From positions 1,059,001 to 1,123,000 of the forward strand of contig NC_092675.1 of the NCBI RefSeq assembly GCF_964355755.1: a stretch of 64,000 bases of DNA, given 5' to 3'. The stretch is from Antedon mediterranea. Taxonomy: Eukaryota > Echinodermata > Crinoidea > Comatulida > Antedonidae. Every line of letters starts with the position of its first letter. Position 1 is the first letter of the stretch. Made by a program: the position numbers and the translations under genes. The notes under the pieces were generated by a model. It was not told the DNA's origin. It ran no database searches and worked only from the letters and a program-made list of their open reading frames with translations. Shown here in pieces: positions 1-64,000 of this stretch.

Positions 1-152
1 GCATGCTTCAGCATGTTGTTCCTGGCTATATGAAAGTTGGCATACCTCATACCTAAAACAACTGAACTTGTTCCATACCAACGGAGCAGTGGGTACTGCT
101 TTAACCTTTCATAAAGGCTCCATTTCTCATAAACAAAGTTTAAGTAACAAAC

Positions 153-3100
153 CTGAGGTTCTGCTTGAGTTGGCACTGGCGGGAGCGGCTGTTGTACAAT
201 AGAAGGTAGTGGCTGCTGCGGTGGTGGCTGGTATGGAGCTGGTTCTGCTTTTCTTGGAGGTGGGTTGCTGCTGTGATAACTCATTGGAGGTGGGTTGCTT
301 TGATAACCGGCATTCATTGGAGGTGGGTTGCTTTGATAACCGGTATTCATTGGAGGAGGATCATATGTATCTCTGGCACTGGTTACTGCATTTGGATCTG
401 TTATTATTAATTAGACATCAATAATATCAACAAATAGACTCATAATTATTATATGGGTGTCTAGAAAACTCAGATATATCTGAGATCTGACTTTTCTAAA
501 TCTGAGTTTTCTAGACACCCTTACCATATAGGTGCATATTCAAAAATAGTGCATAAGAATTTTGTTTTGTTGGTTAATGAGAGAATACTAACTGAATTAT
601 TCTCAGTGTGTGAGTAGGTTGATATCAAATGTAGAATGAGACTGAGGGAATATTAACTGAATTATTCTCAGTGTGCGAGTAGGTTGATATCAAATGTAGA
701 ATGAGACTGAGGGAATATTAACTGAATTATTCTCAGTGTGTGAGTAGGTTGATATCAAATGTAGAATGAGACTGAGGGAATATTAACTGAATTATTCTCA
801 GTGTGCGAGTAGGTTGATATCAAATGTAGAATGAGACTGAGAGAATACTAACTGAATTATTCTCAGTGTGCGAGTAGGTTGATATCAAATGTAGAATGAG
901 ACTGAGAGAATACTAACTGAATTATTCTCAGTGTGTGAGTAGGTTGATATCAAATGTAGAATGAGACTGAGGGAATACTAACTGAATTATTCTCAGTGTG
1001 CGAGTAGGTTGATATCAAATGTAGAATGAGACTGAGGGAATATTAACTGAATTATTCTCAGTGTGTGAGTAGGTTGATATCAAATGTAGAATGAGACTGA
1101 GAGAATACTAACTGAATTATTCTCAGTGTGCGAGTAGGTTGATATCAAATGTAGAATGAGACTGAGGGAATATTAACTAAATTATTCTCAGTGTGTGAGT
1201 AGGTGGATATCAAATGTAGAATAAACATATACTGTAAATTACACGTTCAATTACACTACAGCAGGTTTGTATACAATAGGGTTTCAAAAAGAACAAAAAA
1301 CAAGAGGCAATACAAAGTAATGACAATTGATGATTTGGACAACCTCAGAAGAGTCATTAATTGTGTTTTTTCCTGAAAATTCTTGAATTGCATCGTGGGT
1401 GTAAGCCAATTAATAGGGATTTCACACAGTAATGTTACAAACAATATGAATACAAAATTTAAAGTGTATTCTTAAATATAAATGACGGTTCTAGGACACC
1501 TACCCCCTAGACAGTTACCCCCCGGATGTTTACCACCCGGACAACTACCCCCTTAGGACAACTACCCCCCGGACAACTACCCCCCGGACAACTACCCCCT
1601 TAGGACAACTACCCCCTTAGGATAACAACCCCCCGGACAACTACCCCCCGGACAACCACCCCCTTAGGACAACTACCCCCTTAGGATAACTACCCCCCGG
1701 TCAACTACCCCCCGGTCAACTACCCCCCGGTCAACTACCCCCCGGTCAACTACCCCCCGGTCAACTACCCCCCCCCCCCCCATCCAAAAGTAGACAAATA
1801 TATAGGACCGGTTTCTGTAAAAATGAAATCATCTGTTTTTAACGGGTGTTTCGAAACTAGAGATCCGAGACCAGAGACCTGAAACGAGACCCAATACGAA
1901 AAGGGAGACCTATATTTGGGTCTCCCTTTTCGTATATTATTAGGGTCTCCCTTTTCGTATAGTGTGGTCTCTCTTTTCGTATAGTGGGGTCTCCCTTTTC
2001 TTATAGTGGGTCTCCCTTTTCTTATAGTGGGTCTCCCTTTTCGTATATTTGGGTCTCCCATTTTGTATATTTGGGTCTCCCTTTCGTATAATTGGGTCTC
2101 CCTTTTCGTATATTTAGGTCTCCCTTTTCGTATATTAGGGTCTCCCTTTTCGTATAGTGGGGTCTCCCTTTTCGTATAGGGGGTCTCCCTTTTCGGTTCT
2201 AGGACACCTACCCCCTAGACAGTTACCCCCCGGATGTTTACCACCCGGACAACTACCCCCTTAGGACAACTACCCCCGGACAACTACCCCCTTAGGACAA
2301 CTACCCCCTTAGGATAACAAACCCCCGGACAACTACCCCCCGGTCAACTACCCCCGGTCAACTACCCCCCCCCCCCCCATCCAAAAGTAGACAAATATAT
2401 AGGACCGGTTTCTGTAAAAATGAAATTGTTTTTAACGGGTGTTTCGAAACTAGAGATCCGAGACCAGAGACCTGAAACGAGACCCAATACGAAAATGGAG
2501 ACCTATATTTGGGTCTCCCTTTTCGTATATTATTAGGGTCTCCCTTTTCGTATAGTGTGGTCTCTCTTTTCGTATAGTGGGGTCTCCCTTTTCTTATAGT
2601 GGGTCTCCCTTTTCTTATAGTGGGTCTCCCTTTTCGTATATTTGGGCCTCCCATTTTGTATATTTGGGTCTCCCTTTCGTATAATTGGGTCTCCCTTTTC
2701 GTATATTTAGGTCTCCCTTTTCGTATATTAGGGTCTCCCTTTTCGTATAGTGGGGTCTCCCTTTTCGTATAGTGGGGTCTCCCTTTTCGTACGTGGGTCT
2801 CCCTTTTCGTATATTTAGGTCTCCCTTTTCGTATTGGGTCTCTGGTCTCTGGTCTCGGGTCTCTAGTTTCGAAACACCCGTTTTTAACCGATTATTCTGT
2901 TTAACAGCACGCTAGACCCTAGATGTGCTAGATTTAAAGTACCGTATTTATTGAAAAAACGGCCTGGGCTGTTTATTGTTTAGGTGGTTTTTAGGTGGAC
3001 ATTTATTGGAAGAAAGTTGTTTATTCAATGGGAGGGGGTATAATCTAATGGAAATAGACGCCGATTATTCCATATGATGTTTCATGGGAGTGACATGGTC

Positions 3101-6100
3101 ACCGTTTATTTGAGGGGAATTTATTTAAAGATCGACGTTTATTCGGTGAGTGAACATTGAGGTCAAATATCAAAAGTGATATTATTCTTCAAGTGTACAA
3201 AAATACATATATGACAAATTTGAGACAAATATTAATTCTTTTAAGACCAGTGGTTATCGAAGCATTGTCCTGACGCAAAAATTATTATTATTATTAGCGA
3301 TCCCAGTCTTTACAGTAAATACAGGGAGTACTATATAATACGTTCGACTATCCTATGATCATGTGTGACGATCTTCAGTTTATACCAGGCTATATTTATG
3401 TTCAATCTTTTACTTTTGTTTACAATAATGAATAGTAATTCGTCAAAGTAACGAATTAAAATATAGTTATTAATTCCTATTATACACTGTTGCAGAGTCA
3501 GGTTGTTGAATGGTCTGGGTGGTTAGGGTGTTCTAAAGGGATAGTTTTCTGGGTGGTAATTGTCCGGGGGGTAATTGTCCGGGTGGTAATTGTCCGGGGG
3601 GTAATTGTTCCTAGGGGGTAATTGTCCGGGGGGTAGTTGTCCAGGGGGTAGTTGTCCTAAGGGGGTTGTTGTCCTAAGGGGGTAGTTGTCCGGGGGGTAT
3701 TTGTCCGGGGGGTAGTTGTCCTAAAGGGGTAGTTGTCCTAAGGGGGTAGTGGTCCAGGTGGTGGTTGTCCGGGGGGTAGTTGTCCGGGGGGTAAATGTCC
3801 AGGGGGTGAATATCCGGATACGATAAATGACAGCTTACTTGAAGTGAATTTTCCTCGATCCTCTTCAAATTGTTTTGTGTAGTTTACCTATAGAAAAAAA
3901 AATACAATTATAGTGTTTAAAATCGCACAAAAAAATAAGAAGGTGGTGGGGAGGGGGAAACAGTCCTTGAGTACATGCTTGCCTCCTTTAAGCAAGGACA
4001 AGCCAAGCTTAAGGGGCATGACAGGAAAATACATTAATAACCAAATTGATATCCAAGAACATATTTTACATTTCCATAATGCATACAGTATATAGCATAA
4101 TAATTCAGTTTGGGTGGAGCAGTGTGATCAAGTTACTGTAATGATTATAGATTAAAGGTTAATAACACTGCATCAAGGTCTAGATCATGGAACATTCCAA
4201 AACATCAAGGTCTAGATCATGGAACATTCCAAAACATCAAGGTCTAGATCATGGAACATTCCAAAACATCAAGGTCTAGATCATGGAACATTCCAAAACA
4301 TGTTTTTGTTTATACATGAGTTCTCCATTACAAAATCAAAATATAAAGCATTTAATTAATGTAATTAATTTTATTTATAGGCATTTATTTTTCTTTAACT
4401 TTACTGTTATTGTTGTATTTTGTTGTGTTTGTTCTGAGGGTCCCAAATGATCAGCAATTGCTGGATGAATCACCCTCATTAAATATGATTCAAATAAATA
4501 AAAATAAAAAATAAACATTTGTACCTGATGTTAACCTAACCTTTAATAACGTAATAATATTGACAAAATAAAATTCTTACCTTGCTCTGATTCTGGGTGT
4601 TCTTTGCAAGGCGTTTGTTTTCTGGTGTGTCCGCAACAGCAGTGAATTTTGTTGTTGGATAATGACTAATAGTAATAGAAAAGATAATTCAGAATTTTTA
4701 AAAATTAAAAAAGCTGCGGCTGTTGAATGTGAAAAAGCATTATCTGAGGTAATTGCATGGAATGTTTTAATCTCAAATTGAAATATTCTCCACATAGTTC
4801 TACTAAAATTTAACAATGGAGAAGGAAAGAGAAGAGATTGATGTAACTCTCGTCAGACTCGTACGGAAAAGTCTTACACTTAGTTACAGTTATAACTTCA
4901 ACTCCATAACTTTATGAAGCTTACATACTGTAGTAAGGTTTACAGTACTTCCATCAACCCATATTTGGTTTTTTAAAATTTAACTCATTTTTGTAAGGAG
5001 ATAATATACTGTATTCATCTCATGTACAATGTTTCTAGTATGGATGAACACTATTAGGAGTAAGGACAACACAAACTACGATCAGACTAAACTAAAGACA
5101 CATAACACGTCATGTTTTCTATGATTTTACCAGAAAAAACAGCCAGTTAGGCCATGAATTATTGATGGCGTAGGATACCCTTAATCTGTGATAGACTGAA
5201 ATGTTTCTAAATTCATTTAAATAATCGTAACTGCTGGGGAAAGTAATTTTGAATGTTCAACAGTGAGTACATCACATTTTCCATATGTTACTTCTTGAAA
5301 TTGTTTAATATGTGGTAGAGCATTTAAGAGGTTTATGAGTCAGGCTAACAGGATGTGAGTGATATGCATGGACCAAAGTGGCAATTGTCAGGAAATTTGC
5401 TGAAAAGGCTTAAGTTACAAACTTACAGTAGTTTTTTACTCACAAATAACAGTACACAACAATATCTAAATAATATAGGTCATGATTAAATGTTTGGCTG
5501 TGGCAGGGCAGATAGGCAACCATCATGAAAGTTATGATTGTGCAGTTCGAGCCTGAAATTAACACCCATTTTCTTACTATCATCAAATAAGAAGTCATAA
5601 ATAAATTTCTAAGATTTTAGGCTATACAAATAAATGGATTCATACTTGATTCAGTTTAATTTATTCAAATATCAAGTAATCAAAGTGCACAGACTTAAGC
5701 TCTATTTACACTATCAGAAAAAGTGTTTTGCCCAAATATGGTAGTAATATGCCCAAAAATCATCATGTCCATACTGTACTGTATATGGGCACATCACATT
5801 TTTTTGTCACATAAAGTTTGTACACAGAGCTTTATATTTTTTAATTGTTTAATTGTTTTACCAGTAGAATATAGATACATACGTATTGCAATATGGTTTC
5901 TTTGAGTAACCTTTGTAGGTCTTCAATGTCAGCTTTAAGTCACATGTTTCACATCGAAAACAGCCTTTATGCCAATACTGAAAAAAACAAACAGTTACAT
6001 ACTCTAATATTATTATGTTTACTATAGGTGTTGAACAATGATAAGCGCCAGCCCGAATGATTTATCGGTTGTGATTGGTCAACTCGCTTATGTCGTGTTA

Positions 6101-9100
6101 CGTCATTGTGTTGCATCTCTAGTGGAAACCAAGCATTACAATGAATTCCAATCATGCAATGTAAGTTCCTTCTTAAAACTATTTTCTTATAGCGCTGTAT
6201 TACAAGACAGCAGTTTTTAAACTTTATAAATGCTCAGTGTAATTATGAAAATTACTAAAATTACAGTTAATATTCTACAACAAGCAGATTTTTGCAGAAA
6301 GGTACCAATTCTTTCCTGCTACTGTAGCTACCATATATTTTAAAACATACTTCTGGAAAATTTACTAAAATACAGTTAATACTACAACAAGCAGATTTTT
6401 GTCAAAATGTACCAAATTCTTGCCTAATACTAGTTTTACAACGTAATACACTGACTTCTGGAAAAGGGATTATGAGAAGGATTAGAATAGCTATAGAGTA
6501 CAAAACCTTTTGTACTATAAGGAGTCAAAGTCACCATTGTCATCAATGAAAAAACAAAGAAAAGAAAATCGGTCTGCTTTGTACTGTACATCCAGGGGAT
6601 AACAACTCCCTGGTACATCTATGGCCAGTCATTTTTTTAATGACATTATACAGTATGTAAGGTAGTTGCACTGTAGGATTACTCCAGTGTTAGAAGGAAA
6701 TGAACACATTAAGGCGTGGTCCGGTATTACATTTAGTCTGATCCCACACATACTATATACTGTAGTCATTCATACCTGTAACTGTACAGTATGTACCTGT
6801 ATTGTACATACTTAAGTTTAGACATTACTACAGGTATGCAAATAATGCAACAGATACAAAATAACTATGTTTAAACTGAGATTGTAATGTTATGTGTAAA
6901 CATACTGTACTTCCACATACAGTGCTTGATTGTAAATTAGACACACTCAAACCTAAATTTCCTTATTTAAAGGTTCAAACTAAAAACATGCATTTGGAAA
7001 GCCAAGAATTAAATAGTGGATGTAATTTAAATACTGACAACATGAAACACTGATCATACAGTACGTATTCCTGTAGGTTATTATTTCATATACTTTTACA
7101 AAAAAGGTAGAGCTAATAACATTTTTCAATTGGTACAATCATAGAGATATTATAGTGAACTATATCTATGGTACAATGAATACAGAACTTTAATAAGTTT
7201 AAACAAACTTAAAGGCTTTTGCATTGAGTTTATTTACTTTTTCCGCTCCAATGCACACATTACTGACTCCATCCACAAATGGGCGTTTATTTGAATAAAA
7301 ACAGTCACTGTTCATTTTGCATGCATGGCTAAGTTTTCCTTATTAGGAAATTAGGAGACACAAAAAGAGTTTTGATTAAATAGTCATTTATTTATATCTT
7401 ATTACTAACTATATTTTATTTGGTATTTTACTATAATTATAGTATGGAGAAGTAAGTTATTTCTCCATGATTATAGTAATCTGTGGTGGTAAATGACTGA
7501 ATTATTAATCAGTTCATGGAGTAAAGATTCTTTACTCCATGATCAGTTGTATGACAAGTTTTGAGTAGTTTAAATCATGGAGTAAAGAATTCACAATTCA
7601 AGACCAAGAATTTATCTTTTTGTTTGACAGGATTTGCCAATTTTTAACACACTGTTTATCAGTCCAGTTTTCTCTTCTACTCTATGATTTTTATTTATTC
7701 TTTACTGTAACAATTTAAATTACAAGTGCATTCCTCATTAGTTGTGTTATTTGGTGCCAATTTTTCCTTACTGTATTCTTTCTAATGTTAACTAATATTA
7801 TAAATAATAATATTATATAATTATCATTTAAATAAGAATTGTATACTGTATTCAATTTAGTTTAGCAGGCTATACAGTATTGTTTTATAGAACTCAGTCA
7901 GTATTCGCCCTATTTTCAGATTCACGTGTTATGGCCCATTAGGTCTACAGTGAAATAAATGGCCTACTGTACAGTATTCAGTGACCCTGTGAAACTTTCT
8001 TTAAACGACATCATTCCTTTTTAGACTACAGTCAGTACAGTAGTAATAGCTCAAGTCATATTTTGGTGGTTCTTCCTGAAATATGACAATTAATAACTTT
8101 CAGAATATTTGGTACAAGATCTACAGTATGAATTAGTGCAAGGATATCATTTTTCAAGAAAGGATTGTCTTATTAGAAAAGTGACTGTATTTCAGGAAGT
8201 TATTTCTATAGTGATTCATCAAGTTAACATTTCTTATTACTTATTAGTATAAAGCATTTCTCAGCATGTGCAAAAATAAAAAGGACCAAACGATGGAAGG
8301 CTTGTTAGTCACTCTAACTTGGCCTAATCCATATTCATTAAAAAGTAGCACATCAATTCTAAAACTAAAGTGACTCGGACTATATTCGTTAATTATTGTT
8401 TTGATCTTCCAGCGATCTAAATAATATTAATTATTAATAAGTGTCTGATCCATGCTGCCCTGTTGTATGTAGAACACAGTGTTTTTTTAATCTTTACTCC
8501 ATGTTTTAATTAATGAGGGGTATATTTACTCTCTTGTGTAATGATAGTAATCTATTCTACTAATCAATTCATACTACTGACTGTATTACACTATACAGCA
8601 TTATTATAATCAATCTAGGCCTACTAGCAAAGAACTTATAACACAAGAATCTCCTGTTCGTCCGAAGCGCGTAACAATTTCGAAAGGCATTGTGGGATAG
8701 AATAGAGCTATGGGTGGCGTCATTGTGAGCCATGGAGTAGGGCGCCCGCATCAAATTAGAAAGTCAAAATCATAGAGGGGATCTGGTATTACTCTAGGGG
8801 GGGGGGGGGGGGTAGAGTAATTGAATAAGGAGTAGGGCGCCCGCATCAAATTAGAAAATCAAAATCATAGAGGGGATCTGCTAATACTCTAGGGGGGTAG
8901 AGTAATTGACTTCCTAGTTTGGAGGGGGCGCTGCTCCATGCTGTGAAATGGCGTCGCCCAGTTTGACCTTTTAACCCTGTACTTCCGATACTGTGTTTTG
9001 AATGCAAATTGAAGAACAGGAGATTCTTGTGTTATAAGTTCTTTGCTACTAGGTACAGTAGTAGAGTAAACTTACTTAGGCCTAGTATAACTTATACTAA

Positions 9101-9782
9101 TAATACTAAAAAGGCCTATATATTTTATAAGGCTGGGAATTATAGATTGGGCTAACTTAAAAAAAGTTATTCATAATTAATCATTTATATTTAGGCTACT
9201 AGGAAATTAAATACACAGTACTAGTAGTTTTCCAATATCAATCCAGCCTATCAATCCCTCGAAAATGCGGGAGCTTTCACTTTTTATGTGTAAGTAAGCC
9301 GAGGTCAACATCGCCGGGAATCAAAAGGTTTCACTTCCTGCACGCTCTACACTCTCTCTGCACTGCTAGAGCCAATTAATTGTAGGCCTAGGCCTAAGCA
9401 TAGCTGCATAGATAGGCTTAGACTTTCCGGACTTCTGTTCAAATATAACTTTAAAAAACTAATCTACTATATTACTATCCATCTTTAATTTCTTGTATTA
9501 AATTTATAAAAAATATGGAATATTGTTTTGTTCAAAAAATCATAAATTTTGATCTACAAATAAGAAAGAATTTGTGATTTAAGTGCACGTAATACAGTGA
9601 TCAAATCTAAACACAACAGAGGAGGCAAGGACACGACGCCCTGCTGCTGCCACGACATGCTGATACAGCGCCGCGTCCCAGCAGCAGCAGGAAGAAAAAT
9701 AAAACACACCTACCTTGTCCAAAACGGACATTTTTTCCATTGGATAAACTGTTTTACTACACTTAGCACATTGTGGATTCAT
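153..9782 (-). CDS. LASP1: LASP-type LIM, nebulin-repeat and SH3 protein (3' end outside window)
   Basis: Five coding exons on the minus strand: 9714-9782, 5883-5977, 4581-4665, 3839-3887 and 153-397. All have GT/AG borders and compatible phases (543 nt, 181 codons so far). Exons 1-2 encode a LIM domain starting MNPQCAKCSKTVYP with the zinc ligands (WHKGCF, CETC, YCNTH). Exons 3-4 encode nebulin-type actin-binding repeats (YPTTKFTAVADTPEN; VNYTKQFEEDRGKF). The last exon is a Pro/Gln/Tyr-rich linker with repeated YQSNPPPMN blocks. The expected C-terminal SH3 exon lies left of base 153. LASP proteins bind F-actin and sit at focal adhesions and the cortex; that role is inferred from the family. 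The ATG at 9782 matches the conserved family N terminus. Exon 4 ends 15 bp from the inner edge of a large inverted repeat. An extra nebulin-repeat exon between 397 and 3839 cannot be excluded, but direct splicing keeps frame. Confidence 0.85.
455..520. repeat. Perfect 21-bp inverted repeat (hairpin)
   Basis: 455-475 (GGGTGTCTAGAAAACTCAG..) is the exact reverse complement of 500-520, with a 24-nt loop. It lies in the last LASP intron of the window. It may be a tiny MITE or an RNA hairpin; no host duplication was found. Confidence 0.75.
578..1222. repeat. 65-bp satellite, about 10 copies
   Basis: Tandem units of 65 bp (for example, ACTGAATTATTCTCAGTGTG recurs at 591, 656 and onward) inside the LASP intron. 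Units differ by a few alternating positions (GTGTGTGAG/GTGTGCGAG; GAGAGAATACT/GAGGGAATATT), as if amplified partly as dimers. No coding capacity. Confidence 0.95.
1487..3822. repeat. Left arm of a 2.3-kb long inverted repeat
   Basis: Starts GGTTCTAGGACACC and ends TATCCGGATACG. It is the reverse complement of 10355-12662 along its length, with small copy-number differences. Layout: pyrimidine-rich minisatellite of GGACAACTACCCCC units (1487-1789), minisatellite of GGTCTCCCTTTTCGTATA units (about 1900-2195), a second copy of both blocks (2196-2860), a non-repetitive inner part (about 2880-3540), and a G-rich GGTAATTGTCCGGGGG minisatellite (3545-3822). Open frames here are translations of the minisatellite, not genes. 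The structure resembles foldback transposons (Drosophila FB, sea urchin TU), whose arms consist of tandem short repeats. Confidence 0.9.
4171..4298. repeat. 32-bp tandem repeat, 4 copies
   Basis: Four identical units starting CATCAAGGTCTAGATCATGG at 4171, 4203, 4235 and 4267, in the LASP intron between exons 3 and 4. Identical copies indicate recent slippage or unequal exchange. Confidence 0.95.
5703..5820. mobile_element. MITE copy, truncated (CTGTCTACACTATCAAACT family)
   Basis: Degenerate copy of the short inverted-repeat family also seen at 41571-41657, 51323-51449 and 56542-56710. Shared internal blocks are the ATATGGTAGT and CATCATGTCCATA-like segments and ACATAAAGTTTG at the end. It lies beside LASP exon 2. 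Confidence 0.55.
7515..7541. repeat. 27-bp palindromic hairpin CATGGAGTAAAG
   Basis: 12-nt arms CATGGAGTAAAG / CTTTACTCCATG around 3 nt, in LASP intron 1. The same hairpin recurs at 32272-32298. Confidence 0.7.
8621..9052. mobile_element. Short inverted-repeat element (MITE-like), about 430 bp
   Basis: A 35-bp terminal inverted repeat starting TAGCAAAGAACTTATAACAC pairs 8625-8659 with 9014-9048; one mismatch extends it to 39 bp. The interior holds a roughly 95-bp segment repeated in tandem (GAGTAGGGCGCCCGCATC at about 8735 and 8830) and a poly-G run at about 8799. No transposase ORF. No clear target duplication was found. It lies in LASP intron 1. Confidence 0.7.
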
Positions 9783-9830
9783 TTTGAATAAGCCTAAAAG
9801 GTGGATATTTAAACGACAATAAACTTCTAC
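9714..9830 (-). other. LASP first coding exon and probable 5' UTR
   Basis: The ATG (9782-9780) is followed by 23 codons ending LDK and a strong donor (AAG|GTAGGT). Exon 2 (5977) continues with YWHKGCF in phase 0, so the intron is about 3.7 kb. The transcription start is not identifiable by eye; the 5' UTR probably extends some tens of bases beyond 9782. Confidence 0.75.
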
Positions 9831-10354
9831 AGTAGGTCTCCAAAAGTCCCAGACCTATAAAATGTACGTTGTTTGGTTTCCAATACTTCGCAAAAATTGT
9901 TGAAAGTGGGTTTGGTTTCCGCCTTCAGAGATTGGTCACGTCACACACTGTTATTGTGTACACGCTTCTGCACAACAAGGGAGTCGGAAGTCGCCAAAAA
10001 TCGTGTAGTGAATTTAACTAAAATTTGGGGGACATGCTCAATACTTTTTAGGCCATCTAAAAAACTAAAGTTATTCATTTATTGAACCAGGTCGTTTGTG
10101 ACCTTACTGAGGGAAATAATTATACACATCAAAAGGCTTTGTTTTAAAAAAGGTTTTTTTTTTAATGGTCCTGAATTAATGAAAAATGGAAATACCGTAG
10201 ATATTTTTTCACGGTTCTACGATAGACCTATATAATAATTAATAATATCGTAAATATGCATCAAAATATGTAAATTCAAGGTTGTTGGTGATTATTCAAC
10301 TTCAGATTTTTTTTATTTTCCGCGCTTTTTAAAACTACCGTATATAACAACAGC

Positions 10355-12662
10355 CGTATCCGGATATTCACCCCCTGGACATTTACCCCCCGGACAACTA
10401 CCCCCCGGACAACCACCACCTGGACCACTACCCCCTTAGGACAACTACCCCTTTAGGACAACTACCCCCCGGACAAATACCCCCCGGACAACTACCCCCT
10501 TAGGACAACAACCCCCTTAGGACAACTACCCCCTGGACAACTACCCCCCGGACAATTACCCCCTAGGAACAATTACCCCCCGGACAATTACCACCCGGAC
10601 AATTACCCCCCGGACAATTACCACCCAGAAAACTATCCCTTTAGAACACCCTAACCACCCAGACCATTCAACAACCTGACTCTGCAACAGTGTATAATAG
10701 GAATTAATAACTATATTTTAATTCGTTACTTTGACGAATTACTATTCATTATTGTAAACAAAAGTAAAAGATTGAACATAAATATAGCCTGGTATAAACT
10801 GAAGATCGTCACACATGATCATAGGATAGTCGAACGTATTATATAGTACTCCCTGTATTTACTGTAAAGACTGGGATCGCTAATAATAATAATAATTTTT
10901 GCGTCAGGACAATGCTTCGATAACCACTGGTCTTAAAAGAATTAATATTTGTCTCAAATTTGTCATATATGTATTTTTGTACACTTGAAGAATAATATCA
11001 CTTTTGATATTTGACCTCAATGTTCACTCACCGAATAAACGTCGATCTTTAAATAAATTCCCCTCAAATAAACGGTGACCATGTCACTCCCATGAAACAT
11101 CATATGGAATAATCGGCGTCTATTTCCATTAGATTATACCCCCTCCCATTGAATAAACAACTTTCTTCCAATAAATGTCCACCTAAAAACCACCTAAACA
11201 ATAAACAGCCCAGGCCGTTTTTTCAATAAATACGGTACTTTAAATCTAGCACATCTAGGGTCTAGCGTGCTGTTAAACAGAATAATCGGTTAAAAACGGG
11301 TGTTTCGAAACTAGAGACCCGAGACCAGAGACCAGAGACCCAATACGAAAAGGGAGACCTAAATATACGAAAAGGGAGACCCACGTACGAAAAGGGAGAC
11401 CCCACTATACGAAAAGGGAGACCCCACTATACGAAAAGGGAGACCCTAATATACGAAAAGGGAGACCTAAATATACGAAAAGGGAGACCCAATTATACGA
11501 AAGGGAGACCCAAATATACAAAATGGGAGGCCCAAATATACGAAAAGGGAGACCCACTATAAGAAAAGGGAGACCCACTATAAGAAAAGGGAGACCCCAC
11601 TATACGAAAAGAGAGACCACACTATACGAAAAGGGAGACCCTAATAATATACGAAAAGGGAGACCCAAATATAGGTCTCCATTTTCGTATTGGGTCTCGT
11701 TTCAGGTCTCTGGTCTCGGATCTCTAGTTTCGAAACACCCGTTAAAAACAATTTCATTTTTACAGAAACCGGTCCTATATATTTGTCTACTTTTGGATGG
11801 GGGGGGGGGGGTAGTTGACCGGGGGTAGTTGACCGGGGGGTAGTTGTCCGGGGGTTTGTTATCCTAAGGGGGTAGTTGTCCTAAGGGGGTAGTTGTCCGG
11901 GGGTAGTTGTCCTAAGGGGGTAGTTGTCCGGGTGGTAAACATCCGGGGGGTAACTGTCTAGGGGGTAGGTGTCCTAGAACCGAAAAGGGAGACCCCCTAT
12001 ACGAAAAGGGAGACCCCACTATACGAAAAGGGAGACCCTAATATACGAAAAGGGAGACCTAAATATACGAAAAGGGAGACCCAATTATACGAAAGGGAGA
12101 CCCAAATATACAAAATGGGAGACCCAAATATACGAAAAGGGAGACCCACTATAAGAAAAGGGAGACCCACTATAAGAAAAGGGAGACCCCACTATACGAA
12201 AAGAGAGACCACACTATACGAAAAGGGAGACCCTAATAATATACGAAAAGGGAGACCCAAATATAGGTCTCCCTTTTCGTATTGGGTCTCGTTTCAGGTC
12301 TCTGGTCTCGGATCTCTAGTTTCGAAACACCCGTTAAAAACAGATGATTTCATTTTTACAGAAACCGGTCCTATATATTTGTCTACTTTTGGATGGGGGG
12401 GGGGGGGGGGGTAGTTGACCGGGGGGTAGTTGACCGGGGGGTAGTTGACCGGGGGGTAGTTATCCTAAGGGGGTAGTTGTCCTAAGGGGGTGGTTGTCCG
12501 GGGGGTAGTTGTCCGGGGGGTTGTTATCCTAAGGGGGTAGTTGTCCTAAGGGGGTAGTTGTCCGGGGGGTAGTTGTCCGGGGGGTAGTTGTCCTAAGGGG
12601 GTAGTTGTCCGGGTGGTAAACATCCGGGGGGTAACTGTCTAGGGGGTAGGTGTCCTAGAACC
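10355..12662. repeat. Right arm of the 2.3-kb long inverted repeat
   Basis: Reverse complement of 1487-3822, starting CGTATCCGGATATTCACCCC and ending GGTGTCCTAGAACC. It has the same order of blocks in mirror image: CCGGACAACTACCCC minisatellite, non-repetitive inner part (about 10640-11290), and two rounds of CGAAAAGGGAGACC and GGTAGTTGTCCGGGGG minisatellites. The inner unique part looks base-identical to its partner on inspection. The spacer between arms is 6532 bp and holds LASP exons 1-4. Confidence 0.9.
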
Positions 12663-13767
12663 AACAACAGCATCTCATATAGGCCTACCTTTTTTCATTT
12701 TAACAGAAACTGACAGGTTGAACAATATGGTGAATTGATAAAAACATTTTATTTGTTTATTATATTGAATGCTTTTTGTAAAATTAAACAAAATATTTTA
12801 AGCTCTGCGTTTTTTTTCATTTTTTTTAAAATCCCATTTTTTTCTTTATATGCCTAATTTAAGTTTCGTTATTATAGTTTTCAATACTTCAAGTTTTTTA
12901 CAACTAATTTGTTTACTTGACTGAATCTCGTTTGTGAGTTTCTCCGAATCAATTATATTTAAAATAGCCGTTTACTGTGAGGAAACGGTAGGCCTACGCT
13001 CTTAATCGATACGGTTTCTTAGTTTTAATAAGAATTAACTAGAAATTCAAAACAGGAACATTTGCATAACAACAGTATTCTTGAATTGCACGTGTTTTAC
13101 ACATACCGTAACAACAGTACGGAAAACAATTGCTATGTCGATATGTTCACAGAAAGATTAGAACTAGCCTATATAGTTTTTTTATTGAAGACGATCAAAG
13201 GATAAAGTTATAGGACTATAACATAGATGTCTTTTCAAACGGTAAGATTTCGATATAGTATTCTGAATAAGTTCGTGTACACAGTAGGTTACTGTTAGTT
13301 TTGGAAAACTGTTTGCTTTAGGCCCGGCCCCCGTTTAGGCAGCGTTTTGTCATAACGCAAGGCGACCATGAATTACGGAGTGACACGGGATAACAACTTT
13401 ATTGAAACGTTTTTATTAGTTATAGTTATTTCCAACACATTAGGCCTATACACTTTATTGCAAAAATTACCAATTGAATAGACCTACACGGTAGGCCTTT
13501 CCGATTTGTTTTTGTTTTTTTTTTAAACTTGAAATGAAGAAAACTGAAAGTACAGGCCTAGATGATCAAATTAAAACGTATTTTAATACACTTTCCTATG
13601 TACAATTAAATAGGTCTTTCAATTAAGGCCAAATACAGTATTTATTAATGTGTAGTCAAGTTATGTTGTTTTCTTATTTACAGTATAGGCCTGTATATTC
13701 ACTTAACAAAGATTAAACGCAAGATTTCCCAAAACGACACAACACATTCAACATCAGAAGTTTTAAA
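12663..13767. other. Intergenic, AT-rich
   Basis: Between the right inverted-repeat arm and the synaptotagmin-like start codon. No ORF, structured RNA or recognisable element seen apart from scattered TAGGCCTA octamers. It should contain the upstream region of the divergent LASP and synaptotagmin-like genes; no convincing core promoter motif was identified. Confidence 0.6.
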
Positions 13768-16389
13768 ATGAAAGACATCAACGAAACAACTACAACCATC
13801 TTGGAAAATACGTCGCTACCTCTTCCAATCGCCGTAACATCTATACTAGCTGGTGTCTTGTTGGTACCGTTTCTTATCCTCATTACTGCATACTACTGTA
13901 AAAGACGTAATAAATTAACTAACATTTCTCCAGAGTATTTCATCTATCACAAACCGATGAAACTAACGAGTTCTGTCGCTTTCACAATTCCAAAAACATC
14001 ATCTAAGAAAGAGGGTTCCAGTAGCAGTACGAAGAAACATATTAAAGTTTCATCGACTGTAAGAAGCACGAGCAGTGAAGACTCCTCAACTACTGCTGCT
14101 GATGAACCTTGCTTTCAGAGGACTTCAACACCATTAAGGAATAAAGATCAACCAAGTCCAGTCGATTATGGAATTGATCCTGCTGTCTATAAAATCAGCA
14201 GTGTACCAGACGAAGATCAGTCGCAAATCCCCTCAAAGTATTGCCGGGGGAAATTGCAGTTTTCTATTTCTTACGCACCTATGGAGAGTCAACTTACATT
14301 TTTTCTTTTACAGGTAAGATATGAGAATTGATATTCATTCAATCTTTTACTTCGAAATCTCTGCCCCATTAGAAAATGACATTGTGTATAAATATTAACA
14401 AAGGCGCAGGATGGAAAGCATTTCAATAGATTAATGAAACAAACAAAGAATGTAAAAGACTGTTTAGAGGAAACCTTTGGAAAACTGGCTAATTTTAAAT
14501 TATAATCGTTCTGTACTGTACTATACTATGTTCCATGTTTTCATTTATTCAGACAATTCAACTATCTCTCAATATCAGACTGCAGGAAACTCTTCTAAAA
14601 ATATGTTTCTTTATAGGCTGTTACAAGTCCTTCCAATAATTAAATAAATGTAACTTTCCGACAAAAACAAAGAGAGTTAATTTTATATAATTAATTGAAT
14701 CAATAATCACTCCAAAAACTAACTAGGAACAGACGAATTAGTTTCATACATGGCGTAACCTGTAACGGCATATTATTTATGCTTTTTTCTATAGATTATT
14801 ATTATTCTTTATTAATCTCATTATATTTCAGTTGTCTATTTTTTATTGTTTCAGGTAATTCAACTACCGGCAACAAACATGCGTGGAACAACCGACTCGT
14901 ACGTTGAAGTAAAAATGATCCCAAATACGCACAGATTAACGTACAGGTCCCGTATGAAGCGTGATACGTTATCACCTCAGTTCCGGCAGTATTTCACGTT
15001 CACAGTTCCAATATCAGTAGTACAGGCTATGGCAGTCCGCTTTGTTGTTTTTCAGTGCGATGACGACAACAGTCCATATCCTCTAGGTGAAATTATATAT
15101 CCTCTTCGAACCTTTGATCCAAATTCGAACGAAAGATTTGAACCAATTTGGATAGACATCCATCAAGACGATCTATTGGTAATGTTTTTGTATATTTGAT
15201 TGTTTTTATATGTATATATATAGCTGATCATCCATTTGTTTTGTTGTTTGGACATAGTACCTTCAAGTTTGTTTGTTTTTTTCTATCAAATGTATTTGCG
15301 CAATGTGGCATAGGTAAAAACTACTGATAATCAAATTTCGTGCACACGTACTTGCACTCATTTTGCCTCAATCATCTATCGTCTATTCTATTACATTTTT
15401 TTTATCTCTTATTAGCGTGACTATCGACAGGGAGAATTGTTCTTGTCATTAACGTACCTACCAAATGCAAGTCGACTGAACGTGGTTATTCTACGTGCCA
15501 AAAACTTGCAACTTAATAATCACGAATTAAAATCATGTCAATGTAAGTTTTTTTTTCTTTTAAAGTGTAATATATTCTCAAAGATTGCATGAGACATATT
15601 TGTAGCTTTATGCGTATTATAAATACACGTTTTTATCACTCGTCATGGTACTATATGATTACATTAGCTCTCTCTCTTCTCTCCCCTCCTCCTCTCTTCT
15701 CCCCTCCTCAGTCTCTCCCCTCCTCCTTTCTTCAAATAACTCTCACAAAATGCGGTTTGACATGATTAAAGTCTTCGATTCTCTCTAATCCAATTGATTA
15801 TATCGCGTTACTTTATTTAAAATGTCGGGCATATTCCCATTTTCTTCTAATTTTCCTTTATTATTTCTGCATTTGTTTTACAAGTTGAGGCTAAGATCTG
15901 ACTACATTTCTGTTATTATACTGTGTATTTTTTTCGGCTCTCCAGAATCACGTCTTACAATTATCCTCTTTTCTACTTAAAGTTAGTCAATAAATATTCC
16001 ATCTAACTTAGGCCTACTCGTTGTGTACCAATTTGTACCTTGTAGGTCATCAAACAACTCGGCGTTCATTCAACAAAGGCAAATGTGGTCTTTATGTCAA
16101 ACTTTCCATGATTAAATACAAGAAGTGTTACAAAAATCGACAAACTTCAGTGAAATCATGTCACCAGCACCCAGTGTTCAACCAGGCTTTTTCATTAGAC
16201 TTAAAAGCGAGCGAATTGGAACATGCGTATATCGTAATTGCTGTATGCTACAGCCTACGTGCGCACGGCGTTGTAGGGAGAACTGTGATTGGGCCTTTTG
16301 TGTATTCAACTGGTGACGGTGCTGAGCATTGGAATGACATGCTGGAAGCACCAAGGAGCGCGGTACCACACTGGCACACATTGTTCTAA
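13768..16389 (+). CDS. Synaptotagmin-like tandem C2-domain membrane protein
   Basis: Four exons, 13768-14313, 14855-15178, 15416-15542 and 16046-16389, join in phase to 446 codons. Exon 1 gives a short luminal N terminus with possible N-glycosylation sites, one transmembrane helix (about residues 20-43, SILAGVLLVPFLILITAYYC), a basic stop-transfer KRR and a Ser/Thr-rich linker. C2A starts at GKLQFSISYAPMESQL (about 165-290); C2B starts at GELFLSLTYLPNASRLNVVI and ends EHWNDMLEAPRSAVPHWHTLF, with the WHxL-type tail typical of synaptotagmin C2B. C2A keeps acidic loop residues (TTDSYVEV; CDDDNSPYP). C2B lacks the usual DPYVK and DxD pattern, so Ca2+ binding there is unlikely. The role in vesicle or membrane traffic is inferred from the family; the exact paralogue was not assigned. 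Confidence 0.85.
15660..15735. repeat. CT-rich low-complexity tract
   Basis: CTCTCTTCTCCCCTCCTCC-type polypyrimidine run in the third intron of the synaptotagmin-like gene. Confidence 0.8.
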
Positions 16390-16440
16390 TATTACATTTT
16401 GTGTATACCACTCATGGAGGTAATACATGTAGGCCTACCA

Positions 16441-16712
16441 CTGGTGACGGTGCTGCTGAGCATTGGAATAACATTATGGAAGGAAGCACCAAGGAGCGCG
16501 GTACCACACTGGTGACGGTGCTGCTGAGCATTGGAATAACATTATGGAAGGAAGCACCAAGGAGCGCGGTACCACACTGGTGACGGTGCTGCTGAGCATT
16601 GGAATAACATTATGGAAGGAAGCACCAAGGAGCGCGGTACCACACTGGTGACGGTGCTGCTGAGCATTGGAATAACATTATGGAAGGAAGCACCAAGGAG
16701 CGCGGTACCACA
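16441..16712 (+). repeat. 68-bp tandem duplication of the synaptotagmin-like terminal exon, 4 copies
   Basis: Units start CTGGTGACGGTGCTGCTGAG at 16441, 16509, 16577 and 16645 and are essentially identical. Each corresponds to 16309-16375 of the coding sequence (the segment encoding TGDGAEHWNDMLEAPRSAVP). The array lies after the stop codon, in the probable 3' UTR. 68 is not a multiple of 3, so it is not an in-frame extension. The last unit is followed by a second copy of the sequence around the stop (TGGCACACATTCTTCTAA). Confidence 0.9.
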
Positions 16713-17293
16713 CTGGCACACATTCTTCTAAATTGCTGGTGTCCTGTGAGTGAATGAATTTAAAGGACCTTATTAACGAGAGAAATCGCCTGTTTTCTAG
16801 TAAAATAAATGTATTCAGAACTTGTTTTTCACTTTTCGATTTTCTTTTTTGCAATCAATGCCACTAGTCGTTAAAAAATAAACGAGAAGTTTTCGTTTCA
16901 GATATTATATTAATTATTAGTAATAATAATCACTCGACTACTAGATACTAAGTACAAACACAGATAATCTGTTTAAAACAGGAAAATAAAACACTTACAT
17001 TTATACTACTGTATATCAACACATTGCATGGAGGAAATATTAGTAAAAAATAGATTTTAAAAAAACCCAGACAAAGTTACTTTTGATATTATTAGTTAAC
17101 CCAATCTCACAACTAGGTATATTATGTAAAATAGCAGTGTTTCCTCAAATAATGATGCAGTTAAAGCTGAGAGATGTAAAATAACATTATTTATTTCATC
17201 TCCCTGGTTAGTCCTTTTTAAACCCCTAGGCGGATACGCAATAAAACGTGGAGGAATCTCTAGTTGAATTAAATATTGAATGTAGTATACAAT

Positions 17294-17482
17294 CAAGGCA
17301 ATCTGACAAGAGGACACTGAGCTCCTCTTGCCAAGATAGGAACTCATAACAGTCCTTTGATCTTATGTCTGGCTGCGACAAACACCAACAGTGCATAATC
17401 TCCGCGGCACGAACTGATTATGTTGCAGCCACAGATAAACCATTTGAACTCCGGAGCTCAGCATCAGCGTTAGATTGCCTTG
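17294..17482. mobile_element. MITE, copy 1 (CAAGGCAATCT family)
   Basis: Starts CAAGGCAATCTGACA and ends TTAGATTGCCTTG (terminal inverted repeat). The interior (GCCAAGATAGGAACTCATAA, GCAGCCACAGATAAACC) matches 19124-19333. No ORF. Confidence 0.75.
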
Positions 17483-18034
17483 ATATAATGTTCACTCATA
17501 ATAATGCCTACATATCTTTTAAGAGGTACAGTCTCGAGTATTGCACGTAATAGGATTAATGTAATTGTAAATTAAGTTAGTATGAATTGATATTGTTATT
17601 AACAATACTGAAAACCAAATTTAAGTATAAGTTTCAGTTTCTAAGCATAATTCATAATATGATGGGAAAGTGTTCCGAATACTTTTGCTATAAAAATATA
17701 TAAACATGCCGAACAAACAAAAGAATCGACAGTAATAAGCTGATATTGTTTACACAAGATATACTATAATAAGCTAATAATATTTACTTTTTTTGGAAAT
17801 TTACCAAAAAGAAAATCAACCTCAACTCAGATTAACCAATGAAAAGAGACATGATTATGTACACATTTTAACATTAATGGTACGGTTTCTGTATGCATGC
17901 ATGATTTACTGAATGTCTACATGAAGTAGCCTGCACAAATGATTGAATACCTGGAAACGATTGTAACCAAAACCTTTGTAGGCCTACATGTCATTACATT
18001 GCCAATGTATGAGGCACATATTGCAATGAGCTTA

Positions 18035-18232
18035 AGGCTCCCTCGGCTAACTAAGACAGCGTTTTACGACGAGTCATCTCGTCGAGAGAAAATTAAACCT
18101 GTTTGAAGTTCTCCCGACGACCTAAAAACTACGCCCGACGCTATTTCAAGACGATCGGTCTTGTCGGGATTCAACTCGGATAGCAAAACGTTTTGTAAGG
18201 CCTTGTCGTACGCCGCTGTCTGAGTTGGCCTT
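18035..18232. mobile_element. Possible inverted-repeat element
   Basis: Imperfect inverted repeat: GGCTAACTAAGACAGCG near the left end and CGCTGTCTGAGTTGGCC near the right. The interior is rich in TCGTCG/GACGAC motifs, unlike the AT-rich surroundings. MITE status is tentative. Confidence 0.4.
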
Positions 18233-19123
18233 TAACTTGCATGCAATGGCAGTTTAAATAAACTAACTAGCTCTTAACCTACTGTAAGCAAATTTCATCT
18301 AACAAGCACCCCACTAATACTCCCTCTTAGCTTTGTATTTAGAATAATTGTTGTTATCATGCAAGTGTTTTAGTTCTACTCCTGAGAAGAAAGTGCTTAA
18401 TAAATTAAGTAATAATAATAATACATGATTAAACACAGCAAACACAAAGTCCATTGATACTGTAGCTATTATAAGTTAAGTACTAATATAATAAGTTGCA
18501 TTTGGCATGATACTGTATTATATATAAGTTCAGCAATTACCAATCATACCTATATCTCAGCTGCTGAATACATGTTTAATGTAATTGTAAGGCCAATTAA
18601 TAAAAAAATAGTACAACCATTTTCACGAAACAAATTTCAGTTCCTTAACAATCCATCCCATTTAGAAACACACTTTTAAAGGGCTTTACCAAATGCCATA
18701 CACTTACTGTTTAAAGGATGGTTTCTTTTCTGCGGCCATGAATGTTAAAAACAATAATTATTTAAACATGCGAGTTTAGCTGTCAGCACCAAATCACCAA
18801 ATCACCAAATCACGTTTCAAAGGAAGTAAAACTGTTAAAAAAATGTTTCTAAAGCTTCATAAGATTCTTTTTTAAAATAACCAATAAAACCGATTAATTC
18901 CAGCAAACTTTGGCAATTTGTTAAGTATGTAAAATTTAGAAAAATGTTTAAGTTACTAGAGGGAATGTTTATAAAAACGCAAGTACTATACCAATGATTC
19001 TTTGACTGATTTAAATACCAAGGCCAACTCATACTGCATTACAATTAATGAGGTACAACCTCACATTTGGTTTTAAATGGTTTCAGAGGCAGATTTTGCT
19101 GACGCAATATGAGGTGGCCTTAT

Positions 19124-19333
19124 CAAGGCAATCTAACAGCACACTGAGCTCACTTGCCAAGATAGGAACTCATAACAGTCCTTTTATTTTATGTCTGGCT
19201 GCAACAAATACCAATAGTACTGTACTATGTACATATTCTCTGCGGCGTGCGGTGTCTGTTAACTTATCGTGTCGCAGCCACAGATAAACCCTTTGATCTC
19301 AAGAGCTCAGTATACTGCTTTTAGATTGCCTTG
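19124..19333. mobile_element. MITE, copy 2 (CAAGGCAATCT family)
   Basis: Starts CAAGGCAATCTAACAGC and ends TTTTAGATTGCCTTG. Same orientation and interior as 17294-17482, about 1.8 kb away, with small indels. Confidence 0.75.
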
Positions 19334-19387
19334 TCTTATCATGCTACGGTGTAACTATGGCATGTTGTAACTAGAATCTCCTATTAT

Positions 19388-22300
19388 TCACTTTTTGGCA
19401 AAGTATAATTTTTTAGTTAACATTGACATAAAGCATGGTACCTGCTTCTTGCCAATCATTGCAGGATCCCTACAGGCCTTTACTGACCGCTGAGAAACAA
19501 TATGGTTGACCAACAGAAGCATGTCTGTAAATTCCATCGTCGTTCCGTAGCGTTCCATGACAAATGAAAGAGCTTGAATGAACCAAGAACCATAGGCTGT
19601 GTCTCGGTGCGAGTAATATCCTACAGTCAATGGAAATAGCGAAAATCATTTTAAATAAAAATAATGTAACTACGTATAATATATAATATATACATTGATG
19701 AAGGCGTGTTGCCCGAAAGCTCTGCTAACTTTTCTGGCTGTTTTACTTTATCGTTTTGATTTAGCTTTTCGCTTTTATTTTGAATCTCCATTGAGATCCA
19801 GCCACTGATACCCACAACATTGTCATTTTTTCAGTATTTTGCCTTTGAATTTAAGTATATGTATAATGTTATTGTTAACATATTGTTTATAGTCAAGCCA
19901 CTAAGTAAAACAACAATGTGTGCTTGCCCTATTCAAGGGATATTTAACTTATGAAGGAAAAACTAAGAGATATTAGTTTTAATTAAAAAGCTCAACAAGA
20001 AACATATTGAAAATTAGGACTGTATCCAATGGTGTAACGTATGGGGCAAAGGTCCCTGGTTTAGCACTCCTAAGGTCCTTTAACTCGTTGCATTGGGGCT
20101 GTTCATACTCTCTGGGGCCCCTAGGATCTCACCACTGTGCATATCTCATTAATGCATATGATTTTAAATTGATAGGTAGAGGTTTACCTTCAGCTACAGA
20201 GTATGCTAAAAGAAAGTCAGCACCAGCAGGTACAGTGGGCCTTGGGCCTGCATCTGCTACATCAACATCCATTAACTCTACATCATCAAGACCATCCATA
20301 GCATCTATACCTATCTCATGGTCCTCACCACGACATGCCTTTAAAATAAACAATAGTATATATTAAATTGTTGTTAAAGTTTGTGCTCCAAATTTTAAAC
20401 CTCATATCTATCATTGTGTAATTGCATATTTAAGAACAATATTAATTTTCATTAATGTTTATTTATGGAGTATTGAGATGTACTAATTTACACAACCTCT
20501 GTAGTGGATGACATAGTTAAGAAATCATTTGTCCACAACTCTATACATGTTTCCAACTCATCATTTCAAAGATAGTTTGTTTTATTCCTTCTGTAAATAT
20601 AACTTGTTTACTAATTTCATTATAAATCTTCTACTAACCTGTATTAAAAAAATCTTTGGTTTTCCAACTAAACTTTTGCACTTTTCTCCTCTAAAACGGT
20701 CGATGAGTTCTTGTAACTTAAGTACACCATCATAAGCATAAATGACATCGTTATCACCATGAGTAAGGAAGACGCATACAAAGCAATCTGAATCTGCATG
20801 ACTCTGTAATGACACTAAAAATACAAATTGTTGTAAAGTAAAATTTCTGATATTAAAGATTTGATTTCTAAAGGAAAATTCTTAAAATCATTAAACAACC
20901 AGTAATTACTGTATCTATGCCCGGTATAGGACATGTCTTCTCAGGACTATAAACCGTAGGCCAGTGTACAAATCTAGCTTATGTGAACTTTAAAGAACCT
21001 AGTACATCTTACGAGACAAGTAGGGGTTACCCCGGTGTACTAGTACATCACAGGCACTGATCACAACTGGGCCCTCTGGGAGACCAGTCTTTGACTGAAG
21101 AAGTCGCTCAGTATAAATAAAATATTTCAATTTTAATACAATTTAAAAAAAAACACTTAATTATTAAAATAATAGTATGGATGATGAACACAAACAATGA
21201 TTGTTTTTTCCCGATGGATTAATGAAAAAATTGCCAACTTGTAGTACTAGTGTCGTACCATTTTTTAGGGCATCCCATAACTGCACGACTGTTAAATCTT
21301 GATGAACTTTGACATCAAATTGAAGCTTTGTGAGTCGTTTTTTCAAGTTGTCGACATCATGTTGAGTTCCTCGTCTACGTGGCATTTGCGTGCCCAGATG
21401 AAATTCTTCATGATTGAAAATGACAGCAACACCACGTTTTGGATGAGACATATTGTAGCTTAATAAATTCTTGTCAATTCCCTGTAAAATACTAAATAAT
21501 AATTTATAAAACATGTTATATAAATGTTTATTTGTTCAACAAGATGTATAATAGAGACCGTATAATATAGGCCTAGTATATAGCCTCTCTCTAGCTAGGG
21601 CTAGTACTGTAGTGAAATACCCCTCCGCTTAATGGTTCGGTCCACCGAGTGACCCGAGGTCATGTGTGCCGTCCCGGAGAGACCTGCGCTCTCTTGAGAC
21701 TTGGACGACATAGGATAAACACGGGATATAGACACCGCACATCGGAGGTACACTGAGTGTTTTACCGTGTTCGATATCAAGACAGAGACAGCATACCGTA
21801 GTATTTACTGTTGACAAAGGTTGGGTGATGACCTCCCAAGAGACCAGCCCACCACGACAGGTAAGCCACACTACTTTCTGCTAGTCTGATTATACTCTCG
21901 GCCGTTTTACAACATTGGCGCTGCGAGCAAAAACGTAAGCGATTAACGCCAAGTTAATTAGTTTTGGCATAGAGTTCGTTCCCACACCTGTGGGGCGACA
22001 ACGGTTCGAATTTCCCGCTGCATTTTCACAATTCCGCACGGTGTAGACTCACCGCGATTAGTGAATTTAATAAAGTGCACGGATTTTTTGTTCGACTCTG
22101 TAGGCGCTACTTGCACTGCGTTATTGCTTTTGTACCGTAACTTCATCAAGTGAATCCCATTGAGAAGTTAGACTGACAATACAGAAGAATTATAGACTGA
22201 GTATTATTTTGTTGTGGGTTTTGTTGATATAGTAAAAATATAAACTATAATAGAAAGAGTTATTTCAGTTGTTTTTAGTTCAAACGTTGTGGAAATTGAT

Positions 22301-25300
22301 TCAACGGGCGACTCCTCCATTGTGTGTTCTTTTGAATTCCTAAGACACCTGTGGGCGGATTCCGCGCATTCCATTAGTCTCATTTGCATATCGTTTTGTG
22401 TTTAGCAACTGTGATACATTTTAATTTACTATTGTCTTTCAGAAATAGAGGTTATTTTGAAACTTTGTTTATTACGATATTTTACCATTACATTTTACGT
22501 ATACTCTTTGTAAATTGGGATACGTTTCCTGTGGGGTAGAATAGGTATAATCAGCAGTCAATATATACAATTTGAATCCCTATTGATATAACACTTTGGT
22601 TTGACCTTGAATTGTTATTTAGAGTGCACTTGATTACATAAATATGCCTCCAAAAGCCAGACTGATATCTATAAATTTCTGCGACGTTACAGACTTACTC
22701 CTGGTGCCTGGTATAGGTGCTGCACGTGCTCAGAAATTATTAGACTGGAGAGGCCGTTATGGGAATATCACCCCGGTTAACATTGGGGATATAAAGGGTT
22801 TGGGGAAAACCAAATTTTCCAGATGGTTCGACTTCACCCCAAATCCTAAGCGGGGAGGGATTATCACCACAATGAACGCTGTGACATACTTAGTGGATGC
22901 ACGGAACGAAACTAGGGCTGCCAGTTTAAATCCCGCTAACGGGGACTCCACGGTTCACCGTGAGCCTCGGGGAGATGAACGGGACCGATCGTACTTCCCT
23001 GCCAACCCGGGACCGGGACACGAATTTAGATCCCCTACACTCCCGGAGGTCCCCTTACGTTCCGAGGTTGAGGAAGACCGCCCTCTTTGCGATGGTAATG
23101 GTACACCATTTAACCCGTTTGTAGGTAGCCCGGAGGGAGTTGTCCCATCCCATATGCCCGGTCAATACTCCTATGTGGATTCCTGGGGGGAACCGGAATA
23201 TCGGGACACCCCTCCTACACTTTCATCTCACGGTACACGAGTAACATCTACTGTTAGTCCTGGAATTACGCCTGTGTATTCTAGGGCCCAGGCTACTCCT
23301 CAGGCTGAACAGAATGTGAGGGGTAACACTCCCGTGGTTACTGCTAGCACCACGTCGGCGTATACCCGGCCGCACACTCCCGTCTCTCATAGGCCCCAAT
23401 ACTATAATAACAGAGGGGGTCACCCACCAGCAAGGCGGTCATCTAGAGAGGTACCTCAGAGACGCCAAGTTGATTGGGCGTATGGAAACCATGACCGTAC
23501 GTATTACGGTGGCAGCGAGAGTGAGGGAGAAAATGCCCAACCATCATTTCACACCGACCACGATGAATTCTTGGCGTCCTTCAGAGAGTTCTTACGGTCC
23601 ACCGAGCGTAGGGCTCCTAGACGACAACAACAACAACAACCACATTTTAGGTCAAAGGACATTCCTAAAAATCTGTCGTTTAGCGGGAGGGACAATTGGG
23701 TTTTATTTAAGCAGCGGTTCCTCAACTATGCTGACGAATATGGCCTCAGCGATAGGGGAATGCGCGACGCTTTTCAATGGTGCGTTACAGGTATTGCGGC
23801 AGATTACTTCATAAACCTAACTCATATGAACCGAGATTTATCTTTCAGGCATATTATAGGGGCTTTTGACGAGCGCTTCAAGGCTGAGGAATTACCTGAG
23901 GTCTTGCAAGTGAAGTTGGAGGCGGCCAGTCAACAGGAAGGTGAATCCATTGAAGATTGGAGCGACAGAGTACTCACCCTAACGAGGAAAGCTTTCCGTG
24001 AACTTCCTAAAGACTGGATTCATCGGAGAGCAGTCGTGAAATTTTGCGTGGGTTGTCTCGATGCCGAGGCCGGTCAGTATATTCTACACCAGAATCATAC
24101 TACTTTGGTGAGAGCACTGGCAGCCTACGAAAAATACATTGGTTTTAGGGAACTTTGCAATCGAGGAAGAAAGGGGCGACCAAGGGAGCAGGTGAGGCCG
24201 CACGTACGATTCGCAACTGTGCCTGACCGACGACATCACCGGTCGCCGCCCTCGTATACAATAGAGTCTTCTGAGAGTGGAGAGGAGGTAGAGGTTCGAC
24301 AGGTTGGAAAGGGTTGGACTCGCCCGGCGAGCCTCGAGAAACCTGTTGTACCTGGGCCTGTGGACAGGAAGGATCAATACGATCGCAAGGGTCCTCCACG
24401 GCCGACTCCACCTCGCACCGAGACCAGGATGGAAGCGGTCGAACGACAAGTGGGGCAGTTGAACACGAACGTCGACCAGTTGACGACCAACGTCGGCCAT
24501 TTGATGACCAGGTTTGACAGTCTATTAACGGCCTTGCATCCAACACCTACATCACCACCATCGCCGGGTAGACGGTACTCAACCTCGCCCCCGAGAGTGT
24601 GTTTTGAGTGTCGAGAACCGGGTCATTTCAGGAAGGACTGTCCTAAGCTAGCCCGACAAGTTCGACAGATTGAGTCGGAAGGTGACCAGTCGTCAAACTA
24701 GACCAGGTTGGAAGCGCAGCCCAGCTCCCCAACCTGTCACCTCGTCCGGGCTCAGGTCTTGTAACGGGTAACAAAGGTAAGTATAAGGGTAGTAAGAATA
24801 ATGGTAAGGATAATAAGAGTATTGACAATCCCCGTGATAATGGTGATAACATTAATAGAAATATTAGTCACATTAACACGGGTCAAGATAATACTAATAA
24901 TTCTTTCATTACTATGAGTAATCTTTCAGAGACAACGCTGCGATCAGACCTGCTCCCAGGTGGCGGAGACCCACCCGTGGGCACTACTTCGACGACCAAC
25001 GAATCGTTGGAACCTCGGGGTGCTGCGGGGTGGACTCGGCCAGTGGAAGTAGCCGGCACCGCAGACGAAACGGAAGAACCAATCGTTATCAATCGAGTAC
25101 GATCCAACCGAGCCTTATACACCACGGTCTACGTGAATCAGACTGAAGTAACAGCTGTGGTGGACACGGCTGCGGACCGGACAATACTCTCGGATAACGT
25201 ATACTCTCGTTTAGTTCCTAAACCACCGATTGTGGCCAAGCTTAACTTTACCCTAGCGGGTAGAGGGACATCGATGCCTGGTTACAAGGTGGGACCTATT

Positions 25301-28300
25301 CATTTTAGGCTAGGGTCGGAATCCTACACCGAATTTTTCTATGTAGCACCGATTCACGATGAAATGCTGTTAGGTCAGGATTTTCTGGTAAAAAATGGGG
25401 CCATGGTAGACTGCGGACAACTGCTGTTAACTGTAGGTGCAAGCACAGTCTCTCTGCGGGGAAATCGGGAACCCGAACCCCCGAGAACCGCTCGTGTTCT
25501 TGTCGCAAAGCGTAGAGTGATACCACCTCACTCTGTAGTGCACGTCCAATGTCAACTTTCACCTAACCATTTACCTTTACCAGATTTCTTTATAGATCCA
25601 GAGATCAACGCTTCTGTGGCAATTCCAGCTACCACACATCGAGGCCTGCGTATTCCGCACCTGTGCGTGGTCAACACATCGGACATGTACGTCACCCTGA
25701 AACAGGGACGGAACATTGCAACAGCCACAGAAGTAGATCAGGTGGAGGAGGATGGAAAAGCCAACGCTGCCGATGTATGTTCCGCAGCCAGTCATGATAA
25801 ACCTGTCTCGTCGGCAGTACCCATGCATCTGGTGGACATGCTAGAAGCGTCCCGTGCTGATCTCTCCGACTCCGAATTCGCACAATTGTCTTCTCTTATC
25901 ATTCAACATCAAGAAGCCTTCGCTTCGCATCAGTTCGATATTGGTACGTTCAAGGATATTGAGCACACCATAGATACGGGCAAGGCTCCGGCTATCAAGC
26001 AACGGCTCCGGCCAACGCCGATTCGCTTTGCTGGCGAAGAGGAGAAGGAGATAAAAAAGATGCTCCAAGCTGGAGTGATTCAACCCTCCATCTCAGAGTG
26101 GGCATCACCACCAGTCCTGGTGCGGAAGCGTGACGGCTCCGTGCGCTTCTGCATAGACTATCGAGCACTGAATAACATCACCATCAAAGATGCCTATCCG
26201 TTGCCGTTAGTAAGGGACTGCATAGATACGTTATCTGGAAACATCTGGTTCTCCAAGCTTGACGCCCTCTGGGGATACTGGCAGATCCCGATGAAGGAGG
26301 AGGACCAGAGGAAAACTGCGTTCATTACCAAGCATGGTTTGTATGAATTTGTCAAAATGCCATTTGGTCTTTCAAACTGCCCGGCTACGTTTTCCCGTGC
26401 CATGGGGTTAGTGCTACGAGGTTTGGTATGGGACGTCGTACTAGCATTTCTGGACGATATCGTCGTGCTGGGAAAAACCTTCGAAGATCACCTGAACAAC
26501 TTGACCACTGTCCTGGGGAGATTTAGGAATGCTAACCTTAAACTAAAACCCAAAAAGTGTGTTTTTTTTCAGAGAAAGGTAGAATTTCTTGGACGCATCG
26601 TCGGTGACAACTCTTTCACAGTCTCCGACACGGATGTGGAAGCCGTCCAGAACTGGCCCACGCCAACCAACCTGCGAGAAGTACAACAGTTTCTTGGTCT
26701 GGCTAACTACCACCGGGAATTCATCAGTTCTTTCGCCAACCTGGCTGTCCCGTTGTACCGTCTGACTGAGAAGGGAGTCCAATTTGTGTGGGGAGAGGAC
26801 CAGCGGATCGCTTTTGAATCTCTCAAGAACGCATTGGTTCAACCTCCTGTCTTGACGTTGCCCAACATCCGGGATGAATTCATACTAGATGTGGACGCAT
26901 CGGACCACGCCATCGGCGGTGAATTGCTGCAGATGCAAGAGGGTAAGGAACGAGTAATCGCCTACGCTAGCATCCGGCTCACCGCCGAACAGCGCAACTA
27001 CTGCACAACTCGTAAGGAGTTGCTGGCCATCGTGTACATGACCCGGCATTTCCGCCACTACCTGCTGGGCCAGCCTTTCCGGGTAAGAACCGACCACAGC
27101 AGTCTAACTTGGCTCCTTAATTTCAAAGGTCCCCAAGGACAACTAGCTCGTTGGATGGAGGAGCTTAGCCAGTATACCATGGTAGTCGAGCACCGGCGAG
27201 GTAGGTTACACACCAATGCAGACGCGCTTTCTCGTCTTGGGGGGTGTGAGCACGGCACCATCACTCCGGACGACCTGCCCTGTGGGGGTTGCACCTACTG
27301 CCGTAGGACGCATGCGAAATGGGCACGGTTCCGGGAGGATGTCGACGACGTCGTACCCATCTCCCAGATTCGACAGGCAAGTAGAGGAGTGGGTAGTGAG
27401 GGGTTTGTATGGGACCCGGGTGGTCGAGCGACCGTGGAAGTAACCCGGGCTCCCAATGGATTAACGAATATTTGTGTATTACAGGATGGGGATATGGTCA
27501 CATCGATTCAGCCGGAGACACCGACCGCCCGATGTTGGGGGTACTCCGTCAGCGAACTCCGGGACCAACAACGTAAGAATGCTGATCTCCAGCCTATCCT
27601 GCGGTGGTTGGAGCGCCAAGACGACCCCTCAACCAATGAGCTGTTCCTCTTCAGCCCGAGCACGAAGTTCTTTTGGTTGAATCGAGACCGTCTTCATCTG
27701 TCCGACGACGGCATTCTGTTCCTGAAGCACGAAACGTCGGGCGAGCGTCTTTTGGTACTGCCGAGGGGTTTGCAACTAGTTGCCCTGCGACTACACCACG
27801 ACCTCCCTTCGGCTGGACACCAAGGCATCGCCCGAACCCGTTTTCGTCTTAAGGAAAAGTTCTTTTGGTATGGTATGTCCAGGGATATCGGAAGGTATGT
27901 AGCCAACTGTGAAGTGTGTAACCGCAATAAGAAAACCGGCCGTAAAGCCCGGTATCCCTTAACAAACTTTCATGCAGGTACACCCATGGAACGGGTACAT
28001 ATCGATTTTCTTGGGCCTTTGCCTAAAACCAACATGGGCAATGTATACATTCTCATGATGGTGGACCAATTCACTAAGTGGGTTGAAGCGAGCCCACTTC
28101 CTTGTCAGACAGCGGAGGTAACGGCCCGAGCCGTGGTAGGGAATTTCTTCTCCCGGTTCGGGATGCCTCTGGAACTCCACTCTGATCAGGGGAGTAATTT
28201 TGAAAGTGAATTATTTAGTTCTTTATGTAAAGTTTTACAGATCCACAAGACCAGGACCACCAGTTACCGACCCGCCGCCAACGGCCAGGTGGAGCGATAC

Positions 28301-31300
28301 AACCGGACCCTGATGGATGCTGTGAGATGTTTTGTAGGCCGGCAGCAGAAAGATTGGGATGTGTTTCTACCACAGCTAACTGGAGCCCTCCGGGCGACGG
28401 TGAATCGCTCGACGGGGTACACTCCCAACATGCTGATGCTCGGACGAGAGATCAACCTTCCGGCCGATCTCATGTTTACAGCTAGCGACCCGCCAACTGC
28501 ACGAGCACCCGATAGCTACGTGACCGCTCTCACACAATCAATCCGTGAAGCACACGACATAGCACGGGCTACTCTGGGGGAAACGCAGCGACGCATGAAG
28601 AGAGACTACGACCTCCGAGTCCTCTCACGCCCCTACGACCGTGGGGATAAGGTATATGTGCTAGATAATAGCCAACCGAAAGGTAAATGCAAGAAGCTGT
28701 GTCCTCCTTGGAAGGGACCCGGCATCATCATCCAAGTTATCTCTCCGGGACTGTTCCGGGTCAAGCTGAGGAACAAAGTGATGGTTTTGAACCATGACAA
28801 GCTCAAGCCCTGTCACGACCGGCAGCTCCCGCGGTGGATAACTAACTATCATTTATCTCTTTCAGATCCGAGCGAGGAGAACGTCGACGATGCGCCGGGA
28901 ACGCTATACTGTTCCTGCCGGAAGCCCTGGGCTGGGTCATTCATGATTCAGTGCGATTACTGTGACGTTTGGTACCATGGCGCCTGCGTGAATGTCTCTC
29001 CTTTAGACGCTCTGAATATCGACCGCTACAAATGCGCTAATTGCAGAGACTGAGTATCCGAGCTGAAGCGATTGTAGGGTACCATTATTTAATTGTCTCC
29101 GTATTTTTGTATCTCCATAGGTTGTTTTCGGCGCAACCGACATCCGGTTGAGACAACAACGGCAAGTCAATGGACGGTGGCGTGCCCTGTCGGGAGAGGA
29201 GCAGGAGGAAACCCGGCGGCGACTACTCGCATCTGAACCTACCCTAGCCCCAACGGGGGAGGTCAGTGGAGATGTGACCGGCGTAGATACTGCCCTCGAG
29301 TCGACGCCAGAACCACCACCATCCGGCGCGCCGACCGAGGATTCACGCCCACGGCGTAAGAACCCGTGCGTGTTTCCGGGATGTAACTTCGAGGCTGTGC
29401 ACAACATGAGGAGGCACGTGTGGTCCCACCACCTCCCCTCATGTTTTAAGTTACCATCGACTCCGCAAAAAATACAGACCAAGCTCTGCCTGCTGCGGAA
29501 GTACGCCGTGGAAATATTGGGTAGGCCGGAGTCCACTTTGGACGACCTGGTCACCCAGCTGAATGCGGAGAGGGCTGTTGGTCCGCATGTAGGCGTCATC
29601 GACCAGAGGACACTGGAGATGATGTCCGAGCTACAAGCGGCGATCGGAGGTGAGCCACCTGAGGGATTTAACCTTGTGCCACTCAACCATCCAGCGGCCC
29701 TAATCCATTGGCGCTACATGGTAGCGATGGCCCAGCGGATGGACATCACTAAGATGAGCCAGCTAGCCGCCGAAGCTGAGGCCGAGAATCCCCTCGCCCA
29801 GCCCGCCGAAGCTGAGGCCGAGACTGGCCGCGCTCAGCCACCAGCCACCAAACGTAAGACCGTAAAACGCAAGAGGAGGCTCGGGTCACCGACCCCCTCC
29901 AGGCGGGAGAAGAAGATGGTGCGGACCACGATGAGAGCGTTCGACGCCCACTTCCACCCGGACCGTTTGCGCTCTTTTCTGAGGCTGTCTCCTCGAGCCA
30001 CACTGATGGAGACCTTGCTAGCTGAACCAGCTGGAGCCCAGACAAAGCCGGTAAGACCTGTTGGGGGTGTCGCCATCTTTTGCGATCCTCCCTCTTACCC
30101 TTCAGCGGAGGAGATTCATCGCCTCCGGCGGGAGGGGTATGAGGTGGGGGTCGGGGTGCACCCCAAGAAGGACGTCTCGCCTGGTCAACTCTCCCGACTG
30201 AAGGCCTTGGTGCGCTCCGGCGCTACCCGGGTGCTCGGGGAGATCGGCTTGGATCACTCCGTTCCGGTAGCTGACTGGTTCAGGCAGGAAGAGATGCTGC
30301 GGTGCCTCCTGGCACAGGTTTTCTCACCTCGACACCATCTGGCGATTTGCCTGCACCTAAGAGGCAGTCGCAACGATCCGACGGCGGAGACGTGTTATCA
30401 GAACTGCCTAAACATCTTGCAGATAGCACGGGTTCCAAGATGTGTACGCATTCTACTGCATAATTTCTCATCGACTGTGTTAATGGCCGATAGGTTTAGG
30501 AGTGTTTTCCCCCTGACCTATTTCAGCTTTACACGGTCGGTGGAGGGCTTCAACGAAGAGCAGAAGGAAGCGTGCCGACACATCTTCCGCATGGATGACC
30601 GTCGCCTGCTACTGGAATCAGATGGGCCCCACTTTGCTCCTCCGGGGCAACGAGTGGGTGCACCACATCTGCTCCATCACACCGCAGTAGGTAGTCGGAA
30701 GGATCTTAGGCCAGGACGCCGAGCAAGTTCTAGACTTGACCCGGAAGAACGGCCGAGATCTGTTCCTCATGGTGTAGAGCCGACCATTCCGGCGGCCTAC
30801 CAGAAGTTTTAAGTTATTTTATTATGTTATTTTTTGTAAGGTGCCAGAAGATGCACCAGATTCAGTTATCTTAGCGTTAACCAAAAGTTATTGTTTTATT
30901 TTACAGCATGACCACCCGGGCACCGGCCCTGGCCTTATAAAATCGGGGGAAGTGTAGTGAAATACCCCTCCGCTTAATGGTTCGGTCCACCGAGTGACCC
31001 GAGGTCATGTGTGCCGTCCCGGAGAGACCTGCGCTCTCTTGAGACTTGGACGACATAGGATAAACACGGGATATAGACACCGCACATCGGAAGTACACTG
31101 AGTGTTTTACCGTGTTCGATATCAAGACAGAGACAGCATACCGTAGTATTTACTGTTGACAAAGGTTGGGTGATGACCTCCCAAGAGACCAGCCCACCAC
31201 GACAGGTAAGCCACACTACTTTCTGCTAGTCTGATTATACTCTCGGCCGTTTTACAACAGTACTAGTAGTAGCCTAGCTAGGCTAGGCCTAAATGCTAAT

Positions 31301-31619
31301 TATTAATTTACTATTATTATAGACCTAGCCTAGGTCTATTAGTCTATACAGTATTACTATTATTACTATTAGTTTATCAGTTAGCAGGTATTTACCTTGG
31401 TACGTCAGAGGAAGTAGAATAATCAGGCATTAGTCCTAGGCCTGGTTGAACATTCCAACTACTGGCTGTGGCCTCAGACGCTGGGGTTTGATACCGACTT
31501 CTTACCGTAGATGGCTGTTGTTGGTTGCTCGACGACGATGAATGAATGGAAGGACGAGACGATGCAAACAAAGCATCGTTTTCTGTTATGTGATTATCGT
31601 TCTTTGATTGATCTGCCAT
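19388..31619 (-). CDS. Caspase, executioner-like cysteine protease
   Basis: Five exons on the minus strand, 31396-31619, 21259-21491, 20639-20814, 20188-20338 and 19388-19620, splice in phase to 1017 nt (338 aa). The N-terminal 75 residues are Ser/Gln/Asn-rich with no visible DED or CARD. The caspase fold starts at [19 protein letters not shown]. The catalytic His is in LTHGD (about H171) and the catalytic Cys in IQACRGE (about C213); the IQ|ACRG motif is split by an intron. The small subunit starts around [17 protein letters not shown] and carries GSWFIQAL and the C-terminal [17 protein letters not shown]. The family cleaves after Asp in apoptosis; executioner type is inferred from the short prodomain and the p10 resemblance to caspase-3/7. 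The acceptor of exon 2 (21492) is the least certain splice site. Intron 1 contains a complete LTR retrotransposon. Confidence 0.87.
19695..19835 (+). repeat. Dispersed repeat with hammerhead-like core, copy 1
   Basis: Begins TTGATGAAGGCGTGTTGCCC then GAAAGC, and runs to GACATTTTTTCAG-like sequence. The reverse complement recurs at 53958-54105. TGATGA, a GGC..GCC stem and GAAA are spaced as in a minimal hammerhead ribozyme core, a motif known in Penelope-like and other retroelements. Catalytic competence is unproven. Confidence 0.6.
20021..20130. repeat. Dispersed repeat, copy 1 (CCCTGGTTTAG family)
   Basis: Shares GGTGTAACG and GTCCCTGGTTTAG segments with 51895-52020 (+) and 63865-63955 (-). 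Lies in the last caspase intron region. Class not identified. Confidence 0.45.
21604..21607. other. Target site duplication, left (GTAC)
   Basis: GTAC directly before the left LTR, matched by GTAC at 31260-31263 directly after the right LTR. 4 bp is within the usual range for Ty3/gypsy integration. Confidence 0.8.
21608..21914 (+). repeat. Left LTR, 307 bp
   Basis: TGTAGTGAAATACCCC...GTTTTACAACA. Carries an ATG at 21828-21830 followed by 11 codons to a consensus splice donor (ACGACAG|GTAAGC, 21860/21861). Unspliced, that ATG opens an 18-codon upstream ORF. An earlier ATG (GAGGTCATGTGTGCC, about 21662) would matter only if transcription starts upstream of it. No clear TATA box was assigned. 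Confidence 0.92.
21828..21861 (+). promoter_or_regulatory. LTR leader ATG and splice donor for the third ORF
   Basis: The ATG at 21828 is followed by exactly 11 codons (33 nt) to CAG|GTAAGC. Joining 21860 to the acceptor at 29120/29121 keeps the frame of the TatD ORF with no stop, so this short LTR exon supplies the start codon that ORF lacks. Seen: the motifs and frames. Inferred: that the splice is used. Confidence 0.65.
21915..21932 (+). other. Primer-binding site
   Basis: TTGGCGCTGCGAGCAAAA directly follows the left LTR, where reverse transcription is primed. TGGCG-type starts are usual for tRNA-primed gypsy elements; the tRNA was not identified. Confidence 0.6.
21933..22643 (+). other. 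Retrotransposon 5' untranslated leader
   Basis: About 710 nt between the primer-binding site and the gag ATG. No long plus-strand ORF. It presumably holds packaging and translation signals, but none can be named from the sequence. Confidence 0.55.
22644..24701 (+). CDS. gag: Gag polyprotein with N-terminal helix-hairpin-helix domain
   Basis: 685 aa. Residues about 14-64 form a ComEA-like helix-hairpin-helix pair: a first hairpin [13 protein letters not shown] with WRGRYG following, and a second IKGLGKTKF. Such folds bind DNA backbone non-specifically in bacterial ComEA and several repair proteins. A long Pro/Ser/Arg-rich disordered stretch follows. The capsid region (about 335-510) starts [15 protein letters not shown] and contains [15 protein letters not shown]. 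The C-terminal zinc knuckle has C653-x2-C656-x4-H661-x4-C666. Gag assembles the virus-like particle and packages RNA; the HhH role is unknown and could be nucleic-acid binding during replication. The ATG at 22644 is the first long-frame start after the leader. Stop TAG is at 24699-24701. Confidence 0.92.
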   Translation: MPPKARLISINFCDVTDLLLVPGIGAARAQKLLDWRGRYGNITPVNIGDIKGLGKTKFSRWFDFTPNPKRGGIITTMNAVTYLVDARNETRAASLNPANGDSTVHREPRGDERDRSYFPANPGPGHEFRSPTLPEVPLRSEVEEDRPLCDGNGTPFNPFVGSPEGVVPSHMPGQYSYVDSWGEPEYRDTPPTLSSHGTRVTSTVSPGITPVYSRAQATPQAEQNVRGNTPVVTASTTSAYTRPHTPVSHRPQYYNNRGGHPPARRSSREVPQRRQVDWAYGNHDRTYYGGSESEGENAQPSFHTDHDEFLASFREFLRSTERRAPRRQQQQQPHFRSKDIPKNLSFSGRDNWVLFKQRFLNYADEYGLSDRGMRDAFQWCVTGIAADYFINLTHMNRDLSFRHIIGAFDERFKAEELPEVLQVKLEAASQQEGESIEDWSDRVLTLTRKAFRELPKDWIHRRAVVKFCVGCLDAEAGQYILHQNHTTLVRALAAYEKYIGFRELCNRGRKGRPREQVRPHVRFATVPDRRHHRSPPSYTIESSESGEEVEVRQVGKGWTRPASLEKPVVPGPVDRKDQYDRKGPPRPTPPRTETRMEAVERQVGQLNTNVDQLTTNVGHLMTRFDSLLTALHPTPTSPPSPGRRYSTSPPRVCFECREPGHFRKDCPKLARQVRQIESEGDQSSN
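24914..29053 (+). CDS. pol: Pol polyprotein (PR-RT-RNaseH-IN) with C-terminal PHD finger
   Basis: 1379 aa from the ATG at 24914; the frame is open upstream to 24686, overlapping the gag end by 16 nt in the -1 frame. Protease: D84-T-A in [15 protein letters not shown]450 in [10 protein letters not shown] and D514-D515 in AFLDDIVVL. RNase H: DVDASD (about 659-665) and HTNADALSR. Integrase: HHCC zinc finger (HHDLPSAGH...CEVC), then catalytic D1031, D1091 and E1127, with the typical D-x35-E spacing. Residues about 1331-1379 form a PHD finger (C1333-x-C-x11-C-x2-C-x4-H-x2-C-x15-C-x2-C) where chromoviruses carry a chromodomain. The [14 protein letters not shown] core resembles PHD fingers of the KDM7/PHF2/PHF8 type, which read H3K4me3. 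All catalytic residues are present. How translation passes from gag to pol is unclear; no good slippery heptamer was seen in the overlap. Confidence 0.95.
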   Translation: MSNLSETTLRSDLLPGGGDPPVGTTSTTNESLEPRGAAGWTRPVEVAGTADETEEPIVINRVRSNRALYTTVYVNQTEVTAVVDTAADRTILSDNVYSRLVPKPPIVAKLNFTLAGRGTSMPGYKVGPIHFRLGSESYTEFFYVAPIHDEMLLGQDFLVKNGAMVDCGQLLLTVGASTVSLRGNREPEPPRTARVLVAKRRVIPPHSVVHVQCQLSPNHLPLPDFFIDPEINASVAIPATTHRGLRIPHLCVVNTSDMYVTLKQGRNIATATEVDQVEEDGKANAADVCSAASHDKPVSSAVPMHLVDMLEASRADLSDSEFAQLSSLIIQHQEAFASHQFDIGTFKDIEHTIDTGKAPAIKQRLRPTPIRFAGEEEKEIKKMLQAGVIQPSISEWASPPVLVRKRDGSVRFCIDYRALNNITIKDAYPLPLVRDCIDTLSGNIWFSKLDALWGYWQIPMKEEDQRKTAFITKHGLYEFVKMPFGLSNCPATFSRAMGLVLRGLVWDVVLAFLDDIVVLGKTFEDHLNNLTTVLGRFRNANLKLKPKKCVFFQRKVEFLGRIVGDNSFTVSDTDVEAVQNWPTPTNLREVQQFLGLANYHREFISSFANLAVPLYRLTEKGVQFVWGEDQRIAFESLKNALVQPPVLTLPNIRDEFILDVDASDHAIGGELLQMQEGKERVIAYASIRLTAEQRNYCTTRKELLAIVYMTRHFRHYLLGQPFRVRTDHSSLTWLLNFKGPQGQLARWMEELSQYTMVVEHRRGRLHTNADALSRLGGCEHGTITPDDLPCGGCTYCRRTHAKWARFREDVDDVVPISQIRQASRGVGSEGFVWDPGGRATVEVTRAPNGLTNICVLQDGDMVTSIQPETPTARCWGYSVSELRDQQRKNADLQPILRWLERQDDPSTNELFLFSPSTKFFWLNRDRLHLSDDGILFLKHETSGERLLVLPRGLQLVALRLHHDLPSAGHQGIARTRFRLKEKFFWYGMSRDIGRYVANCEVCNRNKKTGRKARYPLTNFHAGTPMERVHIDFLGPLPKTNMGNVYILMMVDQFTKWVEASPLPCQTAEVTARAVVGNFFSRFGMPLELHSDQGSNFESELFSSLCKVLQIHKTRTTSYRPAANGQVERYNRTLMDAVRCFVGRQQKDWDVFLPQLTGALRATVNRSTGYTPNMLMLGREINLPADLMFTASDPPTARAPDSYVTALTQSIREAHDIARATLGETQRRMKRDYDLRVLSRPYDRGDKVYVLDNSQPKGKCKKLCPPWKGPGIIIQVISPGLFRVKLRNKVMVLNHDKLKPCHDRQLPRWITNYHLSLSDPSEENVDDAPGTLYCSCRKPWAGSFMIQCDYCDVWYHGACVNVSPLDALNIDRYKCANCRD
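29106..29121 (+). promoter_or_regulatory. Strong splice acceptor upstream of the third ORF
   Basis: A pyrimidine-rich tract (TTAATTGTCTCCGTATTTTT, then GTATCTCCATAG) ends in AG at 29119-29120, 67 nt after the pol stop. Together with the LTR donor it would create a spliced subgenomic RNA for the third ORF, as retroviruses do for env. Confidence 0.65.
29148..30812 (+). CDS. TatD-family metal-dependent nuclease with N-terminal zinc finger (third retrotransposon ORF)
   Basis: 554 codons, open from 29121. The first in-frame ATG is only at about 29406, inside a zinc finger, so the likely start is the spliced LTR ATG (21828), giving about 574 aa. Residue numbers count from 29148. A C2H2-like finger is at about 74-95 ([17 protein letters not shown]). 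Ala/Glu repeats and a basic [10 protein letters not shown] nuclear-signal-like segment follow. The TatD TIM-barrel domain runs from about 262 to 510 with H268 and H270 (DAHFH), E365 (GEIGLDH), H403 (CLHLRG), H438 (LLHNFSS) and D492 (ESDGPHF), the full ligand set of TatD DNases. Closest known domain type is animal TATDN2. Substrate in the element's life cycle is unknown. The C-terminal helix seems disrupted by a frameshift near 30690. Confidence 0.85.
   Translation: MRQQRQVNGRWRALSGEEQEETRRRLLASEPTLAPTGEVSGDVTGVDTALESTPEPPPSGAPTEDSRPRRKNPCVFPGCNFEAVHNMRRHVWSHHLPSCFKLPSTPQKIQTKLCLLRKYAVEILGRPESTLDDLVTQLNAERAVGPHVGVIDQRTLEMMSELQAAIGGEPPEGFNLVPLNHPAALIHWRYMVAMAQRMDITKMSQLAAEAEAENPLAQPAEAEAETGRAQPPATKRKTVKRKRRLGSPTPSRREKKMVRTTMRAFDAHFHPDRLRSFLRLSPRATLMETLLAEPAGAQTKPVRPVGGVAIFCDPPSYPSAEEIHRLRREGYEVGVGVHPKKDVSPGQLSRLKALVRSGATRVLGEIGLDHSVPVADWFRQEEMLRCLLAQVFSPRHHLAICLHLRGSRNDPTAETCYQNCLNILQIARVPRCVRILLHNFSSTVLMADRFRSVFPLTYFSFTRSVEGFNEEQKEACRHIFRMDDRRLLLESDGPHFAPPGQRVGAPHLLHHTAVGSRKDLRPGRRASSRLDPEERPRSVPHGVEPTIPAAYQKF
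30813..30952 (+). other. Retrotransposon 3' untranslated region and polypurine tract
   Basis: 140 nt between the third ORF and the right LTR. AATCGGGGGAAG (30941-30952) directly abuts the LTR and fits the plus-strand polypurine primer. An acceptor-like GTTTTATTTTACAG at about 30892-30905 is also visible. Confidence 0.7.
30953..31259 (+). repeat. Right LTR, 307 bp
   Basis: Same as the left LTR except one base noticed (GGAAGTACACTG instead of GGAGGTACACTG). Should supply the polyadenylation signal; no AATAAA was seen in it. Confidence 0.92.
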
Positions 31620-32752
31620 GTCCAAATTTAATTGAGGCTAGTTTTGACTAGGCCTACTTGATACAGATTTAGAAAATACAGTAGGATATCATCAATCACA
31701 GAAGTGACACACAGAAAACCGACAGAATAATACACACACAACAAAAAACAAACAATACAAATGATGTCATTAGTAAGTCTGCTCTACAATGACAGACGAA
31801 CCAATTCGCGTCAACTATTATGTGTAACGCGTTACTAATTTAAAACATGATAAAACAGCATATTTAACCTTGTTTTTTCTGGTATAAAATATAAATTGAT
31901 TTACCATTATTGGCATATTAATCAATGAAATAAAATGTAAATAGTTATATCATAGAACGAGGAGATTACAGTCGAGTCATGCGCAGTTCATAAAATCCAA
32001 ACAAAGAAAAGATGTGATAGAGGGCGGTTGCATGGAATAGCAGTTTTAGTTTCGTTTAGTATAGTTTTTAAATTGTTAAATTTGAATGATTTCAACAAGA
32101 AAAAGGGTAATTTAAAAAAAAGTTTTTACCGGCGGCACAGGCGAAAAGTTTTCATTGTCAATCAGCCTTTCCTTTAGTTATAAACAGTACTTTTAGGCTC
32201 TTGGTTATCTGTTTCGCTTTTATCATGATTTGTTGTTTGTTTTTAATATTTGTTTTCTCTTTTGCAAATACCATGGAGTAAAGAAGCTTTACTCCATGCA
32301 AATACAAAGCTTGGCTTAGTATCATCAGGGAGTTGTAACAAATCCCTGGTATCATGACTTGTTTTTGCAAACAATTCTATTAATCTACCACCCACACTGA
32401 CGTGTTACATTTTCTTTTACGTATGGAGAAAGTATCCTGTATCTGAATTCGTTTATCTATTTATGGTACTGAAAATAATTGACATCCGTTTCTTATCTGT
32501 TTCCTCTCCTCACGAACATCAACTACCACCAGTCTACCAGCTACCCCAAGGTCGCCCTGAATAAACAATCATATATGTGACGTCATAATAGTCCACTTTG
32601 TGATTGGCCCACGACTAGTAAAATTAACCGAGGATCCAATTCTTACCTTATCCAGGAAGCTGTCACAAACGAATTGATCAAACAAAGCGCAAAGATCTCA
32701 TAAGACATGTCAATGTGATTCATAGAAACCATCTACATCGGCAACAGAAAAT
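31620..32752. other. Intergenic region between divergent caspase and mosaic-protease genes
   Basis: About 1.1 kb between the two start codons, so the promoters of both genes should lie here. It contains the hairpin at 32272-32298. No TATA-type element was assigned with confidence. Confidence 0.5.
32272..32298. repeat. 27-bp palindromic hairpin CATGGAGTAAAG, second copy
   Basis: CATGGAGTAAAG, 3-nt loop, CTTTACTCCATG; same arms as 7515-7541. Followed at about 32325 by a smaller hairpin (CAGGGAGTTG..AATCCCTGG) whose relatives occur near 6591 and 40650. Confidence 0.7.
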
Positions 32753-35700
32753 ATGTTTTCATTCCGTCTGCTAATATGCTTAGGTTTTATATTATTTATA
32801 TCGGTAAGTATACTGACAAATTGTTTATTTTGCAAGTTGCAGGTAGTTGCATTATTGTTTGAAGTGAATTGGGTTTCACTTCATTTTTTGCAATTTTGCA
32901 AATTTTTACTCAAGGTTAGATAGAATGTTTTGTTCTTATTATGCATATCTAGTCTAAATATATATGCTAATGGGTGTACATAACATAGAGATGTGCATAG
33001 CCAGATTTGTAGTGCTTCTAATGCTAAATACAGTAACAAGAATATCACGAAGGACTTACATTACAATGTCCACATGCTGAGAACTAAATTCAACAACCTC
33101 ACGGTCACTCGTAAATTCCTCACCCCTCGTTACAATTGCTCGAGATATACCTCCATGGATTGCTTAGCACCCTAGGGGTTAGGCCTAAAAATCATACATA
33201 TTATGTTGTCTAAAATGTAGGCTATAGGCCTACTTTAATTTATATGGATTTTTTTGAAAAATTCAAGGAAATAAAAGAGATCGTGCAATGGTCGACGTAT
33301 ATATTTTACGTATTGTATTAACTTCAATAAGGCCATATCTATCTAATATAAAGAAGTTGGGAAGAAAATTTTTGTTTAAATGGTATCAATAAAATTCGCC
33401 TAATCATTCAAGTCGTGATAAAGAAGTAGAGAGTGGAAAGAGAGGTATTAAGTCGAAAGAAAACTATTCATAATATGAGGAGAGGAAAATGTTAGAATTT
33501 GAAACAGAAATATTAAAGGCTATACCCATGGAGGATACCTCCATGCTATACCATAAATTTTGAATATATAGTTTGGCAATAATCATAAAAAAGCAAGGGT
33601 GTCTATCAGGTAACACTTTCCATGTTACAATGTATAACAAAACAAAAGGGCGTTCAATAGTCCCGGTTGGGGGTACGTAATTGGGTGTGGGCGCAACAAG
33701 TGTAATTTTTGCCACAATAATGGCCACTGACTAATTTACTCAAAATTACGTAGGCTATAGCTACAGATTCCGGGGGCTGGAGATGATTCAAATGTATTCA
33801 TGTTTCAACAAATTACCGGTATGCGCGACTGTTGGCCAAACATTATTTGGAAAAATATACAAACAGTCAATACGAATATATATTCAGCTAGCGCTTCGGG
33901 AAATATATATTATTCCCTCGAACATAATATCATTTCCTCGGGGATGTCAAATCTTATATTTAACGTCTAAGCAGTCAATATCTGTAAAATATTTGCCTGG
34001 CTCTGGTAAAAATATGTATATATATATACTGTATACGGTACATGATTTTCTAGCAATATGTATGTATAGCCTACATTACAAGTTCCTATCTCGTTGACCT
34101 AGACATCATATATCGTGGGTTGCATTCCATTCTTTATTTTCGCAAATCAATTAATATCTTCCGTTTTCCCTTATATTCTCTGGGTTCTTGTTATATATTT
34201 CTATTAAATCGGTTAATTCTTTATGGTTTTCAGAAGGTTACGTTCAATGTTCAATAAAGCCGATTAAGTTCGGGGTTTCCTTATGGATTTCCGGGTGTTC
34301 AATATTAGATCTCACTTAATTCTTATCTATTGTTATACAATGTGTATTGCTATTTCATAAAACAAAATTATGAACCGCACTTTTTCACTTTTGCTGAAAT
34401 CGTCAAAATTAAGAAAAGGTTTAAATTTACAGGAAAATATCAAATAATATGACAAACTCTATTAGTATTACATCCACTACCAAACCTGCATAATGATATC
34501 TTTAAAATATGATTATTTAAATGATTTATGATTTACTTACATTTTAAGGCGTAATAGTATAGTTATATTGGGATTTTTTTGTATTTTTATTTTAGTTCGT
34601 TGATGCTGGAAAACAAGAAACCGACGGTAAGTTTTGAATAAAATGTTTTAACAACTTTGTTTCGTCATTTATTACTCAAATGTGTCACATACACAAACAG
34701 TTATTATGTGAGTGTAGGCCTACACATTCTATAACTTACGACACATATTAAAATATTCAGTATACTGTAATATAGTTCTAAAGTACTTTGTTAAATTATT
34801 TTGGAAACACAAATATCAAAGTTTCTCCAATTAATAAAATGGTTCTTTCTTGACTTACAATTCTTCTGGTCATGAATTTCATAGATGAATTATATCGTAG
34901 TTTAAACAGAAGATCGCCTGGGAACCCACGACCACCAATTAAACCGAGAGTACCACATCGTCGCCAAACAGATAGACCGAGACCCAGACCAAGATACCCT
35001 ATAGCGACCTCACCACCTCCTCCTCCTCTACCCCAAAAAGGTAGTGAAAAGATCAATGATTTCAGCACATTGCACCTCGGAGTTTACACATATCAGGCGT
35101 TGACGGACGGCTGTGTGTGCAAACTCCGGTATTTTGCTAAGGTGATGAGATTAGTTTGCCACTATAGTGAGATTATTTATAGGACTGGAATATCATTTCA
35201 TTTACATACACTTATGGTCCTGAAGTCAGAACATTGCAGCTTACGCATCTACATTTGTGATCACGTTTCGTCTTCGATTATAGTTTAGCTTTCAAACGAA
35301 TTTCATATTAAAATGTTGTTTGTATACTCCCAATGTCCAAGCTAATAGCAACAATATTCAGCACCAATGTTATTAGACAATAAAAATAACAGTAAACATT
35401 TATAGATTTAGAGACAAAACATGTACGGTAATAATAACAATAGCAGTGAAATCGTTTGGTATAATAATGACATTTATATAATTTGCACATGTAAAATACT
35501 TTTCTCTAAGTCCTCAACTACAGTAGAAGTGAAATCGAACTTCTAATGTTGGCCATATTTTTTTTTCAAAGCTGTTAGGAACCAAAATAGGAATGCTAAT
35601 GCTGATGAATGGTCAACGGAAATAAGGTATTTATTATATTATGTTATCATAGCTAGTAACATAACTAGAATAACAATTTTGATGCTCGTGTGACTCCATT

Positions 35701-38700
35701 CTGTAATCATATAGTCCTAACTCCTAACTCTCAAAATTTATTAACTGGACGTGTATTGTAAACAAAAATTGTCACATCTTGAGAATTAGGAAAACATGAA
35801 TCTGCGTATTACGAAACATTTAAACTACATTTTTTGGTTGACATTTTAGATTAGTTGATGGAGAAAGTGACAACATTGGTCGTGTTGAAATTCGTGCAGA
35901 AGTCAAGCCTGGTAAAATAAAATGGGGGAAAGTATGTCATGATAAATGGGAACAAGAAGATGCAGACGTTGCCTGTCGACAGTTAGGATTTTCACGGTAA
36001 ATAACATGTAAATGATTACTCCATGCTCTGACACGCGTGTAATATTCGTGCGGATTTTGTATACATCCATACAGCGAGGAGCCCTTTAGCACTCGTTTTA
36101 GCAAGCATGCAATGTTTCGACATGACACTCGCTTCTCTAACATTTCTTTTTACAGTAGTTGAAGACAAAAATTGTACATTGTCTCATCGCTTCTTTTAAA
36201 GTGTCTTCATCGATCAAAACTGTCTTTTATAGGGGTGCAAAGAAAGTCATTAAAAATGCAGAGAGAACATTTGGGCCAGGCAAACTTAATTTCTTTATGG
36301 ATGACGTCGAGTGTTCTGGAACCGAAGAAGCTTTACAGCTTTGCACATTCGGAAAGAAGGGTAGTAATAAGTTCGGTAGAGGTAATTGCAAGGATAAGAA
36401 AGTCAGGACTGCCGGGGTCGAATGCTGGATCAACCAGCTAACAAGTATGTGTAACTAAAACTACTATTGATTTATTATTTTCAAAACAGTATTTCAGCAG
36501 CAACAAACATTTCGTCATAGTAGGCCTACGAGAAGTGAGTTTCCAATGATAATCATTTTTAATATGACACTGGACTGAAATACAAGTGTTCATATATCTG
36601 CTAGCTCTATAATGTACCGTATTTATTTATTTTTATCAAAAAGTATGTACAATTTTGTTTGCAGCTCCAGCTCCAGATATGCTACACAAATTCGCTAAAT
36701 TTGCCAACGCAGCAATTCCAGCAAGCAACAACATACTAATAGAAAACATGGATCCCGGAGCATGCGCATTAAGATGTATACGAGAGCAAAGCTTCACGTG
36801 CAGATCGTTTGATTTTGACAAAACAAAAGAGAGATGCTGGTTAAGTGAAGAAAACTCACGATCGGTTTCCTTGAGTTTCAGTTATCGAGACAATCCTTAC
36901 GATTATTATGAACGAATTGATATAGGTATGTATTAATTAGTGTGACTTCTTGGTCAACATTTATATTTAAACTGAATATATGTGTGGAATAGAAGCGTAA
37001 TGTGTTATTATATGATCTGATGAAACAAGGCTTGAATATTAACTCAGAATCAAATGCTTTACAGTTAACATTTCAATATATACAGTACATATAGTACTAT
37101 GTATTTCCATAATATTACTTCCCATTAACTTGTAAAGAAAATCTTCGTTTTATATTTATAACTGTAGTAAAGTTTCTGTCAGACTTTTATAAGTGACAAT
37201 GACTTGCTGTTGGTATGGATAATTGAAATAACTAAAATAAAAACGTCATAATTACACATTGCCTTACATTATTTATGGATGATACAATTAGTAACAAACT
37301 TTTATATAACTTAACAATTTTCTTTTTTAGGACCTGTATCATCTTTTCAAATTGTACCCAATTCTGCGTTGCCAGGTCAGAATATGATAGAATATCGCAA
37401 TACTATGCTAGAAAAGTGTGCTGAACTTTGCCTCGCTGCTGCGTTTCAATGCGCATCTTTTGACTTCTCACGTAAAACAAGCCAGTGTTGGTTAAGCAGT
37501 GCAAATCGTACAACGGCGAGTGTGCCACTACGGAGTGATTATCCGGACAACCCGTATGATTATTACGAACGCAAAGGAACATGTTTGTATTACTTTTAGC
37601 ATTATTTTTATACTATTATAACAAACTCATATTCAATAGTTGGATGGAAATCTACCGTATCTAATACGATATACACCTTAGTTTCTCCAACTTTTCCAAA
37701 CTGCTGATTTTCTAAATGACTTTGAAAACAAGATGAGATGCGCCTTTAGTGCAGCGCATATACATCTGAATCCCAAAGGTATAAAGTATACATGTAAATC
37801 ATTTGTAAGGCATTGGAGTTTAGTGCAATGATTCATCATTTCTTTAATTCATTCCGTAAATAGGCCTACATAATTAACATATAATTTAAAATTTGTTTTC
37901 TTGCAAATATATAATATTTTATACTACCTATACCTATTGGATAATGCAAAGACTAACCATAAGAAAGAACAAAAGTGACGCACCAACATAAGTACAAGTC
38001 CTTACCAATCCAAGAGGATCATACAAGTTATATACACAAATGTACTAAATAAAATAACTAATTTATGCATTGATCTTTCAGCTGCTCGCGAGTGCGTTGT
38101 TGGAAAAGGAGAATTATACAGAGGAAAGGCATCTATGACTGGTGGAGGACAAAGATGCGCCAACTGGCAGGATGTTGGCAATGCAGTAGACGTCAATCCT
38201 ACAACATTTCCAAATACAGGTAATTCATGTTTTTGTATTACTTTAGGCAGTACAAATCAAATAAACGTTTGCATTTATCATTGTAATAAAATAAGGGTTA
38301 AGGTTTTAACTTTCAGTACAGAAAATTCAGTGACAAATAGCGAAGATTGATACAGTATATAAATGACAGATTTATTGATATGATAGCCAATCATAGCATT
38401 CTTCAATAACACTAACATGTCCATTATTTTAATTCATGTTGCGAGTTATTATATTGAGAAAGTCCTTATTCACATCCTTTAAACGTATGTTAAACTTGCA
38501 GGACTTGGTGACCATAATTTTTGTCGAAATCCTGATGGCGATGAAAAACCGTGGTGTTACTACTATGTGTCTTCGAGTTCTATTGCTGGTTTGCAGATCG
38601 TGAGTGGTTGGGATTATTGTAGTGTTTCTGCTTGTGGAGATCCAACAGGAAAGCCTAATATATTAACTCCTACTCAAGATATTAGTAAGTAACTGTCAAT

Positions 38701-41700
38701 TATACATTTGTATACACACACCTTCGTAGAAATTCCAATATTGAAAATGGCGAAACTTTTGTAATGTAATCACGAATTCGGGAATTTGAGACGGAACTTT
38801 TCTACACCCACCATGACCAATATTTGTTAAATGTTGTTAAAAAATAAACAAAAAGCTACATTTACTGCTTGTTTCGAGTCATAAAGCATCGTAAAACTTT
38901 CCTATTTTTTAAACGTAGAATTATTATCGCTTGGCAAGACAACTGGACAAAGCAGTACAACGTCTTGGTCTTCCATTATTGGAAGTTCGGATAAGGCCGT
39001 GGATGGTAACTTGTCTCCTAACTACTATGAGGGTAGCTGTACACATACAGGTACGTCAATCCAGTTGAGTACATGTGCGAATATTTAAGCAATCAAGTGG
39101 GATATATTGAAATAATATATAAACGTTTGCTATACTGTATATGGACAATGAAAGCAGGAACGCGTGCGGAGTTAGTAATATGCATGTACGTCTACTTAAA
39201 TCAAGAATTTGACCAAAAAGAAAATTAATTTGTCGAAGTAACAAATGTAGATGTGGAGTAATATGTGATTCTTATTATAGATCTTGAGCCGGAACCATAT
39301 TGGTATGTTGATCTCGGTGCTGAATTTAACATTGAACATGTTACAATTGTTAATAGAGCGACAAACGGTAAGAAAATACTCGTTTGGTTTTATATTCCTT
39401 CCTCATCACCATCAAAGAGGAACGTAAAGTTTGGATCTTTCGTGTTCTTTCGAAGTTCTTTCCTCAGCGATACAAACTTGTGACTTGTTACATCCCATGA
39501 TGAACATAACAATTCTATATTTTGTATATATGTCTATTATTACAGGCAACCGTTTAATTAACGCACAGGTTAGTGTAAGTAGGCAATCGGCACCAACAAC
39601 CTTCCAGAGTTGTGGCAGCCCTATCACCACATCAATGTACGAAGAGAGTCAACAGGATTCCTCAAGAGTCATTACCATTCAATGTGGAAGTTTGCTTCGG
39701 GGTCGTTACGTCACTGTAAAATTAGTTGATACGCAGAATTATCTATCTCTATGTGAAGTCAGCGTCTATGGATATAGCATTTCAGGTACAGTATGATGAA
39801 TTTTGAAATGGTTCATTCATTTCTTTAAATTAATTCTTTATTATATATATACATCTTTAACTATATGTATACTAATAGGCGTTACAAAGAATATGCGGGT
39901 GCTACGTGTATAGAGAGAGAGACAACATACTGCATCGAAATCAACTTAATCATGAATACAAAGATACTATGAATGGTATACAATTGTATGGAATATAATA
40001 CAGTACTTTATGATTTCCATAATTATGCGATAATAACATGTATATATATATTATAAATTATTTAGGAAACCAAGTTGTACCTACGCTAGCAGCTACAACC
40101 CCATCGCCCACATGTAGTACAACCGAGTTCCGTTGCAACGATGATCAAAGGTAGGTTAAAAGAACATATGTAAATATTATTTAAAAAATCAAATATTAAA
40201 TGTAATTAGTCAAAACAACTTTAGACCAACATCTGAATGAAACCGTGTAGTGTAAGATGTAAGATCTACAAGAGACAGCAACCTGGTGTCACTATCCAAA
40301 CATCTCAGTCGACAATTCTTAACCTTGAACTTCGTGTTTATCGGATGGACATACGATATCTCCCATCATGCCAAAAAAATACAAAAAAAAATATTTCTCA
40401 CCATAACGGAACACATTAATCCAGCAAGCTGCCTGTACAGACCAAATTCAACTGAGGGAGGAGTAAAGATTCCTTTTGATAAACCCCTTCGGTTTTACTA
40501 ATATCTGATTGTGATTTGTAGGTGTATTCCATTATCGTGGAAGTGTAATGGGGATGATAACTGTGCAGATAGAAGTGATGAAGATGGATGCGGTAAGACG
40601 AATAAATCACACCTTTCTATTAATCTCTGCTTAGTTCATCGTTTTACTTTATCTCAGTATGAGCAGGGAAGAGTTAAATTACTTCCCTGGTATCAGCTAT
40701 TCTTACTCTCTATGGTATTAGTAAATCTTTCTCAGTCACATCATCATTATTTGAAGTGTGTATTAAGAATTCTTAAAATCACATTTTATTGTTAGTTATA
40801 AACTAAAAATATCTATGGGATTTAAAAAAAAATCTAATTTATATATTTGACCTATAGTGAACCCGTTAGATGACTTTCGAGGTTTTGAAAATCAGCAATT
40901 ACCGAAGGCTAGATCAGAAGAGGAATATATGCGCGTGAGTGAGTGGGAATGTGCGCAGAAATGTATCGAGACTGAATCGTTTGTGTGTCGCTCTTTTGAC
41001 TATAAATCAACCACAATGGATTGCTACCTGTTTTCACAAAATAGAGCTTTGAGAGGAGGGTTGATTGATGCTAATGGCTACACTCATTATGAAAGAAGTT
41101 CACAAACAAGTAAGACTTTCCCACCTCCTGATGAGATATTTTATATAGCCATTTTAGATATACTGATGTATATACTAAACTGTATTGTAAACATTCTTCT
41201 TATATGCATTGTTACGTTTATTTACTATAACCTTGAGTTTTCTAAATTCAAGAAAATAATGGAAAAAAAAAAGAGAGTAATATGTCAATATGTATTTGTA
41301 ATAATTATGATGAACGAATAAATGTGGTAGATTACACCGCAAAAAAAGCAAAGCTCTGGAAGGGTCATAGTTCAGTAATTGATTAAACGTCATTTATGCG
41401 TGACGACACAATAAACATTAAGTCAACAATTGGTGGTTAACAATCATACCATCAATCTTTGGTCTAAATAATTTGTTTGCTGTTTGATAAATGCCAGAAA
41501 AAAACAATTATATACCAGGATCTCCTATATTTTTTCATGGTGTATGTTTATAATCTAAAGCTGTCTACACTATCAAACTAGTTTACATATGGTAGTGATA
41601 TGGCATCATCATGTCCAATGGACATGATGATGTCACAAAGTTTGATAGTGTGGACTTAAACTTAATGAAGATTATTGTTCTCATTATTTCAGGTGACTGT

Positions 41701-44700
41701 GATGATGCAGACCATCATCCGTGTCCTTCTGGTCTATGCATCCCGATGAGATGGCTCTGTGATGGCGATAACGACTGTAACGATTTCAGTGACGAATCAA
41801 ATTGTGGTAAGGGATTATGTCATTCTTACCGCAGTAACTATATATTGTTTACTCTTTGACCCGTTATAATTATTATGCAATATATTTACAAACAAGCGTT
41901 CCTTGGGTAACTACACACACGCTGTGCATGTGTGATATATTTTTTTTATAAATGTTGTATTTCTTTTGTTTGTTATGTGCAATATAGACCCCTTTGGAAA
42001 AGGTGTATCCCTGGACCTGATGCTCGTTATTTTGTCTCTATGTAATTTTAATGATGAGCATCAAATAAATTCAATCAAAAAAATGCAATCAATCTGTGTA
42101 TTGCAGTGAAAGCCTCAAACTTCTATAATGAAAATAACTATCATATACATTACTGCAGTAAAACATGTAGTTCCTGCAGCAACTGCAGTAGAATAATTTT
42201 GACATAATCTAAAGATTTTGAGAAAGTTTAATAATCCATGATTTATGCAATTTCCAACAATTCCTCATGTTTTAATTGTTAAATAATTTAAACCTTCATA
42301 GGCACAACGGCCCCGTTTGAGGTACGCATTGTTGACGGTACATCAGAGAGTGAGGGACGAGTTGAGGTACGCTGGATGGGGGTGTGGGGTATAATTTGTG
42401 ATGATAGATGGGATTTGACGGATGCTAATGTGGTTTGCAAGCAACTAGGCTATTCAAGGTAAATACAATAATTGTCATCATCTAGAAATACGAACTGACA
42501 TCAATAATGTAAAACGTACAACAAGTCAACAGAATGTGTTGATATGAAGTAATTTAAACTATTTAAGATGTTAACATATCTAATTGAAGAAAGGTTACGA
42601 GAGAATGTACAAAACAGTTTTATATTCATAATATTACATAAACAGTTGTATGATTGTGTTTATTGATATTATAAAGGGGTGCCTCGAAGGCGACAGCTAT
42701 GGCGGAGTTTGGTTCTGGAGGAGGTAACATCATTCTAGATGAGGTAAAGTGTACAGGCTCAGAAACCTCTTTGGCAGAGTGTCCAAATGCCGGTTGGGGA
42801 ACACATGATTGTGTTAAAGGAGAGGCTGCTGGAGTTGTTTGCCTTATGGATTCTGGTAAGATTGTAATCATATATTAAGATGAGATAAACATTAATCATC
42901 CCCTTTGGACAAATTAGACACATCAAAAAGACACAGATACAATAAATATTGAGAATTATATATATTTGTATATCAAAAACTTCACGTTGAGATAGATTAA
43001 ACAATGCCTGGTATCAGTATCTTTTATTTTAAAATACGACTGCTCCATCAAATCAAAGATCGAGATTTGAATTTAATTTAACTTTCTTTTTATAGGCTGC
43101 CTTGAAGGGGAGTTTAGGTGTGGAAACGATAGGTGTATTCCAGGATCTGAACAATGCGATGGATCTATGCAATGTGTAGATGGCAGTGATGAAATGGGCT
43201 GTCCCACTGGTATGCTTTTCTTCCTTCTTTTTTTCTTCTTTCTTTTTTTCTTCTTTCTTTTTGTCTTCTGTGCTAAATCATTGGAATATTTTAGAATACT
43301 TCGATATTAAATACTTCAGTTAGAGTGTTTGGTTTATTAACTAATTACGCGTTAGTGCCGATTTGTGTGGATTCATTTTCATGGTTTTGTTAGTTTGAAA
43401 TAAACGTCAAGTCACCAGTTGACTTCATGGAGAAATGACGTAAGGAATATTGCGCACAGTACCAGTAACGTAGTGGAAAATCGTGCTGTACCCTTCATTG
43501 TCTGTACTTTCACACTAAACTAATTAACCAATTTCAGACGATAAAAATAAACGATTGTCTTTTTAGAAAAACCAGTAGAGTTACCACTTCGACTTGTTGG
43601 TGGAAGTAACGAAAAGGAGGGCCGGTTGGAAGTACTTTATGAAGGAACCTGGGGAACTGTCTGTGATGATTTGTTTGATAAAAAAGCAGCTGAAGTTGTA
43701 TGTAGAAAACTTGGCTTTAGGTTTGTACATTTCTTTACGGCGATACAAGAACTAGTTTTATGTCATATTAATTCATTGTGCACATGCGTCATTGGGACAT
43801 TGTCAGATGCCTGCTCACTCAATTCCTCCAGTGAGGAAATGTTTAGGTCCAGACGACGACAACCAACGACATAGCTACTGTATCTTTCATCATCTATCTT
43901 GGCAAAACACAGATATGACTTTGTATTTACTTTTATGCTATTTGAACATCATAGTTTCATTTACTTTTAGTTTAATTAAAAAAAGGAAAAAGTAAGTAAA
44001 TACAAGATTCATTAAAGCATGTTTTTATTTGATGAACAGTGGTGATGTTGACGTCATCCCGACTGCTACGTTTGGAGAAGGAGTCGGTCAGATTATACTC
44101 GATGACGTCATCTGTGAAGGCAATGAAAACGATCTTAATGAGTGTGACCATGCCCCATTAAAAGGACACAATTGCGCTCACAGCGAAGACGTAGGTGTTC
44201 GATGTGGAATCGAAATGGTCACAATAGGTAAGACACGGCAAACATTATTAACAGACTTTTGTTCAAACTAATCATCCGAAACATTTACAATAATAATACA
44301 TATAGTATTATTGGCTTTGAAAAGTTGAATCCAAATTCACAAAGAAGCACTTATTACAAATGTGGAGGAACAATGTTTTGAGATACAATTTGTCCGTATG
44401 TTTTCAGAACCAAACACTTGTGGCGTCAAGATGGCTACCTCTGGCATCAATGCTCGCATCATTGGTGGGACATCAGCGAAGCGAGGGAGTTGGCCTTGGC
44501 AAGTACAACTGATACTGAAAGGGGGTGGAGGTCACTATTGTGGTGGCACCCTAATATCAGAAGACTACGTGATCAGTGCGGCTCACTGCTTCACAAGGTA
44601 TGCTCTCTAGTCAAACAGGACCTACTGTGAAGCTCTGTCTACAGACAGAGCTTTAATATCATATTTTGATCTTTTTTTATGTAAACCGTTTTATTAATGT

Positions 44701-45669
44701 TCAACACAAGATGTTTGTTATTTTCCCATTCAATTCCGTTGTGGTTGAATTAACCTTTAATTATATAAAAGAGTACATCAATTAGAATATCTTTGTATCC
44801 ATGATACAATTTGGAAACTATAGGAAAAGCCAACGTCAAACAAACATAACTATCTTTCTAAAACTTAAAATATGGAACTACAGAAATAACAATCATCAAT
44901 GAAAGACTACTAAATTGTTTTCTTCAATTCAAGATACACAAAAGAACTGTTTACAGTTCGTCTTGGAGAACATGATCAAGGCATCAATGAAGGAAGTGAA
45001 CAATCGTTTGACATTGAATGTCTTTTTCTTCACCCGAAATACGACTCGGACACCACCAACAATGACATTGCCGTTTTGAAGTTAAAACGAAAGTCCAACG
45101 GTGGTGCTCAGTTTGGACCGTATGTAATGCCAGCTTGTTTACCATGGCCTACTAATGGCACAGCACAGTTTCCCAGTGGCCATGTCTGCTGGACTTCTGG
45201 ATGGGGGAATACAGGTAATTATGCTTTAATTGTTATACATGTATTTTAATAAAGACAAAGAAAAACAAGTTTGTTCATTAAAAAAAAAAGTAGAACAAGC
45301 CAAATATTATATTATTAATATTATAATTATTAATATATAATTATTGCTATAGGTGGCGACTATCCACGCATTCTACAAGAAGCCCGTATACCTTTACTTC
45401 CACGTTCCGAGTGCAAGAGTCAGAAAGTTTATGGAAAAAAGTTGACAGCGAAGATGTTCTGCGCAGGATATCTGAAAGGTGGCATCGACTCTTGTGATGG
45501 CGATAGTGGTGGACCTTTAGTATGTGAACGCAATGGAGTATGGACACTGTATGGTGTGACATCATGGGGCTACGGCTGTGCTCAAGCTAATGCTCCCGGT
45601 GTGTATGCCAGGGTATCTGAATATATTAACTGGATTAACCAAAAAAAGAATTCCAGAGTGTGTGAATAA
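32753..45669 (+). CDS. Secreted mosaic trypsin-like protease (SRCR, PAN, kringle, F-type lectin, LDLa)
   Basis: 25 exons join in phase to 4047 nt (1348 aa): 32753-32803, 34596-34626, 34885-35040, 35572-35626, 35850-35996, 36233-36444, 36665-36925, 37331-37582, 38082-38219, 38502-38684, 38919-39050, 39281-39367, 39546-39785, 40066-40150, 40522-40592, 40858-41109, 41693-41806, 42302-42458, 42677-42855, 43096-43209, 43567-43720, 44040-44227, 44408-44597, 44934-45214, 45353-45669. Order: signal peptide ([17 protein letters not shown]), Pro/Arg-rich linker, SRCR, two PAN/apple domains, kringle, F-type (fucolectin-like) lectin, LDLa, PAN, LDLa, SRCR, LDLa, SRCR, trypsin domain. Activation site is NAR|IIGG; catalytic His (SAAHC), Asp (NNDIAVLK) and Ser (CDGDSGGP) are present, and Asp in [10 protein letters not shown] predicts cleavage after Arg/Lys. 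Every module is bounded by phase-1 introns. Neurotrypsin (PRSS12) is the nearest known layout but lacks PAN, LDLa and lectin modules. Role in defence, matrix or clotting is inference. Confidence 0.88.
34885..35040 (+). other. Pro/Arg-rich exon of the mosaic protease, possible cassette exon
   Basis: 156 nt, phase 1 at both ends, encodes [20 protein letters not shown] and a following PPPPPLPQ run. Because the flanking exons stay in frame without it, it could be skipped. Neurotrypsin also has a proline-rich N-terminal segment. Confidence 0.7.
38919..39785 (+). other. F-type lectin module of the mosaic protease (three exons)
   Basis: Exons 38919-39050, 39281-39367 and 39546-39785. [30 protein letters not shown] and [12 protein letters not shown] match the fucolectin (F-lectin) fold. 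The family's fucose triad, a His in CTHT and two Arg, has counterparts here (NR and NRLINA), but the usual RGDCC around the first Arg is replaced by RATNG at an exon junction. Confidence 0.75.
41571..41657. mobile_element. MITE copy (CTGTCTACACTATCAAACT family)
   Basis: Short palindromic copy, starting CTGTCTACACTATCAAACTA and ending GTTTGATAGTGTGGAC, in a mosaic-protease intron. Its centre is ATCATGTCCAATGGACATGAT. Confidence 0.7.
43210..43270. repeat. TTC/TTTC low-complexity tract
   Basis: TTCTTCTTTC-type pyrimidine repeats directly after a mosaic-protease LDLa exon. Confidence 0.75.
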
Positions 45670-46542
45670 ATGTGTACATGTGTTATACTGTACTGTATTA
45701 ATATTATTATGTGTGTGTATCTCGTTTGCATTCAACTATAGTTAGTTACAATATTCTTGAATGAGATTTAGCATTCTAACTGATAAATTGGGTATAATGA
45801 AAGCTCTTGTTTACCAAAATGGTGTTCATCAACAACGAGGCTGTAGTAGAACATTTTATTATTTTGTAGTTGTATTTTTATTTATCAAGTTGTTCCACAA
45901 GGATCAGAAACATTTTGTTCCTTTTTGGTGTTCTTTTTTAGTGTTTGTCTTATCTTACACCGTTTATTATTCCACTTTCTATGTTGGCAGATTACCATAA
46001 AGTTAAATGGTCTCATATTGTTCATAAACTCTATTTTTATATATTTACTCTAATAAAAAATGTTTAAAGAAAGTGACTGGGAACATTTCATTTTGTCCTT
46101 GTCCAATAGGCACTTTACAAAACATGACGGTTAGGGGAGGACGACGAATATCCTGTGTTCACTAGAGCGTAAAATCGAATACAGTCAAAATAGCCGTTTT
46201 ATTAACTACGCACCCTTGCGCGAAGGGCAACGACCGACAGTATCTCTCTCCCTCCCCCCTGTCTCGCAGCGTAGGCCCTTCTGAATCGCTTGGCTCTGGT
46301 GGAACAGTAACAATTAAATTGAGTTCTCTTTCCAAAGAATTTTAAATTCAGAGTCATTTTCATAGACGATGAGAATAATTTCAGCATACACAAACAATAG
46401 AATACGCAAATCTTTACTACATTCTCTCAGTAATATTTATAATACAAATGATAATGAGAATTGAACTGAATGATCTTCACACCAACAATGTTCTCTGTAA
46501 ACATTATTTGAGCAAAGGCTCCTGACCGTTATATACATTGCC
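45670..46542. other. Intergenic region between convergent mosaic-protease and COX18 genes
   Basis: 3' UTRs of two convergent genes. An AATAAA-like signal (AATAAAAAATG at about 46052) is plausible for the plus-strand gene. No other gene seen. Confidence 0.5.
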
Positions 46543-49500
46543 TTAAAAATATTTTTTTGATTGAAATCGAATTTTAAATATCTGATGCATTTCTTTGAGA
46601 GGATATTTCATTTCACTTGGTACAAGTGGAATATAAAGCAATCGTCTTACATATGGAATCCTAAGAAGAAAGAAGTACACAAGTCCACATAGACTAGACA
46701 CGGTCCAGTATAACGTGATAGCCTGAAAAACACAAACAGATTTGTTTGTTGGGACTAGTAGGTGCAAACACAGTTAACATAAGATGAACTTCAGTTGATT
46801 CAGTCACAAAAACGTTCAATATCGAATGCAAATACATGAAATTATCAGTGGCGGATCCAGCATTATAGATTAGGGGGGAGGGGGAGGCTACATAATTCAT
46901 AAATAATAAAAACGATCTGTCGGAGTGCAGAAAAAATAATTATCATTATCATTATTTTAAAAAGACATGGCTGTTTAGCTCCTGCCTAACTCTGCGCCTG
47001 ATTATACACTAAAATAAATAAAAAAATGACTTACTGAAGGCATTAACATAGCTGTGGGTACCAGGCCGATGGAAAGTGAAAACAATAAATATTGCAAACG
47101 GTGTTGAATTCTTGTAAGAGGGCCACGACGTAATGACCATAGCTGGTGAAAATAAGAAACAAAATCCAGCTATGTAATATTTATAGAAGGAATTAAAACC
47201 AATTGATGGGTTATTCATGTAGATAGAAATGTATCCAGACATGGTAAAGAGTAAGGTAGTGTGTCTGTGGATTATTGGTTGTGAGAAATACAATTACTTT
47301 GTTTGTTTACATCATTCATCATCAACTAAGAAAATTAGGCCCTCTACGGACCAATGGCAGCGACAGTGCAGAACCTACCATGAATGACAGGGGCTAAGAT
47401 GGACCGGTAAATAGGAGAACCTCCTACTCTTCCAAAAGATGCGCTGGGTTCTTTAAAGTGCACACAAATTAGACATGTACACTGGACGCCTATTATGTCC
47501 TTATCCAAGAGGCCTTGTTAAACCATCAGAACAATAATAATACAGAACAACTGTACATTACACAATAATAATAGCAATAATAGGTACATTTATATTGTAG
47601 GTACAAAAAAGGAGGCTTACCAGCACTAACGATACATTTGAAACTCCAAATAAAAAAGGTAAAATAAAATCTGATTGAACTAGGTCTTGGAACCACAGTG
47701 TACCTCCTGTTAGCAAACTTGGTAAAAAATCAATATCCACTTCTGAAAAATTCAAATTTTATTACGACCAATTAAAGTTAAGCTTTAAAAAAATGCATAG
47801 TTTGCTTTAAGAAGTATCCTCAGTATAAATTAAATACTGTACCTGTTCCAAATAAACTGGGATATACACCAGTCATTTGTCCAATAGCTGTTGTCACAGT
47901 AACCCAAGATGCAACCTGTGCTATCGAAACATAACACATTCGAAATGGTCTGCAGTTTTCTCTCTTGTGAACTTTTTTGACAAACGCAGAAATCTGCAAG
48001 GCATAGTAAAATGAAATGATAACACTGTAATTATCTAAATTGATGGTGAGATTCAAGTTCAATGGCATAATGATAATACCCAAGAAATTTAGTAAAATCT
48101 AGGAGAACAGCATAAAATAGAGTCAGAGAGGCGCGGACTCTGCAGTGGGTTGAAAACGACTGGTAATGATGATGATCATCTAATTATAGGAGTATGTTTC
48201 CATACGTGTTTGATCCCAAAAAATGACTGGGGTAATAAAGTTCAGTGCTTGGAGGTTTCACAACATTAGGCGCTAAAGAAATCCAGGATATTATTTATAA
48301 TTAATTGTAGATCTGTAACTGTGTTGGGTGGAGTAGGCTGGGATACACACCTTCATTCAGTCACTGCTAAATAGTATAAATAACATAATTAACATAATTA
48401 TTGAATTTTATTTGGTTCATACATAAATACATTAAAAAAAGACGATAAACAGTACATCAAATTCAAAAGACAACACCAGAAAAGTACAACAAAACAGAAG
48501 GTGTTAAACAATGGAAACAGAACAAAATGAACCAAGGATAATTAGATAAAGTTTCACGTTTTCAGTGTAACTTATTTCCATCTAAGTCCTTATTGACCAT
48601 GGTTTTCTATACAAAAAAAAAAAAAATTTACCTGCTCGCTGTAAACATCTGCCATTTGTCTTTGCGACCAGCCAGATTCTTTTGCACGAACCGCAGTCTG
48701 TTGTTTTAAATGTTCTGCATATGTGTTAATCTCAATTTGTGTAGATTCAATTTTAGCCATCACTTTTTGTTGCAAAACAGCAAATGGCAAAATAAAAAAA
48801 GTTCTAAGCATTACTGTGGAAGCTATGATTGTTAACCACCAGGGAATGCCATAGCCATCATGCAATTTCTCCAACAGTTCATAGAATGTTTCCACAGGTG
48901 TAGGAATATATATATTGTCCACTACTTTATCAGTAACTTCCACTTTGAATCCACGTGTACATGCTGTTAATGGTAGTTTTCTATACAGCAATGTATTGTT
49001 TTTTAATGTTAAACTGTGGAATGATGACTTCCGTAATATTGCAGTGTTTCGTATGAGAAAGCTACGGTTACTTGTACAGCTAGTAATGTATTTAAATTGC
49101 ACAGAATTTATCTGGAATTTAAAGAATAAAACTTATATTTGATCTTCAATATTATATTACATTTAAAAAGTTGGAAGACTTCAATTGTACAGTGGGATAG
49201 TTACTGTATGTACAGTGTATAATATTGTAGCAGATCCAGGGAGAAGAAAGGGTGAGTGCTACTCCCTTTTGATAGCTAAAATTATATTATGAACTACATT
49301 TTGACATGTTTTTTTGGCTATTAAATATTATATGTTAGTGCTCCCTTGTTTAAAAAAAAATCCTGGAATTTCCACCGTATCAAAAATGTCGAGTTTAGAT
49401 AGTTAAAATAATATTATTAGTGTATGTGGTGTGCCTGTCATTTCATGTCCCTTCTTCCAAGCATACAGTATCTTTCTCAGCTGTATTTATTTACGCTGTG

Positions 49501-50341
49501 GCTAAAGATACGGTACCGTATTCTAACTTCTGTTTACTAAAGGTACCGTAAAATTGCATTACGTCATAACCAGCCAATGGGGGTGCTGGTACGTGTGTGA
49601 CGTCATCGTATAAGGACTTTTGATTTTTTTTCATATCGCGTCTGTTGTATCATGATGTAGAGAATTCCTGTCGGCGGCGCCAGGCTGCATGGGTGTGTGT
49701 GCGCTGATGAAGGTTTTATTCCAAATGGCCTTTAGGCCTATATTTTTTATTAAACTTTGTTTACAATGGTGACCATAAACAACAAGCAAATGCGGACAAT
49801 AAAGGGGCCCTCAAATACTATAATTTTTAGACAGTAGCCCCAGGTCTGATTCACAGAAATCAGCGCACAAATGCAGCTGGCGCCAGCCTGGCATCGCTTT
49901 CCCTACACAAACAAACTCATATAATGAGGTTATAGTACGTAGTAAGTAGGCCTAGGCCTCTTTTGAAACGGTTTTTTGTATTCTAGAATTAAAATCAACA
50001 TGTTTTGGCTTTTCAATAATAATAATAACAGACATAGGCTACATTTAGTTTTTGTCACACATGACGGCGATAATAGCGATAAATGAAGCATAAAGAAAAT
50101 GCGGTGGATCACTGTTTTCGCGATATGAAAAAATCCAAAGTCCTTATACGATGACGTCACACACGTACCAGCACCCCATTGGCTGGTTATGATGTAATGC
50201 AATTTTACCGTACCTTTAGTAAACAGAAGGTAGAATACGGTACCGTATCTTTAGCCACGGCGATTTATTTATCAGTTTGATTATTACAGACAGGCACTTA
50301 CCTGTTTTACACATCCGTGGAACAATTTTAAAGCACTCATT
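46543..50341 (-). CDS. COX18: COX18, mitochondrial inner-membrane insertase (Oxa1/YidC family)
   Basis: Six exons on the minus strand, 50303-50341, 48632-49111, 47843-47993, 47621-47742, 47035-47142 and 46543-46722, join in phase to 1080 nt (359 aa). Exon 1 (MSALKLFHGCVKQ) and the Ser/Thr/Arg-rich start of exon 2 look like a mitochondrial presequence. Then come ETFYELLEKLHDGYGIPWWL and the first Oxa1-type membrane helix (TIIASTVMLRTFFILPFAVL), a charged matrix loop, and further hydrophobic segments (FRMCYVSIAQVASWVTVTTA, PFLFGVSNVSLVL, LQYLLFSLSIGLVPTAMLMP). In the family COX18 translocates the C-terminal tail of cytochrome c oxidase subunit 2 across the inner membrane. The tiny first exon is supported by its ATG, strong donor (CAG|GTAAGT) and phase. 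Intron 1 holds an inverted-repeat transposon. Confidence 0.85.
47340..47535. repeat. Dispersed SINE-like repeat (GGGTTCTTTAAAGTGCACAC family)
   Basis: GCTGGGTTCTTTAAAGTGCACAC and ACATGTACACTGGACG are shared, in either orientation, with segments near 20950-21030, 60670-60730 and 61410-61450. Lies in a COX18 intron. Probably one SINE family. Confidence 0.5.
49230..49375. repeat. Dispersed repeat related to 56335-56480
   Basis: Shares AGTGCTACTCCCTTTTG..., TTTGACATG and ATATTATATGTTAGTGCTCCC-type segments, followed by an A-rich tract, with 56335-56480. Class not identified. Confidence 0.4.
49494..50262. mobile_element. Non-autonomous long-TIR DNA transposon with 9-bp target duplication
   Basis: 769 bp. 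Arms of about 145 bp: 49494-49640 (CGCTGTGGCTAAAGATACGG...CATATCGCG) and 50120-50262 (CGCGATATG...CCGTATCTTTAGCCACGGCG). Flanked by ATTTATTTA on both sides (49485-49493 and 50263-50271). Long TIRs with 9-bp duplications are typical of Mutator-like elements. No transposase. Located in COX18 intron 1, 40 bp from the first exon. Confidence 0.8.
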
Positions 50342-51322
50342 CTTTATACTGAAGTTAACTGTATGTTAACTCACCAGCAACTCTTGTTATTGTGTAGGCC
50401 TGGGTGCTAAAAATAAGAGAAAGTGTGACTGTTTGCATATTAATTATGTATTGCTTGTACAACAAGCAAGTAAACTGAATAATAATAAAATATTAAATTA
50501 TGAATATGATTAATGACATTTTTTGCAGTTTAATTAATTTATCGTATTTATGCAGTTAGAAATTTTCTGCACAATTTGAATTGAGTATTTTGATTGAAAA
50601 TGCGCATTAATTAACACTACTACAGGGCTTATGTGACTCTAATCAGAGCATATTTACTAGCTAGGCCTACTAGCCTAGAGCTACTAGGCCTACTACTATA
50701 GGTAGCGAGGCAGCAAGCTTCACCTGCTCTGCTATCCACCTCTCCCTTTCTGCAAGTCCGTCACGTCTACAGCTAGAGCAAGGCCTAGCATTGACCGGAG
50801 GAAAATATGCCTAGCTTGGCGTACATTGCCCTAATTATAGTGCAGTTAGTAAAAGTACCTTTTTACGCCATTACAAATTATTTTTTGTCGTTGAAAACTA
50901 GGCCTTTATAATGGCTAAAAATAACAAATTAACCATGCCATGCACAGCGCGGTGGTGAGCAAATGTTTGAGGATGAGAGACTGACGACACGAGAATACCC
51001 ATGGAACGCAAGACGTGTCTTCAGTGGAATTTACTTTTCATCTAAAATCTACAATCAAAAATGTAAAAAAAAAGGTATAAAAGTTAGAGTACTTGAATTA
51101 AATACAGAACATATAGAACAAACTACAGTTTTAAATTTTAATTGTTTATTTCTGTTCTGTAGGTCATGGTACTATATTTACAACATTTGTATGTAGCCTT
51201 TAAATTGTTTAAATTACAATACCTGAGGATGCACATGGGTCATAGTATTAAAAAGTAGTAAAATAAATTCAAAAACTTAAATAAAACAAAACAGTTATAG
51301 TTTTTTTACCCAATGTTTTAAA

Positions 51323-51449
51323 GTTCTGTCTACATTATTAAACTTTATGTGACAAAGCAAACTGTGATGTGCCACATTAAAGCATATCACTACCATATTT
51401 GGGCATCACACTTTTTTTTTGTCAAATGACTTTGATAGTGTAGACAGAA
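51323..51449. mobile_element. MITE copy (CTGTCTACACTATCAAACT family)
   Basis: Starts TTCTGTCTACATTATTAAAC and ends TTTGATAGTGTAGACAGAA. Interior has CATATCACTACCATATTTGG, as in 56542-56710. Confidence 0.75.
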
Positions 51450-51894
51450 ATTAATATAATAGGCTTCAAAAAAATATATTTCTCCTGAAATATTTACTTA
51501 TTATCTGTATCAGCCATGTTTAAAATGTGGAATACTCCACTGTGTAATAGACTCACACACATATTTAGATTTAAAATACAGTGGTACAAATTTGAAATCT
51601 ATAAGATAATATGGACCTTTAGATTTGCAATGCATATGCATAGTTGTAGATCATCACAAACTGAAATCTCACTCTTTAGTAGAATAAAATACCATTTTAG
51701 AAAACAAATGTCAATTGGTTAAGCAGGCAAGCAAAGATTACCACCTTTATAATCACATTAAACATTATGAAAAAAGATCTTAACTAGAGTTTAAAATATA
51801 CATTTAGTAAAACATAGAACAATAGAGCTGACCACGTGTTTGCAGAAAAACTAAGGACTAAATACATACAATGTTACATTTTTCTCTACAGGTT

Positions 51895-52020
51895 TTGGAA
51901 TCCGGATAACTGTCAATGGCATAAAGCAGAGGCCCGAGTCCCCTGGTTTAGGAAACCAAAGTGGCGCTCCAAGTTCCAACTCTGGAGGCCTGGGGCGTTT
52001 TTAGCCTTCTTCAGCATATT
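51895..52020. repeat. Dispersed repeat, copy 2 (CCCTGGTTTAG family)
   Basis: AATGGCATAAAGCAGAGGCC, CCCCTGGTTTAGGAAACC and TGGAGGCCTGGGGCG correspond to the reverse complement of 63865-63955 and in part to 20021-20130. Confidence 0.55.
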
Positions 52021-52624
52021 ATAATGCTCATGGGCCCCCTGGGTTTAGCCAGTGAGTGCTCATAGCCGTACAGTATGTCTACAACATTTTTCACATTTAT
52101 CTTCTCTTAGTATTTTGTTTGTAGGGTTTTATTTGGTGTCAGGAGCAAATTCTTATTTATTTTTCAATACAAATTTCAATTCTTTTAAAATGACCTCATT
52201 GTCTCAGAATAATTGTTAATGAACTTCTAACTATAACATTAAACACACATTCACGACAAACTTTAAAAATGTATAATAAATAGTATTAAGATTTATATAC
52301 AAAAATCAATAATTTCGGTATAATAAAACCAAAAATGCTTAATAATACACAATACCTATCGCTGCGTACATTAGGTCATTTTTGTTCTTCATTCCAAATT
52401 ATATGCAACATCATTTCTACATTCTGAAGTACTGTATTTCACAAAAAGAAAGTTTCTTTACACCGAACTTTTACATAATGAATGCACATATTCATCCGTA
52501 ATAATTAAAGCAACATCTAATTATAACCACTTTGTGGTTGAACAAGATTAGTAACACATTCATCTAGTTACTATTTCTCAATAAAACTCAGCCTAAATTA
52601 TTTTATGTAAATGCAATAACCACG

Positions 52625-55600
52625 TCAGCGATTTGATAATGAATGTTCATAGATGTTACCAAACGATAGGCTTGATATTATCCGTGTCAGCATTTCGCGT
52701 TTGCCAGGTTTCATACGATGTAAATTATTTAAAAAGTCTTGGAATTGGCTACCTCCACACGGTGACATGAGGAACGCGCTCTGTGCGTTGCGCATAATCC
52801 CGAGTACCTCCTCATACTCGTGCTGGTTAATATGATTCATACGCTGATGAATACACTGCATGTACATCTGCTGGCATTTCTGAATTATGTGTGTTAGTGG
52901 CGGTGTTCGTAGCGTGTTCTGTAGCGGCGTATGATGGACATTTGACAGGAATTGAGCGGACTCGGTCACAATCTCTTGAAGAACATACGGACTAAATATG
53001 ATGTTTGGAACACTGAGGCAATACTGCTGCACATGTGACGCACCTAATTTAAAAAATGGAAAAATATTTCTTAGATAAATCGTAAAAAAAAAAATTAAGT
53101 ATTGCAATTTAAATTCCGGAATTTGTTTAAATTCATTATACAAATGTTGATACATACCTAGTTTCTTAGCTATACCGAGTAGCCACTTTACATCTTCTCC
53201 ATATGGAGGATTACGAGAGAACCGCGACTGATAACGTTCATCGTGTACCCGTCTAGCTAGTGTATCCATTGCCAGCATACCTACTCGGTATGTGTGATGA
53301 AGGTAATACTGACTCTGGTGTGGTACTACAGCAGCAGGAACTAGAGCTGGTGATCCTGTTCTGGCACCTCTTCCTGAAGCTGGAAGCATGGCAGAGACTG
53401 GAGGTGTACCACCCATGTACGGTTGAACAGTTGGGCCTACAATTCCTCTTGAAGGGAAGCCAACTGCAGGTACATAGGGCAGAGAGCCTGGTGGAAACAT
53501 TGGTGGACCATACATTGCATTTGCTTGTGATGTTGGTGGCTGATTGTGAGGAATAAAGCCAGGCCTTGCTGGATGGTAGGGATGAGATGGATGGTTAGGC
53601 CTAGCCCCATACTGTAAAGGATAAGTGTGGTATAGCGGTAGTGGAATAGATACTGGTACAGCCTCATGGTATGGTGGTATCATTCCTTGCGCAACCATTG
53701 CTCCCGCAACTGCAATATTGTTGTCCTCTGGTGGAATGTTGGCATCATCATCACGGTGATGCTGTGTTTGCTTGTGAAGCCATTCCCAGTGTTTACCAAC
53801 AGTAAAGAGTACATCAGGGTAAACATCTCCTCCTTTGGCAGCATTCTCAACTGCTAAACATGCCTTACTCAGCATGTTCACATCTTGTTCTTTACACTAA
53901 AACAAAGGGGGAAAAACATAATATATATATAGAGTAAAATATATAAATCCAAATTACTGAAAAAATGACAATGCTGTGGGTATCAGTGGCCGGATCTCAA
54001 TAGAGATACAAAAAAATTCACGAAAAGCTAAATCAAAACAATAAAGTAAAATAGGCAGAAAAATTAGCAGAGCTTTCGGGGAACACTAGCCCTTTATCAG
54101 TGCAAGTGATAAAAATATAGTTATACTTATTGATAAAAGGTCAAAGACATCGCATAATATATGTTATAAAGATAATGTAGTAGTATGTAGTAGTATGATA
54201 AAGTATGTAGTATGCTGGTATTATCCCAAAGATTATGAAATAATAGTTATATTATAATAATAATCATTAAAGGGAAATAGGTAAAGTGCTAACTTGTCTA
54301 TAGCTGTGCACCAGTGGCCACATTCACTAATTATACTGGGTATTCGGTAACACTTAAAATGTAAAAATGTTCCTAACTAAGTGAATACTGTACTACTTGA
54401 GTAAGGAACATACTACCAGATGTTTTTAAGGTTCTTTGAAACATGAATTGTCTTCACACTACTAAACATATTTTGTTTCAACATCAAATAATAAGTTTGT
54501 TACTATTTGTTAGTGTGGGAGGATGTATGTGCTAGATATCTACCTGTAGCAAAGCTCTGTTGACATCTGATGGATTTAAAGCATGGGCATGAGAGAGACA
54601 GGACAAAGCAAGCTCAGCTGCAGCTTGAACCATCTGTAGGTCACGACATCTTGATGCACGGTCAGCTATGGCAGCAGCTTCTGCTGGCGTCAGATGTCCT
54701 TCCCAATAGTTAACAAGAATATTGATTCCACCACTACCCAACTCAAGAGCTTGACCTGAAACAGTGCAATGACCTCAATGAAAAGTTTTGTTTAAATATT
54801 ATACAGTAACATCTCTTGCTATGTTCAACCAGGGTTTATAATTGAGAAATTTTATAATTCAGGATATTGGTATTTTTAGGTTCATAAACTACTAAGACTT
54901 GTTATGAGAGCCTCAGTAAATATAACATCCCTCTACAACAAAAATAATAGTCACAATAAAATAATCTCATCAAAAATATACACAAATAAAACATTATATT
55001 GTTTTTTGTTATTGTTATCCACTCTGCACTAAAGAGACATTGTGATATGCATGTATGGCATATGATTGGTCATAAATCAAATTTTCAATCATTGTCTATA
55101 TTTACAACTAACTTACTTCTAATAAACGACTCATATGCAGAATATGTCCTCGAGAGCCAGTTTGGTGATACAGCATTGTATAAGCTGAGGGCATAAAACC
55201 CAACTTCAAAAGCAGCCAATAACAGTCCCCGATGAGGACCAGACTGGTTGTTATTGGCTGGATTCTGAGTAAAGTGTGTTGGACTAGAGTTACCACCAGC
55301 TTTGGTGACTATGGTCTTTGCTAGCTCTAGGTAAAAATGAGCGGATGCCTCGCTTGGCTGATTAGGTATTGAAGGACAGTATGTTCGGTTTTTCCCACGA
55401 TATCTGAAAAGAGTTTGAAATCAAATACAAAATTCTTTTCATATTGGTTGCAAAGAAAATAGAAAAATGCAATTACCTTTATAAAGGTTAATTATTATAA
55501 ATTATTATTTTGCTGTTAGATGACCTTTATTAGTATTGCTTTATTATCTTTGATCTTTATTGTTGTCTTTAATAGATTAATGCATTCTACACAAATTATT

Positions 55601-58600
55601 ATAGTAATAGCATAAGGCATTGCGATAAATAAATAAAAGTCATCTACTGGGACTCGAACTCACAAAGATTAGTCCACCGTGTCATTAATTAGTAATTATC
55701 TGTATATTATTCTTCGCAAGGTAAGGTGAACGCAACGCCTAACTAGCCTAGGCAGGCTTATTTACATAAGGAGGCCTAGCTACCCAACCAATCAGATATT
55801 CTACTGGTTGTTTGCTACATAATATAGCAGATATTGTCTTTTATAGCGGTAAAATATAATATTTGACATACCCTTGGGAATGATATTTTGTTCAAATGAA
55901 TATATATTTCCCTGAGCTTGCGCTTCGGGAAACATTCCCTCAGGGATGTCAAATCTTATATTTCACCTTTAAGCAGGCAATATTTGTATATTACTGTACT
56001 ATAAAATCATAGTTCTACAGTAACCTTTGTGGTACACATACCTTCCATTACGGGGGCTAGGAGTTGAACTTCTTGATTCGTTCATTTCGGATGCCACACA
56101 AGGTCCTACCCTTAATGCAACATTTATTGCACTATAAAACCAAGACCAATGATTGAAATATTAAGTACACATATAACACAATGATTACAATGCAAAATAA
56201 ATGTTGTTAAAATACATGATGAAGTTTAGGTGCATACACATACACATTGATTTCCCTGCACAATAACTTACATATTTGGGTGTGGCTGAGAAGGTAAGCA
56301 CACTGCTGTGTGATCTACAATGGAACAATGCTTACTGGAGCTAGGGGCGCACGCTCTCCCTTTCACCAGTTAAAATGATATCATGCTCTACTTTATAACT
56401 TTTTGACATACTATTATAATTATATGTTAGCACTCCCCACCCCACCCCCCCCCCCCCCAAAAAAAAAAATCTGTGAATTATCAAATAATACTTGCTATTG
56501 AGATTGGGAAAAGACTTATTTTCAGATGTAAGGACAATCCTAAACTCTGTCTACACTATCAAACTTTATGTGACAGAAAAATGTGATGTGTCCATATATG
56601 GACATGATGATGTCATATCACTACCATATTTAAGCATATCACTACCATATTTGGGGACATCACACTTATTTTTAATTTTCCAAACTAGTTTAATAGTGTA
56701 GACAGAGTTTCACAGCATGTTAATGTTATACAGATATTGTTATATTAATGAAATATATATATACAGTATAAATAAATGAGCTTCCTAAGTAGCCTACTTA
56801 CCCTTCTATGTGATCTCTTGATTCATTGGGAGCAGCGTTTGCTGGCCTGTCCCATGAACTACTAGAACTAAGGGAGTCACTAGAGTTGCCACTGCTGCCG
56901 CTGTCACTTCCAGGCCCTTGATGCCTACTCCAGCCACCTGAAGGTGGTAACCGACGCCCTAGGGCAGGTGAATTGTCACTGGATGTGGTCTCTGGTGCAC
57001 TACTATCAATGCTTGCCATTTCTATATTAAAACCAACTTCTTTTTTAGTTTTAAGCTTTAAACATTATACAAGAATTTGGATATTAATGATTCAAAATAT
57101 TAAATTGAAATATTTTTGTTTTGTTCATTATGCTGGGGGTAAACATAAGTTGCAAAAGTGATTTGTTTACTGTTTTTGATCAATAGTTTATTATTGATTG
57201 GCCAACAGTTAATTATCATTCTCATTCCTAATAAAGTTGCAGAATGCCTACTATAAGTATGAGCTCACATTTAAAAGTAAATCATTAATGAGATAGGGGA
57301 ACAACTGTAGTTTCAATTCACAAATGAAAAGAAATATTAACCTCGACTTCTCTTTGTATGTCGTCCAAACATTTTGTCCCACTTAGATGGGTTACTGCTA
57401 CAAGAGGCACCGCCATGTGCACCAGCAGCTTCCTCCTCCCAGCTTGTAACCATAGAGGCACTTTTCCCAGTCTGCTGTTGTGCTAACATACTTTGAACAT
57501 GTTCATGCTCAAGGCAGTCTTTAGAGGAGCCGCTTCTTCTAGCGTTTCTATCTTCAGAATCGCATGCGCCACTCCGTGCACCATCTAGATGTTTTGCCCG
57601 TCGGCCTTTGCTATCAACGGATTGGTTTCCTTTCTTCTGGTCATGGTTTGTGGTTCTAGCCTCATGACTAGATGCTCTGTTGACAACATGGTGATGTGGT
57701 TGTTCCCTTCTTGATGCTTCACTAACAGTTTGCCTTGATGCCGTTGATTGAAATGTAGGTTTATTTGGAGCTATAGAACTTGGAATACACTGCACAACTT
57801 TCTGTGTAGGACTTAAATGCTGTTTGTCCAAGAATGCATCTAATATCTGAAGTGAATATTGATAAATATTGTTAATGGTACACTTTGTTATTTTCATTAT
57901 TTAAAAATTATCTAAAATTTGACATCAATCAAACAACCTTTTCAAGTCAAAGATTACAAAAACTTATTTTTGTTAAAATGTATACTTCAAGAAACAAATA
58001 CTTTTAAGACTGTATATAGTTCAAGGGAATAATTTGGGGAAATGTGAGGGGGGGGGGGAGGGATTGTACTTGGTCATATACCATTCTTTAATATGTAAGA
58101 TAAAGATTTATGTAGAAGAAAGGTGATTGTATATTAATGCTATACTGTAACATTTAATTTATTGTTTATATTTATATTGATGTATTTGGGCCAATGGCTT
58201 ATGTATAATAAATGGCCTAGGCAATGCTCGTAGGAAAGAAAGAAAGTAATTCACTGAATACAAACCCTTCTAAGCCTCGTCTGGTCATCTCTGTAGTGCA
58301 TACACATGGACAAAGCAAGAAAGTAATACACTGAATACAAACCCTTCTAAGCCTTGTCTGGTCATCTCTGTAGTGAATACACATGGACAAAGCAAGAAAG
58401 TAATACACTGAATACAAACCCTTCTAAGCCTTGTCTGGTCATCTCTGTAGTGAATACACATGGACAAAGCAAGAAAGTAATACACTGAATACAAACCCTT
58501 CTAAGCCTTGTCTGGTTCATCTCTGTAGTGAATACACATGGACAAAGCAAGAAAGTAATACACTGAATACAAACCCTTCTAAGCCTCGTCTGGTCATCTC

Positions 58601-61600
58601 TGTAGTGAATACACATGGACAAAGAAAGAAAGTAATACACTGAATACAAACCCTTCTAAGCCTTGTCTGGTCATCTCTGTAGTGAATACACATGGACAAA
58701 GCAAGAAAGTAATACACTGAATACAAACCCTTCTAAGCCTCGTCTGGTCATCTCTGTAGTGCATACACATGGACAAAGCAAGAAAGTAATACACTGAATA
58801 CAAACCCTTCTAAGCCTTGTCTGGTCATCTCTGTAGTGAATACACATGGACAAAGCAAGAAAGTAATACACTGAATACCAACCCTTCTAAGCCTTGTCTG
58901 GTCATCTCTGTAGTGAATACACATGGACAAAGCAAGAAAGTAATACACTGAATACCAACCCTTCTAAGCCTTGTCTGGTCATCTCTGTAGTGAATACACA
59001 TGGACAAAGCAAGAAAGTAATACACTGAATACAAACCCTTCTAAGCCTTGTCTGGTCATCTCTGTAGTGCATACACATGGACAAAGCAAGAAAGTAATAC
59101 ACTGAATACCAACCCTTCTAAGCCTTGTCTGGTCATCTCTGTAGTGAATACACATGGACAAAGCAAGAAAGTAATACACTGAATACCAACCCTTCTAAGC
59201 CTTGTCTGGTCATCTCTGTAGTGAATACACATGGACAAAGCAAGAAAGTAATACACTGAATACAAACCCTTCTAAGCCTTGTCTGGTCATCTCTGTAGTG
59301 AATACACATGGACAAAGAAAGAAAGTAATACACTGAATACCAACCCTTCTAAGCCTCGTCTGGTCATCTCTGTAGTGCATACACATGGACAAAGCTAAGT
59401 CTCCACGTTGTCTTCGTGTTCCTTCACACAGCAATGGGTGAGCAGCTTCTGATACGTTGTTTTTCATTGCCAGAGCGGCCACTGCAGCCTCAAACCCTAG
59501 AATTTCATCTTCCTGTCGATGTTCTGTCGTTATGATTGATTTGGATGGAGATCTCCCTGGTGACAATGCTGAAAAAATATTTACATAAACTTATAGTTTT
59601 TGTACAATAAAATTACATAATATAATATAATAATTATAATAATAAATGTAGAAATTAAAAATACATATATTTTAAAACTAAAATTATTATTATTATAACT
59701 ATTATTATTAATAAGTGAATTTTTCATGCGCACCTGATGATGTTAAGCACATGGCCTCAAAGATGTAGCCAGCAAGCATAAGTGGCAGAACGCCCTCTGC
59801 AAGTTTCTGCATCGACCAATTGCGCATTTGCTCCGCCAGCTGCCGTAGCTGATCCATTTCTGGAACTCCTAGTGGAACCCTCTTCAATAACAGAACTAGT
59901 TCAGACTCCTGGTTTGCTAATTTCACCTGGATGAAACAAATATTTAAAATATAAATCACAAATAAACAAAAAGAAATCACAACCCCTAGCCATCAGCTCA
60001 AGCTCGGAGGATTACGAACACCGGGCTAGTAATCTGGAGGTCGTGGGTTCGAGGCCCACCCGAGAATTACTTTGCATTGATTGATTAGTGTTATCACTAC
60101 ATATTACAGTATGAAAATTAGTATCATATAATCATACATTATTTTTTATAGCACACCTAATGTATCCTAACCATTTTATTGGTCGATTTTGTTGAAATTC
60201 TGACTGCTTTATTTAGCCTGGCTCTGCCTTGAATAGAATAGTTAAACTTTCAACTCAGGATGCCTCATAATACAACAATCTTTCAACTCTTGAAAAAGCT
60301 CATTCATTCATTATAAACATTCATTTTTTGAGATGAGATTTCAATATACATTGGCTGTATCTACTGTATGATCTCATGGATTAATATGCTTAATTTATCA
60401 ATCTTTAAACTATTTTGTCAATGACTTACCTCAAGTCCTTTAGTTGATGCAGGCTGTCTAGTAATCTGTAAACCTAGCAATCCAATTTGAAATGCTAGGT
60501 TATGGCAACCAGGCTGTTCTGCTAGAACACTGCAGAGGAAGCTGATCTTAAACAGTAATTGACTAGCTAATTTACTCTGCTGGTGAAGGTAGCGTTTTCT
60601 TACCTGTAGGATTAACAACAAAAAATGGTTAAAACAAGTTTATTTATACTATACGAGTCTGGAATTAACTGGGGGTCCAGTGTACACGTCTGGCTTGTGT
60701 GCATTTGAAAGAACCCAGTACATCTTTTAAAAGTGTAGAGGTTTAACCAGGGCATATTGTTCCATCTCAGACTCATTCTTGGGCTGCCATGGAGGAACCA
60801 AGCTCAATTTCTTCAACTGAGGATAAATACTATTAAATAAATCAAATTCTGGTTCAGGATAAGGGGTTTAAAACATCATAGTTTTATATTTTTATCTTAT
60901 ATTGACATGTAATGCTGTTGAATGCTTCTTAAATACATTTGTATTAAGATTTAAGATAATATTAAACCTTATTGGATAATCCACTTGGTATCTCGGTATC
61001 AAGCTTAGGTGGATTAGCTACCATCTCCTCAGCTAGCTGGATGGCTAGATGACAGGCATACCATGTATGGCCATGTACATACAGTGCCTCTGTTCTGTTA
61101 AACTGTATCTGAAATTACAAAATGTATGTTTTAATACAGAAACAAACACAGAAATAACAATGAATTATTTCTAATTAAGACTATTTGGCATAATGAAGTC
61201 GCCCCGAAAACAATACAGATCATTTTTGTAGTTTATCTGCTGTAAGAGAATGTTTTATACCATTTTTTATAAAAATAATTTATGAAGACATTATAATTTA
61301 AAATGTTTAGTAGAGTCAAGTTCCAAGTGGTTAAGGCAGGGGCGTCACAAACCATAATAGCAGTACAGGTTCAAGTCTCTCCTAGATCATAGTTCTGGTG
61401 GTAGAACTTTCTCGGTGTACATATATGGCTTGTGTGCACTATAAAGAACTCAGGGCATCATATACATATACACACCTGCATTTTATCATCAACCGGTTTG
61501 ACACCATTAAATGGATTATACACTTCATCTTTCTTCTTTTTTGGTACATCTTGAACTTTAGCCTTTGTGTCATAAAAGTACATGTTTAATTCATCAGGCT

Positions 61601-63828
61601 CTTTGACTTGGCCCGGGGGTGCTTCGGCTGCAGCGGCACCATCAGGGATGGAAGCCGGTGCTGCATCATCCACAACGTTAGATGTTTCAGTGTTTGAACC
61701 GTCTGAATCTCCATCACTTTTTTCTCGATTTGAGAAATCTTTCTCAGAATGTTTACTCTTATTTTTCCTTCTTGCTCCTTGGACTACATTTGCAGATTCC
61801 GACTCGTCATCTCCGTCTAAAACATGCAAACCTTCAATAGATTGTACAATATTTTCTGTTTCGTCGCCACGAGAGTCTGAACTGTCAATTGCAATAAAGT
61901 CAGAGTCGCATTCATCAGATTTCTGCCGATTGACATGTTTTGTATCAGTGGAATGCTTGCAGTCCGATTGTGGCACAGTGTAATCTTTGGACGATGCTGC
62001 AAAATGATCATCCTCTATCCAATTACAAACATCTTCTTCAGAATTCCGTTCTGAAAATGTAACGCCCTCGATTGGAAAGTCATTCCAATCCTGAAGGCAT
62101 GCCTCGATAGCTGGTTTAAATCCTGAAAAAACGTCCATGTCAACTTTACGTACATTCGCACCTCCTCCTCCCACTCGTCGCCCCTTCTTGGAACTCTCGA
62201 TAACCTGAAGGTGCCATTTACGGAATTCAGCACCAAACTGTTTACGCTGTGCGGGGGAGTTAGCAGGATTCAGTGAGGCGTAACGCCACAGAGTTACGAT
62301 CTCATCACACATACTTGCACATGAATGCTGATTCTGCATTGACGAACTGTTGTTGTTATGAGCACGGTGACCATGGTTACCGTGGTGAGAGTGAATCGCT
62401 GAGGTACGTATACTAAACCACCACACAACAACCTACAGGTAAAATTAAGAAATTATTATGTAAAAAAGGCATTAAAGAAGGTATTAAAGGCATAATTTTT
62501 GGTCACAGCTAAATGATGAAAAACTTCAGTCCAAAGAAATTATCATCACAACACACGATGGTGGAAATCATAATGAAATGAATGTATTTTTTGTTCATGT
62601 ATTTTTAGTAAATCATACCTGTTCACAAGAAATACATTCTTCTGTAAGAATCTTTAAGAGAAAGATGGCATTACTATCACGTCTTCGAAACAATTCACGA
62701 ATTATAGATAACAGATTCCAGACGCCTTCTGGTTCTCGTCCTCTCAGTGGACGTAATAAGTTGGTCCATTCAGCTGACGCAGCAGGAGCAGGGTTTGATA
62801 GGTACAGGGAATTCACATCACTGATAAGACAAAATCAATATTATTTAAAGAATGCATACACGTTTTTGTCCTTTTGCTCTGAGTTGGGATAGAAGTAGTT
62901 TAAGATGTACTGTACTGTATTTTCGCATATTATTGCCCATGTGCTGATACACATGTTTGGGTTTCATTTTATTTATCAGTAAAAATTACCATATTTGAAC
63001 GGGCACTTATTTTTGTGAGTAATGGATAACGTTAATGCATATAATTACAAACATACAATAATTAAAATACAATTTAAGCTAACATTAATTTCAGCATAAG
63101 TAGAGACTGATGATGACATTACCTAAAAACAAGTGGACCTGGTCCACAAAAGCGCAATAATGTCTTCTTGATGTTCTCATGTAATAGGCTATCATCCAGG
63201 AACCACTGGCTTGGTTCAGTCGCTGGTGGTCCTGCAGTAGGATCTGGGGCTCCACGAACTGTATTGATGGTATTGGCTTGCGATGACAGTAATTCATCTA
63301 GCAATCGTTGAGCTGTTGGTAGAATCTATAAACAACAACATTTTTTAATTTCCATTTCTTGAGCAATCAAACAAAAATCTTTCCTTTTCTTTAAAAAATA
63401 TTTCCCCAATACAAATGACAGTCACAAGAAAACTTGCTTTGTTTATGTGTAAGCTCTGTGACAATATTTGTCAAAATTTGTCAAGAAAATTAAGAGTTAA
63501 AAAGGTGAGAATTTACGTGTACTCCTAAAATTGCATTGCCCACTTACTTGTTGTGGTAGTTCACTAATTAAGTATTGTGCAAACTTCTGAAGCTGATCAC
63601 GATGAAGGCGCGACAACGATTCTGAAACTGGTGCACGCAGACAAACATTTTCCGCATTCACAATACGATAAAGGCAGAGCGCGACGACGTGAGAACACCA
63701 CTTGCCCGTTATGGTGCATGTGCAGCTACATGTTGTTATGCGTCTCTTGTAGAAGGTAATGGCCACATTAAAGGTATCTTTGATTGACAAGGTTGTCGAT
63801 GGTCCAATGGTTCCACTAAGATGAAATC
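52625..63828 (-). CDS. ZSWIM8: ZSWIM8, Cullin-RING E3 substrate receptor (5' exons outside window)
   Basis: 14 exons on the minus strand in phase, 63548-63828, 63123-63325, 62619-62820, 61476-62432, 60968-61108, 60430-60603, 59734-59926, 59345-59568, 57342-57846, 56802-57021, 55117-55403, 54544-54755, 53158-53896 and 52625-53043, give 4757 nt (about 1584 aa). The first exon holds the SWIM zinc finger (CSCTCTITGKWCSHVVAL). Strongly family-like blocks follow: RGAPDPTAG, LRPLRGREPEGVWNLL, SIIRELFRRRDSNA, AELALSCLSHAHALNP, and the C-terminal DVKWLLGIAKKLG region. ZSWIM8/EBAX-1 is a Cullin-RING receptor for misfolded proteins and for Argonaute in target-directed microRNA degradation. The BC/Cullin boxes expected at the N terminus lie right of the window. 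Low-complexity His/Ser/Asp and Pro/Tyr regions are normal for the family. The exon ending at 59345 runs into a 77-bp tandem array. Confidence 0.9.
53958..54105 (-). repeat. Dispersed repeat with hammerhead-like core, copy 2
   Basis: Read on the minus strand it starts CACTGATAAAGGGCTAGTG then TTCCCCGAAAGCTCTGC, and ends TTGTCATTTTTTCAG. Same family as 19695-19835; CTGATAA replaces the TGATGA core here, so this copy is probably inactive. In a ZSWIM8 intron. Confidence 0.6.
55628..55692 (-). repeat. tRNA-like fragment (SINE head)
   Basis: The reverse complement contains GAGTTCGAGTCCC, a good pol III B box and T-arm, preceded by GGACTAATC. No intact cloverleaf. In a ZSWIM8 intron. Confidence 0.4.
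56335..56480. repeat. Dispersed repeat related to 49230-49375
   Basis: GGAGCTAGGGGCGCACGCTC, TTTTTGACATACTATTATAA and ATATGTTAGCACTCCCC followed by poly-C and poly-A. Class not identified. Confidence 0.4.
56542..56710. mobile_element. MITE copy, most complete (CTGTCTACACTATCAAACT family)
   Basis: 169 bp. Starts AAACTCTGTCTACACTATC and ends TAGTGTAGACAGAGTTT. The interior has ATGGACATGATGATGTCATA and a CATATCACTACCATATTT segment duplicated in tandem. In a ZSWIM8 intron. Confidence 0.8.
58236..59394 (-). repeat. 77-bp array of a ZSWIM8 exon end, about 15 copies
   Basis: Units carry CACTACAGAGATGACCAGAC and CTTAGAAGGGTTTG (minus strand). The first unit (about 59345-59394) is the genuine 3' end of the ZSWIM8 exon 59345-59568, coding LSMCMHYRDDQTRLRR and joining in phase to ILDAFLDKQ (57846). 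Each later unit repeats this coding end, the donor-like AAGG|GTTTGT and an acceptor-like CACTACAG. Frames seen across it (LALSMCIHYRDDQTRLRR repeated) are array translations. Confidence 0.9.
60001..60066 (+). repeat. tRNA-Thr(AGT)-like sequence, probably a SINE head or pseudogene
   Basis: The T-arm GTGGG-TTCGAGG-CCCAC is perfect. The anticodon arm CCGGG-CTAGTAA-TCTGG has U33 and anticodon AGT. A short CTCGG/CCGAG acceptor-like stem exists. The D-arm is degenerate (GAGGATTACGAACA), so a functional tRNA is doubtful. In a ZSWIM8 intron. Confidence 0.45.
61315..61465 (+). repeat. tRNA-derived SINE-like repeat
   Basis: GTGGTTAAGGCAGGGGCG resembles an A box and ACAGGTTCAAGTCTCTC a B box. The tail AACTTTCTCGGTGTACATATA, then GCACTATAAAGAACTCAG, is shared with 60670-60730 and others. 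It abuts a ZSWIM8 exon (61476). Confidence 0.5.
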
Positions 63829-63864
63829 CTTGTTAGAGAAAAAAATATATATTGTTAATGTGTG

Positions 63865-63955
63865 CTAAAAACGCCTGAGGCCTCCAGCGTTAGATGGTCA
63901 CTTAGGGTTCCTAAACCAGGGGCCTTAGGCCTCTGCGTTATGCCACTGATAAGGA
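63865..63955 (-). repeat. Dispersed repeat, copy 3 (CCCTGGTTTAG family)
   Basis: On the minus strand: GTGGCATAACGCAGAGGCC, CCCCTGGTTTAGGAACCC and CTGGAGGCCTCAGGCG. Matches 51895-52020 (+). In the ZSWIM8 intron next to the first exon of the window. Confidence 0.55.
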
Positions 63956-64000
63956 ACTCATGTACTGTAAGAAAGACTATACCAGTATATACATACAATA

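Follow-up and report, generated by a model that had tools for sequence, protein, structure and literature searches.

Capture of an enzyme gene as the third open reading frame (ORF3) of an LTR retrotransposon is a known kind of event, since the bdelloid rotifer elements Juno and Vesta carry DEDDy-exonuclease and GDSL ORF3s (PMC5408684, available sections) and known accessory domains include a DnaQ-like exonuclease (PMC6338049, available sections). As in the element described here, the rotifer enzymes, one of them a nuclease, sit in the position of env, and their expression is attributed to spliced mRNAs; they differ in having the DEDDy/DnaQ fold, not that of TatD, and in belonging to bdelloid elements, most lineages of which are rotifer-specific (PMC5408684, available sections). 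The word TatD does not occur in the text of that paper (PMC5408684). Among the matches listed by full-text search, in one case the best 25 of 1,514, and with a coverage that leaves most subscription journals and bioRxiv outside, no entry pointed to a TatD-bearing retroelement. This agrees with an earlier sequence-only reading of this DNA, whose author knew of no described Ty3/gypsy lineage defined by such a nuclease. The Group II TatDs (TATDN2, TATDN3, YcfH, YjjV) share with the ORF3 of the window's clade the Pfam family, the barrel, the HxH motif and the other expected ligand positions. ORF3 differs from them in being encoded by a retroelement, in having a zinc finger and a basic segment ahead of the barrel, and in having lost five of six ligands in one clade. 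As far as we searched, the TatD fold, a probable LTR-encoded start and a selected clade with a dead catalytic site are new; a new enzyme fold thereby joins the short list of env-replacing genes captured by LTR retrotransposons. ORFs called TATDN2, ZMYM1 and POGK are drawn within the giant squid Hox cluster in a published figure (PMC6962438, available sections), and mobile elements might likewise be the carriers of such TATDN2-like ORFs elsewhere among invertebrates.

The window, the whole stretch of 64,000 nucleotides analysed here (Antedon mediterranea NC_092675.1, 1,059,001 to 1,123,000), contains a 9.65-kb LTR retrotransposon at 21608-31259, with the following features in window coordinates.

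21604..21607, no strand: target-site duplication GTAC, left copy (flanking sequence)
21608..21914, + strand: 5' LTR, 307 bp (306/307 against the 3' LTR)
21828..21860, + strand: putative first coding exon of ORF3 within the LTR, 11 codons, in frame with 29121 and followed by the donor CAG/GTAAGC
21916..21932, + strand: primer-binding site TGGCGCTGCGAGCAAAA (sequence; identical site in the dead-TatD elements)
22644..24701, + strand: gag (PF00098, above the Pfam cut-off)
about 22656-22823, + strand: helix-hairpin-helix at the Gag N-terminus (HHH_3, below the Pfam cut-off)
24594-24647, + strand: CCHC knuckle in Gag (Pfam)
24686..29053, + strand: pol, encoding protease, reverse transcriptase (RT), RNase H and integrase (Pfam), overlapping gag in another frame
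28910..29044, + strand: PHD finger at the Pol C terminus (PF00628, 5.2e-07)
29076..29120, + strand: pyrimidine-rich splice acceptor ...ctccatag, its AG kept in 4/7 copies compared, the window included
29121..30812, + strand: ORF3 exon 2, 563 codons (open reading frame)
29367..29432, + strand: C2H2-like zinc finger (C83, C88, H99 and H104 do not vary among the five ORF3s aligned in A2)
29850..29918, + strand: basic segment of 23 residues, possibly for nuclear localisation (read off the translation)
29940..30683, + strand: TatD domain (Pfam 1.7e-19 and fold searches; ligands H277, H279, E374, H412, H447 and D501)
30687..30812, + strand: 3' part of ORF3 outside the frame of its relatives, with the barrel end altered (alignment with relatives)
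30940..30952, + strand: purine-rich tract preceding the 3' LTR (sequence)
30953..31259, + strand: 3' LTR, 307 bp (306/307 against the 5' LTR)
31260..31263, no strand: target-site duplication GTAC, right copy (flanking sequence)

A single base separates the two LTRs. Paired LTRs, a short target duplication, a purine tract and a primer-binding site, which we take to be of tRNA-Ser type, are all present, as expected of a Ty3/gypsy-type element. Pfam matches in Pol cover RT, RNase H, the zinc-binding and core domains of integrase and the C-terminal PHD finger, together with protease matches, one of them barely above cut-off; the order protease-RT-RNase H-integrase is that of Ty3/gypsy-type elements. 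The capsid region of Gag gives PNMA and Ty3_capsid matches, both sub-threshold. The element is probably autonomous and a recent insertion, of Ty3/gypsy type by its LTR structure and domain order, from a lineage whose Pol ends in a PHD finger. The helix-hairpin-helix block at the start of Gag, also below cut-off, was found again in most related elements with a Gag match.

The sequence-only reading had proposed that a TatD-family nuclease forms the third ORF of the element, and both a Pfam and a fold search bear this out. Residues 274-521 of ORF3, between Pol and the 3' LTR, match TatD_DNase with an E value of 1.7e-19 (70.6 bits against a gathering cut-off of 27), and this is the sole Pfam match in the ORF. 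The motifs that had been named (DAHFH, GEIGLDH, CLHLRG, LLHNF and ESDGP) are present and fill the six expected ligand positions, numbered here as residues of the 563-aa open frame. Among them is the HxH (Group II) motif common to TATDN2 and TATDN3; the positions other than HxH are presumably metal ligands as well. A profile (A5) built from four crinoid ORF3-type proteins and P0006, a metagenome TatD serving as outgroup, matched 12 solved sequences, of which 11 are named TatD, YcfH, YjjV, TATDN3 or related DNases and the remaining one 'uncharacterized metalloprotein'. The best match was S. aureus YcfH (6.8e-21), and human TATDN3 was found at 2.2e-6. Foldseek returned seven PDB chains at E<=1e-3 for the window ORF3 model, five of them named TatD/YcfH deoxyribonucleases, and nine for the model of P0005, an NCBI-annotated Anneissia protein of the intact type, seven of them named TatD/YcfH enzymes or TatD hydrolase. 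The other two chains in both searches belong to yeast 3e2v, which is labelled 'uncharacterized amidohydrolase' and which we assume to be a TatD homologue. Confidence in the barrel is only moderate in both predicted models; the window model has a mean pLDDT of only 47, with ten-residue blocks of 50-89 across residues 311-490.

The zinc finger, basic segment and TatD domain described earlier are thus all present, but the C-terminal end of the barrel is out of frame in this copy. Beyond roughly residue 523 the window ORF3 runs outside the family frame, and its final ~38 residues as listed therefore do not form the end of the barrel. The family C-terminal sequence can be read from this part of the DNA in a different frame, and the relatives P0005 and P0127 have this ending in frame. 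By this measure the window copy does not encode a complete TatD barrel.

The 563-codon frame at 29121..30812 exists as originally listed, but its first base is probably an exon boundary and not a gene start. The frame opens right after ...ctccatag and its first ATG falls within the zinc finger, so the start of ORF3 probably lies elsewhere. The LTR reads ATG ACC TCC ... CGA CAG/GTAAGC at 21828-21860, and joining this exon to the frame at 29121 gives 574 uninterrupted codons. This predicted junction probably places the beginning of the gene within the LTR, at ATG 21828. A start codon within 29121-30812 was also considered and is unlikely, given that the first ATG lies in the zinc finger and that the LTR exon accounts for a start.

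The predicted signals recur in part of the copies. The exon is covered in seven related LTR stretches, six of which retain its frame, at 33 or 27 nt, while L011 does not; the donor GT is intact in six and lost in L004; the acceptor AG is lost in three of the seven copies compared (L003, L005 and L019). Conserved positions are only slightly more frequent in the exon and donor (222/273) than in the remaining LTR (1388/1815, pooled), so that the evidence for the exon lies in position and frame, not in strong conservation. In the dead clade, that is, the sister clade with altered ligands described below, six copies without pol have AAG/GTAAGC at the matching place of the LTR, while in the autonomous L039 and L040 the LTR donor site is altered and scores under cut-off. 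An ATG of ORF3 stands two bases past the acceptor in all six dead-clade copies L031, L033, L034, L039, L040 and L041. The window also has an acceptor-like ctctttcag upstream of the PHD finger, ending at 28865, and a CAG acceptor-like site precedes the PHD finger in 8/10 copies (absent in L005 and L034). An env-like expression of ORF3, as a spliced third gene after pol, is possible on these predicted signals, which some of the copies retain.

A six-frame search of the genome (354 Mb, 18 contigs) with ORF3 found at least 84 matching pieces. We examined 17 other ORF3 loci of 9-10 kb, and in 15 of them ORF3 directly follows Pol or its PHD part in the same orientation; the two without a Pol match are L042 and L048. 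ORF3 is therefore not unique to the window copy, and elements in which it follows Pol, which the sequence-only reading had suggested looking for, do exist. On the same count we reject the idea that ORF3 is a host gene that happens to lie beside an element.

We built a midpoint-rooted FastTree of Pol from the seven TatD-bearing Antedon elements with enough Pol and 45 relatives, drawn from 120 listed among 1243 matches. The seven group together at a local support of 1.0, which fits a single acquisition. Pols of Ty3/gypsy type with a PHD finger, from marine invertebrates and metagenomes, have the same domain order and up to 64% identity in the integrase-PHD part. None of these 120 relatives has TatD among its Pfam matches; the comparison covered their proteins, and the DNA downstream of them may carry an ORF3. 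Only two of the 120 have tails of at least 100 aa, and the best match of these to ORF3, in a repetitive tail, has an E value of 0.02. Scans of IMG/VR with ORF3 and Pol found no relatives, and a scan of GTDB with Pol found five distant loci, none of them informative. One metagenome Pol ending in a PHD finger (P0118) contains a KptA/Tpt1 RNA 2'-phosphotransferase at residues 1065-1234 (E 4.2e-43), in the interval between integrase and PHD finger; it is a second captured nucleic-acid enzyme within the lineage of PHD-ended Pols.

Protein searches with ORF3, over the best 8000 candidates each, returned three crinoid proteins and P0006, and the closest proteins among these candidates are from Anneissia japonica and A. 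mediterranea. TatD-ORF3s thus occur in two crinoid families. In a tree of the TatD domain (23 rows; 14/20 inner branches open and long branches warned of by the program), the Anneissia proteins nest within the diversity of Antedon ORF3s. For this reason the ORF3 lineages probably predate the Antedonidae-Comatulidae split, or else moved between hosts. The dead clade adjoins P0005 at 94/88, slightly under the program's mark, and the wider group has 97/100.

Counting the window, the ORF3 loci fall into 26 distinct places. All six ligands are present at four of these (window, L003, L004 and L012). Eight decayed places keep the intact pattern in part (L002, L009, L011, L017, L019, L027, L030 and L046), and one place gives mixed readings (L029/L047). 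At the remaining 13 places, which belong to a sister clade, five of the six ligands are lost, H,H,E,H,H,D having become C,H,R,E,A,N; six of them show exactly this pattern, and the others depart from it by an additional change or lack a column. In L031, whose ORF3 has an intact frame of 570 codons, the motifs read DACFH, GRVGLDH, CLEVSG, LLADY and GSNGP, and Pfam still finds TatD (2.1e-8, 34.3 bits). P0004 from Anneissia is without two of the ligands, through changes of its own (DSHFN, GPIGLDH).

The TatD domain is under purifying selection across copies. We counted non-synonymous and synonymous differences (N:S), leaving out codons with several differences and taking p values from simple binomials. 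In the window's clade, N:S is 1:11 for window-L003, 14:37 for window-L004 and 28:53 for window-L011, with Nei-Gojobori omega values of 0.09, 0.14 and 0.21. In the dead clade, N:S is 18:41 for L031-L042 (p 9e-11), 4:14 for L031-L041, 12:23 for L031-L039, 26:43 for L031-L043, 17:27 for L031-L034, 16:20 for L031-L040 and 21:30 for L039-L042, and omega is 0.10-0.36 for L031 against L034, L039, L040, L041, L042 and L043. Omega is higher between decayed dead-clade copies (maximum 0.90, L034-L040) and between the window and the decayed L037 (0.46), which we attribute to decay after insertion. The divergence within the dead clade followed the ligand loss, so that the purifying selection on its TatD domain also dates from after the loss. 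The conserved function is therefore not simply nuclease activity. Inactive derivatives are known elsewhere: Maelstrom and EXD1 are inactive nuclease derivatives that have kept RNA binding, and one Athena family has GDSL derivatives without catalytic residues (PMC5408684, available sections).

It had been argued earlier that retention of all six ligands suggests a working enzyme. This is plausible for the window's clade, where a nuclease is probably retained, but the full set occurs at only four of the 26 places, the window copy is itself frame-shifted near the C terminus, and the sister clade was kept after losing five of the six. This suggests that nuclease activity is dispensable in the sister clade and that its barrel is kept for binding, packaging, targeting or interaction with a partner. 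One could alternatively suppose that catalysis is the function throughout, with ORF3 as a working nuclease acting on cDNA or hybrids and with a remodelled metal site in the changed clade. The four places with six ligands and the low omega among window, L003 and L004 agree with this, as does the consistency of C,H,R,E,A,N at six places, where Cys, His and Glu could bind zinc. However, replacement of E by R, of H by A and of D by N strips most of the expected metal site, and such a pattern of ligand loss resembles that of pseudoenzymes. We consider continued catalysis in both clades unlikely.

Six elements (L031, L032, L033, L035, L036 and L049) have a Gag frame, the PHD region and ORF3 at least in part, and gave no RT or integrase-core match. 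The Gag frame has 818 codons in L031, L032 and L049 and is shorter or broken in L033, L035 and L036; ORF3 is complete in L031, L032 and L033, whereas those of L035, L036 and L049 are truncated or interrupted. The LTR pairs of L031, L032 and L033 have 0, 1 and 2 mismatches and are flanked by the 4-bp duplications CTAT, CAAA and GTAG, showing recent transposition. The repeats are less clean in L035 (225 bp, 97.8%), L049 (328 bp, 97.0%) and L036 (149 bp, 99.3%). Over the six copies, N:S is 83:49 for Gag (p 0.002), 18:17 for ORF3 (p 0.008) and 4:0 for the PHD region; within ORF3 it is 10:11 for the N-terminal part (p 0.013) and 8:6 for the TatD part (p 0.19). The pol-less copies have the primer-binding site of the window element and LTR ends like its own (TGTTGTGA..TCACAACA against TGTAGTGA..TTACAACA), so that an element of the window type could mobilise them. 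In rotifers, TelKA2n is comparable: it is non-autonomous and lacks most of pol but has env (PMC5408684, available sections). Two further loci were noted in these searches. A young LTR element at L044:1918-6464, with LTRs identical at 245/245 positions, a gag-like remnant and a primer-binding site different from that of the window element, has a 419-codon ORF in which TatD is missing and the likeness to ORF3 is confined to the zinc-finger N-terminal module. L045 has a similar ORF of 420 codons on the reverse strand, and others like it occur at several other places.

These data bear on whether ORF3 is a mere passenger, a host TatD gene transduced once that persists without benefit to the element. 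Many ORF3 copies are indeed decayed by stops, and the rotifer ORF3s, unlike the crinoid TatD ORF3, show no significant departure from neutrality (PMC5408684, available sections). Against this stand the excess of synonymous changes in both clades, the recurrent splice signals, the retention of ORF3 in pol-less elements and the presence of TatD-ORF3s in two crinoid families, and we regard the passenger explanation as very improbable.

We think it rather probable that the recent Ty3/gypsy-type element of the window encodes, by splicing, a zinc-finger/basic/TatD ORF3 protein for which binding is the more basic role and cutting a role in the window's clade. An ancestor would have gained, as its third gene and in the env position, a Group II (HxH) TatD nuclease in fusion with a preceding zinc-finger module. 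A spliced mRNA would link the short LTR coding exon to ORF3, and the resulting zinc-finger/basic/TatD protein may move into the nucleus and bind nucleic acid of the element. In the window's clade it might also cut or trim DNA, as a 3'-5' exonuclease or an AP endonuclease; AP-endonuclease and exonuclease activities have been shown for other TatDs (PMC10085689, available sections). The likeliest substrates would be cDNA ends, hybrids or gaps at integration. A binding or scaffold role would be the more basic one because the sister clade lost the catalytic site and yet kept the protein, even in pol-less elements. As a bolder and less likely possibility, the dead nuclease may have turned into a protein that binds nucleic acid, is under selection and is required in cis, starts at an LTR-internal splice exon and is kept by pol-less elements. 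If this is true, the barrel would be a scaffold for packaging, targeting or integration, a function of which we know no example for the TatD fold.

ORF3 could instead act on the host and not on the DNA of the element, through piRNA-linked hybrids, R-loops or repair intermediates. R-loops have been connected with TATDN2 in two settings, medaka germ cells and cancer cells deficient in BRCA1 (PMC12709183, available sections), and ORF3 is a separate and possibly nuclear product; nothing in our data points to a host target, however, and we find such an anti-host role decidedly unlikely. The sister clades offer a natural experiment, with intact and ablated active sites both under purifying selection. 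The pol-less copies are parasites of a parasite, which kept the dead enzyme while the reverse transcriptase is gone. Together they make the role of ORF3 enzymes for retroelements directly testable.

Outside the element, the window has several other repeats. Two copies of a foldback-like structure lie at 1492-3807 and 10370-12655; they contain tandem arrays with units of 15 bp (GGACAACTACCCCCC) and 22 bp, the order of which is mirrored, and are possibly the terminal arms of a DNA element. Near-perfect tandem arrays occupy 58235-59395 (77-bp units), 578-1222 (65) and 16439-16716 (68). At 36613-37599, ORFs with repeated Cys patterns were seen, which presumably resemble PAN/apple exons.
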